Positions 1 to 64,000 of a stretch of 64,000 bases of DNA are shown here, piece by piece; positions within the stretch are counted from its first letter, which is position 1; every line of letters starts with the position of its first letter. The position numbers and the translations under genes were made by a program. The DNA lies in the NCBI GenBank assembly GCA_019828595.1, contig JAHQRK010000011.1, forward strand, positions 682,001 through 746,000, given 5' to 3'. Under the pieces are notes generated by a model, which saw only the letters and a program-made list of their open reading frames with translations, was not told where the DNA came from and ran no database searches. This DNA is from Aphanomyces cochlioides (lineage: Eukaryota > Oomycota > Saprolegniomycetes > Saprolegniales > Verrucalvaceae).

Positions 1-118
1 CGGACGCTTTATGGAGCCATGATAGTGCGTCTATAACGACGCTCTGGCCTTTGAATTCACTCACGTGGGCATCTTTGTACGCTTCCTTGAGCTGTGTCGG
101 CAGACCTTCGATGCCCAT
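1..118 (-). CDS. EXO1: Exonuclease 1 (XPG/Rad2 family), 5' end only
   Basis: The minus strand from the ATG at 116-118 reads MGIEGLPTQLKEAYKDAH, followed by VSEFKGQSVVIDALSWLHKAS, and runs off the left edge of the window. This is the N-terminal XPG domain as in EXO1: the invariant MGIxGL start, and the VxVDAxxWLHK segment with the first metal-binding Asp. EXO1 is a 5'-3' exonuclease and flap nuclease in mismatch repair and recombination. Only 39 codons are visible, so full length and introns are unknown. FEN1 starts MGIxGL too, but the SWLHK wording fits EXO1 better. The gene is divergent from the gene at 277, and the 158-bp spacer is full of TATCCGG motifs. Confidence 0.8.
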   Translation of the reverse strand, partial: MGIEGLPTQLKEAYKDAHVSEFKGQSVVIDALSWLHKAS

Positions 119-276
119 GTCTTTGGCGGTTTTTTTAGACTCCCGGATATTTACCGGATGATTCTGATTGATTCCCGGATAATATGACAACTTTATCCGG
201 AAATGTATGTTATGCGGATGAAATGCTCATTATCCGTATGCTAGCAGGCGGGAAAAATCCAAAGTGACATCGGAGC
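119..276. promoter_or_regulatory. Divergent promoter with clustered TATCCGG-type motifs
   Basis: The 158 bp between the EXO1 start and the gene at 277 contains about six copies of a CCGGATA / TTATCC(G)GA-like element, in both orientations, between about 147 and 240 (for example CCCGGATA, ACCGGATGA, TTATCCGGA, TTATCCGTAT). Very similar clusters occur at 11795-11880 and 52848-52915, each next to gene starts. The GGATA/TATCC core resembles the site known for SHAQKYF-type single-repeat MYB proteins; that link is inference. Confidence 0.5.
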
Positions 277-1136
277 ATGAGCAACCTGTGGAAGTCTGAA
301 AGTGCCGATGACTGGAAAAGAGTCTTTGCGAAGTACGACGAGGTTTGTGCCTCGTTGGAGGTATATATTGTCCAAGAAGCAGATGTCTTAAAGTTCTGTC
401 CAGGGAAACCTCCAAGAGCTCGAGAAATGGTACCAGAATGAATTGCCCGCTTTGGTTCAACAGCAAGGACATATCACGCAACCTCAGCTTTCGAAATTGA
501 TGCAGTGGAAACTGTCTAAAGGCAAATGGTATAGCCGTATTACTAGCCAGCTTGTATGTAATGAACTCCGTGCAGGCGCCCTCGGCTTCAAAGTTTTGTC
601 GACGGGCTACCGAAGAAAGATGTTGAGGATCTTTCCCGCAAGGCATTCGCAGCGTGCAAGAAGAAGGCATACAAAGAAGCCATTACCGAGATCTCAAGTC
701 TCAAAGGTGTATGTGTCTACCCATGTCAACCATGGAATATCTCAATACAATATAGGTCGGTCCAGCAACAGCATCTGCTGTAATTGCTGCTTTCGACCCT
801 GCAGTTCCATTTATGGGAGACGAAGCTCTCAATGCCTTGTCTGGTACTGATTGCACTTTCTACGTTACACCTAACGTTTGACTCCTAGGTGAGATTGGCG
901 CAAGACAATACACTTTACCTCACTTTATGCGATTTCTCGATGCCCTGCAAGCTAAAGCAAAGGTCTTGTCCTCATCGAATGAGGCTTGGACCGCTCAGCG
1001 AGTCCAACTCTGTCTCTGGCTTGAGGTTGCTCTTAGCAGCCCCTCTCCTGCTTCCAAGAAGAAAAGACCTGCCAGCAAATCTGCATCAACGGCCACAGCG
1101 ACATCCACAAAGAGAACCCGGAAATCCAATGTCTAA
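277..1136 (+). CDS. Conserved hypothetical protein with GPATAS motif (5 exons)
   Basis: Hand-splicing gives about 225 aa in five exons, starting MSNLWKSESADDW at 277. The introns are about 43, 47, 47 and 45 nt, each GT-AG; the first runs GTATATATTG...CTGTCCAG. The middle carries SLKVGPATASAVIAAFDPAVPFMGDEAL, here split as SLK / VGPATASAVIAAF / DPAVPFMGDEAL. That resembles an uncharacterised family common in fungi in which a GxGPATAS helix-hairpin-helix-like motif precedes DPxxxPFxxDE. The C-terminus is Ser/Thr/Lys-rich (KKKRPASKSASTATAT) and may be disordered or nuclear-directing. Helix-hairpin-helix motifs usually contact DNA, so a DNA-related role is possible but unproven. The stop lies 5 nt from the stop of the convergent kinase gene. 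Confidence 0.65.
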
Positions 1137-1141
1137 ATATA

Positions 1142-4100
1142 TTAAAAGCCAGCTTCATTGAAGGATTGCGGCGCGACAAATGAAAAGCCCGAGAAGCGGT
1201 ACTGACTGTCTGTACTTGCTTGGCTCAAAGATGCATTGGAGTTTTGATGATGTTCATGGCCACTTGATGAGCCATCCGTCGTGGAGCAGTCGCTCGAATT
1301 GGCACCGGAAAACTTTTCGCTCGTGAACTGAATGCCGAAGTTGCTCACGTCGTAGTCGTTGGCAATGTGTGGAATAAACTCCATGGGGTAGCCCTTGGCC
1401 GCCACCTATCGCCAGTGGATTCAGCTGCAGGTGCAAGAGAGGAGCTTACTTTATCCCAGTCCAAGCCTGCAAAGAAGGGATGCGCTTTAATGTCTTCAAA
1501 TTTGCGGCCCACTGAGCCCAGACGGAGTTTGGGCTGCTTGCACAAAAATCCTTGAATGAGCGACGCCGCTTCCGGTGACAGCGACGGCGGGAGAAACGGA
1601 TCGCTGTTGACGACATTTGACAGCAGTCGCATTTGCGATTCGCCGCGGAATGGATGCACTCCAGTGAGAATTTCACAAGCCACTATGCCAAGGCACCACC
1701 AGTCAATTGGCTTACCATGGCCAACATGGAGCAGCATCTCGGGCTTCACATGCATCTCGTGAGTACTAATTACCACGGGGTCGACATACCGCCATGTAAG
1801 CTTCCGTGCCACAGAACGAATGCGTGACTTGACAGAGCGAATTAGCCCTCGAGCCGCTGCCAGAGCAAGTCGACGCCCGCTGGACATCAGAATCTTCATC
1901 GTACTCTGGTGGATCAAAGAAATGCGACAGACCAAAGTCTGTGATTTTGATGTGTCCATCAGCATCAATGAGGATCTAAAACCAACTTCAGAACGAAGAG
2001 TCGGGAATGGCCTTACATTTTCAGGCTTCAAATCGCGGTAGACAATATCTAAAGCATGGAGATGGCTCACTGCTAACGCGATCTCGGCAATGTAAAGCCG
2101 TGCACGGGACGGCGAGATGGCGCCATATTTGCGCAAATGGGCATACATGTCACCGCCTTGGACAAAGTCCATGACCATGAAGAGGCGCTTCGTGTCCTAC
2201 AATTCAGAGAACTCGTCACGACCAAGGTATTGACACCAAAGATGGACCTGGAAGGCATACGAGAGACTGACAATGAACGGATGCTCGACGGCGGCTAGAA
2301 TACTTCGCTCGGTCTGCGTTCGTTCAATCTAATCAAGCCACCAGATCAGTGCCATCACATGCAGAGGAGTTTACTTGGATGTCATGCACCAATTCCTCTT
2401 TCTTGAGGATTTTCATCGCATGAACTTTTTGGGTCTGGCGATGGCGGACTTGCATGACCTTGGCAAAACCACTACAATCATTAATCAATTCTCTATCTCG
2501 ACATATGCCCATCGACGTACCCTCTGCCCAAGACAGCGAGCAATTCAAAGTCACCCAAGCCAACCTTGTCATCGTTTTGTTCGTCTTCGGTAATACTTCG
2601 ATCGTATGGCACATCTTTGAGCTTCTTTTCCATCACATTTGACGTGTCTTCTGTTGGCAGGCACGTCTACAAGCCACATGACGATAAGGTGGGCATAGAG
2701 ATTAGTACATGTGAATCAAAGCTGCGCGCAATGAGTTGATCAAAGATGAGCTGGGCGACAAATTTCGGCATGTGGCCTTTGAATCCAACTTGCGTCACGA
2801 CTGTGAGCATACTCGCGTTAGGATTGCCAGGAATGGGTTCTGCAATATGCGCCAAGCAAAGGACTTCACCACGGGTGTAGTTCTATACCATCGTCATTCG
2901 ACTGCTCCGCTAGAGAGAGTCGTTGCCTACCTTCATCTTTGCTGGAATGTCCTTGTGCTCGACGGATATCTCATAGACGCAATGCGCTCCATTGTTCATA
3001 GTGAAGCAATCTTGGAACGTGACAAAGTCCCGCGCCGACAGGACGGACGTTGGTGACGCCATCGTTCGATATAAAATGCGCTGAACACCGCCATTAACAT
3101 GGTCTGTGTGAGTCTGTGCATGATGCGCTGCTTCTTCTTCAGGGTACATATCTGCGATGCCTTCAGAAGGTTTTACAGCCCAGTTGAGATCGGCGGGCAT
3201 TTCTTGAGTCGACCCGACCCACGGCGTGTGTGCCTTTGAGAAATGAGCGTGAATATTGGACTTCACATGCATCTCCCGGTTGTGCGCCATGAGCAAGTCT
3301 TCCACAGTTTGGCCGGTTTCGTACAGATGGTCCATCTTCTTGCGCTCGTTATTGTCGAGGAAATGCGAAACAAACGTCGCGGGGGCCACATGCACGGGAC
3401 CGACGGTCAACACGGTGTGGAAACCACCCGCAGCGTTGCGATAAAACACTCGTACGTCGTTGCCATGATGTCCTTGGATATTCTTGAGGTACATCCAATT
3501 TTTATCGTCGGAATCGGCAGCCTTGAGCACTTGCTTGCGTAGTCCGTGTATTGCGGCTTCACGAGCGTGCATGTTGTGCGACGAAAACGCTTTCTTCATC
3601 GCATTCACAATGGGTACAGTTAAGGCAATCGAGTTGTGACACGTATGCGGGGCAAAGTAAAACGAGCATGTGTCTGAAAACTCGAACGCTGACGTCGGCC
3701 CAGTGGTGAGAAGTGACTCGATGGGGCAAAATCCCTTCTTGCGTAATCGTGCGGCTCGCTGTCGTTCGACCAGAGATCGCGTGCGACCTGATGGAGGTGA
3801 ACAGCCACTGTCGTTTCGACTGAGGTAGCGATTCAAGCTACCTTTAGCTCGGTCTTCACTTACAGCTCGCCCATCAGCTCCAAGTGGTGCTGGAGGGGGA
3901 CGGCTTGAACCTACAGTCGGACCTGAGAGTGCTCGGAGTTGTTGTTTGCGCTTCGTAGCGACTTCGTCTTCGAGGAAGCGGTAAAAGTTGCCACTGTCTT
4001 GAAACGACGAGTCTGGATTCGACACGTCATGGAAGAACCGATGGCGGAGCAAACGTTGTCCGAGTGCGACAGCTTCTGGACGCGTTGATGCGTACGAAGC

Positions 4101-4268
4101 TTCGACTAAGTAATCCACCGCTTCCGAGCCGACAAAGCAGTGGACGTGGGTCTTGAGAAATCCTCCCTTTCGATCTTTAATGTCCACGTGGCTTCGCAAA
4201 GCCTCTGCGATTGCAGCAAGCTCAGTCGTCGCATCGACCGTGACGGCGCTGCTTTCGGCGGAACTCAT
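1142..4268 (-). CDS. DEP-START-AGC protein kinase, multi-domain
   Basis: Reading from the ATG at 4268: a DEP domain (GGFLKTHVHCFVGSEAVDYL, about residues 20-105), a Ser/Arg-rich linker, a START-type lipid-binding domain, then an AGC kinase. Kinase landmarks are the glycine loop GRGGFAKV, the lysine in VHAMKILKKEE, YRDLKPEN, DFG in ITDFGLS, the T-loop HSFCGTEAYMAPE, and a C-terminal hydrophobic motif FSGFSF like S6K/RSK. Eight short introns are needed, for about 916 aa. The START part appears to stop at 2667-2669, but that TAG is the acceptor of a clean 42-nt intron (2667-2708, GTACTA...TTGTAG) that joins it in frame to the kinase. The alternative is two tandem genes only about 35 nt apart, the kinase starting at the ATG at 2633. 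The domains suggest membrane- or lipid-directed signalling; the substrate is unknown. Confidence 0.75.
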
Positions 4269-4968
4269 TTTTTATAATTTCAACCTCACCAATTTTCGTA
4301 CGAGACGTTTTCTAAACAGTCTGAACCCTCCACAAACTGTCTGATGTCTACCCATTTAGAAAACCCAAACAATGACATACATTCTAATATCCAACAGAAG
4401 TCCAGGCTATTTCAATCTCCATAGGCAATTCTTCACCAAGTTTATCGTCCCCACGAATACCCGCAAAGCTCTTTGGTTGCGCTCAAGGTCCTGGAATGTG
4501 CCGCTAGCTTCTTTGACGACGAAGACAAGTTGTCCATTCCAGCTACAATGACCAACATTCTTCATTTCAGAGCACATAGGAAATCTCCCGTGAACCACGG
4601 AGAACTACCGTATTAGCGACATCTAGAAAGCATTATCTGCATGTAATAGATCACATGCAAGGCCTAGTATGCTTGGGAGCGCAAGTAATTGGCGTCAATG
4701 ATGGATGGCTGTTGACTTGGGTTTGAATGTATCAAGTGTATTTTATTCGTTTGAAACACACGTGAGGTTTTGTTTACTTGAGGCGCGGACCTTCTCAGGA
4801 AAAAAAGTTTGAAGGGAGAGGGGGGGGGTCATGCGCAAGAATACAAAAAGCAAGTATAATTATTCTCTCCCGTGAGATATTTCTGTTTTTCTTGACTTGG
4901 AGATTTATATGGAATAAAGTATACTCAACTGATACGTGGGGTAATTTCCTTTGTGATTTGCTGTCATC
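4269..4968. other. Divergent intergenic region with a possible gene relic
   Basis: About 700 bp separate two divergent genes. On the minus strand near 4395-4560 there are protein-like stretches in two frames (NVGHCSWNGQLVFVVKEASG, then SFAGIRGDDKLGEELPMEIE ending at a stop near 4395). They join only if a frameshift is assumed, so this may be a decayed gene of unknown identity. There is a G9-10 run near 4820. I see no recognisable promoter motif. Confidence 0.3.
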
Positions 4969-5982
4969 ATGACCAAGGAAGGCGGAACTTCATCGACGAC
5001 GGCCAGCAGCGGCATGTCGACTTTCCGCGTGTTTCAAATCACAATGGCACTTCTACTCTTCAGCACTGTTGCCTATATTGCCAAGTTTACAACGGTGTGG
5101 ACTTCTCCCGTCTTCAGACCCACCGCGGACGATGTGCAGTTCGAGCACATGGTCCATTTACAAGAAGTGCTCGAAACGCGAGGAAAGAATCGCTTCTTCG
5201 TGCCAGATTTTGAAGCTGCCGAAGCGTTCCTGCGCCAAGTTGACTTGAAAGAAGGTCCGATGTTTGTCCTCCTCATGAGCAGTGAAGTCAATGGCTCGTA
5301 TTGGTGCAACGACTGTGCTCGCGCCAAGCAACCATTTGAAGATGCATTGGCCCGTGCTCCACCGAACACCCGTGTGCTTGAAGTTAGCGTTGGCGCCCCG
5401 CGTGATTGGAATGACGATTACAACCCTTTCCGTACGAAATCGACGTTCCACATTCGGAAAATCCCAGCGTTGCTAAAGTACGAAGGCAACCTCAAGACAT
5501 CGCATCTCGTTTCGGAGCAATTCGTGACCAAACCTGAGTTGCTCAACTTTGTCTTTGGCACAAAAATCCCCATGCCTCGCCCTCCCAAGATTATTCGTTC
5601 GGCGGACGAGATGCTAGCATTTGTCAAGGCGTACAAAGGCGATTACCCGCTTTTCCTGTCGTTCACATCGGGAACGAATCCTCATACTGGTCGACTGTGG
5701 TGTCCATTTTGCGATATTGCTGACTTGCCGATCCAACACTACTTCGAGACGGCGGCACCAGAAAACGCTCAGTTGGTGCGTGTAGTCGTCGCTGATTCGT
5801 ATGGCGCGTGGAAAGAAAACAGCAATCCATTCCGCAAGCAGTTTGTTGTGCGTGTCTCTGCGATCCCAACTCTTGTCCGTGTGTCCAAGGCTCAACCAAC
5901 CGACGAACCATTTGTGCGTGAGTACTTGCCGCTCTTTGAGGACACGAAGGAGCTTCAAAAGTTTTTCCAAGCCAAGTCTTGA
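4969..5982 (+). CDS. Membrane-anchored protein with two TXNDC17-like thioredoxin domains
   Basis: Single exon, 337 aa. Residues about 19-45 form a hydrophobic signal anchor (VFQITMALLLFSTVAYIAKF). Two tandem thioredoxin-fold domains of the DUF953/TXNDC17 (TRP14) type follow: domain 1 with SYWCNDCARAK (C-x-x-C) near residue 108, domain 2 with LWCPFCDIAD near residue 246. Each is followed by the conserved NPFR and a cis-proline segment (KIPALLKY; AIPTLVRV). The family reduces disulfides using the WCxxC pair. An uncleaved N-terminal anchor with the redox domains in the lumen or outside is inferred. A paralogue with the same layout is at 54619-55641. Two full domains in one chain is unusual for TXNDC17, which is normally a single-domain cytosolic protein. 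Confidence 0.8.
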   Translation: MTKEGGTSSTTASSGMSTFRVFQITMALLLFSTVAYIAKFTTVWTSPVFRPTADDVQFEHMVHLQEVLETRGKNRFFVPDFEAAEAFLRQVDLKEGPMFVLLMSSEVNGSYWCNDCARAKQPFEDALARAPPNTRVLEVSVGAPRDWNDDYNPFRTKSTFHIRKIPALLKYEGNLKTSHLVSEQFVTKPELLNFVFGTKIPMPRPPKIIRSADEMLAFVKAYKGDYPLFLSFTSGTNPHTGRLWCPFCDIADLPIQHYFETAAPENAQLVRVVVADSYGAWKENSNPFRKQFVVRVSAIPTLVRVSKAQPTDEPFVREYLPLFEDTKELQKFFQAKS

Positions 5983-6119
5983 TCTGTGTAGGTGTTGTTT
6001 GGACGGCTAAAACGATAGACTCTTCCATGTCATACCCCTGGCTTCCCTCTTGCCGCCTCCGCCACCTCCAATTGAATGGGGATAGTCTGTATTTCACACA
6101 ATTCAAATGTCATGACAAC

Positions 6120-7133
6120 CTAATCGATGGATTCGAGGAACTGGACGAGATGCGTGTAGCCGCCAATGTACTCCCCCCGAAGAAAGATCTGCGGTACAGT
6201 TTCGACCTTGGTGCCAACGAGGCGACACAGCGTTGGGTAGTCGACTTGGTCGCCAACGAGGATCTCCTTGAAGCTCCACTTGCGCCGTTCGAGCACTTGC
6301 TTGGCCATGACGCAATACTTGCAAGTTGGAATCGAGTAGATCACAACGTCGACGTCTCCACGCTCATGCATGGCTTCTGCTTCCTGGTTGTCTTCTATCG
6401 ATGATGCAGTGGTGCTCCAGTCCATGTGGAGACCACACTCCTTTGCTTTTCCGTGAAAACGCGTCGCACGGATATCTGTGTCGTCATCAGCAACGGGACG
6501 ACTGGAGTGAGCATCTCCAACCGTCGCGTAGCCGAGTTGTTTGAGAGGATGGTACGGAAGTCCATGGAGACGCATGTACTCGTCAACGTCTGCTTGGCTC
6601 CAGTGGAGAATCGGGCAGATCTTGAGTCGACCCTTGTGCATGTGAACCATGTCGAGGCTTTGTCGATGCGCTGTTTGTTCAGCTCGCAAGCCAACGAGGA
6701 GGGCGGTCGTCTTGAGCTCACTGAGTGTCCTCTCCATGGGTTCAACCTTTCGTAGTTGACCGTAGAGTCGATGGGCGTCAGGGGCTGGCTGCTCCCACAG
6801 TTTGCCGTGGATTGCTTCCATGTGGGCGGGGGACATTTTTGACTGCGCAATGTGTAGATTGAGCCCAAACTTCTTTGTCAAGTCAGCGGCAAATGTATAA
6901 GTTTCAGGCGGGAGGTAGCCTGTATCAACCCAGACAACTGGAACTTTCGGATCGACTTGCGTGACAAGGTGAAGCATGACGGCGGATTGAATCCCAAAGC
7001 TCGAGCTCAGGGCGAGGCCATCCCCAAACGTTTTGACCGCCCATGCGACGACATCCGAGGCCGACATGGCGCGTAGCTGGGCATTGAGACATGCGAGGTC
7101 GTCCGGCGAAACAGTGTTCATTGATTCTCGCAT
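6120..7133 (-). CDS. Phosphoadenylyl-sulfate (PAPS) reductase fused to glutaredoxin
   Basis: Single exon, 337 aa. Residues about 20-235 are a PAPS-reductase domain: a PP-loop-like SSSFGIQSAVML, VVWVDTGYLPPETY, and the catalytic KECGLH motif near its end. The paired cysteines (CC...CxxC) that bind the Fe-S cluster of APS reductases are absent, so PAPS is the more likely substrate. Residues about 250-335 are a glutaredoxin with CKYC, TVPQIF and the GGYTHL glutathione-binding motif. The fused glutaredoxin probably supplies reductant for converting PAPS to sulfite in sulfate assimilation. The start is at 7133; the inner ATG at 7121 is an alternative. Plant APS reductase has a comparable C-terminal redox domain but a different metal-dependent core. 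Confidence 0.85.
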   Translation of the reverse strand: MRESMNTVSPDDLACLNAQLRAMSASDVVAWAVKTFGDGLALSSSFGIQSAVMLHLVTQVDPKVPVVWVDTGYLPPETYTFAADLTKKFGLNLHIAQSKMSPAHMEAIHGKLWEQPAPDAHRLYGQLRKVEPMERTLSELKTTALLVGLRAEQTAHRQSLDMVHMHKGRLKICPILHWSQADVDEYMRLHGLPYHPLKQLGYATVGDAHSSRPVADDDTDIRATRFHGKAKECGLHMDWSTTASSIEDNQEAEAMHERGDVDVVIYSIPTCKYCVMAKQVLERRKWSFKEILVGDQVDYPTLCRLVGTKVETVPQIFLRGEYIGGYTHLVQFLESID

Positions 7134-8626
7134 TCAAAGATGTCGACAAAGCCACGAGAGCGAGACGCTTTGTTGTTCGAAACGATGGATCTTGAAGGGT
7201 CACGACCTCTCACAACACATTTTTTTGCCAAAATTATTGAAAGGCCCTGTCGCAGGCGAATAGTGTGAGCAACAGGCGACGGCATTCCCGCGATTCAAAA
7301 GATGCGTCGAGAGCAGCACATAGATCAAGAGAGGAGTCACGACGCTGTCTAGCGCGGCGAACTTTGGAGTGAGATCATGCTACGGTCCAGTCAGAGACGT
7401 CTTCTGGCCTCATGATACAATCGAGCTCGGTCGGTACATATGGGTGCAACAAAAGCGTGACACGAAAATATTATCCAATCAAATTGCAGCATTTCGTATG
7501 TATACTTTAATCAAGTTTAAACTTCACGGCAGGTTTGAACTATGTTGAATTTCAGCCAATCAAAGATGAGGAAAGGATGTGTTGCCATATCTCACTTGTC
7601 TCGTCTCGTTCGGTCACGCGTGTTCGAACACGGTCGTCGGTGGGCTGACAATGCATTGCACGAGCGACGACTATGTTGTTGTAACAACTTCAGAATACAT
7701 TGGAGAATTAGGACAAAGACTTCCGCGCATTCGATTCAGGGATATGCACTGGACAGGCGCTAGTTGAGACACGTTATACCTGCATCGGTTGTAAGTCCAT
7801 TTGGCCATGTGATAATCAGTGTTCGACGAGACGACAACATGCATCATATCCTACAATCCTTCGTCGTCTTCGTCAGCGCAACAAACGACTGACGCAATGT
7901 ATTGTCCCACGACGCCACCCTCGATCATGCTATAGTGAACGATGTGGACAATTCCACTCGCGAGACGCAAATCATAGAACCAGCCCGTTTCGTCGGCGAG
8001 CAATTGAGCGCATGTGCTCTCTCCCATGTGGTTCCAAGTTCCTTGGCAATGTTTCCAAGCCGACGGAAATTTTGGCGCACGCATACTATGTAGGATCAAA
8101 TCGGCTGTCTACCGCGTTCTTAAAACGAGGTAATTATACTGGCAATGTATGTGGCAAGACTTTACAAATGTCATTAAAAAGAGGTAAAACTTAATCTTCA
8201 CTAGCAGACGTTGAGAAATCTGTCTATCCCACAGTCCGGTTCAACAAATCCATCTCAATCCTGCTGAACCTTATATTTTCATCTTTCCCGATCATCACGA
8301 CAGTACGGCGTAAATCTGCCGCGCTGTCTTGCGCTTTCCTCTTTGTGCATATTGAACTAATAGGAGGATTGACGCAGACTGGAGGATTTTATTACTGCAC
8401 GGACGCAATCTCGCAAGTTGTCACGTTCGTGTAGAGACTGGGGGGCGATATATATAAAATATGAGAGGTTTTCTGTGTATTTTTATTAGCAAGCCAGACC
8501 ATGCAATTTAAATATTTTTTGGCGCACACCGATAGGTAATGCATGCATTAAAATAAATATTTTAAAGAAATTCAGGCGCGATTTTGATTGTAGACCGTTC
8601 AGTTCTCGAGTTGCGCGGCTTTGACC
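7134..8626. other. Intergenic region, about 1.5 kb
   Basis: Apart from the possible small gene at about 7690-8084, I see nothing coding. 8440-8600 is AT-rich (TATATATAAAATA and TTTAAATATTTTTT runs) and is the probable promoter of the PDZ-PH gene at 8627. Confidence 0.4.
7690..8084 (-). CDS. Hypothetical small protein, uncertain
   Basis: From an ATG at 8084 the minus strand reads MRAPKFPSAWKHCQGTWNHM and continues GESTCAQLLADETGWFYDL to ASVVCCADEDDEGL and a stop at 7851. A possible 38-nt intron (GTCGTTTGTT...GATTGTAG) would instead join IAS to DMMHVVVSSNTDYHMAKW, extending to about 7690. The amino-acid make-up looks protein-like but I recognise no family. There is no supporting motif, so this may be a relic or chance. 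Confidence 0.3.
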
Positions 8627-10489
8627 ATGTCAGCGGCGCCCGTGACCCCAACGTCGATTCGCATCATTGATCTAGACACAGGAGCGTCCCGTCATGTGTC
8701 ATGGGACCCCTCTGTCCCTGACGACATGTTTGAAACTGTCTTTGAAAGCACATTGCGTGAAGTGTTCGGGATCACAGACGATTCATGGGTTGATTTGATT
8801 GATTTGAACACGTCCAGTTTGGTCCCGATGAGCAAGCATTCGTTCTATAATCTCACGACGAAAACACCAGAAGCACCGCTTGTACTAACGTTGTCCCCGA
8901 AGACGGAAACTCTTGCCCCACTCAAGAAAGACGATATTATTGAAGTGAGCTTTCCAGACCGATCACTTGGTATCACGATCCGCGACTTTCATCGAGACAA
9001 CGTTGTCGTAAATGCTTTCCGATCTAATGCAGATGGCACAATGGGCTATGCTGAATCCACTGGTGTGATTGCCCTCGGTGATATTGTCTACAAAGTTGGC
9101 GGTGTTCGTGCTATTGGCCGCCAATACGACAGTGTGATCCAGATGCTCCAAACCCCCATTCGACCATTGTCGGTTCACTTTTTTCGACCGAGAATGCGTG
9201 AAGGCTTGTATGCTGTTGAATTCACAAGTGCCTCGCTCAACATGACAATCACTTGTGACGATGAACGTGTGCTTGTCTCCCGACTACCCCAGACTCTCCC
9301 CAACGTTATGGGATTTGCTGAGTCCCGTGGTGTCCGCATCGGTGATAGCATTCATGCGATTGACGGCAATGTCTTGAATGGCCCAGAGTACGCACGGGCT
9401 GTTAGTCTCTTGAAAAGATCCGTCCGTCCTCTCGTCGTAGTCTTTTGGCGAGCCAGTGTGCAACCTCAGTTCACTCTCCAAGCAGAAACACCAAGAAGCT
9501 CTGCGCACCGCAATTCTGCAGCCTCGTGGTCCGCTCCGTCGCCTCAACCATCGCCGCGTATGTCTGTCTCAAAGATCCCACGAGCTCATTCCCAGAAAGA
9601 CATGACAGTGCAGCCCTCTCCAAGTGGTGGCTTCAATGCCCAGTATGACGCCTACAGCAACAATATGACTGGACATGGCGGCAGTTTGTTCGGTGAAGGC
9701 ATGAGTATGGCCGACATGATGGATTACTGTGACACCGTTGCGTCTATTGGTGTCGTGACGCATCAAGAAGCGTCTATCCTCAAGGATATGTTGGTGGCTG
9801 GTCGTGGTGATCTTGCAAGTGCTATTCGACACCGCAATAAGAATGCCATTGTGGCTCTCGTTCGATCCCCAACAATGCATTTGTGGGACCAATTGCTCAA
9901 AACCCGCGAGCGAGTCGTGCTTGCTGGTCCCGTGTCGTCCAAGAAGACGAAACGATACCATTTGATCTTGACAGATCACGAGCGTCTGTTATTTGTAAAC
10001 AAGACGACGAACGCCCTCGAAGATGAAGTGCTGTGTTCGCACATCGTCACGGTGAGCTCCCGCTCGAAGCTGCAGGAAGTGATCATCACGACGGCCAAGT
10101 CGGAATATGTGTTGTTGGACAGTTTCATCGGCCCAAGTGTGTGGGTCCGTGCGATATTGCCATTTACCCACACCCAAGGGTACCTCAAGGTTGATCATGG
10201 CGGGCTTCTCGGCTCGAAGAAACGCTATTTTATTCTCAAGAACGAACTCTTGTCCGAGTACAAAAAGGACACTGCGTCAGACAAGCCTGCCACGGTCTCG
10301 CTACGCGAATGCAATGTGCGTGTCGTTGATGCGAAAGCGTTCAAGTTTGAAATTTCAACGCCTGAACTGACCAAACAAGGCAGAAAAATCAGTCTCGCCG
10401 CGCCAAGTGCTCGCGAGTACAACAAATGGATCGCATCGCTCCAAGCTTTTCAAATGGTGCAGCAAGGCAATGTCATGGCTGCTGCGTGA
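8627..10489 (+). CDS. PDZ-PDZ-PH-PH scaffold-like protein
   Basis: Single exon, 620 aa. The first ATG in the frame is at 8627. Residues about 1-95 are a small unassigned domain. PDZ 1 lies at about 100-190 (SLGITIRDF, GVIALGDIVYKVGG), PDZ 2 at about 195-285 (LNMTITCDD, GVRIGDSIHAIDG). A Ser/Pro-rich linker and a helical stretch (MADMMDYCDTVASIGVV) follow. Then come two PH-like folds: about 435-520 (KRYHLILTDHERLLFVN) and about 522-615 (GYLKVDHGG, KRYFILKNELLSEY, ending in an EYNKWIASLQAF helix with the conserved Trp). PDZ domains bind C-terminal peptides and PH domains often bind phosphoinositides, which suggests a membrane-recruited adaptor. No catalytic domain is visible. PDZ pairs of the same style occur in the START protein at 16393. 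Confidence 0.75.
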   Translation: MSAAPVTPTSIRIIDLDTGASRHVSWDPSVPDDMFETVFESTLREVFGITDDSWVDLIDLNTSSLVPMSKHSFYNLTTKTPEAPLVLTLSPKTETLAPLKKDDIIEVSFPDRSLGITIRDFHRDNVVVNAFRSNADGTMGYAESTGVIALGDIVYKVGGVRAIGRQYDSVIQMLQTPIRPLSVHFFRPRMREGLYAVEFTSASLNMTITCDDERVLVSRLPQTLPNVMGFAESRGVRIGDSIHAIDGNVLNGPEYARAVSLLKRSVRPLVVVFWRASVQPQFTLQAETPRSSAHRNSAASWSAPSPQPSPRMSVSKIPRAHSQKDMTVQPSPSGGFNAQYDAYSNNMTGHGGSLFGEGMSMADMMDYCDTVASIGVVTHQEASILKDMLVAGRGDLASAIRHRNKNAIVALVRSPTMHLWDQLLKTRERVVLAGPVSSKKTKRYHLILTDHERLLFVNKTTNALEDEVLCSHIVTVSSRSKLQEVIITTAKSEYVLLDSFIGPSVWVRAILPFTHTQGYLKVDHGGLLGSKKRYFILKNELLSEYKKDTASDKPATVSLRECNVRVVDAKAFKFEISTPELTKQGRKISLAAPSAREYNKWIASLQAFQMVQQGNVMAAA

Positions 10490-10610
10490 TCCTTAGAATT
10501 TCCTAACTTATAAATGTGTACACCCAATTGTGTCTATCATAACGGTATGGCGGTAACCCTCTTCCTCGCCACTGTAGTCTGTCTTCAAGATGCTTCTTAG
10601 CTCAGAAGGT

Positions 10611-11780
10611 CTACGACGTCGGAGTTGCCTGATCAATGGCTTGGATGAGTTGTTGCTGTAGCCTTGGAAAACGCATGGACGTGACTGCATCCTTGGCCCA
10701 GACGATGTGAAACTCAACCTTCTTGGCCACTCGGTTTAGGTCCTTTTTCTTCTTGGAAGCTCCTTCGGCCTGCATGGACTCGACCAGCAACAGCAAATCG
10801 CACAAACTATCCAAGATAAAGAGACGTTGTCCGAGGATTGATGTGACATCAACCAAGGCGGCATTCTTGGCCGCAGCATCAGCATCAGCAATTCTAGTCT
10901 GAGCCCGACAAGCAAAGACGACTTGACCAAGGACGTGTGCATGAGCTTTTCCTTGGAGCACTGCAGAAGACGAGATGCAGAGGGCACCTGCTTCCAAGAC
11001 GTCGACTCGCCAGTCACCATTGTACATTCGCATGACAAACGAGTAAGCAAAAAGAATGTCGACGAGGTTACACTCGAGAGCTTCGTGGTTGGGAGATGGG
11101 TGCAAGTCAAAGATTGTTGGAGGCAATTTGGCTTGGAGAGTATTCGTGAACAGCCCGATCGGATGGCGTAACGTAACATCGCCATCGAAGTCATCACTCT
11201 CGTCGTCGATACCATCTAGTGCAACTATAAGCGATTGACGCAGCCCTTGCGTTGTCGACTCGTACGCTGCGATCGACTGCATCCACCATGGTTCCCACAA
11301 CGTGATAAACTTTCCAAGGCGTCCATCTGCCACTTCTCGGAGGAAATTTGTTCGCTCTTCTTGGGTCAATTTGTCAAGAGTGAGTGAGTTGTTCTCAAGG
11401 AGTTCAACAAGGTCATCAATACGTGCATCCAACGGGGACGTCTCGGGGAACTCATCATGGACACGCTGGAGCATTTCCTGCATCTCACGAACAGTGTCGG
11501 ACGTTTTGTTGAGGCGCATTTCGCTTTCCACATGGCCTTTGTAAAATTGCTCAGTACAGCTCGACCCGTGCGTCTTGTAGCATGGCACACCACAATAGAC
11601 TGCGTTGCACCGAGGACATGTATATTTCGACTCATTCTCGTGACAGACGGCGCATACCCGGAGAGTACTTGCGTTGGTTAGTCCGACATCCACATTTGCA
11701 TGTATCTTGACGCTGTCTTTGATCCGTGTCGTCGTTCGTCCAAGTCGAATCGGCACAGATACTGTTGTTGGTGGCGGCAT
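10611..11780 (-). CDS. ZNHIT2: Zinc finger HIT domain protein 2-like
   Basis: Single exon, 389 aa. Residues about 42-80 form a zf-HIT: C-x2-C (CAVCHENES), YTCPRCNAVYCGVPCYKTHG, then a final Cys (SSCTEQFYKGHV). The FYKGHVESEM helix straight after the finger and the roughly 390-aa length match ZNHIT2. In other eukaryotes ZNHIT2 links the R2TP chaperone to U5 snRNP assembly. The remainder is helical and ends in a Lys-rich EGASKKKKDLNRVAKKVEFH stretch. It is divergent from the gene at 11918 across a 137-bp spacer rich in TATCCGG motifs. Confidence 0.8.
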   Translation of the reverse strand: MPPPTTVSVPIRLGRTTTRIKDSVKIHANVDVGLTNASTLRVCAVCHENESKYTCPRCNAVYCGVPCYKTHGSSCTEQFYKGHVESEMRLNKTSDTVREMQEMLQRVHDEFPETSPLDARIDDLVELLENNSLTLDKLTQEERTNFLREVADGRLGKFITLWEPWWMQSIAAYESTTQGLRQSLIVALDGIDDESDDFDGDVTLRHPIGLFTNTLQAKLPPTIFDLHPSPNHEALECNLVDILFAYSFVMRMYNGDWRVDVLEAGALCISSSAVLQGKAHAHVLGQVVFACRAQTRIADADAAAKNAALVDVTSILGQRLFILDSLCDLLLLVESMQAEGASKKKKDLNRVAKKVEFHIVWAKDAVTSMRFPRLQQQLIQAIDQATPTS

Positions 11781-11917
11781 TTTTGAATATGGAGCTCGGT
11801 ATCCGGATTATGGTATCTTATCCGGAATCACAATAATTATCCGTATAAGCCACTGCATTATCCGGATATCCTGCTTATTGGTGGAAAAAAAGCCAATGAA
11901 ACATACATGTATCTACC
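11781..11917. promoter_or_regulatory. Divergent promoter with TATCCGG cluster
   Basis: This 137-bp spacer between ZNHIT2 and the helicase-associated-domain gene contains, at 11800-11870, GTATCCGGATTA, CTTATCCGGAAT, ATTATCCGTATA and ATTATCCGGATAT. The same element occurs at 119-276 and 52848-52915. The number of copies and the lack of other sequence in the spacer make it a good candidate bidirectional promoter. Confidence 0.55.
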
Positions 11918-13378
11918 ATGCTACTATGGCACCATGCCGCGCGGACGATCTCGACCAAGACGACAATGAAGAATAAAACGTTCACAGAGCTAGTGTATGC
12001 ATTGGATGGCTTCCGCAAGAAACATGGCCACTTTGTCGTGCCTGTGGACTATGAATCGACACCAATCAATCCAAACGACGCGCCATTTCCATTGGGAAGG
12101 AAGCTACAAGGACTTATTCGAAAACTTGGCCAGCTCGCTCCGACACAGCAAGCACAGCTAGAAAGGATAGGCTTTCCCGTGCAGTGGCAAGCATACTTTT
12201 TCCGACAGATCGTGCTTCCTGCCTTGGCAACATATCGTCGTCTACACGGTCATTTGCGAATTCCTCAATCTTTTGTCGTGCCCTCCGGAGATACAGAATG
12301 GCCACAAGCGTGCTGGAATCTACGTCTTGGAAATCGAGTGAACCACATACGGCAACATGCATCAGACCTTCTTGATGAACAAGATATGGAAGCTCTGGAA
12401 GGTCTCGATTTCGTCTGGCATGCCCATTCAGAACGCTTGCATTCCCTAACAATTCCTGCGCTCAACGCTTTTCATTCCCTCCATGGGCATGCATTTGTTC
12501 CACAGAAGTTTCAAGTCCCTAGTGAATCCACATGGCCTGCTCCATTACACGGGTTTCAACTAGGCAATGCTGTGATTGCATTGCATGCAGCTTTCAAGAA
12601 AGACCAACTCGAGCCTGCCGTTGTCGCCCAGTTGGCTGCACTTGGGCTCGATTTAAGTCAGTCCCGTAGTCATCAAAAGTGGCACCAATGTGTATTCCCG
12701 GCGCTCGAGACATTTGTGCGCATCTTTGGCCACTGCGACGTTGCTCAAGCATGGGTTGTTCCCAAGAACGATCCTTCCTGGCCAGTTGCTACTTGGGGTT
12801 TGCCTTTGGGTCGCATTGTTCGGGATATGCGTCACATCGATGCGTATGCCCACGTATTTGACCGCGATGCGGTTGATGCACTTGGTTTCCTCTGGACCCC
12901 CGAGGCAAAACTACGCTTCCAAGTTATGGAACGCGTCATTCCAGCTCTTGAAACATTTCGACAAGTCTACGGTCATTTGTTTGTCTCCAACGCCTTCGTC
13001 GTGCCATCGCACTCACCGTGGCCTGCGCTTTCTCAAGGTTTCCATCTTGGAGGATGGATAGCTAGACGCCGCGCTGATTTGGCGTCACTGCCCCATGAGA
13101 TCAATTTTGTCTTGGAAGAGACCGGAATCGCATGGCGCCATTTTGACCTTCGCTTTGATAACGTCGTCCTGCCTGCTTTTGAATTATACGCCAAACTCCA
13201 TGGAGGCACATGTGAGGACATGCCCACAAGTTACCGTGTGCCTCATCATCCCCCATGGCCAGAAGACCTCTGGGGTCTTAATCTTGGCGGGGCTATGTGG
13301 CACATTCGCAATGGCACGTCTTACGTCACCGATCCCAAGAAGATGCGTGCGCTCCTGCGCTGTGGAGTGCTGGCCTAA
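11918..13378 (+). CDS. Helicase-associated-domain repeat protein, possibly mitochondrial
   Basis: Single exon, 486 aa. It consists almost entirely of about six copies of a roughly 70-aa unit of the helicase-associated (HA, PF03457-like) type, each starting with a helix ending in HGH: FRKKHGHFVVP, TYRRLHGHLRIP, AFHSLHGHAFVP, TFVRIFGHCDVA, TFRQVYGHLFVS, LYAKLHGGTCED. Each unit then has a V(V/P)xxxxWP...G(F/L)xLG block. There is no helicase core. HA units are thought to bind nucleic acid. The N-terminus MLLWHHAARTISTKTTMKNK is basic, hydroxylated and lacks acidic residues, like a mitochondrial presequence (inference). Proteins made only of HA repeats are common in stramenopiles but their function is unknown. 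Confidence 0.7.
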   Translation: MLLWHHAARTISTKTTMKNKTFTELVYALDGFRKKHGHFVVPVDYESTPINPNDAPFPLGRKLQGLIRKLGQLAPTQQAQLERIGFPVQWQAYFFRQIVLPALATYRRLHGHLRIPQSFVVPSGDTEWPQACWNLRLGNRVNHIRQHASDLLDEQDMEALEGLDFVWHAHSERLHSLTIPALNAFHSLHGHAFVPQKFQVPSESTWPAPLHGFQLGNAVIALHAAFKKDQLEPAVVAQLAALGLDLSQSRSHQKWHQCVFPALETFVRIFGHCDVAQAWVVPKNDPSWPVATWGLPLGRIVRDMRHIDAYAHVFDRDAVDALGFLWTPEAKLRFQVMERVIPALETFRQVYGHLFVSNAFVVPSHSPWPALSQGFHLGGWIARRRADLASLPHEINFVLEETGIAWRHFDLRFDNVVLPAFELYAKLHGGTCEDMPTSYRVPHHPPWPEDLWGLNLGGAMWHIRNGTSYVTDPKKMRALLRCGVLA

Positions 13379-13412
13379 TAAGAAGATGCTTTGAGACATG
13401 CTATTTGAATTG

Positions 13413-15638
13413 TTAAGCATGAACTTCGTCGTTAGGAACAGTGGGTGGTCGGTGTTCACTTTCGTCTTGAGCAATCTTTTCGTCTATTTTTTCATTCTTC
13501 CGTGTTGTCACTTCGACGACGCGGTGCTTAGGTGGCTGGGTATAACTGAAGAGGCGGAGCAGGCGGAGCATTTTGAGCAGATAGAACTCAAAGAGCAAAT
13601 TGGAGTTAGCCATGCGATCCTTGGCGTCTGGTGTACTCAGAGCACTGAGTGCATGCTTGAGGTGTACGTATGTGTCGTAAGGGTTGTCTGATATCGACTC
13701 GATTCGAAACTTGACTTGGGCCTCAGTGTCTGGATCGACTTCGGCGAGTATATGAATCTTTTGCTCAATGACTGATGGCGCTGCTTCAGTATCTCCTGTC
13801 ATCGGCCACACGATCTCCTTGACTGAAAAGACAGCACGCCTTGGACTGGAGCTCCAAGATTCCCACTGGGGTGACACTTCACCCTCCTCCTCCCCACTCA
13901 AACTGCTGACTTCAAATGCTGCCACGAGCTCAAGTAATTCAGAAATTACTTTTTCTTCGAGCACAGACAGCTTTGGCACAACTCCAAAGCGTGCATCGTC
14001 GACCAGAGAGGGAGTGAGATTAATCCCAGCAATCGTAAGCCGCGTAAGAAGGTCATGCGGTGGCAAGTAGGTAGCATTGAGTGATTCGAGTGGTTTGACA
14101 GATGGCGAGACGAGGCGCACACCAATGTCTGTGACTTCAAAGTGGATCTTGTGATACATGTCGTTTCGCAGAATTAACTGGGCTGCGCAAGTGGCTCCAC
14201 TTGTATTCTCGGTTACGACCGTGCTCTTAATAGACCAGCAATGTTTAATATGATTGACATTGCGTCGTTGGAGCACTGCAAGGTGAGTGAGTTTCAATGT
14301 GTTGAAGTAAAGCTGGTTTGTGTCCTCATGCAAAAGAACATCCGAGATGCCCTCGTCACTCCACGAATGTGTCGATGGATCCCACCACCCCACGCGCGGA
14401 TTTGGGGGCAAAATTACATTGGAGGGAAGACGAATAGAGACCTTTATCGCAAGAGCCGCGGTTGCAACAGTGCCTTCCAGTGGATAATCAAGGCGGTAAT
14501 TTGGCTCAGCGGTGATTTCTATCGTAAATCAGTCCTGCTCAATTAAACAAGATATAACCTCGCATGATCCAGCCGCGAGCTCGCTTTGGAGGTGCTGGAA
14601 TCTTAAGCAAGTCGATACAGAAGATGCCACCGAGAGGATGGTCAATGTTTTGGGACGAGGTATCCATTGAATTGATGTCGTAAGGTAAGTGCACCAAGCG
14701 GACCGCTAGAGCTTGCATTACAACTGGTTTAGGCACATCAATGATGGCCTCGAGTTCAGAGAAGTCTATCTTCTTGTTGCGTAGGCCTTTCGGTACAAGG
14801 TTCATCCACAATCCAACCTACAACAAATGGTTGGCGAGCGGTAGCATATTGTAAAGAGGACCTTAATTTGCCCCGAGGCACATGCTAATTTCACTTCGCC
14901 TTTTCCAGTGGGGTCCAAGAACTCATCGGCATACTGCAGTAGATGAGCGGTTGTGGCATCGAGTTTTTCGTTTGTCATCTGGATAAGTTTGGCATAGTAT
15001 GAGTCACACCGTTTAACCTCGTCATCAAGCTTTAATGCCCGTGCTCGAGTGTGCAGAAAAGAAATGTCCAAGGCAACAAGGTGTGCAGCTTCGCAGAATT
15101 GGACAGTCGAAGCCATGTCAGTGACATTCGTGTCAAGGATCCAAGAATTCAAAAAGGCATTGATATCGCCTTCAATTGCAGCGTCTGGCTTGGGGTCACA
15201 TGCCAAATACTTTTCCCACTATGAAAACAATGATCAAAAGAAGCCCATGGGAACATACATCACGAGCATCCTTTTTCAATTGCAGTTCATGTTGCAGCCG
15301 CGCTACTCTTGCCTCGTGTTCGCCTTTTGTAGACTCATGCTCTTCAGTAAGTCGGACGAGTTCGGCAGCTCTATTCTTCGCCTCTTCCTCTCGGCGCTTT
15401 TTCTCCTCCTCCTCACGTTCCTTTCGCTCCTCTTCAAGGCGACGTTCTTCTTCCAAACGTATTCGCAAATCTTCCTCTTCTTTTAACCTTTTTTCTATCA
15501 CAGCCCGATCAAATTAAAGACAAAGAAACATAGACAGACCTTCTTCAAGCTCTTCCTTTGTCTTCTTCTTTCCTTTCTTCTTCTTTGGTGGCTACATAAA
15601 GTCGTCACGTCCTTTCTCGATGCTGTTGGCGGTACCAT
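13413..15638 (-). CDS. CFAP94: Axonemal inner-arm dynein I1 protein IC97/CFAP94 (CASC1-like)
   Basis: Six exons, about 669 aa. The N-terminus is MPPKKKKGKKKTKEELEE, followed by a long Glu/Arg coiled coil (RRLEEERKEREEEEKKRREE) and then the CASC1/IC97 signature WEKYLACDPKPD...DINAFLNSW. The C-terminal half has GWWDPSTHSWSDEGIS and a beta-rich region with LLEFYLLKMLRLL-like helices. IC97 (CASC1, DNAI7) is an intermediate-chain-associated subunit of inner dynein arm I1, so this gene implies motile flagella (zoospores). Exon 1 appears to be the ATG alone (15636-15638), followed directly by a 44-nt intron (15592-15635). The other introns are about 40-46 nt. Confidence 0.75.
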
Positions 15639-16392
15639 CTTGAAGAGTCGCGCGCTTTGTCAAATGAATCACTGAAACCGTTGTCTCGTTTAAAACAGAA
15701 AAAAGTGAAAATTCATGTGAATTTTTACCAATCTCAAATGTCCATCGAAGGTAACAACTCCAGAGCATCTTTCCATCTCATTCAAGGGGAGTTCGGCATT
15801 TTGAGGCCATCATTACCATACTGAGTAAATACATATGATGGTGGCGGTCAGTATTCGGTAGCCCCATGAAGAGTGTTGTCACGGTGATTTACTCTCGCCT
15901 TTTGGCGAGTTCTTCAGTCACATGCTGCTTTCCTCTCTCTTTTTGTAGAGACTATTTGGAGCGTATCGACTTTATCGACCACGATGCTTCGGCTTGGCAA
16001 CAAAAACTTTGTGGTAGCAAACTTTCAATTTGTCAAACGCAAGGATATGACACATAAAAACTTCCGATTCAATCTTTATAGAATTATTGAGGATGTATGC
16101 ACTGCCTTTTGCGAGTGCGGAAACACATTTGCTTTCTTGTGCTTTGCCGTCATGGACCTTTAGGCAGGCAGGGAACACTGTCGCTAATCTTCTAAATGGT
16201 GCATCGTTGTTGAACCAGTGCGTAACTGTTCACATTTCGAGAAAGTGTCAGAAAAATATAGATTATCAAGGGTAAGTCAACACTGTCTACCCCGGAGTAT
16301 TCAATACATTAGTGTTAATTTATAAAGTGTACTGTTTATGACAGGTAATTCGAATTGATAGCGCTGTCGTTTCACACATTTGCCCGCGTGAC
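15639..16392. other. Divergent intergenic region
   Basis: About 750 bp lie between the divergent IC97 and START-PDZ genes. Short open frames here do not look like proteins. I see no clear motif cluster. Confidence 0.5.
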
Positions 16393-19300
16393 ATGATCGA
16401 AGCTTGGATGAAGCACGTGTCGTCTCCAGAACTAACGGACGACGCGGTCGAACAGGCGCTTGAACTCACGCATGAATCTACATGGGATGCGCGAGGACAA
16501 GATGAGAGTGTTTACGTGGAAAAGCAATTCGAACTCTACCGGTCGCTAGTGGAAACATCCACTCTGCCCAAGTACTACATGAAAGCTTGGTTCCCATATT
16601 CAGCCGACACGCTCTTAAACGTCCTGAACGACTTAAAGTACAGAAAACAATGGGACTCGTCTGTCAAGCAAGCGTATGTCGTGGGCCATCCCGATTCAGA
16701 GTTGGACGACGTTGACATCGTCTATTGGTGTGTCAAGATGCCATGGCCATTCACGAATCGCGACTACGTGTACTACAGGCGAATCGTGCTCGTCAAGGAC
16801 ACCTTTGTCATCCTTGCCCAAGCTGGGACACACAAAGATGTGCCGAGTTATTCCCAAACACAACGAGTGGAAGCATTCCATTCCCATCTTGTGGTGCGGG
16901 CAGCAGGAGTCAACAGTTGCGAGCTCTTCATGTCGTACACGGACGAATCCAACTATTCCATTCCAAATGCCCTCATCAACTGGGGTTTCTCTGCTGGTTT
17001 GCCATCCTATTTGAACGACCTCCGGGCAGCTTGTGCAAACTATGCCGATTACATTCGTAGTCTCAATGATGATGGTCTCCAGTGCATTCCTTCCCAACTA
17101 GTTCGGGCCCGCATCGAGCGACGCAATATCCTCAAGAGAGCTTTCTCGTTGCGTAACGCCCGTCAAACGCGACCACTCCGTCGATCCAAGAGCTCCTCTG
17201 AGGCTTCCCCCGTCGAACACGATTTGGTCGTCGAGTTCAAGCAGTCAAACACTGGTCTTGCCCTTGAGCCATATTTACATCATACCGTCGTTGGCAAATG
17301 CGAGAAGAACTCAGAGGCAGCCAAGGCCAAAGTCACACAAGGGCTTCAAATCGTTTCCATCGATGGAAACTCTGTCGTCCATTTGGCCTTTGTCGAAGTC
17401 GTTGAGCGCATCCAGCGCGCGTCACGTCCTCTCATTGTGGGATTCAAGAATGGCCCGACTGGACCTCCTTTGAGTTTAAATGACGCAACCAGTGCTCCGT
17501 TTGTGCCTCCGCATGTAATGGTTTACTATGAGGATGGGATCCACGACGTGCTTGCTCCACTTGAAAAAGACACTGGTGCAGTTCTGACTGCTGAGCGCTT
17601 CGACTGGCCAGCAGGCTCGCAAATTGTGCAAGTCGACGAGCTACGTGTCGTCGGCATGGCGTTCACCGAGATTATTCACCATCTACGCCGCGACAACCAG
17701 CCGAGGAAGGTTCACTTCCAAGCAGCGCCTGCTTCATCTTCCGATGGAAAGAAGACTATAGCTCACTCGCTGACGAAAAAACTCTCACGGGCGTTTAAGA
17801 GCTCATCAAACTCCAAGAAGATGATCGTTGACACACCAGCCATTGCAGCCGAGAATGTGAGCAATAATGGCGACCATGTTTTGGCCGATTACTCCAAGAT
17901 CCACATCACACTGGAGACGCTCGAGTGGTCCTGGACGCATATTCAGTACTTGATCGACGAAGAGCGGCTCTTTTCCGCGGCGGATCTTCTTGACAAAGTT
18001 CATGCGTTCCTTCAAACATTTCACGCAACCGACGTCAATGCAATCCGCCAAGTCGATGCTATCAAAGAGGCGATGGCGGCTAAAGCTGATGTCTTACGTC
18101 AAGTTCAAGGTCGACGAGACCAAGGCATGACGGCACTACATGAATTCAACAACGACAAAGATGCAGGATGGCGCTTTGCCCAGACGTATTTTGGCGTATC
18201 AACCCATTGGAAACCTGGAAACGACGGCACGGTGTGGATCAAACTCGATGGCGTTTGTGAAGACGTCGATGTGTTCAATTCGCTTGCCGTCATCCGCGAG
18301 ACTGACTTGTTTAATATGTGGGTCCCATTTTGTAACAAGGCGGAGCTGCTGGATAAACTCGCTCGCGTGGAAATCCTCACGTATGTCAACCTTGCCCTTC
18401 CATTTCTCCAGCGAGACGCGGTCATTCACGCATTTGGCATCAATGCCACGTACGAACACCGGTGTATTCTCCTCCTGGGCCAGTCGCCGAATGAAGAGAA
18501 CCATCCGAATGTTACATTTCCTCCGATTAAAGGCTGGAATGCAGATCGCATGCAACTCCGCGCCTTTCGAGCTCTCATTGAACCTTACGCGAGAAACCGC
18601 GCAAGGACATGTACGCCACAGCCGTCTGAAGTCCATCTTCACGTAGGATTTTGTAGGTATCGTCGCGAATGTCGACCCAAAATGCCCTGTGCCACAGTCG
18701 TTGCTCAATTTTACAATCAAGAAAATGGCCGGTATCCTGCTCTACTTACTCATGCGGGAAGCGCAAAAGATTGAAAAATCAGCAACGGAGTCTACCCCGA
18801 CGAGCAATCCATACACCCAACGCATTCTCCACGATCCATTCTACCAGTGGCTTCGTTTGCGGATGGACAAGTGGTTTGATCTCCTCGATGACGGAAAACT
18901 ACCACCAGCACACACTGTGCGCTCGCCACAAGATGTTGCAACTAATAGCAACCTCTACGGACAACGGATCCATGTCTCTATCCCCAAGCACACGCCCATC
19001 CATCGACAGAATTCCAAACCAACGAGTCGACCGTGGATTGACTACCTCTACGTGATTCCATTCTGGCCATACTTCCTCCTGACGCTTGTGTTTTCCATCT
19101 GCATCACACGGGAGACATCCTGGCTTGTTGCGTGCCTTTGGAAAGCTGCACTGTCGTGTGCTTATGCGTGGTTTGGTGTGGCAGGGCTCATGACGTGGCA
19201 GGCACGACAACAAGGTAAAGACTTTCAAGGAGGTTGAGAATGGCGAGCTAACTTATGAAGATCTGTAGTGCCTATGGCTGCTGAACTCTCACGCCTTCGT

Positions 19301-19507
19301 TGGCGCGTTCTTGGCTATGCGATTGCATTTGAAATTATGAGCTCGACGTGTGTGTACTTGTGGTTCCATCACTTGGTTTGCTTCTTGAACAAGACATGCC
19401 ACGAGCGTCAAGCAGACTCGACAGCTCATTTTTGGCTCTTTGCCACGTCGTTCTTTGTCGCGACTGGACTCGTAGCCATTCAATACGTCGTGAAACTTCA
19501 TATTTAA
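16393..19507 (+). CDS. START-PDZ-PDZ-START protein with C-terminal membrane segments
   Basis: Three exons, about 1,004 aa, joined by introns 18611-18656 and 19215-19268. START 1 spans about residues 1-220 (YYMKAWFPYSADTLLNVL, MPWPFTNRDYVYYRR). Two PDZ-like domains follow at about 275-360 (NTGLALEPY, GLQIVSIDGN) and 375-455 (GSQIVQVDELRVVGMAF), a helical pair, then START 2 at about 590-775 (WVPFCNKAELL, LPFLQRDAVIHAFG, ending VDPKCPVPQSLLNF). The C-terminus has about four hydrophobic helices (FWPYFLLTLVFSICI; CLWKAALSCAYAWFGVAG; GYAIAFEIMSSTCVYLWF; FWLFATSFFVATGLVAI). START domains carry lipids, so a membrane-tethered lipid-transfer or lipid-sensing role is inferred. The 46-nt first intron restores the START 2 C-terminus, which otherwise appears frameshifted. 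Confidence 0.75.
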
Positions 19508-20308
19508 GCCATTAATAATTTAGCAGCCACTTGAGTCACACGACGACCCAAACCAAACGCCTTGTCAAGGAAGAGAGATGGAATGGATCCATTACCACGG
19601 TAGCAGACGGCAGGAAGCCTATGGGATCCGGCGGATGAAGCAAAAGGACCTTCGCCAACAATTGCAGATGCGCCAAAGGCACTACTCTCAAGATTAACTC
19701 ACGCAGTAGAGCCCATCGTACCTTGTCCAGGATGCACCACCAACAACGACAAGCCGCATCACCATCATGGACTGGAGTATATGAAGTAGTGTAGTTTCTT
19801 CGCCGGAGCTGAGACCTCCCGCAACAGCAAACGCACCAGCGACTTTTGAGCTCAAGTCGGCACGAATATCCCATTTATTGATCCAGTCCATCAAGACAGG
19901 GTCGACGTTTGCATTGTATACATTCGAGCCGAGGAGGATGCCATCAGCCCAAAGAACGTCATCAAACGAGGCATTCGATGGCGACAGCACTCGGACATTC
20001 GATGTTAGAGTGGATGCTCCTCGCGCAACTTCATCGCCAAATTGGCGAAGATCTTCGTTTCCAGCGTGAACGACGAGAATATGCGGTGAACGCGAGCTTG
20101 CAACGGATGCAATTTCTGAGTGCTTTGAGATCAATGGTGGAAGCACTTGCTGACTGGCAGGACGCAAGACTGACACGATCTCGTTGGTAAGGTAGGTTAT
20201 GTAGACAACAGATATGAGCACTGTGATGCTCACGACGAGCGAGGCGACTTGCATTAGCTGCGAAGTCTTTCCCTCTTGCGGCGTTGCAGTGAGAAGGCTA
20301 CCGTACAT
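19504..20308 (-). CDS. Membrane-anchored flavodoxin/WrbA-like oxidoreductase
   Basis: Two exons, about 255 aa. An N-terminal membrane anchor (VASLVVSITVLISVVYITYL) precedes a flavodoxin fold starting HILVVHAGNEDL. WADGILLGSNVYNANVDP corresponds to the FMN-contacting 'GTPTRFGN' region of WrbA-type quinone reductases; AGAFAVAGGLSSGEE follows. A 37-nt intron (GTACGATGGG...CTTGAGAG) joins GGASWT to SSAFGASAIVGEGPF, matching the WrbA 'YGASTIAG' C-terminal loop. Flavodoxin-fold quinone reductases are usually soluble, so the anchor is notable. The first phosphate-binding loop is not a textbook match (HAGNEDLRQFG), so FMN binding is likely but not certain. The stop overlaps the convergent neighbour's stop. 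Confidence 0.6.
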
Positions 20309-22608
20309 GAGTCACAATGATGATGGAAAGTGCCCTAAGATTAATCAAACTTGATTGGATATAAAAACCTATTTACAGCCAATAAGAATATATTAAGTTT
20401 ACATTATCACCAATAATATGATCTTTTCGGTCGCCACTAGAGAAAATGTTAGATATCAGGAATAATGCAGCGAAAGTGCTCGCTTCAGTGAGCCAGCGCA
20501 TTACGAATACAAAGCATAATGAAACTCTGGTGAGTAGAAGCGCTATGCTCGCTCGGAGCACGACCGACAATATGTTACAACCTTGCTATTAATAGCAGTG
20601 GAAACAGAATGTCCAGGTTACTTTCATTATTGTGTTCCCCGAATAATATGCTGAAGGTATGACTGCGGTGACAAAGTTCATACTGACAGTTAGTCTGTTC
20701 TGGCGCGTGGATGCTTTAAAGAGACAGGATCAAGGATCGTCCTCGCAAAGGACAGGGTCGATGCAAATGGAAGTCAGAACACTCCTGAAGAACCCCAGCT
20801 CTAGCCACTCTTGCTGAAGCCTGTATTCTGGCCGACCCACTATCACAAGATAGATAATTCTGTGTAGTATATTCGATACATGTTGCAATTCCTTAGGATC
20901 CCCTGTTGGCTTTGTTCCAAGCCTCGACGTCGCTTCGATTTCATAACTAATGAAGCCTTCAGAGTACCCCACCTAGCTTGCTAACGACAGCTCAATGAAT
21001 ACGCCGTAGTCAAGACCTGTGGACTATTTTGGGGGGTTCAGAAACAGTGTACGTCGTTTATGAAATAGAAGTCAAAACAACATACTATGATAAAGCCGGG
21101 ACAATGCACATTGGCAAGCTCCTCTTTGAAGAGAATACACAATAATAGATGATGTAGCTGTCAACAACGCGCTCATGTGGATGAATTGTGAGCAATTTCC
21201 ATAAGCTCAACAAAGCAGCTCGTCACAGGTGATACTGAGAGCGATGAATATTTTCCGGATATGAGAACAATTCATTCGGACGTCAGAATGACCAATTCAT
21301 CAACCATGGTTGATCACATCAAAATAGCTCGCACAGACGCGAGTGATTTCATGGCGTTAAGCTCCTCTACACATACAACGATGGATGTTTGCCTTTCCTT
21401 TCATTTGCACCATGATGTGAACAAAGATTACCAACACTTCTCGATTGCGAATTCCCCATGAATTTGCTGTACCACCCCTGGTATTGCGATTGGAAATCGT
21501 AGGAACAGATTGCCTACATTTCGATTTTGACGAATTAAAGTAATTTCTAATTTTAATTGGCTGAATTTGAATTGATTTGAGATCTTACTCTTGCACCAAG
21601 TTGAAACTTTGCGAGCACCGTCAAGGGAAGCATGGCACCAACACCAGGAGCTTGTATCCAGCTCAGATGGCTCATACGTAACGTGTACTATTTAAAATTC
21701 TAATGTGGAACGAATCGTTTTTAAATGAATTTAATAGACTATCGCGATTGTGTGGTGCGAATACCTGTTTCATGGCAAAGGTATCATCATTGCTAGATAG
21801 CGTCAAGCACCTTACTCAGGGGGCTGTTCAATATTGCGCACATGCATAGAGATATGCAATGCAGTCTGACGACGCACTTTGCATTGCCACTGGTTGGCTT
21901 TGTTCATATTCGTCTATTAATAATGATGAATGGAACAAAGTCAAAGTGTGGTAAGTTTATACACCTACAGCAAAGGTGGACCTAGGGTGCCCTATTTAAT
22001 GCTTAATTAGTTTTTGAGGAATGTTATGGTCTGAAGCGAGATTTGGCATGATTAATTTGGTTGAGGGAATCAAAAACATACCAAATTAAAGATCGTCTAT
22101 TCAAGTCTTTCTCTCTATACTGAGCTTGAGCTGTCGCCTGAAGCTTCTAACGACTTCGCCTTACATAAGTAAAAAGTGCACATGCATGGCGTGCCGCTCT
22201 GACCGGCTCGTGATATTTCCGCTCGCTCGATACATGACACTAACATTATGATTGGTCAATATAAAGAGATTTTATAGATGTTTGATTGGTCAATGAATCG
22301 TAGGAATTTTGGTCCTACAATTTGGCAAAAATTTCAGTCAAAACGAACTTCATACTTTAATCAAGTAAATATGTGAGGTATTTTTTCGAAAAAATGGAAA
22401 ATATCGGAATATTCTTCCTACGATTCATCAAAATATCAAATACAGTTCCTACATTTTCCGACTTATGAAATATTATTGCAATTTGGCATTGTGACTTGTC
22501 ATTGGTGAGACGTTTATATTGGTGACTTGTTTACATCAGATCACAACATCATGGCAGAAAGGATCACGTCATCATTAGTGGGTGTCAAAATGGTGATATG
22601 TTGATAGT
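20309..22608. other. Gene-poor AT-rich region
   Basis: About 2.3 kb without a convincing gene. A minus-strand open frame at 20730-20972 (GYSEGFISYEIEATSRLG...) looks mildly protein-like but has no recognisable family and no clear splice partners; it may be a relic exon. Confidence 0.4.
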
Positions 22609-23372
22609 TTAAGGACCAAGGGCTGGAAATCGCATGCTCTCTCTATTCTCACCTGCTAATGCCAGAATGGCCAGGACAGACTCGAGATTTCCAAGCTGGC
22701 GGATAAGAGCAGGGATAAGATCCGTCTCGGCATTCACGCGCTTGACGGTCTTGGCGTCGTCAAAGGTATACATCACTCGGATTGGAAGCTCCAAATTCCA
22801 ACCGCGTAATGCCGCTGTGAATTCATGTTGTGTTTTCGCAATTGGAAACAACGTCTCGATGGTTTGCATGCCAAAGTGGAGAGTCGCCACGATTTGAGCG
22901 TACACAATAACTTCTTCAGGCGAGCTGGCGACATCCGCAATGTGCTTACATTCCACATGGTTGGACGTGAAGAGCGTGGCATACTGCTCCCATGGAGCAA
23001 GGAATGTTTCAACGCCAGTCTAGTGGAACCAGTGAGCCGAGTCAAGCTGGGCAACGTAAGACAGCTTACCAACCCATTAAACCATACGTCTCGATAGACC
23101 AAGTACCGAAGAAAGGTCTTCTGTCGCGGAGATTTGTCGTATCCATCGGCAAACAAGCGATAGAACTCGACGATCGCTTGGTGCTCTGCGTGACACCATA
23201 GTCCACGTTGCAAGACGAGAATGTGCGAAGAGAGGCGATCGTTTGCCCTGGCGAGTTCGAGCACGTCGTTTTCGAGCTGTTCTTCTGAGCCCTTCTTCTT
23301 TCTTCGATACGCGCGCTGATTCATCTTGCTTTGTTCGCGGCGTCTCTCGTCCTTCGGTCCATCAGCGTTCAT
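22609..23372 (-). CDS. bZIP-type protein with conserved C-terminal domain, copy 1
   Basis: Two exons, about 237 aa, start at 23370-23372 (MNADGPKDERRREQ). The basic region is SKMNQRAYRRKKKGSEEQL, followed by leucine heptads (LENDVLELARANDRLSSHIL). A conserved block LWCHAEHQAIVEFYRLFADGY leads to a roughly 150-aa C-terminal domain (HVECKHIADVASS...IETLFPI...WNLELPIRVMYTFD...LIPALIRQLGN). A 50-nt intron after WFNGL (GTAAGCTGTC...TTCCACTAG) is shared in position by all paralogues here. The C-terminal domain has the length and helix-then-sheet feel of SnoaL/NTF2-like folds, but that is a guess. Predicted nuclear DNA-binding factor; targets unknown. Confidence 0.7.
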
Positions 23373-23660
23373 TATTGTGTGACTGTTTCGATGAAGCCTA
23401 AACAGGAGGTCATAATAATTCACCGTAGAATATGTCTCACCTCCAGAGAACTTTGTCAAAATAGCTAAAAATATGTCTTAAATCGTTCAAAAAATATTAT
23501 TTTCGCACTTATCCGCATAATAATTCAGAGCCGGTTAAGCATTGTCCATATTAGTTTGTCATCGAGATAATATGACTGATAATTGGACAGAATAAATGTT
23601 GAGTTAATTTATTCGATTTTTATCCGGACGTATCCGAAATCGGACGGAGTGCTATGAAAG
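23373..23660. promoter_or_regulatory. Putative promoter of bZIP copy 1 with TATCCG-type motifs
   Basis: Upstream of the start at 23372 are CTTATCCGCATAA near 23508 and TTTATCCGGACGTATCCG near 23618-23636. They are sparser than the clusters at 119-276 and 11781-11917 but of the same type. Confidence 0.3.
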
Positions 23661-26600
23661 TCAGAAAAGTTAAAGTCGCCCATTATGAGCTCATCACGAT
23701 GCCCGTTTCTTTAACAAAGACACGAAGAAAAAGGCCTCGTGGTGGCCAAAGAAGCGTATCCTGAGTCGGTAGCCGAGAGGAAGTTTAAGGGACATTTGGT
23801 ACGATGCTGGACAAACCTGTCGAGTGTAAGGTGAAATTGGAAGAGTGAATCCAAGAACGTGTAATCGTGGTCAGTTATGTGAAATGCTGCATTCTCATGA
23901 ATCACGAAGTAGTTTCTGGAAGTGCATCGAGAGAAATAATTGGCGTTGAGCTGGAAGGCTATCGTGGGTCGATGCCTAGTCGTGTATTCCGGAGGATCGC
24001 TGGTTCCTCAACAATTCTTGCAAACGATGAGCTCTTACGCCAAATAAAACTTGATTCATTGCTGCTAATTTTTTCTCAAGTTGATTGCATCGATAATTTG
24101 AAGACTGCAAAGATTGAGAGGCCTGAATTCGCAAATGTAAACGCTTTGGGTGGTTGACAGATAAAATTTCTCTTCCTGGAGAGTACGAAACATTAAAGCG
24201 ACTTGACAGACGTCGCCACCAAATATTCAAGCCATCGTAATTTGAGCTCATCGAAGATTTTGTTCGTTGTCTTTTGTGTTTGCTTTGTCTCTAAATTTCA
24301 GCTGGATGACTTTTCACAAATTTGTCTTGGACGTCAAGCCGTCGGAAGGACCTTAAAGAAGAGTGTGCGCCATCCAGCTAGTTATTCATACATAATTTCG
24401 AGGAAGAAATGTACCTTGGGATAAATTTGTGTTTCATACTTCATGTAATTTTATTGCCTTGCGAAGTTGGTCGCTAGAGTCATTGGAATTAATGTCTTCG
24501 CTGCCAAGGCAATTGTTAAATCGCTTACAAAGCTCCGACAAGTCAGAGTAAACAACATGAGTAGTCGATTAATCATTGATTGTCTTCGATTTCACGATGT
24601 GACCGCACAAACAAATCAATTCCTAGCGTACTTGAGCAACAAGGGCTCACAGAAGCTAAAATTCAGTGTCTGTCTGAAAAACTGCGGAGAAAATTTCAAT
24701 TCTGGACGATGCATGAGCCATGATTCCACAAGTAATTGTGCGATAAAGTCAGGAGCTTTCTTCGGCTTCTGGCTGTCAATATTTGCAAAACGATGATGTA
24801 AACGTTTGTGGAGCGCACAGCAGCAATCTATTGTAACGACATGGGATTGGAATCCTACATGGATGACATGCAATACCAAGTCGAGTATTATTGCTTCTCA
24901 ATTTCTTGGCGACATTCGTACTTACATGGCGCATTATAACTTTCATCACGGCGATGTGCCTGTGGAAGTCCTATCATGGAGCTCAATCATGTTGGCTTTA
25001 TAGCTATTGATTCGAGAGGTTTTCGCGATATCTCCATCCCTCCGTTGGTTGCGTAGGCAGGCTCGAAATATGTCGGATCTACTGAAATGTCTTTAAAGAG
25101 TATTTGATCACATCTTATCGAACGTACATTTGTATACCCAAAGATGGAATTGTTTATGGAAGACGACATATTCTGCGAGTGTGTTCTTCTATTTATTAGA
25201 TGATAAAATTTCCTGGATCTACCATGATGTGCCTTCAGTAGCGTCAAATCGCGGGTGCAAACTACGTGAATAATTTGAGTATTTGATGTGAGATTTTATC
25301 ACAAATCACAACTCACCCACGATAGCGATAGCTCATCATTTCAAAGGCTGCAAAGGCTTTCCCAGATTTTAACGATCGCAATGATTGTACTCCACATGAC
25401 AGCGCTCTTCAGTTTCCTCCAGAGTTGCGCAAAGAGTTGCAACACATTGTATTCATGATGAGATAAATGCAAGTCCAAATTTGTAGCTTTGCAATACATC
25501 TACGGTGGATGTTCCTAAAGGAAATGTGAGTAATATTCTAACACACCAGGATCAATGATACGTTGAAGAAGTGGATGCTCTTAGGGTTCTTTTTCTGCAT
25601 TGTCATCTGATAGCTTGTTCACTCCTTTTCTGTCCAATGCTGCTCGAGCTATCGACTCGTAGATACTTTGCTCTGAGGCTTCATCTTCATGGTCACTGCA
25701 AGCTCTGTCTTTGGAACCATTTGAGCTCAGACCAATTTCCTCAAGCGGCGCAAAATAAACTGGGATAAAACTTTGCGGACTTCGGGTGCATAAATTGCTT
25801 CCTCACGATCAAGAATTTCAAGCAAGAGCCGTCATCCAAAACCGCAAATCAAAAGCCCGGGGGAATTGTCGATCATCCACGCATCCATCTCGCTCAAGAT
25901 ACGTAGCTGCATTCAATATATCCATAATCGGTAGCGTTTTGATGAAGATCTTTGAAAAATGTTCACTCGTAATGATGGTGCAAACCGTTCAAAACTCACA
26001 ATTCGAGTTGCTTAGAACGGATGGTGACAAAACAATCAAATGATGCTGTTTCAAGTTTTGATGTGAACAATACCATAAATGCAATTGTCTGGGCTGTGTT
26101 TGCCAATTCCATTTCGTCCGCGAGCACAGCATATAGCTTGTTTTGATACAACAAATATATCCGATTGGTGTACCCACAAGTTGATTGGATTGAAGCTTCA
26201 TCATGGGCTGAGTCCTGGGATTTCTTTTTTCTCAATGATATGTTCATCTTAATTGATGGACATAAGTGTGACTTCTTTGTCGTTGCACCTGTTACCCCAT
26301 TTCTCATTTGAAACACGCAAAATTCATGGTTTTGCTTCGTATGACTGCAGCATTCCTGATACTTTGTCTTCCCGTGACTGTCCAACACCGAAAGTTCAGA
26401 CTATAGGGCGCTACTGAATCTACACACGAAATAACGAAATAATATAAAGGCGCCCAGAGATAACCCTGAATAATGTGGAAAGCTAATGCCACAACATAGA
26501 TTCTGACATCGACTTTCTGTAGCACTGGCTCAGGACGTGTGTTCTCGTCCAAATGCATGAGTCGACGAGTTGAATTGAACGGTCGCGATGGGCGCTTTCG

Positions 26601-28183
26601 GGCTCATCTTGCACCGATTTGATTGAATAGCACACTCTTATGGACCATTGCAATTTTGCAATTCGTCTGTACAACACGATGAGACCATAAATCTTTCAAA
26701 GGTGATGGCAGGACGTCCATTCTCGGTGATGAGCTCTAGCTTCAGAAAAGATTTGGCAGTCAAGAAATAATTAATCGAGAGAGCCGTCAACGTCCCAGGA
26801 AAATTTTTGTAAAAACGAGCGCGTCTGGATCCTCGAATAATGGTTTTCCAAACCTCCAACAAGAATCTTCGAAACTAATGGCACGGAGCTCGCTGTATCA
26901 TGCGCAACCCTTCAGCTCTAGAAATGTCTTCCAGGTCGAAATCGCTATAGTTCACCACTCCCTCTTGAAGCACTGTTACAAACACTCCCTCTTGAAGCAC
27001 TGTTACAACTTTGTGTCGGTCAGTCGATCATCATATGTACATGACGTACGCATCAACATTCATCATAATCGGTACGGCGGGCTCAACCGCCAATTTGGAA
27101 TCACAAGGAAGTGATATTGAATTGATGAGCAGAGTAAATTCAATGCTGTATTTCAAGGAATCTTGGCGCTGGGAAAAATTGTTGAAAGTACACACCAGGA
27201 TCGTATTCTTAACCACGAGAGAGCCCCGAGAGTGTTTTATTCATACTTGAGGCATCTGAAGAATCATCCTCCGAAAAAATCTTTGTACACATCCAAGGTT
27301 GATGAGGAATTGTTTTCACGAACTTGACGAGGCACTTCCACATAGATCAAACGATTGAAAATGCGAGATCTCCGTTGCCATTTGATTTACAGCGAGCTGA
27401 CCGTCCATATTGGTTTCCTTTCCAAACCTTGCCTGCGTCATTTCGCCATTTCTCTTGGTAGATTTTAATTCCATCATGATTGTAGCCGTCGTCACTTTAA
27501 TAGTGGAGCAGTAAAGTTGAAAATGAGAGATACTACTTGCTCAGCGACTTCCTATTCTCGTCCAAAATGTCTTGTCCATTTGATACGACTTGTAGACTTG
27601 TTAGGTCTGTCATCTTTTGGTCTGTCATGGTAGAGGGAATAGAGTTGAGGTGAACCGAGGGCAGTTCATAGTTATTATGGCTCTTTCGCCTATGTCAGGA
27701 TTTGGTAAGCTCACAATCTTCACCGTCCATTGCACCACCTAAAACAGGAGCAATCTTCGGCCATCCAGTTGAACATCTTGAGCTGAACGGGCTCATGTCA
27801 GTGACTAGTTCGACTAATCCTCGATTGAGCCATTAGGGAGGGGTCAGACTTTGAACCAAAGAGAAGAATCTGGAGGCTCATCGCTCGTCTAGACTCATCG
27901 AGATGCAATCATCACGACTGCAAAACTGGATTTGATGATATCCGGTTAATCATCCGGAAAACATTCGAGCAATATGGACGATTTTGATCACCTCGTGGGG
28001 TGGCGGCCATGGACTCAAAGATAATTTACAAAATTAGACTGCGCTTAAACCAGAGGTTGACTTCGTCGTCGAGTGAAACTCCGCAAGAGCTTTAATGTGC
28101 CATGCATTTGCAACTCGTCCAAGGTGTAGTATGTCAATCAATTCATATGGCACTAGCATGGATGGATAAAGGCAGCGATCACG
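23661..28183. other. 4.5-kb gene-poor region, probably decayed
   Basis: No gene could be assembled. Open frames are short (under about 130 codons) and alternate between strands without conserved motifs, as expected of old transposon or gene debris. A 27-bp direct repeat is at 26956-27009, and an isolated pair of ATCCGG motifs lies near 27938-27958. Confidence 0.45.
26956..27009. repeat. Two tandem copies of a 27-bp unit
   Basis: CACTCCCTCTTGAAGCACTG followed by TTACAAA is repeated head to tail, with one difference at the last base. It is only two copies, probably replication slippage. Confidence 0.85.
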
Positions 28184-28990
28184 TCATCTCATTGTTATGG
28201 GCATATGCGGACGGTGGAAGGGGAAGAGCAGCAGGTCTGAGTGATGCCCAGAAGAGGGGAGGATTGCTACGATATCTTCGATATTCCCTAAATGACGGAG
28301 CAGTTCTTGAATGAGATCGGTTTCCACTGTGACTCTCTCGGTATAGTCAAAGGTAAATTGTGCTCGAATGAGAAGCTGTAAATGCCAGCCCAATATCTTG
28401 TCCTTAAGATCGCCTTGGTCTCTCGCTTTTGGAAACAACGTGTCAATGGCGCGTTTGCCGAAGTGAAGGCCGAAACGGCTTGAGTCTGCACAACCACTGC
28501 TTCCGAAGAGGTGCTAATGCCGACAATATGCTGGCATTCCACATTCCACGCGATTGTTGTGACAGATAGCGGCGTAGAGCATCCACGGGACAGTAAACGA
28601 ATCTAAGCCAGACTGTCGTATTGTGAGCTACATGGAACGCATTCAGTTGAGGGCGTACCGAACCATTGAAACACACGTCTGGGTGAATGATTTGACGACG
28701 GAACGTCGCTTGGCGATCTGAATTCACAAAGCAGTCACCAAAGAAGCGATAGTACTCGACGATGGATTGATGTCCGCGTGGCACCAAAGTCCTTTCTGCA
28801 AAACGAGAATGTGAGCGTTACCCAGCGAGAGCTCAATCACATCATCTTCTATCCGCGTTTCTCGAGATTTCTTCTTTATCTGGTGGATGCACTGGAGCAT
28901 ACTATCTCTTCTCCCCTCTTCGTTTGCTTGGACTCTCCTCATCCTTCTGAGGCAAATGTCATCCACGATAGAACAAAGAGGAAGATCCCA
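28184..28990 (-). pseudogene. bZIP-type paralogue, copy 2, frameshifted
   Basis: Homologous to the other bZIP copies: RIEDDVIELSLGNAHILVLQ, LWCHA, HQSIVEYYRFFGDCF, a FNGS exon end with an intron at the same place, NRVECQHIVGISTSS, and WHLQLLIRAQFTFDYTERV. Two breaks are visible. A one-base loss just after LWCHA (near 28775) and another between QTQAVSAF and the block that should follow (near 28470) put successive conserved segments in different frames. The basic region is eroded (LQCIHQIKKKS instead of NQRAYRRKKK). A third unusual intron in place of either shift is not supported by the paralogues. Most likely non-functional. Confidence 0.7.
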
Positions 28991-29011
28991 TAGTCGGTCG
29001 TAATAGCTCAC

Positions 29012-29695
29012 ACGTCAAAAGGCTCTAAGAAGACATTCTACTTTTAAAACGAAGACAATGGTCATCGCCATTCAACCATGTTGTATCTACGAACTTATCA
29101 TGTGTAGCTTTGTTGCCTTGGGTTCACGAGTACTGAGATAAACTAATTGAGATTCTACGCCCGAACACATTGGAAATCAGACAGAGTGCAATATTCGTTG
29201 TCAAACCGCTGTTACATCTAACGATGCAAACGTCTTTTTAACTCTTTAATAAAAGAGGAGCCTGGAGCCATTTCGAAAGTCAAGTGAAAGACACTTGGGA
29301 GTATATACACGAAGCCAATTCTATCCTCTGAATCATTGCTCTCTTCATATCGACTATTCATGCGGAACTACAGTATATTCTAGGAGGTTTATCTTGATAT
29401 TAATACAGCCCCCCTTCAGAAGCGTCATGTAGTTCCACTATATAATTAGCCAATCAAATGCGAAGTTATCCTTTTGTATGTTGACGTTATCCAATCAAAG
29501 TGCGAATTATGATTCATGTTACTAGTATTAGCGAAGTAATAATATGGACAAAGCTGTAATCATGGTAAGCCTTTAGTTCTGGGGGGGTAATTTAGACATC
29601 AGGACATGTCATGTGCTTAGGGCTTGATGGTATCGCTGAAGTTGACGAGACATGTGTTCAATTCACAGCAAACCCGTGTTCGCCTTCATTTTTTA
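29012..29695. other. Intergenic, no features seen
   Basis: AT-rich sequence between bZIP copy 2 and the retrotransposon target site. No open frame or repeat of note. Confidence 0.5.
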
Positions 29696-29700
29696 CACGG

Positions 29701-29952
29701 TGTTGCGAATTTGCCATTCGCAGGAGCCTTGGAGAGCGTCCAAGAAACAATCCAAGACTCCGGTCAATTTAACTCTACATGTGCAGTGATTGGCTAATTA
29801 TAGAATAGCCAGTAGGGTAGGGTTAAGCCCTGGGGGGATCAGCCCCCCGAGGGGAATTCACTTTGTGATTTGCCTGTGACTACAGCGTCGTGGTTAGCCT
29901 TTTGTGTGCGCGAGACGGGACTTCACAAGGTCCGTCAGGTGGAGACTCAACA
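29701..29952 (+). repeat. Left LTR (252 bp)
   Basis: Starts TGTTGCGAATTTGCC and ends GAGACTCAACA. It matches the right LTR over its whole length, and CACGG lies immediately outside. Confidence 0.95.
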
Positions 29953-29990
29953 AAGAATTCTTTAGTAGCTAGTTGCTACTTGCCGTGAAC

Positions 29991-32900
29991 ATGGAAGAAA
30001 CGTCGCCGTTCCCAAATGCTTTGGCGCGGGTGACGAAGACCCGGTCGATGGAGACCGTCGTGTCACTTCCGATGCCACACGTCGTGGCTGGGGGTCAAGA
30101 GCACCCCCTGCCCCCTCAGGGGCAATCCGAGTTGGATGAACTCCGGATGCAGAACGTCGAGCGTGCTGCGGCGTCGTCAAGTCAATTCAACAAGATGACG
30201 TACGAGCAGCTGGCGCAGTTTCATGCGCAGCAAGAGGCGATGGCCTCGCGCTTGGAACAAGAATCCGCCCGGCAGGCGGTGATGGCGGCCGAGATCGAGA
30301 AGAGCCGCCGTGAACAAGAAGAATCTCGTGCGATTCTATTGCAGCAGCAACAACAGCTGCAGCGCCAACAAGAAGAACTAAAGTTGGGTATGGCTCAGCA
30401 AGCCAAGGTGACTGGAGATCACCAATCGTTGTTACAACAAGCCTCAGAAGCGATGAGGCAACAGCATTCCAAGATGGAAGAGCTGGACAAGAAAGTCCGC
30501 CGCGATAGCGAGCGATGGGGGTTATTTGCCGCTGCAGCCAATCTGCGAACCCCGGCGCAAGCGGCGTCGACGGCTATTGGCCGTCCGGAGACCCTTATGG
30601 GTGTGCAGCAAGTGCCGCTGGCCCCGATGTACAAGGACAGCACCAAACGTGAGCGCCGCGAGTTCATGGATGAGTACTTGGCGTACTTGAGACGCGTGGA
30701 GGCGCTCAACCGAGGTGTCGGTGGAATTCTATTCCTGATGCCGCTTGCGGCGTGTATCGATCAGAAGATCGTTCCTCGTGTGTGTGAGCACGATTTCGGA
30801 AAGCCGTTCGAAGAAATCACGAAAGACGAATGGCGTGACTACTTTCTTAGCGCTCGTGAAGTGCAAGAACTCGACCTTGAGTGGGTCACGAAGGCTATGG
30901 CGTCCTTGAAGATGGACACGAGAATTCGTGACGCGGAATCTCGCGTCGGCCGATTGCTGGCCGATTTCAACGAAAAGCTGGAGCAGCTGGACGTAGCGCA
31001 CCTGCCAAGCCAGGAGCCGAAACAGTCGGTCAAGATATTGACGGCTGCGATCCGACCGGCAGCGTTGAAAGCAACGGTAGAGCGGCAACTCGCTCGTGAG
31101 GCCAACAAGGTGTACAAGTCAAGTGTGCCCGCGTTCGGCCGGTGGTTGACTCAACTACTGGACAACTTCATGTTGTTCGAGTCGCAGATGGCGACGGCTG
31201 AAAAGAAGCCTGAAGAAAAGCCTGCGAGGCGCCAGTACGGCGAGAAATTTCGGCCTCAACAGCAGCCGCAACAGCGGAAGCCTGAGGGCCAAGCGAAGGG
31301 CCAAGGGCCAGCCGCCAAGCACGTGCACTTTGCGAGAGGGTGTTTGAAATGCGGCAGCGACGACCACAAGGTGGCGCAGTGTCCCAAGTGTGCGCCGGGA
31401 GAATCCCAGCATCTGTTGAAACAAAGGGCCAAGCGTCCTCCTGTGGCGGCTAACACGCCCGCCGCCGCCCCTAGTGGCAAGCCCGAAGGCAAGAAGAACG
31501 TCGTCGGAGCGACAATCGACGTGAGTGAGTCGAAGTTGGAAGTTCTACAAGAACCGCGCACTGTGCCATGCACGGTGAATGGCGTTGATGCGCTGGCGCT
31601 GCTGGACAGTGGCGCCGACCAGTCAGTGGTCTCGCCGGCGCTGATAGCTCGGCTGAGGGATGTTGGTGCTCTGCTTGCGCCTGTATGCAAGCTGGAGTCC
31701 GCTCTGGAGTTGGGCGGATTCATGGAAGACATGAAGCTCTTGGTGGACCGAGAAGTCAAGCTGAAGCTGACGTTCGACACTGCCGAAGGTCGTCTGGTTT
31801 TGACAAACCTCAAGTGCTGGGTGGCCGCAGCGCCTCTGCACAACGGCCTCGGTGACATTATTGTGAGTCGAGCGGTGATGGCTCGACTGGGATATTCCCC
31901 ACGTTCCTTACTGGAAACCGCGCGCCGTGCGCAGAAGGTCTATGACCTCGGCCATCTGGGTGGCCAAGACACATGTCTTATGGCGGCGATCAAGATCTTG
32001 GAAGACAAGAAGAAGCCGCCGGTAGCGCCTGAAGAAGTGGCGCTAAACGTCGACGAAGAACTCTCATGCTTTCCGCAAGTCGGTGTGGACTGGTCGATCG
32101 ACGATGACCAGGCGGCAGTGCGCGCTAAGCTCAAGGAGAAGGTCGGCTATGCCGTCGAGCTGTGGAAGCTGCTCATGAAATACGAAGACGTGTTTCGACT
32201 CAAGTTGGGTCGAGATCCGCCTGACAAGGTGGAGCCTTTACGGGTTACGCTGAAGACTGACGCGAAGCCTGTCCGCTGCAAAGCTAGACGCTATTCGAAA
32301 GAGCAGCGGGAGTTCATGGCTAAACATGTGGAAGAACTCCAAGCGGCTGGATTATGCTACCGCAATCCGCGGTCGAAGTGGTGCTCGGCGCCGCTTATCG
32401 TCAAGAAACCCGAGGCGAATGAATTTCGCATGACCGTGGACGTCCGTCCGGTCAACGCTCAAACGGAGCGGATCCTCTGGCCGATGCCGATGCTGGAGGT
32501 GATCCTCGACCATCTTTGTGGAGCCCAAGTCTTTTTCACGTTGGACTTTTTCAAGGGCTACTGGCAGTTTGCACTGCATCCTAACTCCCAGGAGATGTTC
32601 TCGTTCCTTACGGACATCGGCGTGTACACGCCTACCTGGGTGCTCATGGGTGGCACGGACAGCGTGGCCTATTGCCAGTCGTCTGTCCAAGAAATGTTTG
32701 CGGATGAGCTATACCGCTGCCTACTGATATGGCTCGACGATTTACTCGGCTACAGCAAGACCAAGGAAGGTTTGCTGGCTGCGCTCGAGCGCGTACTCAA
32801 GATCTGCGAGTTTCGCGGACTCAAGCTGAATCCGAAGAAGTGTCGGTTCTATCAAACCGAAGCGCGCTGGCGCGGGCGCATCGTCTCAGGCGATGGGGTC

Positions 32901-34394
32901 AAGTACGACCCCGAGCGAATCAAAGCGCTAGGTGCCTGTGACTGGACAAGACCTCCAGCAATTCATCTGTGCGATGAGCTGGATGCGTATGTCCATACCA
33001 CGTTACAACGTGGTGGTCAAGCCTCTGACCGACCTCATGGAAAAGGTCTATGCGTTGGCGGGTGGCCGAACGCGTCTCTCGCGAGGCTCTCTGAAGCCGG
33101 CTGGAATGCCAGCCATGTGGACTGCCTTACGTCGTGCAAGAAAGTCCTTGGGCAAGCTGTGACATTGGCTCACCCAAAGAGCGACAAGCTTGTCTGCGTG
33201 TTTGCAGACGCCAGTGATCTGCACTGGGGTGGGGTGGTTACCCAAATTCCGCCAGAGCAAGCGGATCGTGAGCTCGATGCTCAGGAACATGAGCCTTTGA
33301 TGTTCCTGAGCGGCACGTTTTCTGGTGCCGCCCAACGATGGGCAATCGTGGAGAAAGAAGCTTTCTCAATAGTCGAGTGTCTGAAGCGCGCCGATTATTT
33401 ACTCCACAAGCCTGGAGGGTTTGCTTTGTTTACCGATCATGCAAACCTCAAGTTTATCTTCAATCCCACAAGTGTGAACGCGGCTATCCCGAAGTATACA
33501 GCCGCCAAGCTCGACCGATGGGCTTTACTCCGCATGGGGTATGATTACACAATCTACGATATCGCTGATGAAGCCAACGTGTGGGCGGATTTACTATCCC
33601 GCTGGGGAACGAACTCCCCGACGATCTGTCCGATCGTCCATGTGCCGCTGAAGATTTCGCCGCTTCGAAACGAAGAATTCGTGTGGCCAAGTATGGCAGA
33701 GATTGTGGATGCACAGCTACGTGCAGTCGGACAAGATGTTGTTCCCGACGTCGAGCTTGTCGACAGCCATGTGCTTGTGGCTGGAGAGCAATTGCCTGTG
33801 CTCAAGACGGCGTCTGACGCCGTATGGATTCCTTTGACCGAAGGTGAACTTCAAATGCGACTGTGTGTCGTAGCCCACTTTGGTATGGGCGGCCATCGTG
33901 GCGTCAATACTACAAGACAAGTGTTGTCTGACCGATTTTGGTGGCCCCACATGGGCGAAGATGTGGCCTTTTTCGTTGGCCGCTGCTTACACTGTGCAGC
34001 GACGGGCGGTCATGTGCTCCGTCCGTTTGGCATGGCTCCACATGCCACGAAGCCCAATGAAATCTTGCATTGGGATTTCCTGTACATGGAAAATGGCTAC
34101 CTGCTTGTAGCCAAAGACGACTTTTCCCAGTTCAAGTGGTTCTGGGAGACCGATGTCGCCAACGCCCAAGTTGTTGCGCGTTGCCTACTTCAGTGGTTTG
34201 GTGTTTTTGGTGTGTGCTACCACTGCGTGACCGACCAGGGGTCACACTTCAAGAATGAAGTGATTGACGAGCTCCAGCACATGCTAGGAGCTCACCACCA
34301 CTTTACAACAGCCCGCTGTCCTTGGGCCAACGGCACAGTCGAGAGTGCCATGAAAATTACTCTCAAGACATTTCGCGCGTTACTGTCCGAGTAG
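29991..34394 (+). pseudogene. Retrotransposon gag-protease-RT-RNase H-integrase frame, damaged
   Basis: The first ATG is at 29991. Gag is Gln/Glu-rich with coiled-coil potential (LLQQQQQLQRQQEELK) and has one zinc knuckle (CLKCGSDDHKVAQC, near 31342). The protease active site is ALLDSGADQSVVS (near 31600). RT has FFTLDFFKGYWQFALHP and the catalytic box WLDDLLG, where most elements have YxDD. RNase H carries VFADASD, WAIVEKEAF and TDHAN. Integrase shows an HHCC finger (HFGMGGHRG...CLHC) and the DDE triad (HWDFLY, VTDQGSHF, ANGTVESA). Between about 32930 and 33080 the conserved RT-connection sequence moves to another frame (GQDLQQFICAMSWMRMSIPR) and then back. A TAG at 34392-34394 interrupts the end of integrase. 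Confidence 0.9.
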
Positions 34395-35288
34395 CTTATG
34401 CAGCCAGAACATTGGCGGCAAATTGTGCCAATTGTGATGTTGGTATTGAACCAAACTCCCTCCGAAACCATCGGAGGCATTGCGCCTATAACGGCGATGA
34501 CGGGGTCTAAACCGATGTCCCCTTTGGATTTAATTCCTATCCCTGGCTCAGCTAAAGTTGTGACATTGCAAGAGTTGTGGGATTGCCGATAACAAGAATT
34601 GGCTGCTCTACAGAATGCTGTGGAGAAAATGCACCAAGACGTACTGGATGCGTCGTCCTCGAAGCGGAAGAGAGGACGGGCCGCAAGAGCCAAGAAGAAA
34701 GGTGTGAAAATGGCTGACTTTGATGTTGGCGATTACGTCCTTTACATGGATGTCTGGGGCGTTAGCCCATCGAAGCTCAGTGTGACCTGGCGCGGTCCTG
34801 CGCAAGTGGTCAAAGCCACGTCTGGCTGGATCTTTGAGATCCAAAATTTGATCACGGGGATTGTGCGTGAAGCACACGCTAGTCGGCTGAAGTTCTACGC
34901 CGACGAGTCCCTCAATGTCGACGAGGAACTCTTGAGCCATGTGGCTCACAACGCGGATGGTCACGTGGTCGACCAACTGGTCGATTGCCGCTTCAATCCG
35001 AAGACGGCCGCCTTCGAAATCTTGGTCAAATGGCGCGGTCTTCAAGAAATCGAGAACTCTTGGGAGCCAGCAATCAACTTGCTTGAGGATATCCCACCAC
35101 TACTGAAGCGCTACGTGCAGGAGCACGTCGACAACGACATTGTGTCGGCCATGGCAGCCGCCTTGGGCCTTGAGCAATCCTTGGGGGGGATTGTTGCGAA
35201 TTTGCCATTCGCAAGAGCCTTGGAGAGCGTCCAAGAAACAATCCAAGACTCCGGTCAATTTAACTCTACATGTGCAGTGATTGGCTAA
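34395..35288 (+). pseudogene. Retrotransposon integrase C-terminus and chromodomain, separated by stops
   Basis: This is in the same frame as the upstream gag-pol. A second stop, TAA, is at 34590-34592. The downstream part has an integrase C-terminal GPY/SH3-like segment (GDYVLYMDVWG...WRGPAQVVK), then a chromodomain (VVDQLVDCRFNPKTAAFEIL followed by VKWRGLQEIENSWEPAINL). The reading frame runs about 97 nt into the right LTR before stopping at 35286-35288. Chromodomains direct integration toward particular chromatin in other chromoviruses. Confidence 0.85.
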
Positions 35289-35441
35289 TTATAGAATAGC
35301 CAGTAGGGTAGGGTTAAGCCCTTGGGGATCAGCCCCCGAGGGGAATTCACTTTGTGATTTGCCTGTGACCACAGCGTCGTGGTTAGCCTTTTGTGTGCGC
35401 GAGACGGGACTTCACAAGGTCCGTCAGGTGGAGACTCAACA
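35192..35441 (+). repeat. Right LTR (250 bp)
   Basis: Nearly identical to the left LTR and followed by the target-site copy CACGG. Its first part also encodes the last residues of the polyprotein. Confidence 0.95.
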
Positions 35442-35446
35442 CACGG

Positions 35447-35816
35447 TGCAAGCTTCCATCATCACAATCGAGCATGTTGATGATGACAATGTAAAACGTG
35501 CTCCTTTGAGTACCAACTTGTAATTGAACATTCGACGTCTTTGGATCGGATCCAAGTGCATTTGACGGCTATTAGATTCTCTCGTTTGGCCAATAAGGCC
35601 TGCTTATTGTTTGGCGAATCTGTTCACGGTGAGCGGAGGGAGAACTGATAATGACGTTGAGTTTGGCTGCAATTTGTGGTAGCGAATTTCAAAGCAACTT
35701 GTTAATACTTTCGAAATATGCTTCAGATACATACGAGCAATGCACTGTGACAAGCCGTGGTATCTTGATTGCGCTTCATACGCTCCCATCATTTCTCGAG
35801 ATGGTCGACGAAACGA
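35447..35816. other. Intergenic, no features seen
   Basis: Flank of the retrotransposon; no coding signal. Confidence 0.5.
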
Positions 35817-36607
35817 TTACGTCATTTCACCTGATGCTGCATTGGGGTCAAGTGGCGGAAAGAGGACAATGTCAGGGTGATGGCCTTCTGATGGCAGAAC
35901 CGCTAGGGCGGCTCCTATGTCCCCCAGATGACGAATCAACTCTGGGATGAGGTCCGTGTCCACAGTTACGCGAGTCACAGTCTTGGAATCGTCAAAAGTA
36001 AACATAGCCCGCAGGGGGAGCTTCAAATGCCAGCCCATCAACTTTTCCATGAGATCACTTCGTTCTGTAGCTTGAGGGAAGAACGTCTCAATGGCACGCT
36101 TGCCAAAATGGAATGTTGTCACGACTTGAGCCTGCACAACAACTTCATCAGACGAGCTGCTCACGTCTGCAATGTGCTTGCATTCCACGTGATTGACCCC
36201 AAAGAGATCAGAGTATAAAGTCCATGGGGCAATAAATGCGTCAATACCAGACTACAGGGAGCAAACATGAGATGAGCTACGCACACACAAGCACAAGGGC
36301 GTACCAAACCATTCAGTTGTATGTTTGGATGCACAAAAAAGCGGAGGAAGGTACACTGACGGTCAGATTCACTGTAGCCATCGCGAAAGAGCCGGTAGTA
36401 CTCCATGACTGACTGATGTTCAGCATGACACCAAAGGCCACGCTGCAAGACAAGCTTGTGGGATTCAAGGCGATCATTGCCCCGCGAGAGCTCAAACACA
36501 TCGCTTTTCAGTTGTTTCTCCGACGACTTCTTCCTGATGCGGTACGTTCGCTGGTTGAATCGGCCCCGTTGCCGTCGTTTTTCGGTCTCGGTTTGGTTTG
36601 CTGGCAT
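35817..36607 (-). CDS. bZIP-type protein, copy 3
   Basis: Two exons, about 245 aa, starting MPANQTETEKRRQRGR at 36607. Basic region RGRFNQRTYRIRKKSSEKQL, zipper LKSDVFELSRGNDRLESHKL, then LWCHAEHQSVMEYYRLFRDGY. The intron after LNGL (GTACGCCCTT...TCCCTGTAG) sits at the family position. The C-terminal domain is complete (SGIDAFIAPW; HVECKHIADVSSS; AIETFFPQA; LIPELIRHLGD). It is open throughout, with no frameshift. It is the nearest intact gene to the right of the retrotransposon. Same family as copies 1, 4 and 5. Confidence 0.75.
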
Positions 36608-38910
36608 TCTTTGGTATGACTGTCATCCAGCTGCTGCTGGGCTTCTTGCTGGAACAAAATGAGCCATCTTTATGACAAAATTGTCCAGTCAAGACTCGAC
36701 TCAACAATGGCATTGATAAATTATTCAAGGTTTCTATAATACAGCAAGCTTAAATTGTCACAGTGACTTCAATAAGACCATTAAATATCATTTACCTCTA
36801 TAAATGAATACACATAACTACATTAAGTCTAACAACTTATTATGTAATATAGTAATATCAATCACCAAGTGTATCTTTCTCACTGTGAGATATCTCATGC
36901 TCAATGGCTCGTACTGGAACAAGAGATGAGCTCCATGCTGCATGATTTGCTTTGATTTTCTCTGCATGGATGCACAAAAAGAAATGCCATTGACATTGCA
37001 AACGCGACAAGAGACATCAGTATCAAACTAATGTGTCCAATCTTATCGAACAGGTTGCGGTTCCCAAACGTCAATGCACCTCGTTTTGCTTGGATGAAAT
37101 TGGAATTTCGACAAATTTATATGAAACGCACTGATTGGCTGAAATATAAAAATACCGGGATTAGTGTGGTTTTACTCATAATACAAAACTGGAGTCGTGC
37201 GGAATAAATTTGGACGCAAACAAATTGACGCAACAATTGACGTGTACAAATTTCAAGTGAAAATATATTGAATGTTTCAAAGATTATTTTTTCAAATATT
37301 TAAAACGCTTGAAATTACACTATTTAAGGTACTTGATCGAGGGCAATACAAGAAAATGCTTGCGGAAACCTTAAATAGTGTAGGCGTCAATAAATTGAAA
37401 CATTTTCGAAATATATCAAAATTCCAGTTTTGGACCCAAACGACAATATAATTTTGTTTTCGTGGAGTTCTCGGCGATTTGTAGAAAATCCCAGTTAGAC
37501 ATCTTCAAAAGGATGCAGCGATCCGGGAAATATAAGACCATCAACAAACCCTAACCCTCCATTGAACCGTGAAAATGAATCGTATTAATTTTAACAAGAA
37601 ATAAATATGACAGGAGGTCAACCATCGTTTCATCGCCAGATAAACGCGCAAACACAAGTAAACTACGGTGCTCCTAAATAAGCTAAAGGTTTTAAATGCT
37701 GTCGTAGATGAAGGGTAAGTTGTTGTTGAAAATACAGGCATTATTTTCAAAGAAACGATATGCAAATGGGATGATACATTGTTCAATGATTCAATGACAC
37801 ATCTTCAAAATGAATGCACCAAATATAAAATTATAGAGTTTTCCATGTTTCTTCAACAGCACTGAAGAAGAGAATCTGATCGATCACATGACACATATGT
37901 GTAATTCTTCATTTTTGGCAATTTTCATAGTATATGAAGTCTTGCACGTTTATCTAATACAAGTTTCTTCGTCTTTTTACAAATGCAATATTCAATTTAA
38001 CAGGTTAAAATTTATTACAGTTTATGGAGTCGGTGTTCAGCTTGAAATTGTCCAATCAGCGAAGAATCACCTGTGGTCATATATTTCCCGGATCACTGTA
38101 ACTTGATGACTGTCTTGGGGAAAATGGTCAAGTCTAAGAGGTTGAATAGCACCCTCACATGGACATCTAGCGACCCGCCATGTCGAGAGTAATTTTGACT
38201 TGCTGTCGTATGACAAGCACATAGACCATACGAAAATGTGTTTCATCTGATGGATGATGGCTGTCTTGATATGCGCATTCAGTTTCATGGTGGCCGCACG
38301 AAAGATCTGCACTTTGCCATGGCATGTCCATCCGATCAGCAGTGGCAACACTGTGGCTCTCGTTGGTACGCTGACTTGTACCTGGATTCTGTTGTCGATC
38401 GATCCCATAAATGATCCAACTTGACTTTCATCAACTTTTCATATCTCTGCAGCCATGCCAGATATCATTGCGCGTGCAAACTGTCTTGTCATTTTCAGAC
38501 ACAATTTCAACTTTATATGCTTCCGACGAGAGCAAGTCAGCGAGGAATACTGCTGGTGCTTGATTGATGTCATAGTCAAGTTTGCAATCAGAGCTGTGAG
38601 AGAGCTCTCCATCATCTTTCCTCCATGTCATGAGCAGTCTTGATGCTTTCTCCTGTCGATATTGTGGCAACGTACAAGCAAGAACGATCACCAATCAATG
38701 CTAATCAGCTTGTTTCAGCCACTGAACAAAAATCACGTCGAGTAAAGTGTGAATCCTGCCTCAGCGTGGTTTCGCAGTCATGTTGTTCGTGTTCATGCGT
38801 GATGTTTTCAACCCAACGCCACGATATTCAAGATCATAAAGCAACAAATCCATATACTCGTCAAAATTGTCGGGATTACAACATGCATCTTGGATAGGAG
38901 GCTTGAAAAA
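36608..38910. other. 2.3-kb AT-rich region without a clear gene
   Basis: Runs of A/T and scattered short frames. Minus-strand frames at 38067-38408 and 38431-38694 have no recognised motif. A CAAACCCTAACCCTCC stretch near 37543 is too short to be a telomere remnant. Confidence 0.4.
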
Positions 38911-39110
38911 GGATTAGCGTTTCAACAACATGACAACAGGTACCACGAACATAACAAGGTGAAAATAGCAGAGCCTTGCCTTTTGAAACAAAGCTGACAG
39001 GGCGTCGAGTCTGGTGGATGCGTTGAGCTTCATCACAGCTAGAGTAAGCATGAGGTAAGTTCTCTCAATCGAAAATGTTACGTCATATCACACCAGGATT
39101 GACGAAACGA

Positions 39111-39913
39111 TCATAACATTTCAACATAATCACGAGGGACACTTGGACGCACGATTGGGAACAGCGCAAGGTCTGGGTGATGTCCTGGAGGCGGTAGAAT
39201 CGCCATCACGTCTTCAAAATTCCCGAAACATCCCAGGAGCGAAGGGATCATATCGGGTTCGGTCGTCAGATGCGTCACTGTCCTGGTGTTGGAGTCAAAT
39301 GTAAACACTGTTCGGATCGGCAGCTCCATTTGCCATCCCAACAACTTGTTCACGAGGTCTCTTCGATCTATCGCTCTTGGAAACAATGTGCTGATGGCGG
39401 CCATGCCAAAGGTCATCGTCGTCACAGTTTGAGCCTGAATCACTGCTTCGTCCGACGAGGAGCTGAGATCGGCAATCTGTCTGCATTCTACACGATTCAC
39501 GCTGAAGATAGCAGCGTACAACATCCAAGGGGCAACAAATGCGTCGAATCCAGCCTAGGGAGAAAGAATAACATGAGCCCAACTGGAGCTAGAACGCTTA
39601 ATCGTACCGAACCATTGAATTGGACATCGGGATGGATGAAATTGTGGAGAAAAGTGTTCTGTCCCTCCGATCTGACGTAGCCATTCGTGAAGAGGCGGTA
39701 GTACTCCACGACAGCTTGATGCTGAGCGTGACACCAAAGTCCTCGTTGCAAGACTAGGACATGGGAAGCTAGGTGGTCATTGGCCCTGGAGAGCTCCAAG
39801 ACTTGGTTTTCCAGCTCTGCTTTCGATCTTTTCTGCTTTGTTCGTCGGATGCGCTGGTTAATCCTCATCTTCAGCCGTCGTCTCTCTTCCGTTCCTTGGA
39901 CGGGAGCTGTCAT
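39111..39913 (-). CDS. bZIP-type protein, copy 4
   Basis: Two exons, about 249 aa, starting MTAPVQGTEERRRLKMR at 39913. Basic region RINQRIRRTKQKRSKAELEN, zipper QVLELSRANDHLASHVLVL, LWCHAQHQAVVEYYRLFTNGY. The intron follows FNGS (GTACGATTAA...TCTCCCTAG). C-terminal domain AGFDAFVAPWMLYAAIF to SVPRDYVEML. The frame is intact. It is almost identical to copy 5 through the second exon and differs most in the basic-region flanks, consistent with a recent duplication. The tandem-duplication unit also includes its promoter. Confidence 0.8.
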
Positions 39914-40683
39914 CTTGAACGTGTGTAAACAAAATGGAACATTCTACATTCACGTCATAATAGATCGCTCAAAACAGCGTTCGAGGCTCTCGGCCATGAT
40001 ATCCATGGCGTAGACTCATTCGCAGGGTTCCCGTCCGTTTGTAGCACGGAAGCCTCGAGGTGTTGATGCCTTGGCTTGGTTCCACTCGAGTTTCCCGGTC
40101 GGGTTGAGTGATTCCCATCGACTTTCCATCCATGTCCATTTTGGACACCATTATGTTCGGCTAAGTCGAGCACCGAAAGAACGCGCAGTTTGCAAGGGCA
40201 CGCCAGTGCGATGGCAATGAATGATCTGTGCATGAAGGCGTGATATACAGCCAAATATCGATGTGGAAGGTTGAGTGTATTGCGCTCACCGCATCGGAAT
40301 CCTCATTGTTTTCATGTTGGCGGCATTTGCCACGACAAAAGCCCACTCGTGATTGAATCGAGCCGTTGTGGCTCCAATCTTTCGCACCACTTTCGCCATC
40401 ATACATGGCCATTTGTCAAGAATGCGTTCAGCAGACTGCATCATTCATCCAAGGATAGGCGGCTTGACTGAGACCTTTCGATCGAAATGCTTGGAACTTG
40501 ACTTGTCCATCATCTCTTGCAGCCTGCTTACTTGCAGAAAGTTTGCCAACCCGCAATGGTTCATCCCATTGTCCGTCGGTTGACCTTTCTTGCTCGATAC
40601 ACCATGCTGAAAGAGACAAGATTTATTACAGTAGGGAGAGACGACTTGTATGTCAAGTCAGGACTTGTAGAGACAACGATATG

Positions 40684-40768
40684 GTAATTCCTTGTAATTC
40701 ATGGACCCGCGCAAAGCTGCATGGACATGGCCTCCCATCGCGAAAATCACCTGAGCAGTCGAAAACAA
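40684..40768 (-). pseudogene. Fragment of a Piezo C-terminal exon
   Basis: The minus strand reads FAMGGHVHAALRGSMNYKEL, corresponding to FTIGGYVKAALRGSVNDVLYKELP in the real Piezo exon at about 42867-42945 (quoted here only as the shared residues GG-AALRGS-YKEL). An internal deletion and substitutions are present, and the following intron start is recognisable. It is a leftover of the segmental duplication. Confidence 0.75.
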
Positions 40769-40799
40769 TATGCGTCTTGGATTGAATTCCAGAACATGG

Positions 40800-42957
40800 T
40801 TGCTTTAGCGTTTCTAGGCGTGACCACAGATGCCACGAGCATAACAATGTTAAAACAGCAGAGACTTGCTTTTTTGCTTTTTGGCACTGGGCAGAGAGCG
40901 ATGGCGTCGAGACTGGTGGATGTGTGATGAGCGCCATCACAGCTAGCGCAAGGATGTGGTAAGTTCAATATCACACCAGGATTGACGATACGATCACAAC
41001 ATTTCAATGTAATCACGAGGGACACTTGGACGCACGATTGGGAACAGCGCAAGGTCTGGGTGATGTCCTGGAGGCGGTAGAATCGCCGTCACGTCGTCTA
41101 AATTCCCAAAGCAACCGAGGAGAGAAGGAATTAATTCGGATTCCATCGTCAGATGCGTCACTGTCTTGGTGTTGGAGTCAAATGTAAACACTGTTCGGAT
41201 CGGCAGCTCCATTTGCCATCCCAACAACTTGTTCACGAGGTCTCTTCGATCTATCGCTCTTGGAAACAATGTGCTGATGGCGGCCATGCCAAAGGTCATC
41301 GTCGTCACAGTTTGAGCCTGAATCACTGCTTCGTCCGACGAGGAGCTGAGATCCGCAATCTGCTTGCATTCGACACGGTTCGTGCTGAAGACAGCAGCGT
41401 ACAACATCCAAGGGGCGACAAATGCGTCGAATCCAGACTAGAGAGAGAAGAAGCATGAGCCCAACTGAAGCGAGAACGCTTAATCGTACCGAACCATTGA
41501 ATTGGACATCGGGATGGATGAAATTGTGGAGAAAAGTGTTCTGTCCCTCCGATCTGACGTAGCCATTCGTGAAGAGGCGGTAGTACTCCACGACAGCTTG
41601 ATGCTGAGCGTGACACCAAAGTCCTCGTTGCAAGACTAGGACATGGGATGCAAGGTGGTCATTGGCCCTGGAGAGCTCCAAGACTAGGTTTTCCAGCTCT
41701 GCTTCCAATATTTTCTGCTTTGTTCGTCGGATGCGCTGGTTAATCCTCCTCTTCAACCGTCGTTTCTCTTCCCTTCCTTTGACTGGTGCCGTCATCTGGA
41801 ACCTCTGAAAGATGGCAAATGATTCCACGTGACACGTCATAATAGATCGCTCAAAACAGTGTTCCAGTCACTTGGAAGACCTTGTTACTGTCCGTCTTTG
41901 GCACGAGAACCTCAAGATGTTGATGCCTTGGCTTGGTTCTACTTGAGTTTCTCGGTCGGTTTGAGTGTTTTCCATTATGTTCGGCTAACTCAATCACCGA
42001 AAGCGAACAAAGAAAGCGGTATGAAGGCATGATTTGCAGCCCGAAATCGATATTGAAGACGGAGTGCCATGCGGTCACCACCTCGGAGTCCTCGACGTGT
42101 TTATGTTGGCGGCATTGCATCCAAGTTGCACAAAAGTAGCGGTACTAGATCAGTTCTGCAGTCTCAGTAGATCACCCCCTGACCAGTCTGTTGCTGCTTT
42201 GTGACTATAGTGTGTGTGAACCTTCCTCATTGGCTCCTCGACAAAAGCTCATGGGAACACTCGTGATTTCATCGAGTCGCAGTGGCACCAATCTTTCCCA
42301 ACTTTCACCATCATACATGGCCGTGAGTTCACCAGACTGCATCATTAAGCCAACAATAGGCGACTTGATAGAGACTCTTCAGTCGCGAAGCTTGACACGT
42401 GATTTCTCTCTCTTTTCTTGCCGCCTACTTGGAGAAAATTTGCCAACCTGCACTGGTTCGTCCCATCGTCCGACGCTCGCCCCTCGTTGCTCAAGGAGAG
42501 ACTAGATTCATGAACAACGCTGGTTTCATGGGAGAAAGCGAGAGAGAAGACTTATCTTTGGACTTCTAGCGACATTGGCAAACCCGTCTAGTCTGTCTTT
42601 TCTTTGGTGTTTGGAATGTGAATGACGTTGGGTCCCGTCACTTTCAACAATGTTTCTGGGGACCGCAACACACGAATGAGCGTTTCAAAGAGGCGAGCTT
42701 CATCCTGTGAGTTTGAAATGAGCATCGACATGCAACAAAAGGTCGATTTTACCTTGAGATGGCCAATGTATTCTTCCGTTCGTGCAATATAAATCCCCTG
42801 GCCGATCGAATGAGCGATGAATCATTGACTGCAGACTTACCTCGACCAAATCCATCAGATCGTCAGGATTTGGCAATTCCTTGTACAATACGTCATTCAC
42901 GGACCCGCGCAGAGCGGCTTTGACATAGCCTCCAATCGTGAAAATCACCTAAGCAGA
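40800..42957. repeat. Segmental tandem duplication, copy B
   Basis: Partner of copy A. It contains bZIP copy 5 and the true 3' end of the Piezo gene. Copy A lacks about 300 bp present here between roughly 42570 and 42865, the part encoding the last two Piezo exons. Confidence 0.8.
40994..41795 (-). CDS. bZIP-type protein, copy 5
   Basis: Two exons, about 249 aa, starting MTAPVKGREEKRRLKRR at 41795 (an in-frame ATG at 41840 would add 15 residues). Basic region RINQRIRRTKQKILEAELEN, zipper LVLELSRANDHLASHVLVL. The intron after FNGS is GTACGATTAA...CTCTCTAG. Second exon SGFDAFVAPWMLYAAVF to SVPRDYIEML. The frame is intact. It is a near-identical tandem copy of copy 4. It ends about 800 bp upstream, on the plus-strand axis, of the Piezo 3' end. 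Confidence 0.8.
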
Positions 42958-45900
42958 CTCTAAATATTTTTTCCAGCGACCTTGAAATCGTACGAAGATA
43001 TAAGTCGCAGTAATGCCATATGTGCCAATGCCCAGTGTTTTCAAACCAGCGACAATGTTATCCGAGATCGTAAAGAAACAAAAACCTGACACGCCGCACG
43101 ACAGAGTCTTGGAATTGTCTGTGATGCTATATCCAATATTCTGTCAGTCCATGGTCCATCGTTGGGTTATTTACTCTGTCCTGTTGGCGTACGCAATGCT
43201 GTCCGACGACGACACGGTCCAAAAACTTCCACTGAGTTCTGTCAACCGCTGAATCTATCGAAACGGCCATGAGAATTTCATGTGGAGCTCATAGATTTAC
43301 TTGAATATTGCGGTATGCATACTCTCCGCGCATGGTTGGAGCCGTGGCGGCGGCCACATTAATCACGGGAGGATACATGTTTTTAATGGTCAGAACAGCA
43401 GAGTTATACGAGTTGTAGGCAAACTCTTGCGTGATGGAAACATCCATCATGATTGCAAGTTTTGCACGCTGGGCTGGTGTGATATCTTGAACAATGTCGT
43501 ACGACACCTAGGATTTCATGATCTCCATTTTTTCTCGGTCGTCTTACCGTTTGAACACCTTCAGGAGCTGTACGCTTTAGAGTAAGAGTCATACTCCATT
43601 TAATTCGCTGCGTTGAATTCAAACTCGCCATTAATTTTCGCCGCAGAGGAGGCGAGCTACTCCACATGTCGTTCGAGTACTCCATAAATGACACTTGTTG
43701 AATATACGTTTCCGAATTGGACGAGACAACTTTGGTCGTCTCGGGGCTTTGGTTTTCCTCTAGCGTGAAATCATTTCATGAGGGCTAACTCCGCGGGGAT
43801 GGCATTACCGCTGTTGTAAAACTGCTGGAATGTACCATCAGGTTGCAATAACCCAAACGTCATGGATGCATGGATGATAGGATTATTGATCGTGGTTGGA
43901 TTCGCAGTACTGAACATGATCATGGGTGCTAATAGGCATAGCAACAAGGCTAGAAAGCACAGCCCTGCAGTTTGAAACTTGGCATAGAGAGGTTGGCGTT
44001 GATTGCCCTACAGAATCACAATTGTTTCGTGATGGAGAATGCGCGCTATTACCTGCAAAATATAACCTCCTTGAATGCGAGCTTCCATTTGCAATTTCAC
44101 GAGGAATAAATGAGCTCCAATGCCCTCTAAGACGAGCCACAGCCGCATGTCAAGTGCTGTCGTCGAGCAAATGTAGTCTAAGAGAGTCCGGACTTCAAAG
44201 GCGAACGGAATTGCCATGTAAATCCGAAAGAGATATTTGGACAACGTGCTTGCTTGACGCAAACTGTATGGGTTTCCACGAAAGACGACATAGCCATATT
44301 TGATTTGGTTTGCACCGATGCCCATCGAGACACATTGGAGGAGATATAGCCCAACTAAATATGGATTCGATTGGAAATAGACGCCCGTATGAAGGGGAAG
44401 AACTAGCCAAACCATCACGTGAATCATAATCAAGGAGAAATAATGGCATAGGAGTTTGGAGTACAGAGAGCCATAAACAAAGGAGACGCGGTCCCAGACA
44501 ACAATAACGACTTGAAAAAATATCATGCCCACCATGTAACCCGACAAAAGAGACGTCTGGAACGTCGAGCTGAGTGAAAAGAGGGTCGAATTTTCCCGAG
44601 GCACGCCAAACTGGTGAAAGAAGACTATGATGTAGACCAAGATTAAAATGTTCATGCCAAAGGCGACGAGAATAAAATCTCGCCCTGGCTTCGTGCCCAT
44701 GACGGCGCTCTTGATATCTTTGTCCCAGTTTTGTGGAGGCACTGGCAATATTGTAGCGTAATAATCTTGTATCCAAGGTGGAATCTATGGTAATTAAGCC
44801 TTATCAAATCAAGAAATACTTACATGCCGACCAAGCCATATCTGAAAGCGACTTTTTTTCACCAACTTGATTTGCTGTTCCCTTGTAAATCGAGGCTCAG
44901 CTAGCGTAAGCGCCCCTTTGGAATCGTGGACATCGTGCTCAGAGTCAAAACTTTCTTTAGCCTCCATGGTTGCCTCACTCAGCTCGTCAATCGTAGACGG
45001 CTTTTCGTGTTCTTCGTCGCTATCATTGTCGTCGTCATGATCAAACGACGGAGCCAGTGGACTCAAATTTAGGTTCGGTAATTGCTGGTCATCCCGAAGA
45101 AGCCTTTCAATGTGACTATTTAAATCCATAACGACTTGAGGAGATGGAGTTTCAGCTATCGCTTGCTCGGAAGTAGAGGGCTCTAGAGGTGAAGTAGGTA
45201 CTGGGACAGTGACTAAAGCTGGAGATGGTGCTGCAGTAGTGACTGGAGCTGGAGCAGGAAATGGTGGTGGTATCGGTGCAAGTCCTGGTGGAATAATTGG
45301 TTTAGATGGCTCGTTCGACTTCGCCAAGTAGTCAGCGAGCTCAAAATCATGTTCGTCTAACGAATCTTTGGAATCGCGGCGTTCCAACCTTTCAGTTTGC
45401 TCAATTTCCTGTACTTGAGTGTCGTCGGGTGGATTCATAGGATTTAGTGGCTTTAAATCTGTGACGGGAGTGATCGAATCCAGATTGAGCTTTCGAGAAC
45501 TAAAAATCTTCTTCCACCAGATTGTCTCTGTCCATTTCATGGCTCTACTTCGTGGATAGACCCAAAAGCCACGTAATTGGAGTTCACGTCGATGAAATAA
45601 AATACAGCAAATGACGAAAAAGTTCCACTGGAGGCCTTTCAATGTCGTATCAACAAGAGGGTTTGCGGAACCATCGAATTTATACAATCCGAAGAGCACG
45701 ATAGGCTGTACTTGGCTTTGGCTCAGAAGGGCCGAGCTGAGTGGTGCCTCAGGACAATATGGCTGAACACTACAGACATGTTACATCTCCGCTTGAAATG
45801 GAAAGAATACCTTGGATATAATGATTTAGATTTTGTGTAGTGGTGACAAAAGAATGGCAATTGAAACATATACCGAATAAAGACCACAAAGAATGACTAC

Positions 45901-48900
45901 AACATGGAGATAAGCTTTGGAGAGAATGGAGAGCCTACGTATTTTAAAACCCACTTCCATAGGGTAGCTTGTGGTCTTGGGTTCTCACAAAGCAAGATGG
46001 CAAACATGAACAGTACATAGACCAAGTTGAGTCCGTCGCCCTATATACTTCATCGTCAACTTGTCAAACTAATCCGGCGCGTACTTGAAAGGAAAATGCG
46101 GCAACAAATGCGGCATAGCAAAGAAAAGCTGTTTGGCTGCGAACGACATTTGCCAGCACGAGGAAAAATTCACTCCATGATGGCAATTTATCACTCTCTT
46201 CATCATACGAAATCGTTTCGCTTTGTAATGTAGCGTCTTGCAGCGCCTATATTATGTCAGAAACTTGTTGAGCAATACATGTCCTACATAAGCAAAGCAA
46301 TATATATGGAGATAGAATGCATCTTTCAAAGCAGGATCGAGCCAAGGGGTTGACTCGAGCTCTTTGGGACTTTGTGGTGGGCCAATTGCAGGCGGAGTAA
46401 GTACATGTGTCAGAATATGATCCGGAATATCCAACTTTTGAGCTTGTCGATACGCGAGTAAACGCGGGCCAAGGGCCTGTGGAGGTACGACGTACAAAAG
46501 CGAGATAATCCACTTGTCGAATTGCGATGCTTCTTCAGGCTGCAGCGAAAAATAGACTCTCGAGCCTTTATCAACAAAAACAAGCTCAATGCAATACAGC
46601 AACGGTGACATTTCATCTAGCTGTAGCTGATGCTCAGACAATTCCATACTTTGGACCTCCGATAACCAATATGATGGAGGTCCATTTAATTTCTTCAGGT
46701 TGTGCGTTGTGCGTCGTTTCATTCTGTGTTTTGTATTATCTCGGCGGTATTTCAATGCTAAGATTTCGCTCTTGTACAATGTCAGAGAATCGGCATCGAC
46801 GATGGCGTAGCGCTAGGATATAAAGTTAGAACCGAAACAATTATTTGCATATTACTTGAGAATATGTTGCCGTGACAAACCACGGAAATAATCGCTCGAT
46901 GTAATTGACAAAAGATCGCTGACCGTCATAAGTCTTGTGGGCTTTCATCCACCCTGCCGTGCACGAATCACCCCAATCAAGCTTGATGGTAGCTAATCAA
47001 TTTAGTCTTTCGAGTTACTATCAAAACTCATACCAGCAGGTTCACTTGGTGCACTGAACGGCCCTTCACCCATACGCGACACAGCTGCGACTTTGAATTG
47101 ATAGCTCGTTCCAGGACGCAAGCCCTTGATTTCAAACGTAGTTTTTGACGCAGGAACTTCAACAACATCCCCGAAATCTCCCAAAAGAGTCAATGAAGGG
47201 AATACTTGCCGTGAGATTCGATAGCAGCGAATTCGGTGAATTTTACTCTCGGGAGCTCCCCATGTTATTGTAACTGAATTTTGTGTTTGATTTAAGACAA
47301 CAGGACGATGTGGAGCCATGGGAGGCAGAGAATAATGAAGCCTAAATACAGATAAAATAGGCTTAAACGAAATGTTGAGTTACCCCATTGCAATGTCCAT
47401 CATTTCTTCAACTTTATTCACCAACTTGGAGACAATAACTTTAAGTCTTTGAATTGCCGCTTGTTTTTCTTGCTTGAGAAGTCTCCACTGTGTAATCCTC
47501 ATTTTGGCTAAGTTGTGATTCAGCACAAATCCACGTTTCTGGCATCGCTCTAGCTCTGCACGATTATTCTAACAATGAATTATGGAGTGTTCAAGAAATT
47601 AAACAAATACCTCCAAAACAATTCGATAAGGAGACGAAGCAAATACATGAACTTGCATCGCAATCATGATAAAAATTGCAATGGACAAAATTGTCGAGGT
47701 ATGCTGATCGCTTGAATTGACTTGTGAACCATGGGAAATTTTGTACAAACCAAGTGCTACAGGCAATGACAAGCACACTCCTCCGTTATCAGGTTGATTG
47801 GTACCAAGCGTACAGCTTTTGGTAATATCATTGAACCATGGACATTGATAGACAAGGAGGAGAAATAGATAAAACCAATTGTACGTTTGCAAAGATCCGA
47901 GAAGAGCAGGTTGCCAGTCCAAGCGGTCCAAATGAAATAGCATGTAAATTGCCCAGCCTAGGTAAAGACCCGACGCAACCCCAAACTGGGCGCATCCTGT
48001 TACAAATACCCACACCAGTACAAAACAAATTGAATACTTGGCCATGAATACTTGCAGCGATGACAATTTGAATATCTTGTGCGATACCGAGGTTTGGGAG
48101 GCTTGGGTCCCGTCTTGGGAAGCTGGAATGGGCGTTGGAACTAGGTAGACTGCAAAGAGCGTCAGGAAGTCTGTTAAAATTGACCACCTGTTTTGAGATT
48201 GTAGCATCAGCCAGTACTGGTAAGATGGGTCTAGCCATTGGCTAGGGCGTAAAGTGGCAAAGGGAGGAATGAGCCACTCGGGAAACCACAAAATGAGCAA
48301 ATACTGAGACGTGGGGATAATTACAAGGACGACCGTCAGAATGCGCACATAGAATGCGTGGACTTTCGGATCATTCCAATTCGCAAGCATGACATATCGT
48401 AGAATAATCATGTACACGACAGAAATAACGTTGAGGTGCACGAATGACGAAATTAGGAGCATTAACATGACAATAGTCACGTATGCGTCTTGAGTAAGAA
48501 GTGGCTGAATATATTTCAGATAAATTTCCCACAGTGGTGGATCTGGAATGGGCTCTGAGGCCATCAAAGTACCAAACCGTTGCAGGCCACAAAGACTGAG
48601 CATGAGTAGCGGAGTCCAGTTCAAATTCCACAAGTTATCATATTCTGTTAATCGAGATAAACCAAGCCATGGAAATGTTTGTGATGCAACTTCAGAGTCA
48701 AACCATGGGAGATTTAATTGCAAGAAGTACATACACAGCAGCATCGCCCCTGATGTTGAGAAGAGATAGGGCCACGCAACTTTGTAGTTGCGCTGGAGAA
48801 CTGCCAAAACACCACTGAGGTAATATAAAAATCCCATGAAGGTCACTTTGCTAGTGGCGAGAATTACAGCGAGGCAAATTATCGAAGCGGATCCATGCGA

Positions 48901-51900
48901 AATACCTCGACAGATCCAAGCTAATTGTTTGTCATATTTTGTGGTGTATATATGAACAGGTTTATCCATTGATGAGACCTGCCACGCTGCCAATCCAGCC
49001 ATCTATTCAGAAATATTACATCAATTTAGAAGAGGAGCAACTTACAAAGCAAGTAGGGAAGAGATAAGCGAACAAATTCGACAAGTGTGTTTTGGAGGAC
49101 AATTTTTGGAATCCAATGTCTTCCATGGTACAAAAATCAGTCGTCCAACTTGCATGAATAGCATCATAGATGGGATCAAACTGATACAAATATCGAAACA
49201 AAAGCACCGCGAGCTCGATAATCAGCACAAGGCGCCACAATTTACGATAGTGATTCGTTCCTCGGGGGAAAAGCACCAAGTTGGTGATATGGGAGTCGAG
49301 CAAAGCGCAAAATAAGATCAACTGGAGAAAGCCGACAAATGTTGCAGAGTCTCGGCGGATTTCCCAGTTGAAGGCCAAGACGATGATAATAAAGTAATTG
49401 AGCACAACACCTCCAATTCGAAACAAGCGATCCATCTCCATTGTAATACGAGAAATGTAGTAAATTGGTTGCTTCTCCTTGGTTTGCGATACATCCCGCA
49501 CGTGCCAATTCCGCACATAAATAATAAGTTGTAGAATGACTTGAGCAATCAAGACCAGCTGTGCGTCAAATAATGATGAGCTCCATAAGGATGTCAATGA
49601 CGGAGCTCGGATAACGTTTTGAGCACTTTGAGCCATCGCAGCTGCAGAAATCAAAGGATCCACCTCGTCTTTTGACACAGCCGTGCTACTTTGAATAGCT
49701 TGTGCTCCACCGAGCATGTCGAGTGCGTCGCTATCAAAACGAGACGTTGTCGTTGGAGCTTTCGTAGTAGTCGAGGCTTTTGTGGTAGTCGGGGCTATGG
49801 TAATCTGTCCATCCAATGCGTTACTATCACCATTACTACGTCGGGTTGTTGATGGTTTTTTTGTAGTCTCTACAGCTTTTGTAGGAGCTGTTCCAGTAGT
49901 TGTGTTAGTCGTCGAATTAGGAGCTTTTGCCTCGGCTGGTTTCGCCGTCGTAGTTGGCGTCAACGTTGTTGTGGGTTTGACTGTAGAGAAGTAGGATATT
50001 GCTGTTGTAGTCGCTGGGGCGGCTGTCGGAAGCGTGGTCAACGGGGTTATCGGATTTTCGTTGATCTTAGCATTACGATAGCAAGTCAATCCAATCAGTT
50101 CATAGAGGGGTGTGCTCTGTGGACATGAAATGTTCCACGTATAGAGAGTTAAGCAAGTTGCCAAAGTATAAAGCAGCAGAACCCTCCACAGTCTACGACG
50201 GTGTTGCTGGAATAATGATAAATAAGTCGCCAGGATAAGAGAACCCGTTTGAAACAAGTTGACGGATGTACTCAAGACAACAACTAGAGTCAACAGGTTG
50301 AATGAGGTCAAAAAGAAGGAAGAACGAACCGTAAATTGTGAAGAGCACCATCGTGTCGACGTGCGATATCACGATGATCTTGGCATCTCGAAACCAGAGG
50401 CGTACATTGATGTAATAAGCATTGAGCTAGACAAATATCAGCCATGATCAACGGCATTTACGTACTTGATCGTCGAGAAACGAGAGTGGAGCTGGTTTAA
50501 ACTCCTCGTTGGGATTGTTGCTGGTATTGACAGCAGTAGGATGACGTGGGTATCGCAGTCGAGCTCGCTGGCAGAGACAAAGCAACACCATAGCTGCATT
50601 TTGGATCACGAGATCGATTGTGGCATATTCCAGCGTTGTGAAATAATTGTCGAAAATGCTCGAGATCGCTGGAAGGAGCAGAAAATATTCAACGAGGGCG
50701 TAGACGACTCCATAAACCGTCATAATGGACAGCAACCACGATTGACCAAGCCAGAATTCGTTGGCATCAAGGCCATGGGTCGCTAAAGCAAGCATCGCCA
50801 AGCTGAACAAACCAAGGCTGGTGTAAGACGGATATGAAATCGCCCAAAACATTGCGATCGACGTTGCCACGAGTTCGCTTCTCAAAATGTGCACCACGAC
50901 TGGGACGACACCAGACGAGCGCAGTGGCTCTACTTGGTACGACGCATAGAACGACAACATTTTCGTCAGAGAGAGAAACAAGCAGATCTGCGCAATGATG
51001 AAGACGTAGCCAAGCCAATCCTTCGTTGTCTAGTCAAGACAGTTGCTTAAAAATGGAGATTGGCAAAGATGTCATACCCCAGGCATGACAAAGAAGCCCA
51101 AGTACGTGCCAATGACGCCGACGATTTCAAAATCTCTAAAGACAGAGTACTGATAGACGTGGCTATGGATAAAGTTTAGTGCAATCGAGTCCTTGGGGTT
51201 GTTTACGTACAAGAAGAGGAGGACGGAGCCGCTGTAAATAAGTAAGCCGATGACCATGGCCTTGCTGAGGAGAGGTTGATGAGGCAATGCCATGTTTGAT
51301 GCTGGATTTGGAGGCACAGGTAAGTTGGCGCTTGGACGTTGCGCCGCTGGATCGATGGCATCGGCTGTGCCGATCGTGTTGGTTGCATCGGGCATGACTT
51401 CAGTACTCTGTGGAATCCCAGGGTCAGCAGAAGACGGTGCTCTCACTTCAGTGTCATCTGGTTCACTCTCCATCGTGCGATACGTCGGTTCTGCACTCGT
51501 TGATGGGATCGAAGGCTTTCTAGCCGTCAGTGCGCCTTCCATGGAGGCGAAGACGTCTTGACTGGCCTTCTGGACTGGACGAGCTGTCCAAAATACCCAA
51601 ACAACCAACCGACTGATGATCAAGAGGTAATATAAAGCACCCAGCGCACCCCGCGAAGCAAATGCAGCGATGAACAAGCAAAGACCGATGATCACTTCGG
51701 AAAAGAAGACAAAGAGCCCATGGATCGTTTCGTACAGATCGAGTCGCATCAAGAACGAATACAACGCTGGAAACTTTGCAAAGATGAACGCAAGCATACG
51801 AACCCCAGAGACTTCTCGACGCAGCAACGGACGCCTACGAGAGCACGCAGCGTGAATCAAAGACGAAGAGCGTAGAAGACGTACACGCGGAGCTTCGGAA

Positions 51901-52273
51901 CGTGGCGCTGCAAGTAGAGTAAACATCCCGTGCAAAGAAGAATGCATGCATCTATGACGACATTGAATGGCGTGAGATGCAGACCACACAATTGAAACCA
52001 AAAGTCAGCTTCGTGTTGCGGCAATCCAGCGACGACACAGTGTCCAGCGATAGCCAATATCGAGACTAAGAGCATGAGAACCCATACCGATCTCAACGTG
52101 AACGAATGAACGATTCCGCCGAGAAAGGCCGCCAAGTAAAGCGTCGCGATGACGCTGGTCGATCGAAATAATGCACCGGCGAGCAGACATACGCCAAATA
52201 CATGATGAACATGTTCTTTCACCTTGAGTTTCCGACCAAATGCCCACACTGTAGCGAGTCCTCGGCGCCACAT
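42588..52273 (-). CDS. PIEZO: Piezo-type mechanosensitive ion channel with embedded FN3 and PH domains
   Basis: Hand-splicing gives about 22 exons and roughly 2,900 aa, starting MWRRGLATVWAFGRKLKV at 52273. Piezo features: an N-terminal membrane array beginning HVFGVCLLAGALFRS; repeated four-helix membrane units; IPFAFEVRTLLDYICSTTAL near 44160-44215 (the conserved PFE region before the anchor); an extracellular cap (SSPPLRRKLMASLNSTQR near 43640); and the C-terminal LYKELPNPDDLMDLVE, IYIARTEEYIGHLKDEARLF and LRSPETLLKVTG. Piezo is a trimeric stretch-activated cation channel. After the fifth large exon a coiled coil (ELERCQKRGF...LVNKVEEMMD) leads to a fibronectin-III domain (about 47000-47320) and a PH domain (about 46540-46960), then Piezo membrane sequence resumes. 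A Thr-rich segment (49720-50060) and a Pro-rich acidic linker (44930-45400) are further insertions. Every splice kept frame. Confidence 0.85.
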
Positions 52274-52531
52274 GACGGATCGAATTGTCAGAATGCTTAT
52301 CGCATTCCAAGCTGTTGCGTTTTGCGGTTACAAAGATCTCAACTTGAGCATACATCCACAAACATAAGATCTGACTGAGAGAATGCCCTCCATGAAGAAA
52401 TCCGCCAGGATATCTGCACAGCATCTACACAGCCATGGCCCGACTCTACTTTGTTTCTCCATGGTTCAACGCCGCTGTTCAACGTGATGACGAAGTCCAA
52501 ATTAACAAACGTCGACATACTGTACTCTATT

Positions 52532-52792
52532 TCATCCTTTGCCCATTTCTTGCAATTGAGGGAAGCATTCTTCAGGCGAAACGCGGGGATGCTTGGACTC
52601 TGCATGCGCGATCATCTGCGGTCCTTTACTCGTGCTGGCAAACGGTTGGCGGCAGATTTGGCATTGAAAAGCTTGCGCGTCGGCGGCCGCTTTCGCTTTG
52701 GATTCGCTCGAAGCGGCTGTGCCACGTTTCGCCGCTTGCTTTCTTTCCTTTTCTTTCTTCTTCAGCTGCATCTGCAGCTTGCTCATCGACAT
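52532..52792 (-). CDS. Small zf-met2/ZNF706-like zinc-finger protein
   Basis: Single exon, 86 aa, start at 52792 in the context CACCATG. The N-terminal half is basic and helical (QLKKKEKERKQAAKRG). The second half has one C2H2-type finger FQCQICRQPF...QMIAHAESKHP followed by SPEECFPQL, as in plant At2g23090-type and animal ZNF706-type proteins. These small proteins are widely conserved; their role is poorly defined (nucleic-acid binding or translation-related regulation). It lies just upstream of, and in the same orientation as, the Piezo start. The gene has a TATCCGG-motif cluster in its promoter. Confidence 0.8.
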   Translation of the reverse strand: MSMSKLQMQLKKKEKERKQAAKRGTAASSESKAKAAADAQAFQCQICRQPFASTSKGPQMIAHAESKHPRVSPEECFPQLQEMGKG

Positions 52793-52925
52793 GGTGGCTT
52801 GCGGCTTGGTCGAAGGCGGAACAAGGAATCGGATTAATCTCTGGGTGTCCGGATAAATCAGGTCGTTATACGGATATGAGTCAGGCTGGCATTCCGCTTG
52901 ATAATTTTTTTATCCGGATGACCTT
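52793..52925 (-). promoter_or_regulatory. Promoter of zinc-finger gene with TATCCGG motifs
   Basis: GTGTCCGGATAAA (near 52848), TTATACGGATAT (near 52866) and TTTATCCGGATGA (near 52909) lie 55-120 bp upstream of the start at 52792. Spacing and sequence resemble 119-276 and 11781-11917. Confidence 0.5.
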
Positions 52926-53548
52926 GACAATGAAACGTCGCGGTGGATTCCGCTGACCGAGGCATCTACATTGACTTTGGGGCACAATATGCTGGCTTGG
53001 AGAGGAAAGCACAGAGACTTGGTCATGATGTTGCTAGCCAGCTCAGCCAGCGCCCCGATCCCCCATCGTGCCCTCCCCCAGACTCAAACTCTTAAACTAC
53101 AGTCACTGAACGCTATTCAAGAGCTGTGAAGTCGTACCGACTGTGCATTTTTTGGACAGTCACTGGTCGTTGCAAGCTCCAACACGGCTAATTTGTGTAC
53201 GTTCTAGCGTCACTGTGACGAACGTATGGGCACGTTGACACTATGCCACAACTTGCAAGTTGTCGCTCAGCCATCCTTTTCGAGAAGCTAGAGGGCTGAG
53301 ATGTCTGTCTTGCGATGGTTTCATGGACAAACTTGACCGCGTCCAATCGAGAGCATGGCTGTCAACTTGTCATTGAATATGTATGAAAGGTTGCTTTGTT
53401 CCTGAATTTGATAAGTACACTCTAAAATAAATGATTTTTAAAATCCACTTGGGAAATACTAGTAAGAAGTTTTCATTATTTTTATTTTAAACTTCATTTA
53501 TTTTTCAAATTTTGTTGCGTTTCCTTTCATTTTTGCATTTTCCGTGTC
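52926..53548. other. Intergenic, no gene seen
   Basis: Spacer between the zinc-finger gene and the CBM9-like gene. The last 150 bp is AT-rich (AAATAAATGATTTTTAAAAT) and is the probable promoter of the latter. Confidence 0.5.
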
Positions 53549-54373
53549 ATGTACGGATCTGTGGATGAAGACCGTGGAAAGGACAAGCGCGGCAGCAGTC
53601 TACGAAGCAGAGTATTCATATGGATTACAGTGGTTGGATGCCTGAGTCTGTGTTTTGCACTCGTGATTGTCTCCATGACGCCTGAACAACTCGACGCAAA
53701 AGACAACGATGCTCAAAGATTGCAAACACAGGAAAATCCACAGGGATGCTTTCCTATCCCATCCATTGACGTGTTTGAATGCCCCCAACGCACCTCCATT
53801 GAGATCTCGCAGTCTTTGGTCGACCGAAGGCCCTTTCCCAGCACGAAAGTCGATCTTTGCTACACAAGCACTAGTTTGCGCGTTGAATATTCAACAAACA
53901 ACGAAGGAAGTTTCTTTGTCAATCCATTGTATCGCCACAACGACAACATTTGGGAGTATAATGTCTTTGAGGCCTTTATTGCCCTTGGTACGCACGATCC
54001 CGTCGAGTATTTTGAATTTGAAGTATCGCCGACCAACCAGACGTACAGCGCGTTCATTTTGAACCCACACAAAGATTTCAGTGCACCAATCGGTCACTTT
54101 TTCGTTGGCACAGACGAAGCAGAAGCCCGTGCATTTGGGATTGAAGTGTCGACCAAGACTGATGTCACAACCAACTCGTGGGCCTCGCAAGCTATTCTAC
54201 CCTTCAATCTCTTTAACGTGGTTGAGCCAAAAGGCACTCAGTGGCGCATGAACTTTATGCGCAAAATCACCAACGCCACGTTGTTTCCCGCTCAAGAATG
54301 TGGCGCGTGGAATGCCCCTAACATTTACAACTTTCACGTCACACCTTGCTTTGGCCTTGTCCGTTTGGTCTGA
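53549..54373 (+). CDS. Type II membrane protein with CBM9-like domain
   Basis: Single exon, 274 aa. A basic N-terminus is followed by a membrane segment at about residues 24-45 (VFIWITVVGCLSLCFALVIV), so the rest should face the lumen or outside. Residues about 80-270 resemble the carbohydrate-binding family 9-like fold: LRVEYSTNNEG, NIWEYNVFEAFIALG, YFEFEVSPTNQTYSAFI, then TTNSWASQAILPFNLF and WRMNFMRK. Potential N-glycosylation sites (NQT, NAT) fit a secretory location. CBM9-like domains occur in sugar-binding and redox proteins; the ligand here is unknown. It is followed 245 bp downstream by the second double-thioredoxin gene in the same orientation. Confidence 0.6.
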   Translation: MYGSVDEDRGKDKRGSSLRSRVFIWITVVGCLSLCFALVIVSMTPEQLDAKDNDAQRLQTQENPQGCFPIPSIDVFECPQRTSIEISQSLVDRRPFPSTKVDLCYTSTSLRVEYSTNNEGSFFVNPLYRHNDNIWEYNVFEAFIALGTHDPVEYFEFEVSPTNQTYSAFILNPHKDFSAPIGHFFVGTDEAEARAFGIEVSTKTDVTTNSWASQAILPFNLFNVVEPKGTQWRMNFMRKITNATLFPAQECGAWNAPNIYNFHVTPCFGLVRLV

Positions 54374-54618
54374 TGGGCGCTTTAACACTAAATAAGTGCG
54401 TTCACGCTTTTCAAATGTCTTCCCCCCATAATTCGTCCTGCACAGCAGCAACCATCGTCGAGATGCGATCAAAAGCATTCCATTGGCATCTCCAGACACC
54501 AATTCTGCGCCACATTTTGAAGGATGTCCTCTGAAGCACGTTGGAAGCGTTTCTTTGCTATTCTTCGAAATTGGAATGCTTTCATTAGTCAACTTCGTCG
54601 ATTGTTCAATTGTCACCC

Positions 54619-55641
54619 ATGCTACCAAGATCATCGACCGCTGCAGCTTCATCGTCCGCGTCGTCAGCTCTAGCCAGATACTCTACATTGCAATGGATGC
54701 AATGGTCGATCGCCTTCTTTGTTGTCTCGAGCGTGATCTTTCTCTCTCAGATCTCAACGAAGCTTCGTACCCAAGAGGCAGTCTCCATGATTCGGCATAA
54801 CCACCTCAGACCAGCTCCTCTTGAAGAGCCGCACCAGCTTGTCCGTGACACTGTGGCGGGTTTTGAAGCTGCCAAGCTCTACTTGGCCAAAGCAGATTTC
54901 AAAGACGAACAACCAGACTTTATCGTGATCATGAGTGGCACGCGTCCCAATGGAGAATACTGGTGCCGCGATTGCCAAGTGGCCAAGGAACCTCTAGCCC
55001 AAGCGTTCACCGCAAAATCTCGACACCATTTGCTCGTCACTGTTGGAAGCCATGCCGAGTGGGTGAAGAGCTCGAATCCTTTCCGAACGGACCCTCTCTT
55101 CCACATCGATGAGATTCCAGCTCTCCTCCGCAACAACGGCAACTTGAACACGTCGATCATTTTAACGGGTGGCGCTTTCCTCTCGGACACAGACATGTTG
55201 GACGCAGTCCTTGGACCAACACAGATGCAGCCAGCTGTCGAGCAAGTTGATACCTTTGACGGTATGATGTCTGTCCTTGAGCAGCATCAATCTTCTGGTA
55301 CCACGAGCGACTTGTTTTTGTATTTTATATCAGGCTCCACTCCGTCGGGCGAGTTATGGTGCCCATTTTGCGCCAAGGCAGACACCCCTGTCATGCTGTA
55401 CTACGAGAAATTTGCCAGCAAAGATGCCAAGCTCTTGCGAGTCGTGACTGCTGCCACATATGAAGACTGGCATAGAGACGACAATCGGTTCAGGACCCAA
55501 ACTGTTATCGAGATTTCGGGATTGCCCATGCTCGTCCGTGTCAAACCACACCAAGATCAGATTGCATTTGAAGAATTTACGACCTTCTTTGAAGAAACGG
55601 CGCTCCTCAAAGCGTTCTTCCAAGGCGAGGCATTTGCATGA
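54619..55641 (+). CDS. Membrane-anchored double TXNDC17-like thioredoxin, paralogue 2
   Basis: Single exon, 340 aa; the first ATG is at 54619. A Ser-rich N-terminus and a membrane segment (WSIAFFVVSSVIFLSQIS, about residues 30-50) are followed by two thioredoxin-fold domains: EYWCRDCQVAKEPL (C-x-x-C, near residue 117) with SSNPFRTDPLFHIDEIPALL, and LWCPFCAKADTP with DDNRFRTQTVIEISGLPMLV. Domain order, anchor and active-site spacing match the gene at 4969, so the two are paralogues about 50 kb apart. A thiol-disulfide role in the secretory pathway is inferred. Confidence 0.8.
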   Translation: MLPRSSTAAASSSASSALARYSTLQWMQWSIAFFVVSSVIFLSQISTKLRTQEAVSMIRHNHLRPAPLEEPHQLVRDTVAGFEAAKLYLAKADFKDEQPDFIVIMSGTRPNGEYWCRDCQVAKEPLAQAFTAKSRHHLLVTVGSHAEWVKSSNPFRTDPLFHIDEIPALLRNNGNLNTSIILTGGAFLSDTDMLDAVLGPTQMQPAVEQVDTFDGMMSVLEQHQSSGTTSDLFLYFISGSTPSGELWCPFCAKADTPVMLYYEKFASKDAKLLRVVTAATYEDWHRDDNRFRTQTVIEISGLPMLVRVKPHQDQIAFEEFTTFFEETALLKAFFQGEAFA

Positions 55642-55776
55642 TCCATGATATGCTGGTTCAGGTAGCACACAGAATTAAGTTGCACTGAAATTCTTCGAGA
55701 AGGCTACAGTATATTCCATGAGCATTTACCATAAGTCATCTAGATACCAGACATCAAGGTTCAAGAAGATGCATTA

Positions 55777-56146
55777 AAAATAAAGATAAAGCACTAAATA
55801 CAAGGTGCACCATGCCAGCCGAACGACGTCTCCATCGTCCAAAGAGACGACATGTTGCTCAGTTGGATTCGCATCGACGCCGTGGCTCACGACTGGGATT
55901 CGACTCTTCGCTGACTCGAGTATGACTCGATTGTCCAGGATGGCGGTTGGAACCACGATGGCATGTCTGGTTTCCCCCCGGAGCCACGACAGCGTGCAGG
56001 ACATCACGGCCAACCACACGAGCTGAGCAGAGCGGGATTATTTCCACGCATAGCTGGATAGCCCCGGTTAATGCTGAGTAGGGCCTGAAATTCAAGAAGG
56101 CGAGGTAGTGGCTCCGCTCTCTTTTCTGCTGCTCTGACGAAATCAT
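55777..56146 (-). CDS. Hypothetical small protein, uncertain
   Basis: Two overlapping minus-strand frames look partly protein-like: MISSEQQKRERSHYLAFLNF from 56146, and LAVMSCTLSWLRGETRHAIV continuing to a stop at about 55774-55776. No intron of normal size joins them cleanly. It may be a relic or non-coding. Confidence 0.2.
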
Positions 56147-56210
56147 GAAGACGGCGTCAACGAGAGTACACCCAGTTCACTGCAATGCAAGAAACCCTGC
56201 GGACTCTTCG

Positions 56211-57253
56211 CTAAGTGCTTCGCTGGTGTCGAGTAAAATGGGAATAGAAGTACGCAATCGTGAACTGCTCGTAAAATGGCTTTGTATTTCCCGCGAGTGG
56301 TTCACTGAATCGAGCGGCCATGCAAGTTTTGAATGCATCGCGCACTTTGGGATCTTTTCGCTCTTCCTCCGTCATGCCAGTCTTCAACGAAGGAATGAGC
56401 ACCGATGCTACAAAGTTGACAGCTCCAGACGCATTGTCAAAGTTGAAATCTAATGTCACGTGCTGGTATTCATGCAATTCAAGCTCTGGGACTTCAGCAG
56501 CCGCCTCCATGAACTCTTCAGTCGTGCGGAGAACAGAAGGCACTGCTATGCGGTGTAGAGATTCACTCGACAAGGCACCCATCGCGACCATGTCACGCAG
56601 TCCTCCGTTGACCACGTTGAAGTACTCGAGCATGTCAAGATTGCCATTGTTGGAGGCATATGTCCTGCACAAAGCTCCATGGTCCACCAATTCCGTCGCG
56701 CGATGCCGCAGGAAACCAACGAGATCTTCATGAGCTACTTGCCGCCATGCATCCAGGACATTCCGAGAGACATTGACTTGGCATTCAGGATCGTCGCAGA
56801 AGACACTGGGGCCAGGCAATGGCGCTGGGATCTTGGACAACCAGTGCGTTGAAATATACGAGACAAAGATGTCCACGGAGGCGGCTGGCATGACGCGCTC
56901 GTAGAAACTCTTGGAGATCGCACCAGTGTACACATTGGGATGCGCTTGAACGTACGACCCTGAAGAGTTGAGTGTGTTCAACAGAGTGCCAAAGTCGTCG
57001 GAGGGTTGATCTTCATGGAGGACGAGGAATTCGTGGCGTTTGTCGTTGGGGAAACTTGGCTCAAGGTGCTTGAGGACATGGCGAATAAGTTGGAGAGAGT
57101 TGCGTCCTTGCGATGCCCCAAGGTCGACAATGCAGTAGTTTGCCTTTGGTGGATTTTGCAAACCGAGTCATGGCGCGATGGAGAAGGTCGGTTGTCTTCG
57201 ACAAGATCCATTTGACAGATTGCTGCCTTGTTGTACGCTCCATCGCCTTCCAT
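56211..57253 (-). pseudogene. SABATH-type carboxyl methyltransferase, copy 1, 5' frameshifted
   Basis: The body is a SAM-dependent carboxyl methyltransferase (Methyltransf_7): SAM-binding CIVDLGASQGRNSLQLI, the D-P-S-D-D-F block (HEDQPSDDFGTLLNTL), ISTHWLSKIPAPLPGP, and a C-terminus PFYEQFTIAYFYSHFTRH. The expected start MEGDGAYNKAAICQMDLVE (57253) is in a different frame. Against copy 2 there are deletions of 2 nt and 5 nt between 57200 and 57130, a net shift, and the long frame has no nearby in-frame ATG. Unless an unusual intron or an assembly error is involved, it is a recently broken copy. The family methylates small carboxylic acids in plants and some microbes. Confidence 0.7.
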
Positions 57254-57447
57254 GTCTCCTACAATGCAACTTTGGGTCGTTATGGTCGTTAGCTCAACCC
57301 GAACTCAACGGTCCATTGAGTTGTCTTGTCCCAAGTTCGTGTATTCGCTGTCGTCTTCCAGAGACAGAGCATCGACGAAGACTCCGATAGTTTGTTCCTT
57401 TCACCTCGTTTCAGAGAGCTTCGACGAGGTTGAGGAGTGAAACATCT

Positions 57448-57975
57448 CTACGGCGCCACTCGTTGCCATCGAGTTAAGTAGATGAAGTTGATAATGTTCG
57501 TAGAATAATCACGTTAGACCGCCGATCACTCGACTCAAGGTCCAGCCATGCAAGCATCGTAGACTGCTCGAAAGTAGGACACGTTTCTTCCATCATTGGC
57601 CTTGGGAAGCATGTTGAAGAATTTCTTCACGTCGGTATGATAGTCTTGGGAGGGTGTGCTGGCTTTGGGGCTCCTCTCTGCAGAGACGTTAGAGCGTATG
57701 GTCGTTCCATCCATGGTGCGCTCGACGGAAGACGTCTTGGCTGCTTTTGCTAATGTTCCCGAGCTCGAACTGCACAGATACGAACACTTTGTGTGGTCGG
57801 ATACCCCTTTGAAAACCCAGCAGACGCTGCGGCACTCATGCCCGCGGTGCAAAAGCCAACTTACAAGTTGCCATGACGGAAGAAGAGCGGAAAGATCCAC
57901 GAGTGCCACCACTTCGGAGGCAGCATTTTCTTTACACAATGCACTCGAAGGCCGTGCAAGTAGATTGTATTTTGG
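57448..57975. pseudogene. Scrambled SABATH methyltransferase fragments
   Basis: On the minus strand at about 57448-57600 there are remnants of a C-terminus (VSYFRAVYDACMAGP, then LTRWQRVAP before the stop), interrupted by stops. Immediately next to it, on the plus strand at about 57650-57930, is an internal piece of the same family: LALGLLSAETLERMVVPSMV, DVLAAFANVPELELHRYEHF and MTEEERKDPRVP. The two parts are in opposite orientation, so an internal inversion broke this copy. Confidence 0.75.
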
Positions 57976-57994
57976 CTTTAGATGCGTACAGAAG

Positions 57995-59044
57995 TTAAGA
58001 TTGAGTCTGTCGAGGACGTCGCGACAAGTGAGCATAGAAGTAAGAGATCGTGAAGTCTTGGTAGAATGGCGTCGTGTGGTCCCCGACGACTTTGTTGAAT
58101 TGGTTGGTCATGCACTCGATGAAACCTTCATGGACACGAGGATCTGCCTTCTCTTCCTCGGTCATGCCGCCTACCAAGCAAGGCTTCATCACTGACGAGA
58201 GGAAATTCACCGCGCCCGAGACTTGGTCGAATCGGAAATTCAACGGAACATGTTGGTACTCGTGCACTTCGAGCTCGGGGACGTCGGCAGCAGCCGCGAG
58301 GAATTCGTCCGTCGTGCGGAGGTAGGACGACAACGCCATGCGGTCCAACGATGCGCTTGAGAGCAGTCCAGTTGCGACCATGTCTTCCAAAGACCGCGTG
58401 ACCACGCCAATGTTTTCAAACGAGAGCGGCTTTTCGTCGTTGGACACAAACGTCATGCACAAACTGCCATTGTCGACCAATTCGGTCGCGCGATGACGAA
58501 GAAAAGTGACGAGATCATCATGGGCTCCCTTGCGCCAAGCGTCTACCACTTCTGGAGAGGCATTCGCCTTGCGATCTGGGTCGTTGATAATGACGAGCGA
58601 GCCAGGGAGAGGGGCGGGCACCTTGGACAACCAGTGGGTCGCAATGTACGTGACGAAGACATCGATGGACGCGCTTGGAACGAGGCGTTCATAGAAACTC
58701 TTGGAGATGACTCCAGTGTACACGTTTGGTCGCGAGTGGATGTAAGACTCTGGCGAGTTGAGCGTGTCCAGGAGGGAGGCGAAATCGTTGGCCGGTTGAT
58801 CCTCATGGAGGACCAAATACTCAGGAGCCGAGGTGAAATTGGCGTCGAGGTGGGCGAGGACTTGGTGGATCAGTCGAAGCGAGTTGCGGCCTTGCGACGC
58901 GCCAAGGTCTGCAATGTTGTAGGTCGATTTTGTCGGTGCGTGTTTGGCAAAGCGGGCCATGGCGGCTTGGAGAAGGTCGTTGGTTTTGTCGACCATTTGC
59001 ATTTGGCACATAGCCGCGCGGTTGTACACTCCGTTGCCTTCCAT
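57995..59044 (-). CDS. SABATH-type SAM-dependent carboxyl methyltransferase, copy 2
   Basis: Single exon, 349 aa from MEGNGVYNRAAMCQMQMVDK (ATG 59044); upstream in-frame ATGs, such as 59131, would add residues not seen in the paralogue. SAM-binding motif YNIADLGASQGRNSLRLI; HEDQPANDFASLLDTL (the DxPxNDF motif); FVTYIATHWLSKVPAPLPGS (the WLS-x-x-P aromatic-substrate region); PELEVHEYQHVPLNFRFD; C-terminus PFYQDFTISYFYAHLSRR. It catalyses transfer of a methyl group from SAM to a carboxylate; the substrate cannot be told from sequence. The protein has two to three relatives within 8 kb. SABATH enzymes are best known from plants, so horizontal transfer is a possibility to test. Confidence 0.85.
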   Translation of the reverse strand: MEGNGVYNRAAMCQMQMVDKTNDLLQAAMARFAKHAPTKSTYNIADLGASQGRNSLRLIHQVLAHLDANFTSAPEYLVLHEDQPANDFASLLDTLNSPESYIHSRPNVYTGVISKSFYERLVPSASIDVFVTYIATHWLSKVPAPLPGSLVIINDPDRKANASPEVVDAWRKGAHDDLVTFLRHRATELVDNGSLCMTFVSNDEKPLSFENIGVVTRSLEDMVATGLLSSASLDRMALSSYLRTTDEFLAAAADVPELEVHEYQHVPLNFRFDQVSGAVNFLSSVMKPCLVGGMTEEEKADPRVHEGFIECMTNQFNKVVGDHTTPFYQDFTISYFYAHLSRRPRQTQS

Positions 59045-59499
59045 CGTAATGATCCAGGGGCTTCTCCGAGGCGACTCCAATTGAAAAATGAGCATACGAA
59101 TGTATCGCGTCGTGATCACTTCAGAAAACATACGCACTTACTCGCGTGGCCGCCGCATCATTCCATTTCTTGCGGCTTCTGCGGATTGCGTTCAGCCAAT
59201 AAGCTTTGAGTTGGATGGTCTGTTTGTATTAATAGTATTCTTTCGGGTGCGTAAAATTTCAAAAATCAACTCACGTCAATCGCGCCAATACAGTACATTA
59301 GATCTTCCTCACAATGACCAACTATTATTACTACTAATAACTGTACTAATAGTATTCATTTGGTGACCAGGGCTTTGATCAATAAACTCGATCACATGGA
59401 ATATTATTCCACTCTTTTTATTCAAATACTTCGATATAATAGATTACACGAATTTCAAAAAAATACATCAGATTTTTTATATGTACGAAATTACCGGTA
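59045..59499. other. AT-rich spacer
   Basis: Sequence between SABATH copy 2 and the pogo-like element. It contains repeated ATTAATAGTATTC-like tracts (near 59228 and 59348). No gene seen. Confidence 0.4.
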
Positions 59500-59511
59500 C
59501 AGACAACTCAC
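59500..59511 (+). repeat. Left terminal inverted repeat
   Basis: CAGACAACTCAC, preceded by the TA target site; perfect inverse of 61328-61339. Confidence 0.85.
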
Positions 59512-59728
59512 GGTTGAGTGACTCCCACTTGTAGAACAATTACACTTTAAGGAGGCAATTTAGTTGGACGAAAATGCCAATACAAAAAACAAGTATAATT
59601 TCACTGGTGTACATTTGACGGACTGAAGAACATAAGAACACTCAGTGGCATTCCATTTCAATCAACTGAACAACATTTGCGGCTTTTCGCTTGCTTCTGG
59701 CCGCTGAAAGTCATCAAACAAACGAAGA

Positions 59729-61245
59729 ATGGTACCCAGGACGCATCTTTCGTTAGCACAGAAGAAGCAAATAAAGAATCACAAGCTTCAGAACCCTAAA
59801 CTGACTCAAGAAGACTTGTGCCAATGGGCTTGGAAAACTTTTGGTTGCCGAGTTGGACGCTCAACTATGAGCAAGATTATCAGCGAGGATTTGCCAGAAA
59901 CACTTACACCTGACGCTAAACGCCATCAGAAAAGGCGCTTCCCAGCCATGGAGGAAGAGCTCTACAAGTTTGTCCTTGATAGTCAAGCCAAGACTGCGTT
60001 GACAGACTTTGTCTTATACACCAAAGCTAATCAACTTCTTGCAGCTTCTGGAGTCACTGCATCTGTATCGATATCTTGGGTTTCAAGATTCAAAACTCGC
60101 CATGGCATCCGTTCATACCGTTTGCATGGAGAAGCCGGGTCGGTTGACGTTGCTGAACTGGATAAGCAGCGACAGGAGCTATAGATTTTGCTTGACCAAT
60201 ACGAGCCTCAAAATGTCTTTAACATGGACGAGACGGGGCTTTTCTTCCGAATGTTGCCATCACGTGCTCTTGCAACAATGCCGATCAGTGGAAAGAAGAA
60301 GGACAAATCTAGGATTTCAATCGGTCTGTGTGCCAATATGGATGGTTCAGAGAAAATGAATCCCATTGTTATCAATAAGCATTTGAACCCACGTTGCTTC
60401 AAGGGCTGCAATGTTTCCAAGATTCCTGTGCATTACTTTGCCAACAGTAAAGCCTGGATGACTGCTGTCGTCTTTACAGATTGGTTGAGGTCATTCAATC
60501 TGAAAATGTGTGGACGAAAAGTGCTGCTCCTTGTTGATAATGCTCCTACCCATGTGGACCTTGAGCTATCCAATGTTGTTGTCAAATTTCTTCCTCCAAA
60601 CACGACGGCGTATATTCAACCTATGGATGCGGGCATCATTCGCAATTTCAAGCTGAAATACAAGACACACTTTGTTCAATGGCCGCTCGATCAACTGTCC
60701 GTCGGAAACGAAGACAAGAAGCTGGATGTCTTCAGCGCAATTAACATGGTTGTGAGAGCTTGGTCTGAGGTGACGCCATCAACAATTCGACACTGCTAGG
60801 CACACACGGGAATAGTGCCAGCTCCTACGGTTTGTATACTAAAGCAGAATGATGAGCCGAGTAAGCCCCTTATCTTACACCCCTTGCAAGTCTCATGCAA
60901 AAGCTGTCTTTGTCAGACAGCATGGACGCCGAAGAATACTTGACTTGCGACGATGATGTGGATGAATGGGAGCCATAAGCGGAAGTTTTCGTCGGCACAA
61001 ACGAGTGCCATGAAGATAACGATGACAATGACGAGAGTGAAAACATGCCCATGACTCATCGAGAAGCTATGAATGCGGTTGTTCAACTTGCGACTTATAC
61101 TTTTGTCCACAATATTGATGCACCTGGGCTGCATAAATTGACGGAAAGTGTTCGACAACAACTGCTCGGAAGCAAGCGCCAACAACGTATAACAGACTTC
61201 TTCTTCTCTCCAGTAGTTGTTTCTACTGTATGGCATATCATAATG
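59729..61245 (+). pseudogene. Pogo/CENP-B-like DDE transposase with nonsense codons
   Basis: The start MVPRTHLSLAQKKQIKNHKL leads into an N-terminal helix-turn-helix region and a CENP-B-type DNA-binding segment (RFPAMEEELYKFVLDSQ). The catalytic domain has NMDETGLFF, LLLVDNAPTH and LPPNTTAYIQPMDAGIIRNF, a DDD-type triad typical of pogo. A TAG at 60182-60184 splits the frame after RQEL. A second TAG at 60797-60799 falls where relatives have a Trp before AHTGIVP. The remaining 3' part is eroded. Confidence 0.85.
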
Positions 61246-61327
61246 TAGATGTACTGTACTGTCCGCAAAGTCAGATTCGAATCCAAGAACAAAGTCGTGT
61301 CTGGTGGACGAATCGTGTTCTCCAAGT

Positions 61328-61339
61328 GTGAGTTGTCTG
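61328..61339 (-). repeat. Right terminal inverted repeat
   Basis: GTGAGTTGTCTG followed by TA; perfect inverse of 59500-59511. Confidence 0.85.
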
Positions 61340-61341
61340 TA

Positions 61342-63210
61342 TATGCAAGATGCAAATTCTTTTCGATGAGATGCAATTGTAGCTATGGTGCCAGCGTTTC
61401 AGCGTTTCCATTGGCCAAATAGAATGATCAAATATTGGCCACGGCGAATCAGCATCGTCGTCAGAATCATTTCGTAAAAGTAGCGTAGACATAGATTCAC
61501 GTGCAAGGCGACGAGCGTCAGACGCTTCGGCAAGTCGAAGAAGCCCAACAGAGGCTTGTTCTTGGGTAAATTGTTGAGATTGTATGGTTAATTCGAAAAT
61601 GACAAAATGTATCAGCGCTAACTTTCTTATATCATATTATGCACATGATTCACAATATGATGCGATTAGGCGGAAAAGATCCAGGTTTTGACGAAAAACA
61701 AGATCATTCACAGATAGACATACGATTCACGCGATATCAAAGTGTGATATCAATAACAATGGACTATATGATATTTTTGCAATTTCTACAGATGTGGAAA
61801 ATCTCTGAAATATTGCTCATGATTTGCGTTGGGGCTCTATTGGATGAATGAAAATTAGAACAATACTTTCTCTCAAATTATATTCAGCCAATCACAATTG
61901 CCCAAAATATTTATTAGCCAATGGCGTCGATTGGAGAATCGATCTGGGGGTCTGGAAATTCGTATCAAATCAACAATATGTCATTTTCAGATAAATTGGT
62001 ATGGGATATTCAAAATGGAGGTAAAACCTTTTTGCATTTCGTGAAACGGCACGTTGGAACGAGTATATCCCGACCAAAAGCTCATAAATTGGCAGTAACA
62101 TGTTTTGAGGCATTTACAGACATGTCGAGGCACTGGCGATCCATAAACCGTCATAATGTCCATCTCAAATACTACGTAGTATTGAATTTAAAATGCCATA
62201 TTGGGCGAATTTATTACAATCTTTTTGGTTATCAGACATCGTACAATCCACACCTGTTCACCTTCATGTTCAGGGAAAGTGCAGGGGACACAAAAGATGC
62301 ACCTTCCAAATAGTTATCCGGACGAAATTTGTTCGTTTTGGCAAGTGCTTGGGTAAAAACATAAACTTCCTTAGATAGATGCTTTGTATCGTGGCGCCAG
62401 CTCCGGCGGTCATCCAAAACGCCTTTCGCATTTAAATTTGTGTGTCCGGATACAGTGTATTTTTTTCGTTACCAGTCCAATTTGGGATGAAAAACTCCAA
62501 TGATTTCCACCAAAAATCACACAAATTACATATTTAAATGATTTTCATTGGATAAAAATATGACTTTATAGATTTCTATTGGCTACATTATCTGGTAGCG
62601 AGAGCCAATATCAATTGTGTCGCTTCTTGTCCAGGCCATGCTCCTGAAAAGTGCGCGGCGCCAGCGTCAACGGTACTCCTTCATGATACTCAGGCTACGT
62701 GAAATGTTGCGTGAAAGAAACTTCATACATTCAGGTGCCCTTCTCAAAAATCAGCAGGATTCTGCTTGGTACACAATGCATGCGTCGCAGGACGTGCCCT
62801 CCTTCATCGATACATGTACTGTTTCTCCTCCACTTTTTCCTAGCCATTCCTCCCTAGTGGAAGGACGAACTTTGTTTGTTCTAGTAGAACGTCTACAGAA
62901 AGCCCACGCTACGCTTTGCCCCGCCCACTTTCCTTGGCCACGATGACAATCAACGCCGTTCAGAAAACGAAATCCCTCAAAACTAGATTTTGTACATCAA
63001 AATTTGGCAGTATAACATGCGTGAGTCTCTCACAAATCGCAAATTTTGCGAAGACGATTTTTTGGTCATCGCAAATTTGTGTGTGTACTTTTACTTGAAA
63101 AATGTCTCACGAAAAACCGGAAGAAATTTTCATTTGCGAGATTTTTGGCAGTCGTCCAATGGTCGATGACCAAGAAAAACCGGATAATTATCCGTACTCG
63201 TTAATTTCCC
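61342..63210. other. AT-rich region with probable transposon debris
   Basis: No intact gene. A plus-strand frame at 61921-62313 has no recognisable motif. A frame at 62617-62946 has one resembling the N-terminus of a PIF/Harbinger transposase (see separate entry). ATCCGG motifs near 62313, 62445 and 63180-63250 are present without an assigned gene. Confidence 0.35.
62617..62946 (+). pseudogene. Possible PIF/Harbinger transposase N-terminal fragment
   Basis: The frame contains RNFIHSGALLKNQQDSAW, YTMHASQDVPSFIDTCTVSP and PLFPSHSSLVEGR, the layout seen at the start of Harbinger-type nucleases (S-x-W...D-x-x-x-F-I...F-x-x-L). The catalytic domain is missing downstream. Confidence 0.3.
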
Positions 63211-63212
63211 AG

Positions 63213-63880
63213 TCAACCGACAATTCTTGTCCAGATAATTATCCGGATGATGTTATCAATCACTGACGTGGCACTCAAGCCAGTTGTCGACATTCGACCA
63301 TGAAGATGTCTTGAGAGCGTCGATAGTTCCAGAAGAAGAGCATCCACCTTTAGCAGGCTGTTGACACTCGTTCTCACAAAGGTTTCATTCGAAACTCCAG
63401 ATTTCAGTTCAATATCTTGGGAGATGAATTGAATTGGGTTCCGTGTCGGTGTTCGCATCTCTTCTTCCACACAGGAAATCCGATGACACTTTGCACAAAA
63501 GAGATCTGGTTCCTTGTTGATCACGACTCGATTGTGCCAACTCTTTTTTCCGATTCTTTCGCCTCTTCTGGCTCGAAGATGGACAACTACGAAAAGAGAT
63601 CCACCACCAAGGCAACATTGCGCAATGCTCATTTCCTAAAAGTGGTCGACAAACTTTCGTGTCCTCACTCATTTCCATGGGACGGACACCAACAATGACA
63701 CATTGTTGTACGCCTTGGAAGTGGCGACATCAGACATGACTTGAAATGTTATTATACGTGAAGGATCATTGAGTTCTGGTTGAGCTATATATACACAGGG
63801 ACGCCCTCAAAGTTCTCAAAGCCGACTCCACAGTAATAAACTCCATTGCTTGTGTACGTGACGCTCGGTTCTTGGGGAAG
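63213..63880 (-). CDS. Hypothetical protein, probably multi-exon, uncertain
   Basis: Minus-strand stretches look protein-like: PSVTYTSNGVYYCGVGFENF near 63860-63800, QCVIVGVRPMEMSEDTKVCR near 63690-63630, and EPDLFCAKCHRISCVEEEMR with FVRTSVNSLLKVDALLLEL in the frame at 63213-63632. Short introns could join them but I could not fix a single consistent model. The CxxC pair and coiled-coil-like end do not identify a family. The last codons overlap a TATCCGG cluster (63180-63250), so the true 3' end is probably further right. Confidence 0.25.
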
Positions 63881-63910
63881 AGAGAGACGTTTGACAGGAT
63901 TGATATCTGT

Positions 63911-64000
63911 CTACGGCGCCACTCGCTCGCGTCGAGTTAAATGGCAGAAGAAGTAGGAAACTCGAAAATGTTCATAGAATGGCCGCGTTCGACGGCCGAT
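63911..64000 (-). CDS. SABATH-type methyltransferase, C-terminal end only
   Basis: The minus strand from the window edge reads RPFYEHFRVSYFFCHLTRRE and then RVAP and a stop (63911-63913). This matches the last about 30 residues of copies 1 and 2 (PFYEQFTIAYFYSHF; PFYQDFTISYFYAHL). The gene continues beyond the window. Confidence 0.75.
   Translation of the reverse strand: MGRRTRPFYEHFRVSYFFCHLTRRERVAP

Follow-up and report, generated by a model that had tools for sequence, protein, structure and literature searches.

The locus analysed here raises the question of whether a Piezo channel gene of the oomycete Aphanomyces cochlioides carries fibronectin type III (FN3) and PH domains in the middle of its chain, as an initial annotation had proposed, and, if so, whether this is a peculiarity of one gene. 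The gene lies in a stretch of 64,000 nucleotides (C3:682001-746000, hereafter the window) from an assembly of 76.2 Mb in 94 contigs. The peptides quoted in that annotation are indeed present, on the minus strand and where it had put them, within a single Piezo gene (gene A); the start of the PH domain, in exon 9, had gone unquoted. The FN3-PH insert appears to be an ancient and conserved remodelling of the oomycete Piezo, not a single-gene oddity.

Our splice model, which was derived from the genomic sequence, predicts that gene A consists of 23 exons joined into a single open frame of 2904 amino acids (Table 1). All 22 introns are GT-AG and 39-52 nt long, and an in-frame stop at 52330 lies upstream of the start ATG at 52273. 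The deposited A. cochlioides protein AC1031_002727 is residue-identical to the spliced gene A product as far as residue 2746, including the splices of the insert. It terminates within intron 18 and is therefore without the final 158 residues, which are coded by exons 19-23 (42588-43300). A 32-nt version of intron 10 (giving a protein of 2907 amino acids) was dropped for one of 41 nt (giving 2904), a choice common to the deposited protein. Part of exon 5 (approximately 49690-50040, minus strand; residues ~685-800), between membrane parts, is Thr/Pro-rich with repeated TTTKA-like units.

Table 1. Piezo gene A and the parts of its predicted product (window positions)
Feature	Coordinates	Strand	Evidence
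Piezo gene A	42588..52273	-	splice model; identity to deposited protein through residue 2746; Pfam Piezo domains
Exon 6, transmembrane units preceding the beam	47611..49002	-	PF15917 Piezo_TM25-28, weak (E=0.45, under cut-off)
Exon 7, beam helix, residues 1480-1541	47384..47568	-	aligns to the predicted 70-residue helix of relative P0085
Exon 8, FN3 domain, residues 1543-1643	47034..47341	-	PF00041 match
Exon 9, PH start (first strand and long first loop)	46856..46992	-	sub-cut-off PF00169; strand prediction in P0085
Exon 10, remaining PH including basic loop (ALKYRRDNTKHRMKRRTTHNLKK), then near-neutral linker	46288..46812	-	sub-cut-off PF00169; predicted model; loop charge
Exons 11-13, approach to and start of THU8	45811..46246	-	PF23188 THU_Piezo1, E=4.8e-19, residues 1901-2050
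Exon 14, end of THU8 and low-complexity loop	44824..45769	-	PF23188, E=0.0033 on exon alone
Exon 15, THU9 and anchor	44053..44784	-	PF24874, E=2.1e-46 on exon alone
Exons 16-23, remaining pore module, cap domain, C-terminal end	42588..44007	-	PF12166, E=1.7e-48, profile 10-298/298

Piezo channels are mechanically gated, carry a cation current and have about 38 transmembrane helices arranged in four-helix units. In gene A, a single frame runs from the beam through FN3 and PH into THU8, THU9-anchor and cap. The THU8 and cap matches of Table 1 hold in the full-length protein, the cap match reaching the last profile position, and there the THU9-anchor domain PF24874 was matched over profile positions 2-238/238 (E=7.5e-51). 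A rough hydropathy scan, which is not a topology predictor, marked 48 overlapping segments, none of them within the insert. Judged by its sequence, the gene A product is a Piezo channel subunit of an oomycete type, with an FN3-PH module after the beam.

The FN3 call was borne out when the domain profile was applied. Exon 8 scored 59.6 bits against a PF00041 cut-off of 25 (E=3.5e-16), the domain was also found in the full-length protein (Pfam E=4.4e-14), and the stretch has the seven-stranded sandwich of FN3 domains. Its likeness to solved FN3 domains (titin, Robo, receptor tyrosine phosphatases and contactins) is one of FN3 sequence and fold; in contrast to those of adhesion proteins and titin, however, the Piezo FN3 is one domain within a channel. 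Kinship with titin was considered and dropped. Titin chains top the sequence lists largely because each chain has many FN3 copies, and in single-domain scoring the best titin stretch (22.1 bits) did not rise above the adhesion proteins (PTP delta, 26.5 bits).

For the PH domain, the outcome depends on whether gene A or its family is considered. In gene A's own protein PF00169 fell below its cut-off of 25.1 bits in every slice scored: exon 10 alone gave 13.6 bits, the spliced 577-residue piece 16.1 bits and the spliced slice 19.9 bits (E=0.0011, profile positions 16-101), and the domain is absent from the Pfam matches of the full-length protein at E<=0.1. At the family level, however, 16/16 family slices matched at E<=0.1 (best 5.6e-9), and PF00169 is listed for 16 of the 37 Piezo rows found with the insert-region query described below. 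A PH fold is made of seven strands capped by one helix. The predicted order of strands and helix agrees with this fold, with weak structural scores and with the first strand outside the modelled exon 10 (it is predicted at 320-332 of relative P0085). PH domains top both the Foldseek and the VIA lists for the exon 10 model, again with weak scores, and the PH profile had no match under 0.001 among PDB sequences. Strand and helix order is likewise what the domain shares with the PH domains of Sin1/Avo1, BTK and DAPP1, from which it differs in its long first loop, in a basic loop after the third strand and in its weak scores. Many members of the PH family, although not all, bind phosphoinositides. 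The basic loop has a net charge of +5 to +14 in 35/35 rows; in group A, the Saprolegniales group that includes gene A, its letters and length differ and the positive charge is retained. Because this loop is basic, a coupling of gating to phosphoinositides, as had been suggested for this gene, is plausible.

A second Piezo locus in the same genome bears on whether the insert belongs to the gene at all. The genome has two Piezo loci (two PF24874 matches, and four PF12166 matches that all fall at the same two loci), and paralog B (C34, locus L005) has the FN3-PH module at the same position as gene A. Its beam and the first half of its FN3 domain form one uninterrupted exon, and the second FN3 half, the PH domain and the linker share another; thus, an intron interrupts FN3, and beam and FN3 are joined without one. 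It could be argued that gene A is a gene-model artefact, with FN3 and PH coming from another gene between two Piezo halves or never being spliced in. Two deposited Phytophthora kernoviae models do omit FN3, and gene A would stay in frame if exon 10 (525 nt) were skipped by itself; a transcript form without exon 10 is possible. We nevertheless consider an artefact extremely improbable given the uninterrupted fused exons of paralog B, the occurrence of the same insert, whole or partial, in 36 further records, and the loss of frame computed for gene A when exon 8, 9, 8+9, 9+10 or 8+9+10 is skipped. Both P. kernoviae models, moreover, retain the PH tail. The fused exons, together with the frame and the further records, led us to reject a two-gene or mis-joined reading, and the earlier proposal of one Piezo gene with in-frame joins stands: one frame leads into THU8, THU9-anchor and cap, and the deposited protein uses the same splices.

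The insert is also not special to gene A. A query with residues 1480-2080 gave 48 matches, namely 37 Piezos (gene A's own included), all of which list FN3, and 11 non-Piezo FN3 proteins. For a census in which the insert was left out of the query, we searched with the last 614 residues of a Piezo from Pythium oligandrum. This returned 67 Piezos: 31 that list FN3, the two P. kernoviae models, which lack it, and 34 others (including those of animals, the eukprot row Nk52, Halteria and Perkinsus) for which neither FN3 nor PH is listed. Absence outside oomycetes was read from a precomputed domain column for these 34 records and from our own FN3 and PH profiles for 10 of them, where nothing was found at E<=10. 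Among oomycete-type records, gene A included, 37/39 have FN3 and PH, whole or (P0032 and P0037) only partial; records from one species repeat, and these counts are not counts of species. In the remaining two records, from P. kernoviae, the beam jumps into the second PH half and the PH tail is kept, for which reason we read them as gapped gene models. The search of other oomycete Piezos that the initial annotation had recommended thus places FN3-PH in the same position as in gene A in Saprolegnia, Achlya, Thraustotheca, Pythium, Globisporangium, Phytophthora and the downy mildews.

A tree was made from the C-terminal part of 38 chosen rows; the program issued a warning that long outgroup branches meet. 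All 28 rows of oomycete type fall into a single group (100/100). Within it, the Saprolegniales make up groups A and B, whose sister relationship is modestly supported (81/74). The Pythium, Phytophthora and downy mildew rows together with P0036 form the rest (100/100). Group A is confined to Saprolegniales among the rows treed. The insert would therefore have been present before these oomycete-type groups parted, and goes back to the common ancestor of Saprolegniales and Peronosporales or earlier. It may be older than the oomycetes, since no named non-oomycete stramenopile Piezo is among the 67 census matches.

With regard to where the module came from, two possibilities were considered and rejected. 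Exon 8 of gene A coincides with the FN3 domain but has phases 2 and 1; given these phases and the intron placement in paralog B, exon shuffling of an FN3 exon is unsupported. A standalone donor protein did not emerge either, as a search with the 380-residue module matched only P0085 and P0086, both read as Piezo fragments; this search was word-based and limited to proteins of ~209-665 residues, and a distant donor could escape it. The genome as a whole has at least 35 FN3 matches, two of them in the two Piezos.

Conservation is uneven along the protein. Mean pairwise identity among oomycete rows was 0.67 for FN3, 0.58 for the beam, 0.56 for THU9-anchor, 0.51 for both PH and THU8 and 0.47 for the first cap part. 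A further alignment (A2) left out P0009, P0032, P0037, P0049 and P0050. Between groups, identity was 0.56-0.63 for FN3, 0.31-0.38 for the cap and 0.33-0.39 for PH. FN3 comes top of ten regions by identity, yet we do not regard it as the most conserved block: in sliding 95-residue windows over 35 rows (the partial inserts P0032 and P0037 left out) it ranks 52/2620, behind the C-terminal end, where the top windows lie, and about level with the beam. Beam and FN3 together form the other conservation peak, within the best 2% of windows. The interval from beam to THU8 spans 348-416 residues in the 35 rows with complete inserts versus 102-441 residues in 10 other Piezos. The linker after the PH domain distinguishes gene A's group from the other oomycete Piezos in that it is without acidic charge; net charge is -1 to +4 in 7/7 group A rows and -6 to -15 in 28/28 rows outside the group. 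A conserved acidic SEWSSVTGDES-like motif follows the PH domain in many rows of group B (in L005 at ~4700-4830, minus strand) and of the Pythium-Phytophthora Piezos and is absent from the group A rows shown. This stretch looks like a regulated linear motif.

The order of THU8, THU9-anchor and cap in gene A is that of animal Piezo1 and Piezo2 and of insect Piezo. The segment between beam and THU8 is where they differ: the available text of PMC8924262 describes, for vertebrate PIEZO2, a 44-residue linker, which acts as a plug in the lateral portals, together with latch, clasp and disordered stretches, and in gene A FN3-PH is found instead. The view that animal Piezos have a disordered loop here is accordingly correct for the disordered stretches and leaves out the beam-to-latch plug linker, the latch and the clasp. 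In the predicted model of P0085 the beam helix and the first strand of FN3 are only 13 residues apart, which would place FN3 at the site where the plug linker starts. By homology, the module probably lies on the cytosolic side, as the initial annotation had it.

We favor the possibility, at a probability of roughly 55%, that FN3-PH is a cytosolic module through which the beam is attached to anionic lipids in the inner leaflet, in place of the animal plug, latch and clasp. FN3 would cap the end of the beam, where there would be no room for a plug linker of the animal kind, and the basic loop of the PH domain would hold the beam end to anionic lipids. The state of these lipids, or a bound partner, could then set the share of blade force that reaches the pore. 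Most likely, FN3 offers one face to a conserved binding partner, be it a cytoskeletal protein or a different part of the channel, and PH acts as the membrane anchor. In animals, PIP2 tunes PIEZO1, according to the available portions of PMC12164982 and PMC12772150.

Other readings of the same evidence have to be weighed. It is possible, and we hold this only tentatively, that FN3 and PH together are a protein-binding scaffold (for cytoskeleton, kinases or the channel's own C-terminal domain), with lipid incidental and force arriving mainly through a tether. Such a scaffold would suit the conservation of FN3, which is far above that of PH, and the 33 residues of the FN3 stretch (212-311 of P0085) that are invariant in 35 rows, more than the fold alone would be expected to need; there is also the precedent of PIEZO2, where cytoskeletal force acts through another cytosolic loop (PMC8924262, available text). 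What speaks against it is the basic loop, whose charge is kept in 35/35 rows despite changed letters and length and thereby suggests a target recognized through charge, for example lipid. The insert might instead be a structural spacer needed for correct assembly or trafficking, without a regulatory role, and the long and variable segment of other Piezos is in keeping with this; conservation in the top 2%, however, is not expected of a spacer, and we consider this explanation very improbable. A more elaborate version of the lipid-tied module also seems unlikely to us. According to this version, an oomycete lipid-reading gate would have replaced plug, latch and clasp, with FN3 on the beam end beside the pore, the PH loop gripping inner-leaflet phosphoinositides and the conserved acidic, Ser-rich linker after the PH domain (SEWSSVTGDES...) acting as a brake that can be phosphorylated and that vies with lipid for the basic face; group A paralogs of Saprolegniales such as gene A, having lost the brake, would be constitutively lipid-anchored.

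Earlier work gives a partial view of these genes. PMC4820453 reports homologs of human Piezo-1 in P. infestans (one) and S. diclina (three), and neither "fibronectin" nor "PH domain" occurs in its available text. PMC13413365 deals with Piezo and oomycete calpains, and "fibronectin" is absent from the text of it that is available. Among the titles and abstract openings listed we found no paper on an FN3-PH Piezo architecture, and a description elsewhere is possible. One public record, however, is a Plasmopara protein named 'putative pleckstrin domain, fibronectin type III, immunoglobulin-like, Piezo family', and annotators have therefore met the combination. The claim that no Piezo of this architecture has been described thus holds for the papers listed and fails for protein names; as far as we have searched, the FN3-PH Piezo is usual for oomycetes and undescribed as an architecture.

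Several other genes in the window deserve mention. Just upstream of the Piezo gene and on the same strand, 52532-52909 encodes a small zinc-binding protein (zf-met2, PF12907, E=4.1e-13). Two A. astaci Piezo records (P0003 and P0032) list PF12907, and this suggests that the gene order is kept and that the A. astaci models are fused. Further upstream are two TXD17-like thioredoxin domain matches (54589-55641, plus strand; PF06110, E=2.3e-27), adjacent SAM-dependent carboxyl methyltransferases (56211-57167 and 57995-59137, minus strand; PF03492, E=1.2e-36 and 1.8e-41), which we take to be of the SABATH kind best known from plants, and a Tc5 transposase DNA-binding domain (PF03221, E=1.8e-8) with a centromere-protein-like helix-turn-helix (PF18107, E=1.8e-8) at 59708-60184 (plus strand). 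On the other side, 36161-41867 (minus strand) holds at least three similar copies of one gene whose start resembles, by eye, a basic-leucine-zipper stretch; no Pfam family was found at E<=0.01 in the two copies scanned. At 29973-35288 (plus strand), again by eye, a long frame looks like a retrotransposon polyprotein, and behind it comes another frame whose text is chromodomain-like.

In animals, the contributions of Piezo's cytosolic parts and of phosphoinositides in the inner leaflet to force sensitivity are under study (PMC8924262 and PMC12164982, available text). A candidate lipid-binding domain built in after the force-carrying beam, and kept across the oomycetes found, amounts to a natural experiment on this question. 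The two paralogs of one species, which differ in the acidic linker, allow a comparison, and lipid control of Piezo becomes directly testable. The finding also bears on the sensing of contact and turgor by the hyphae and zoospores of oomycetes, including major pathogens of crops and fish.
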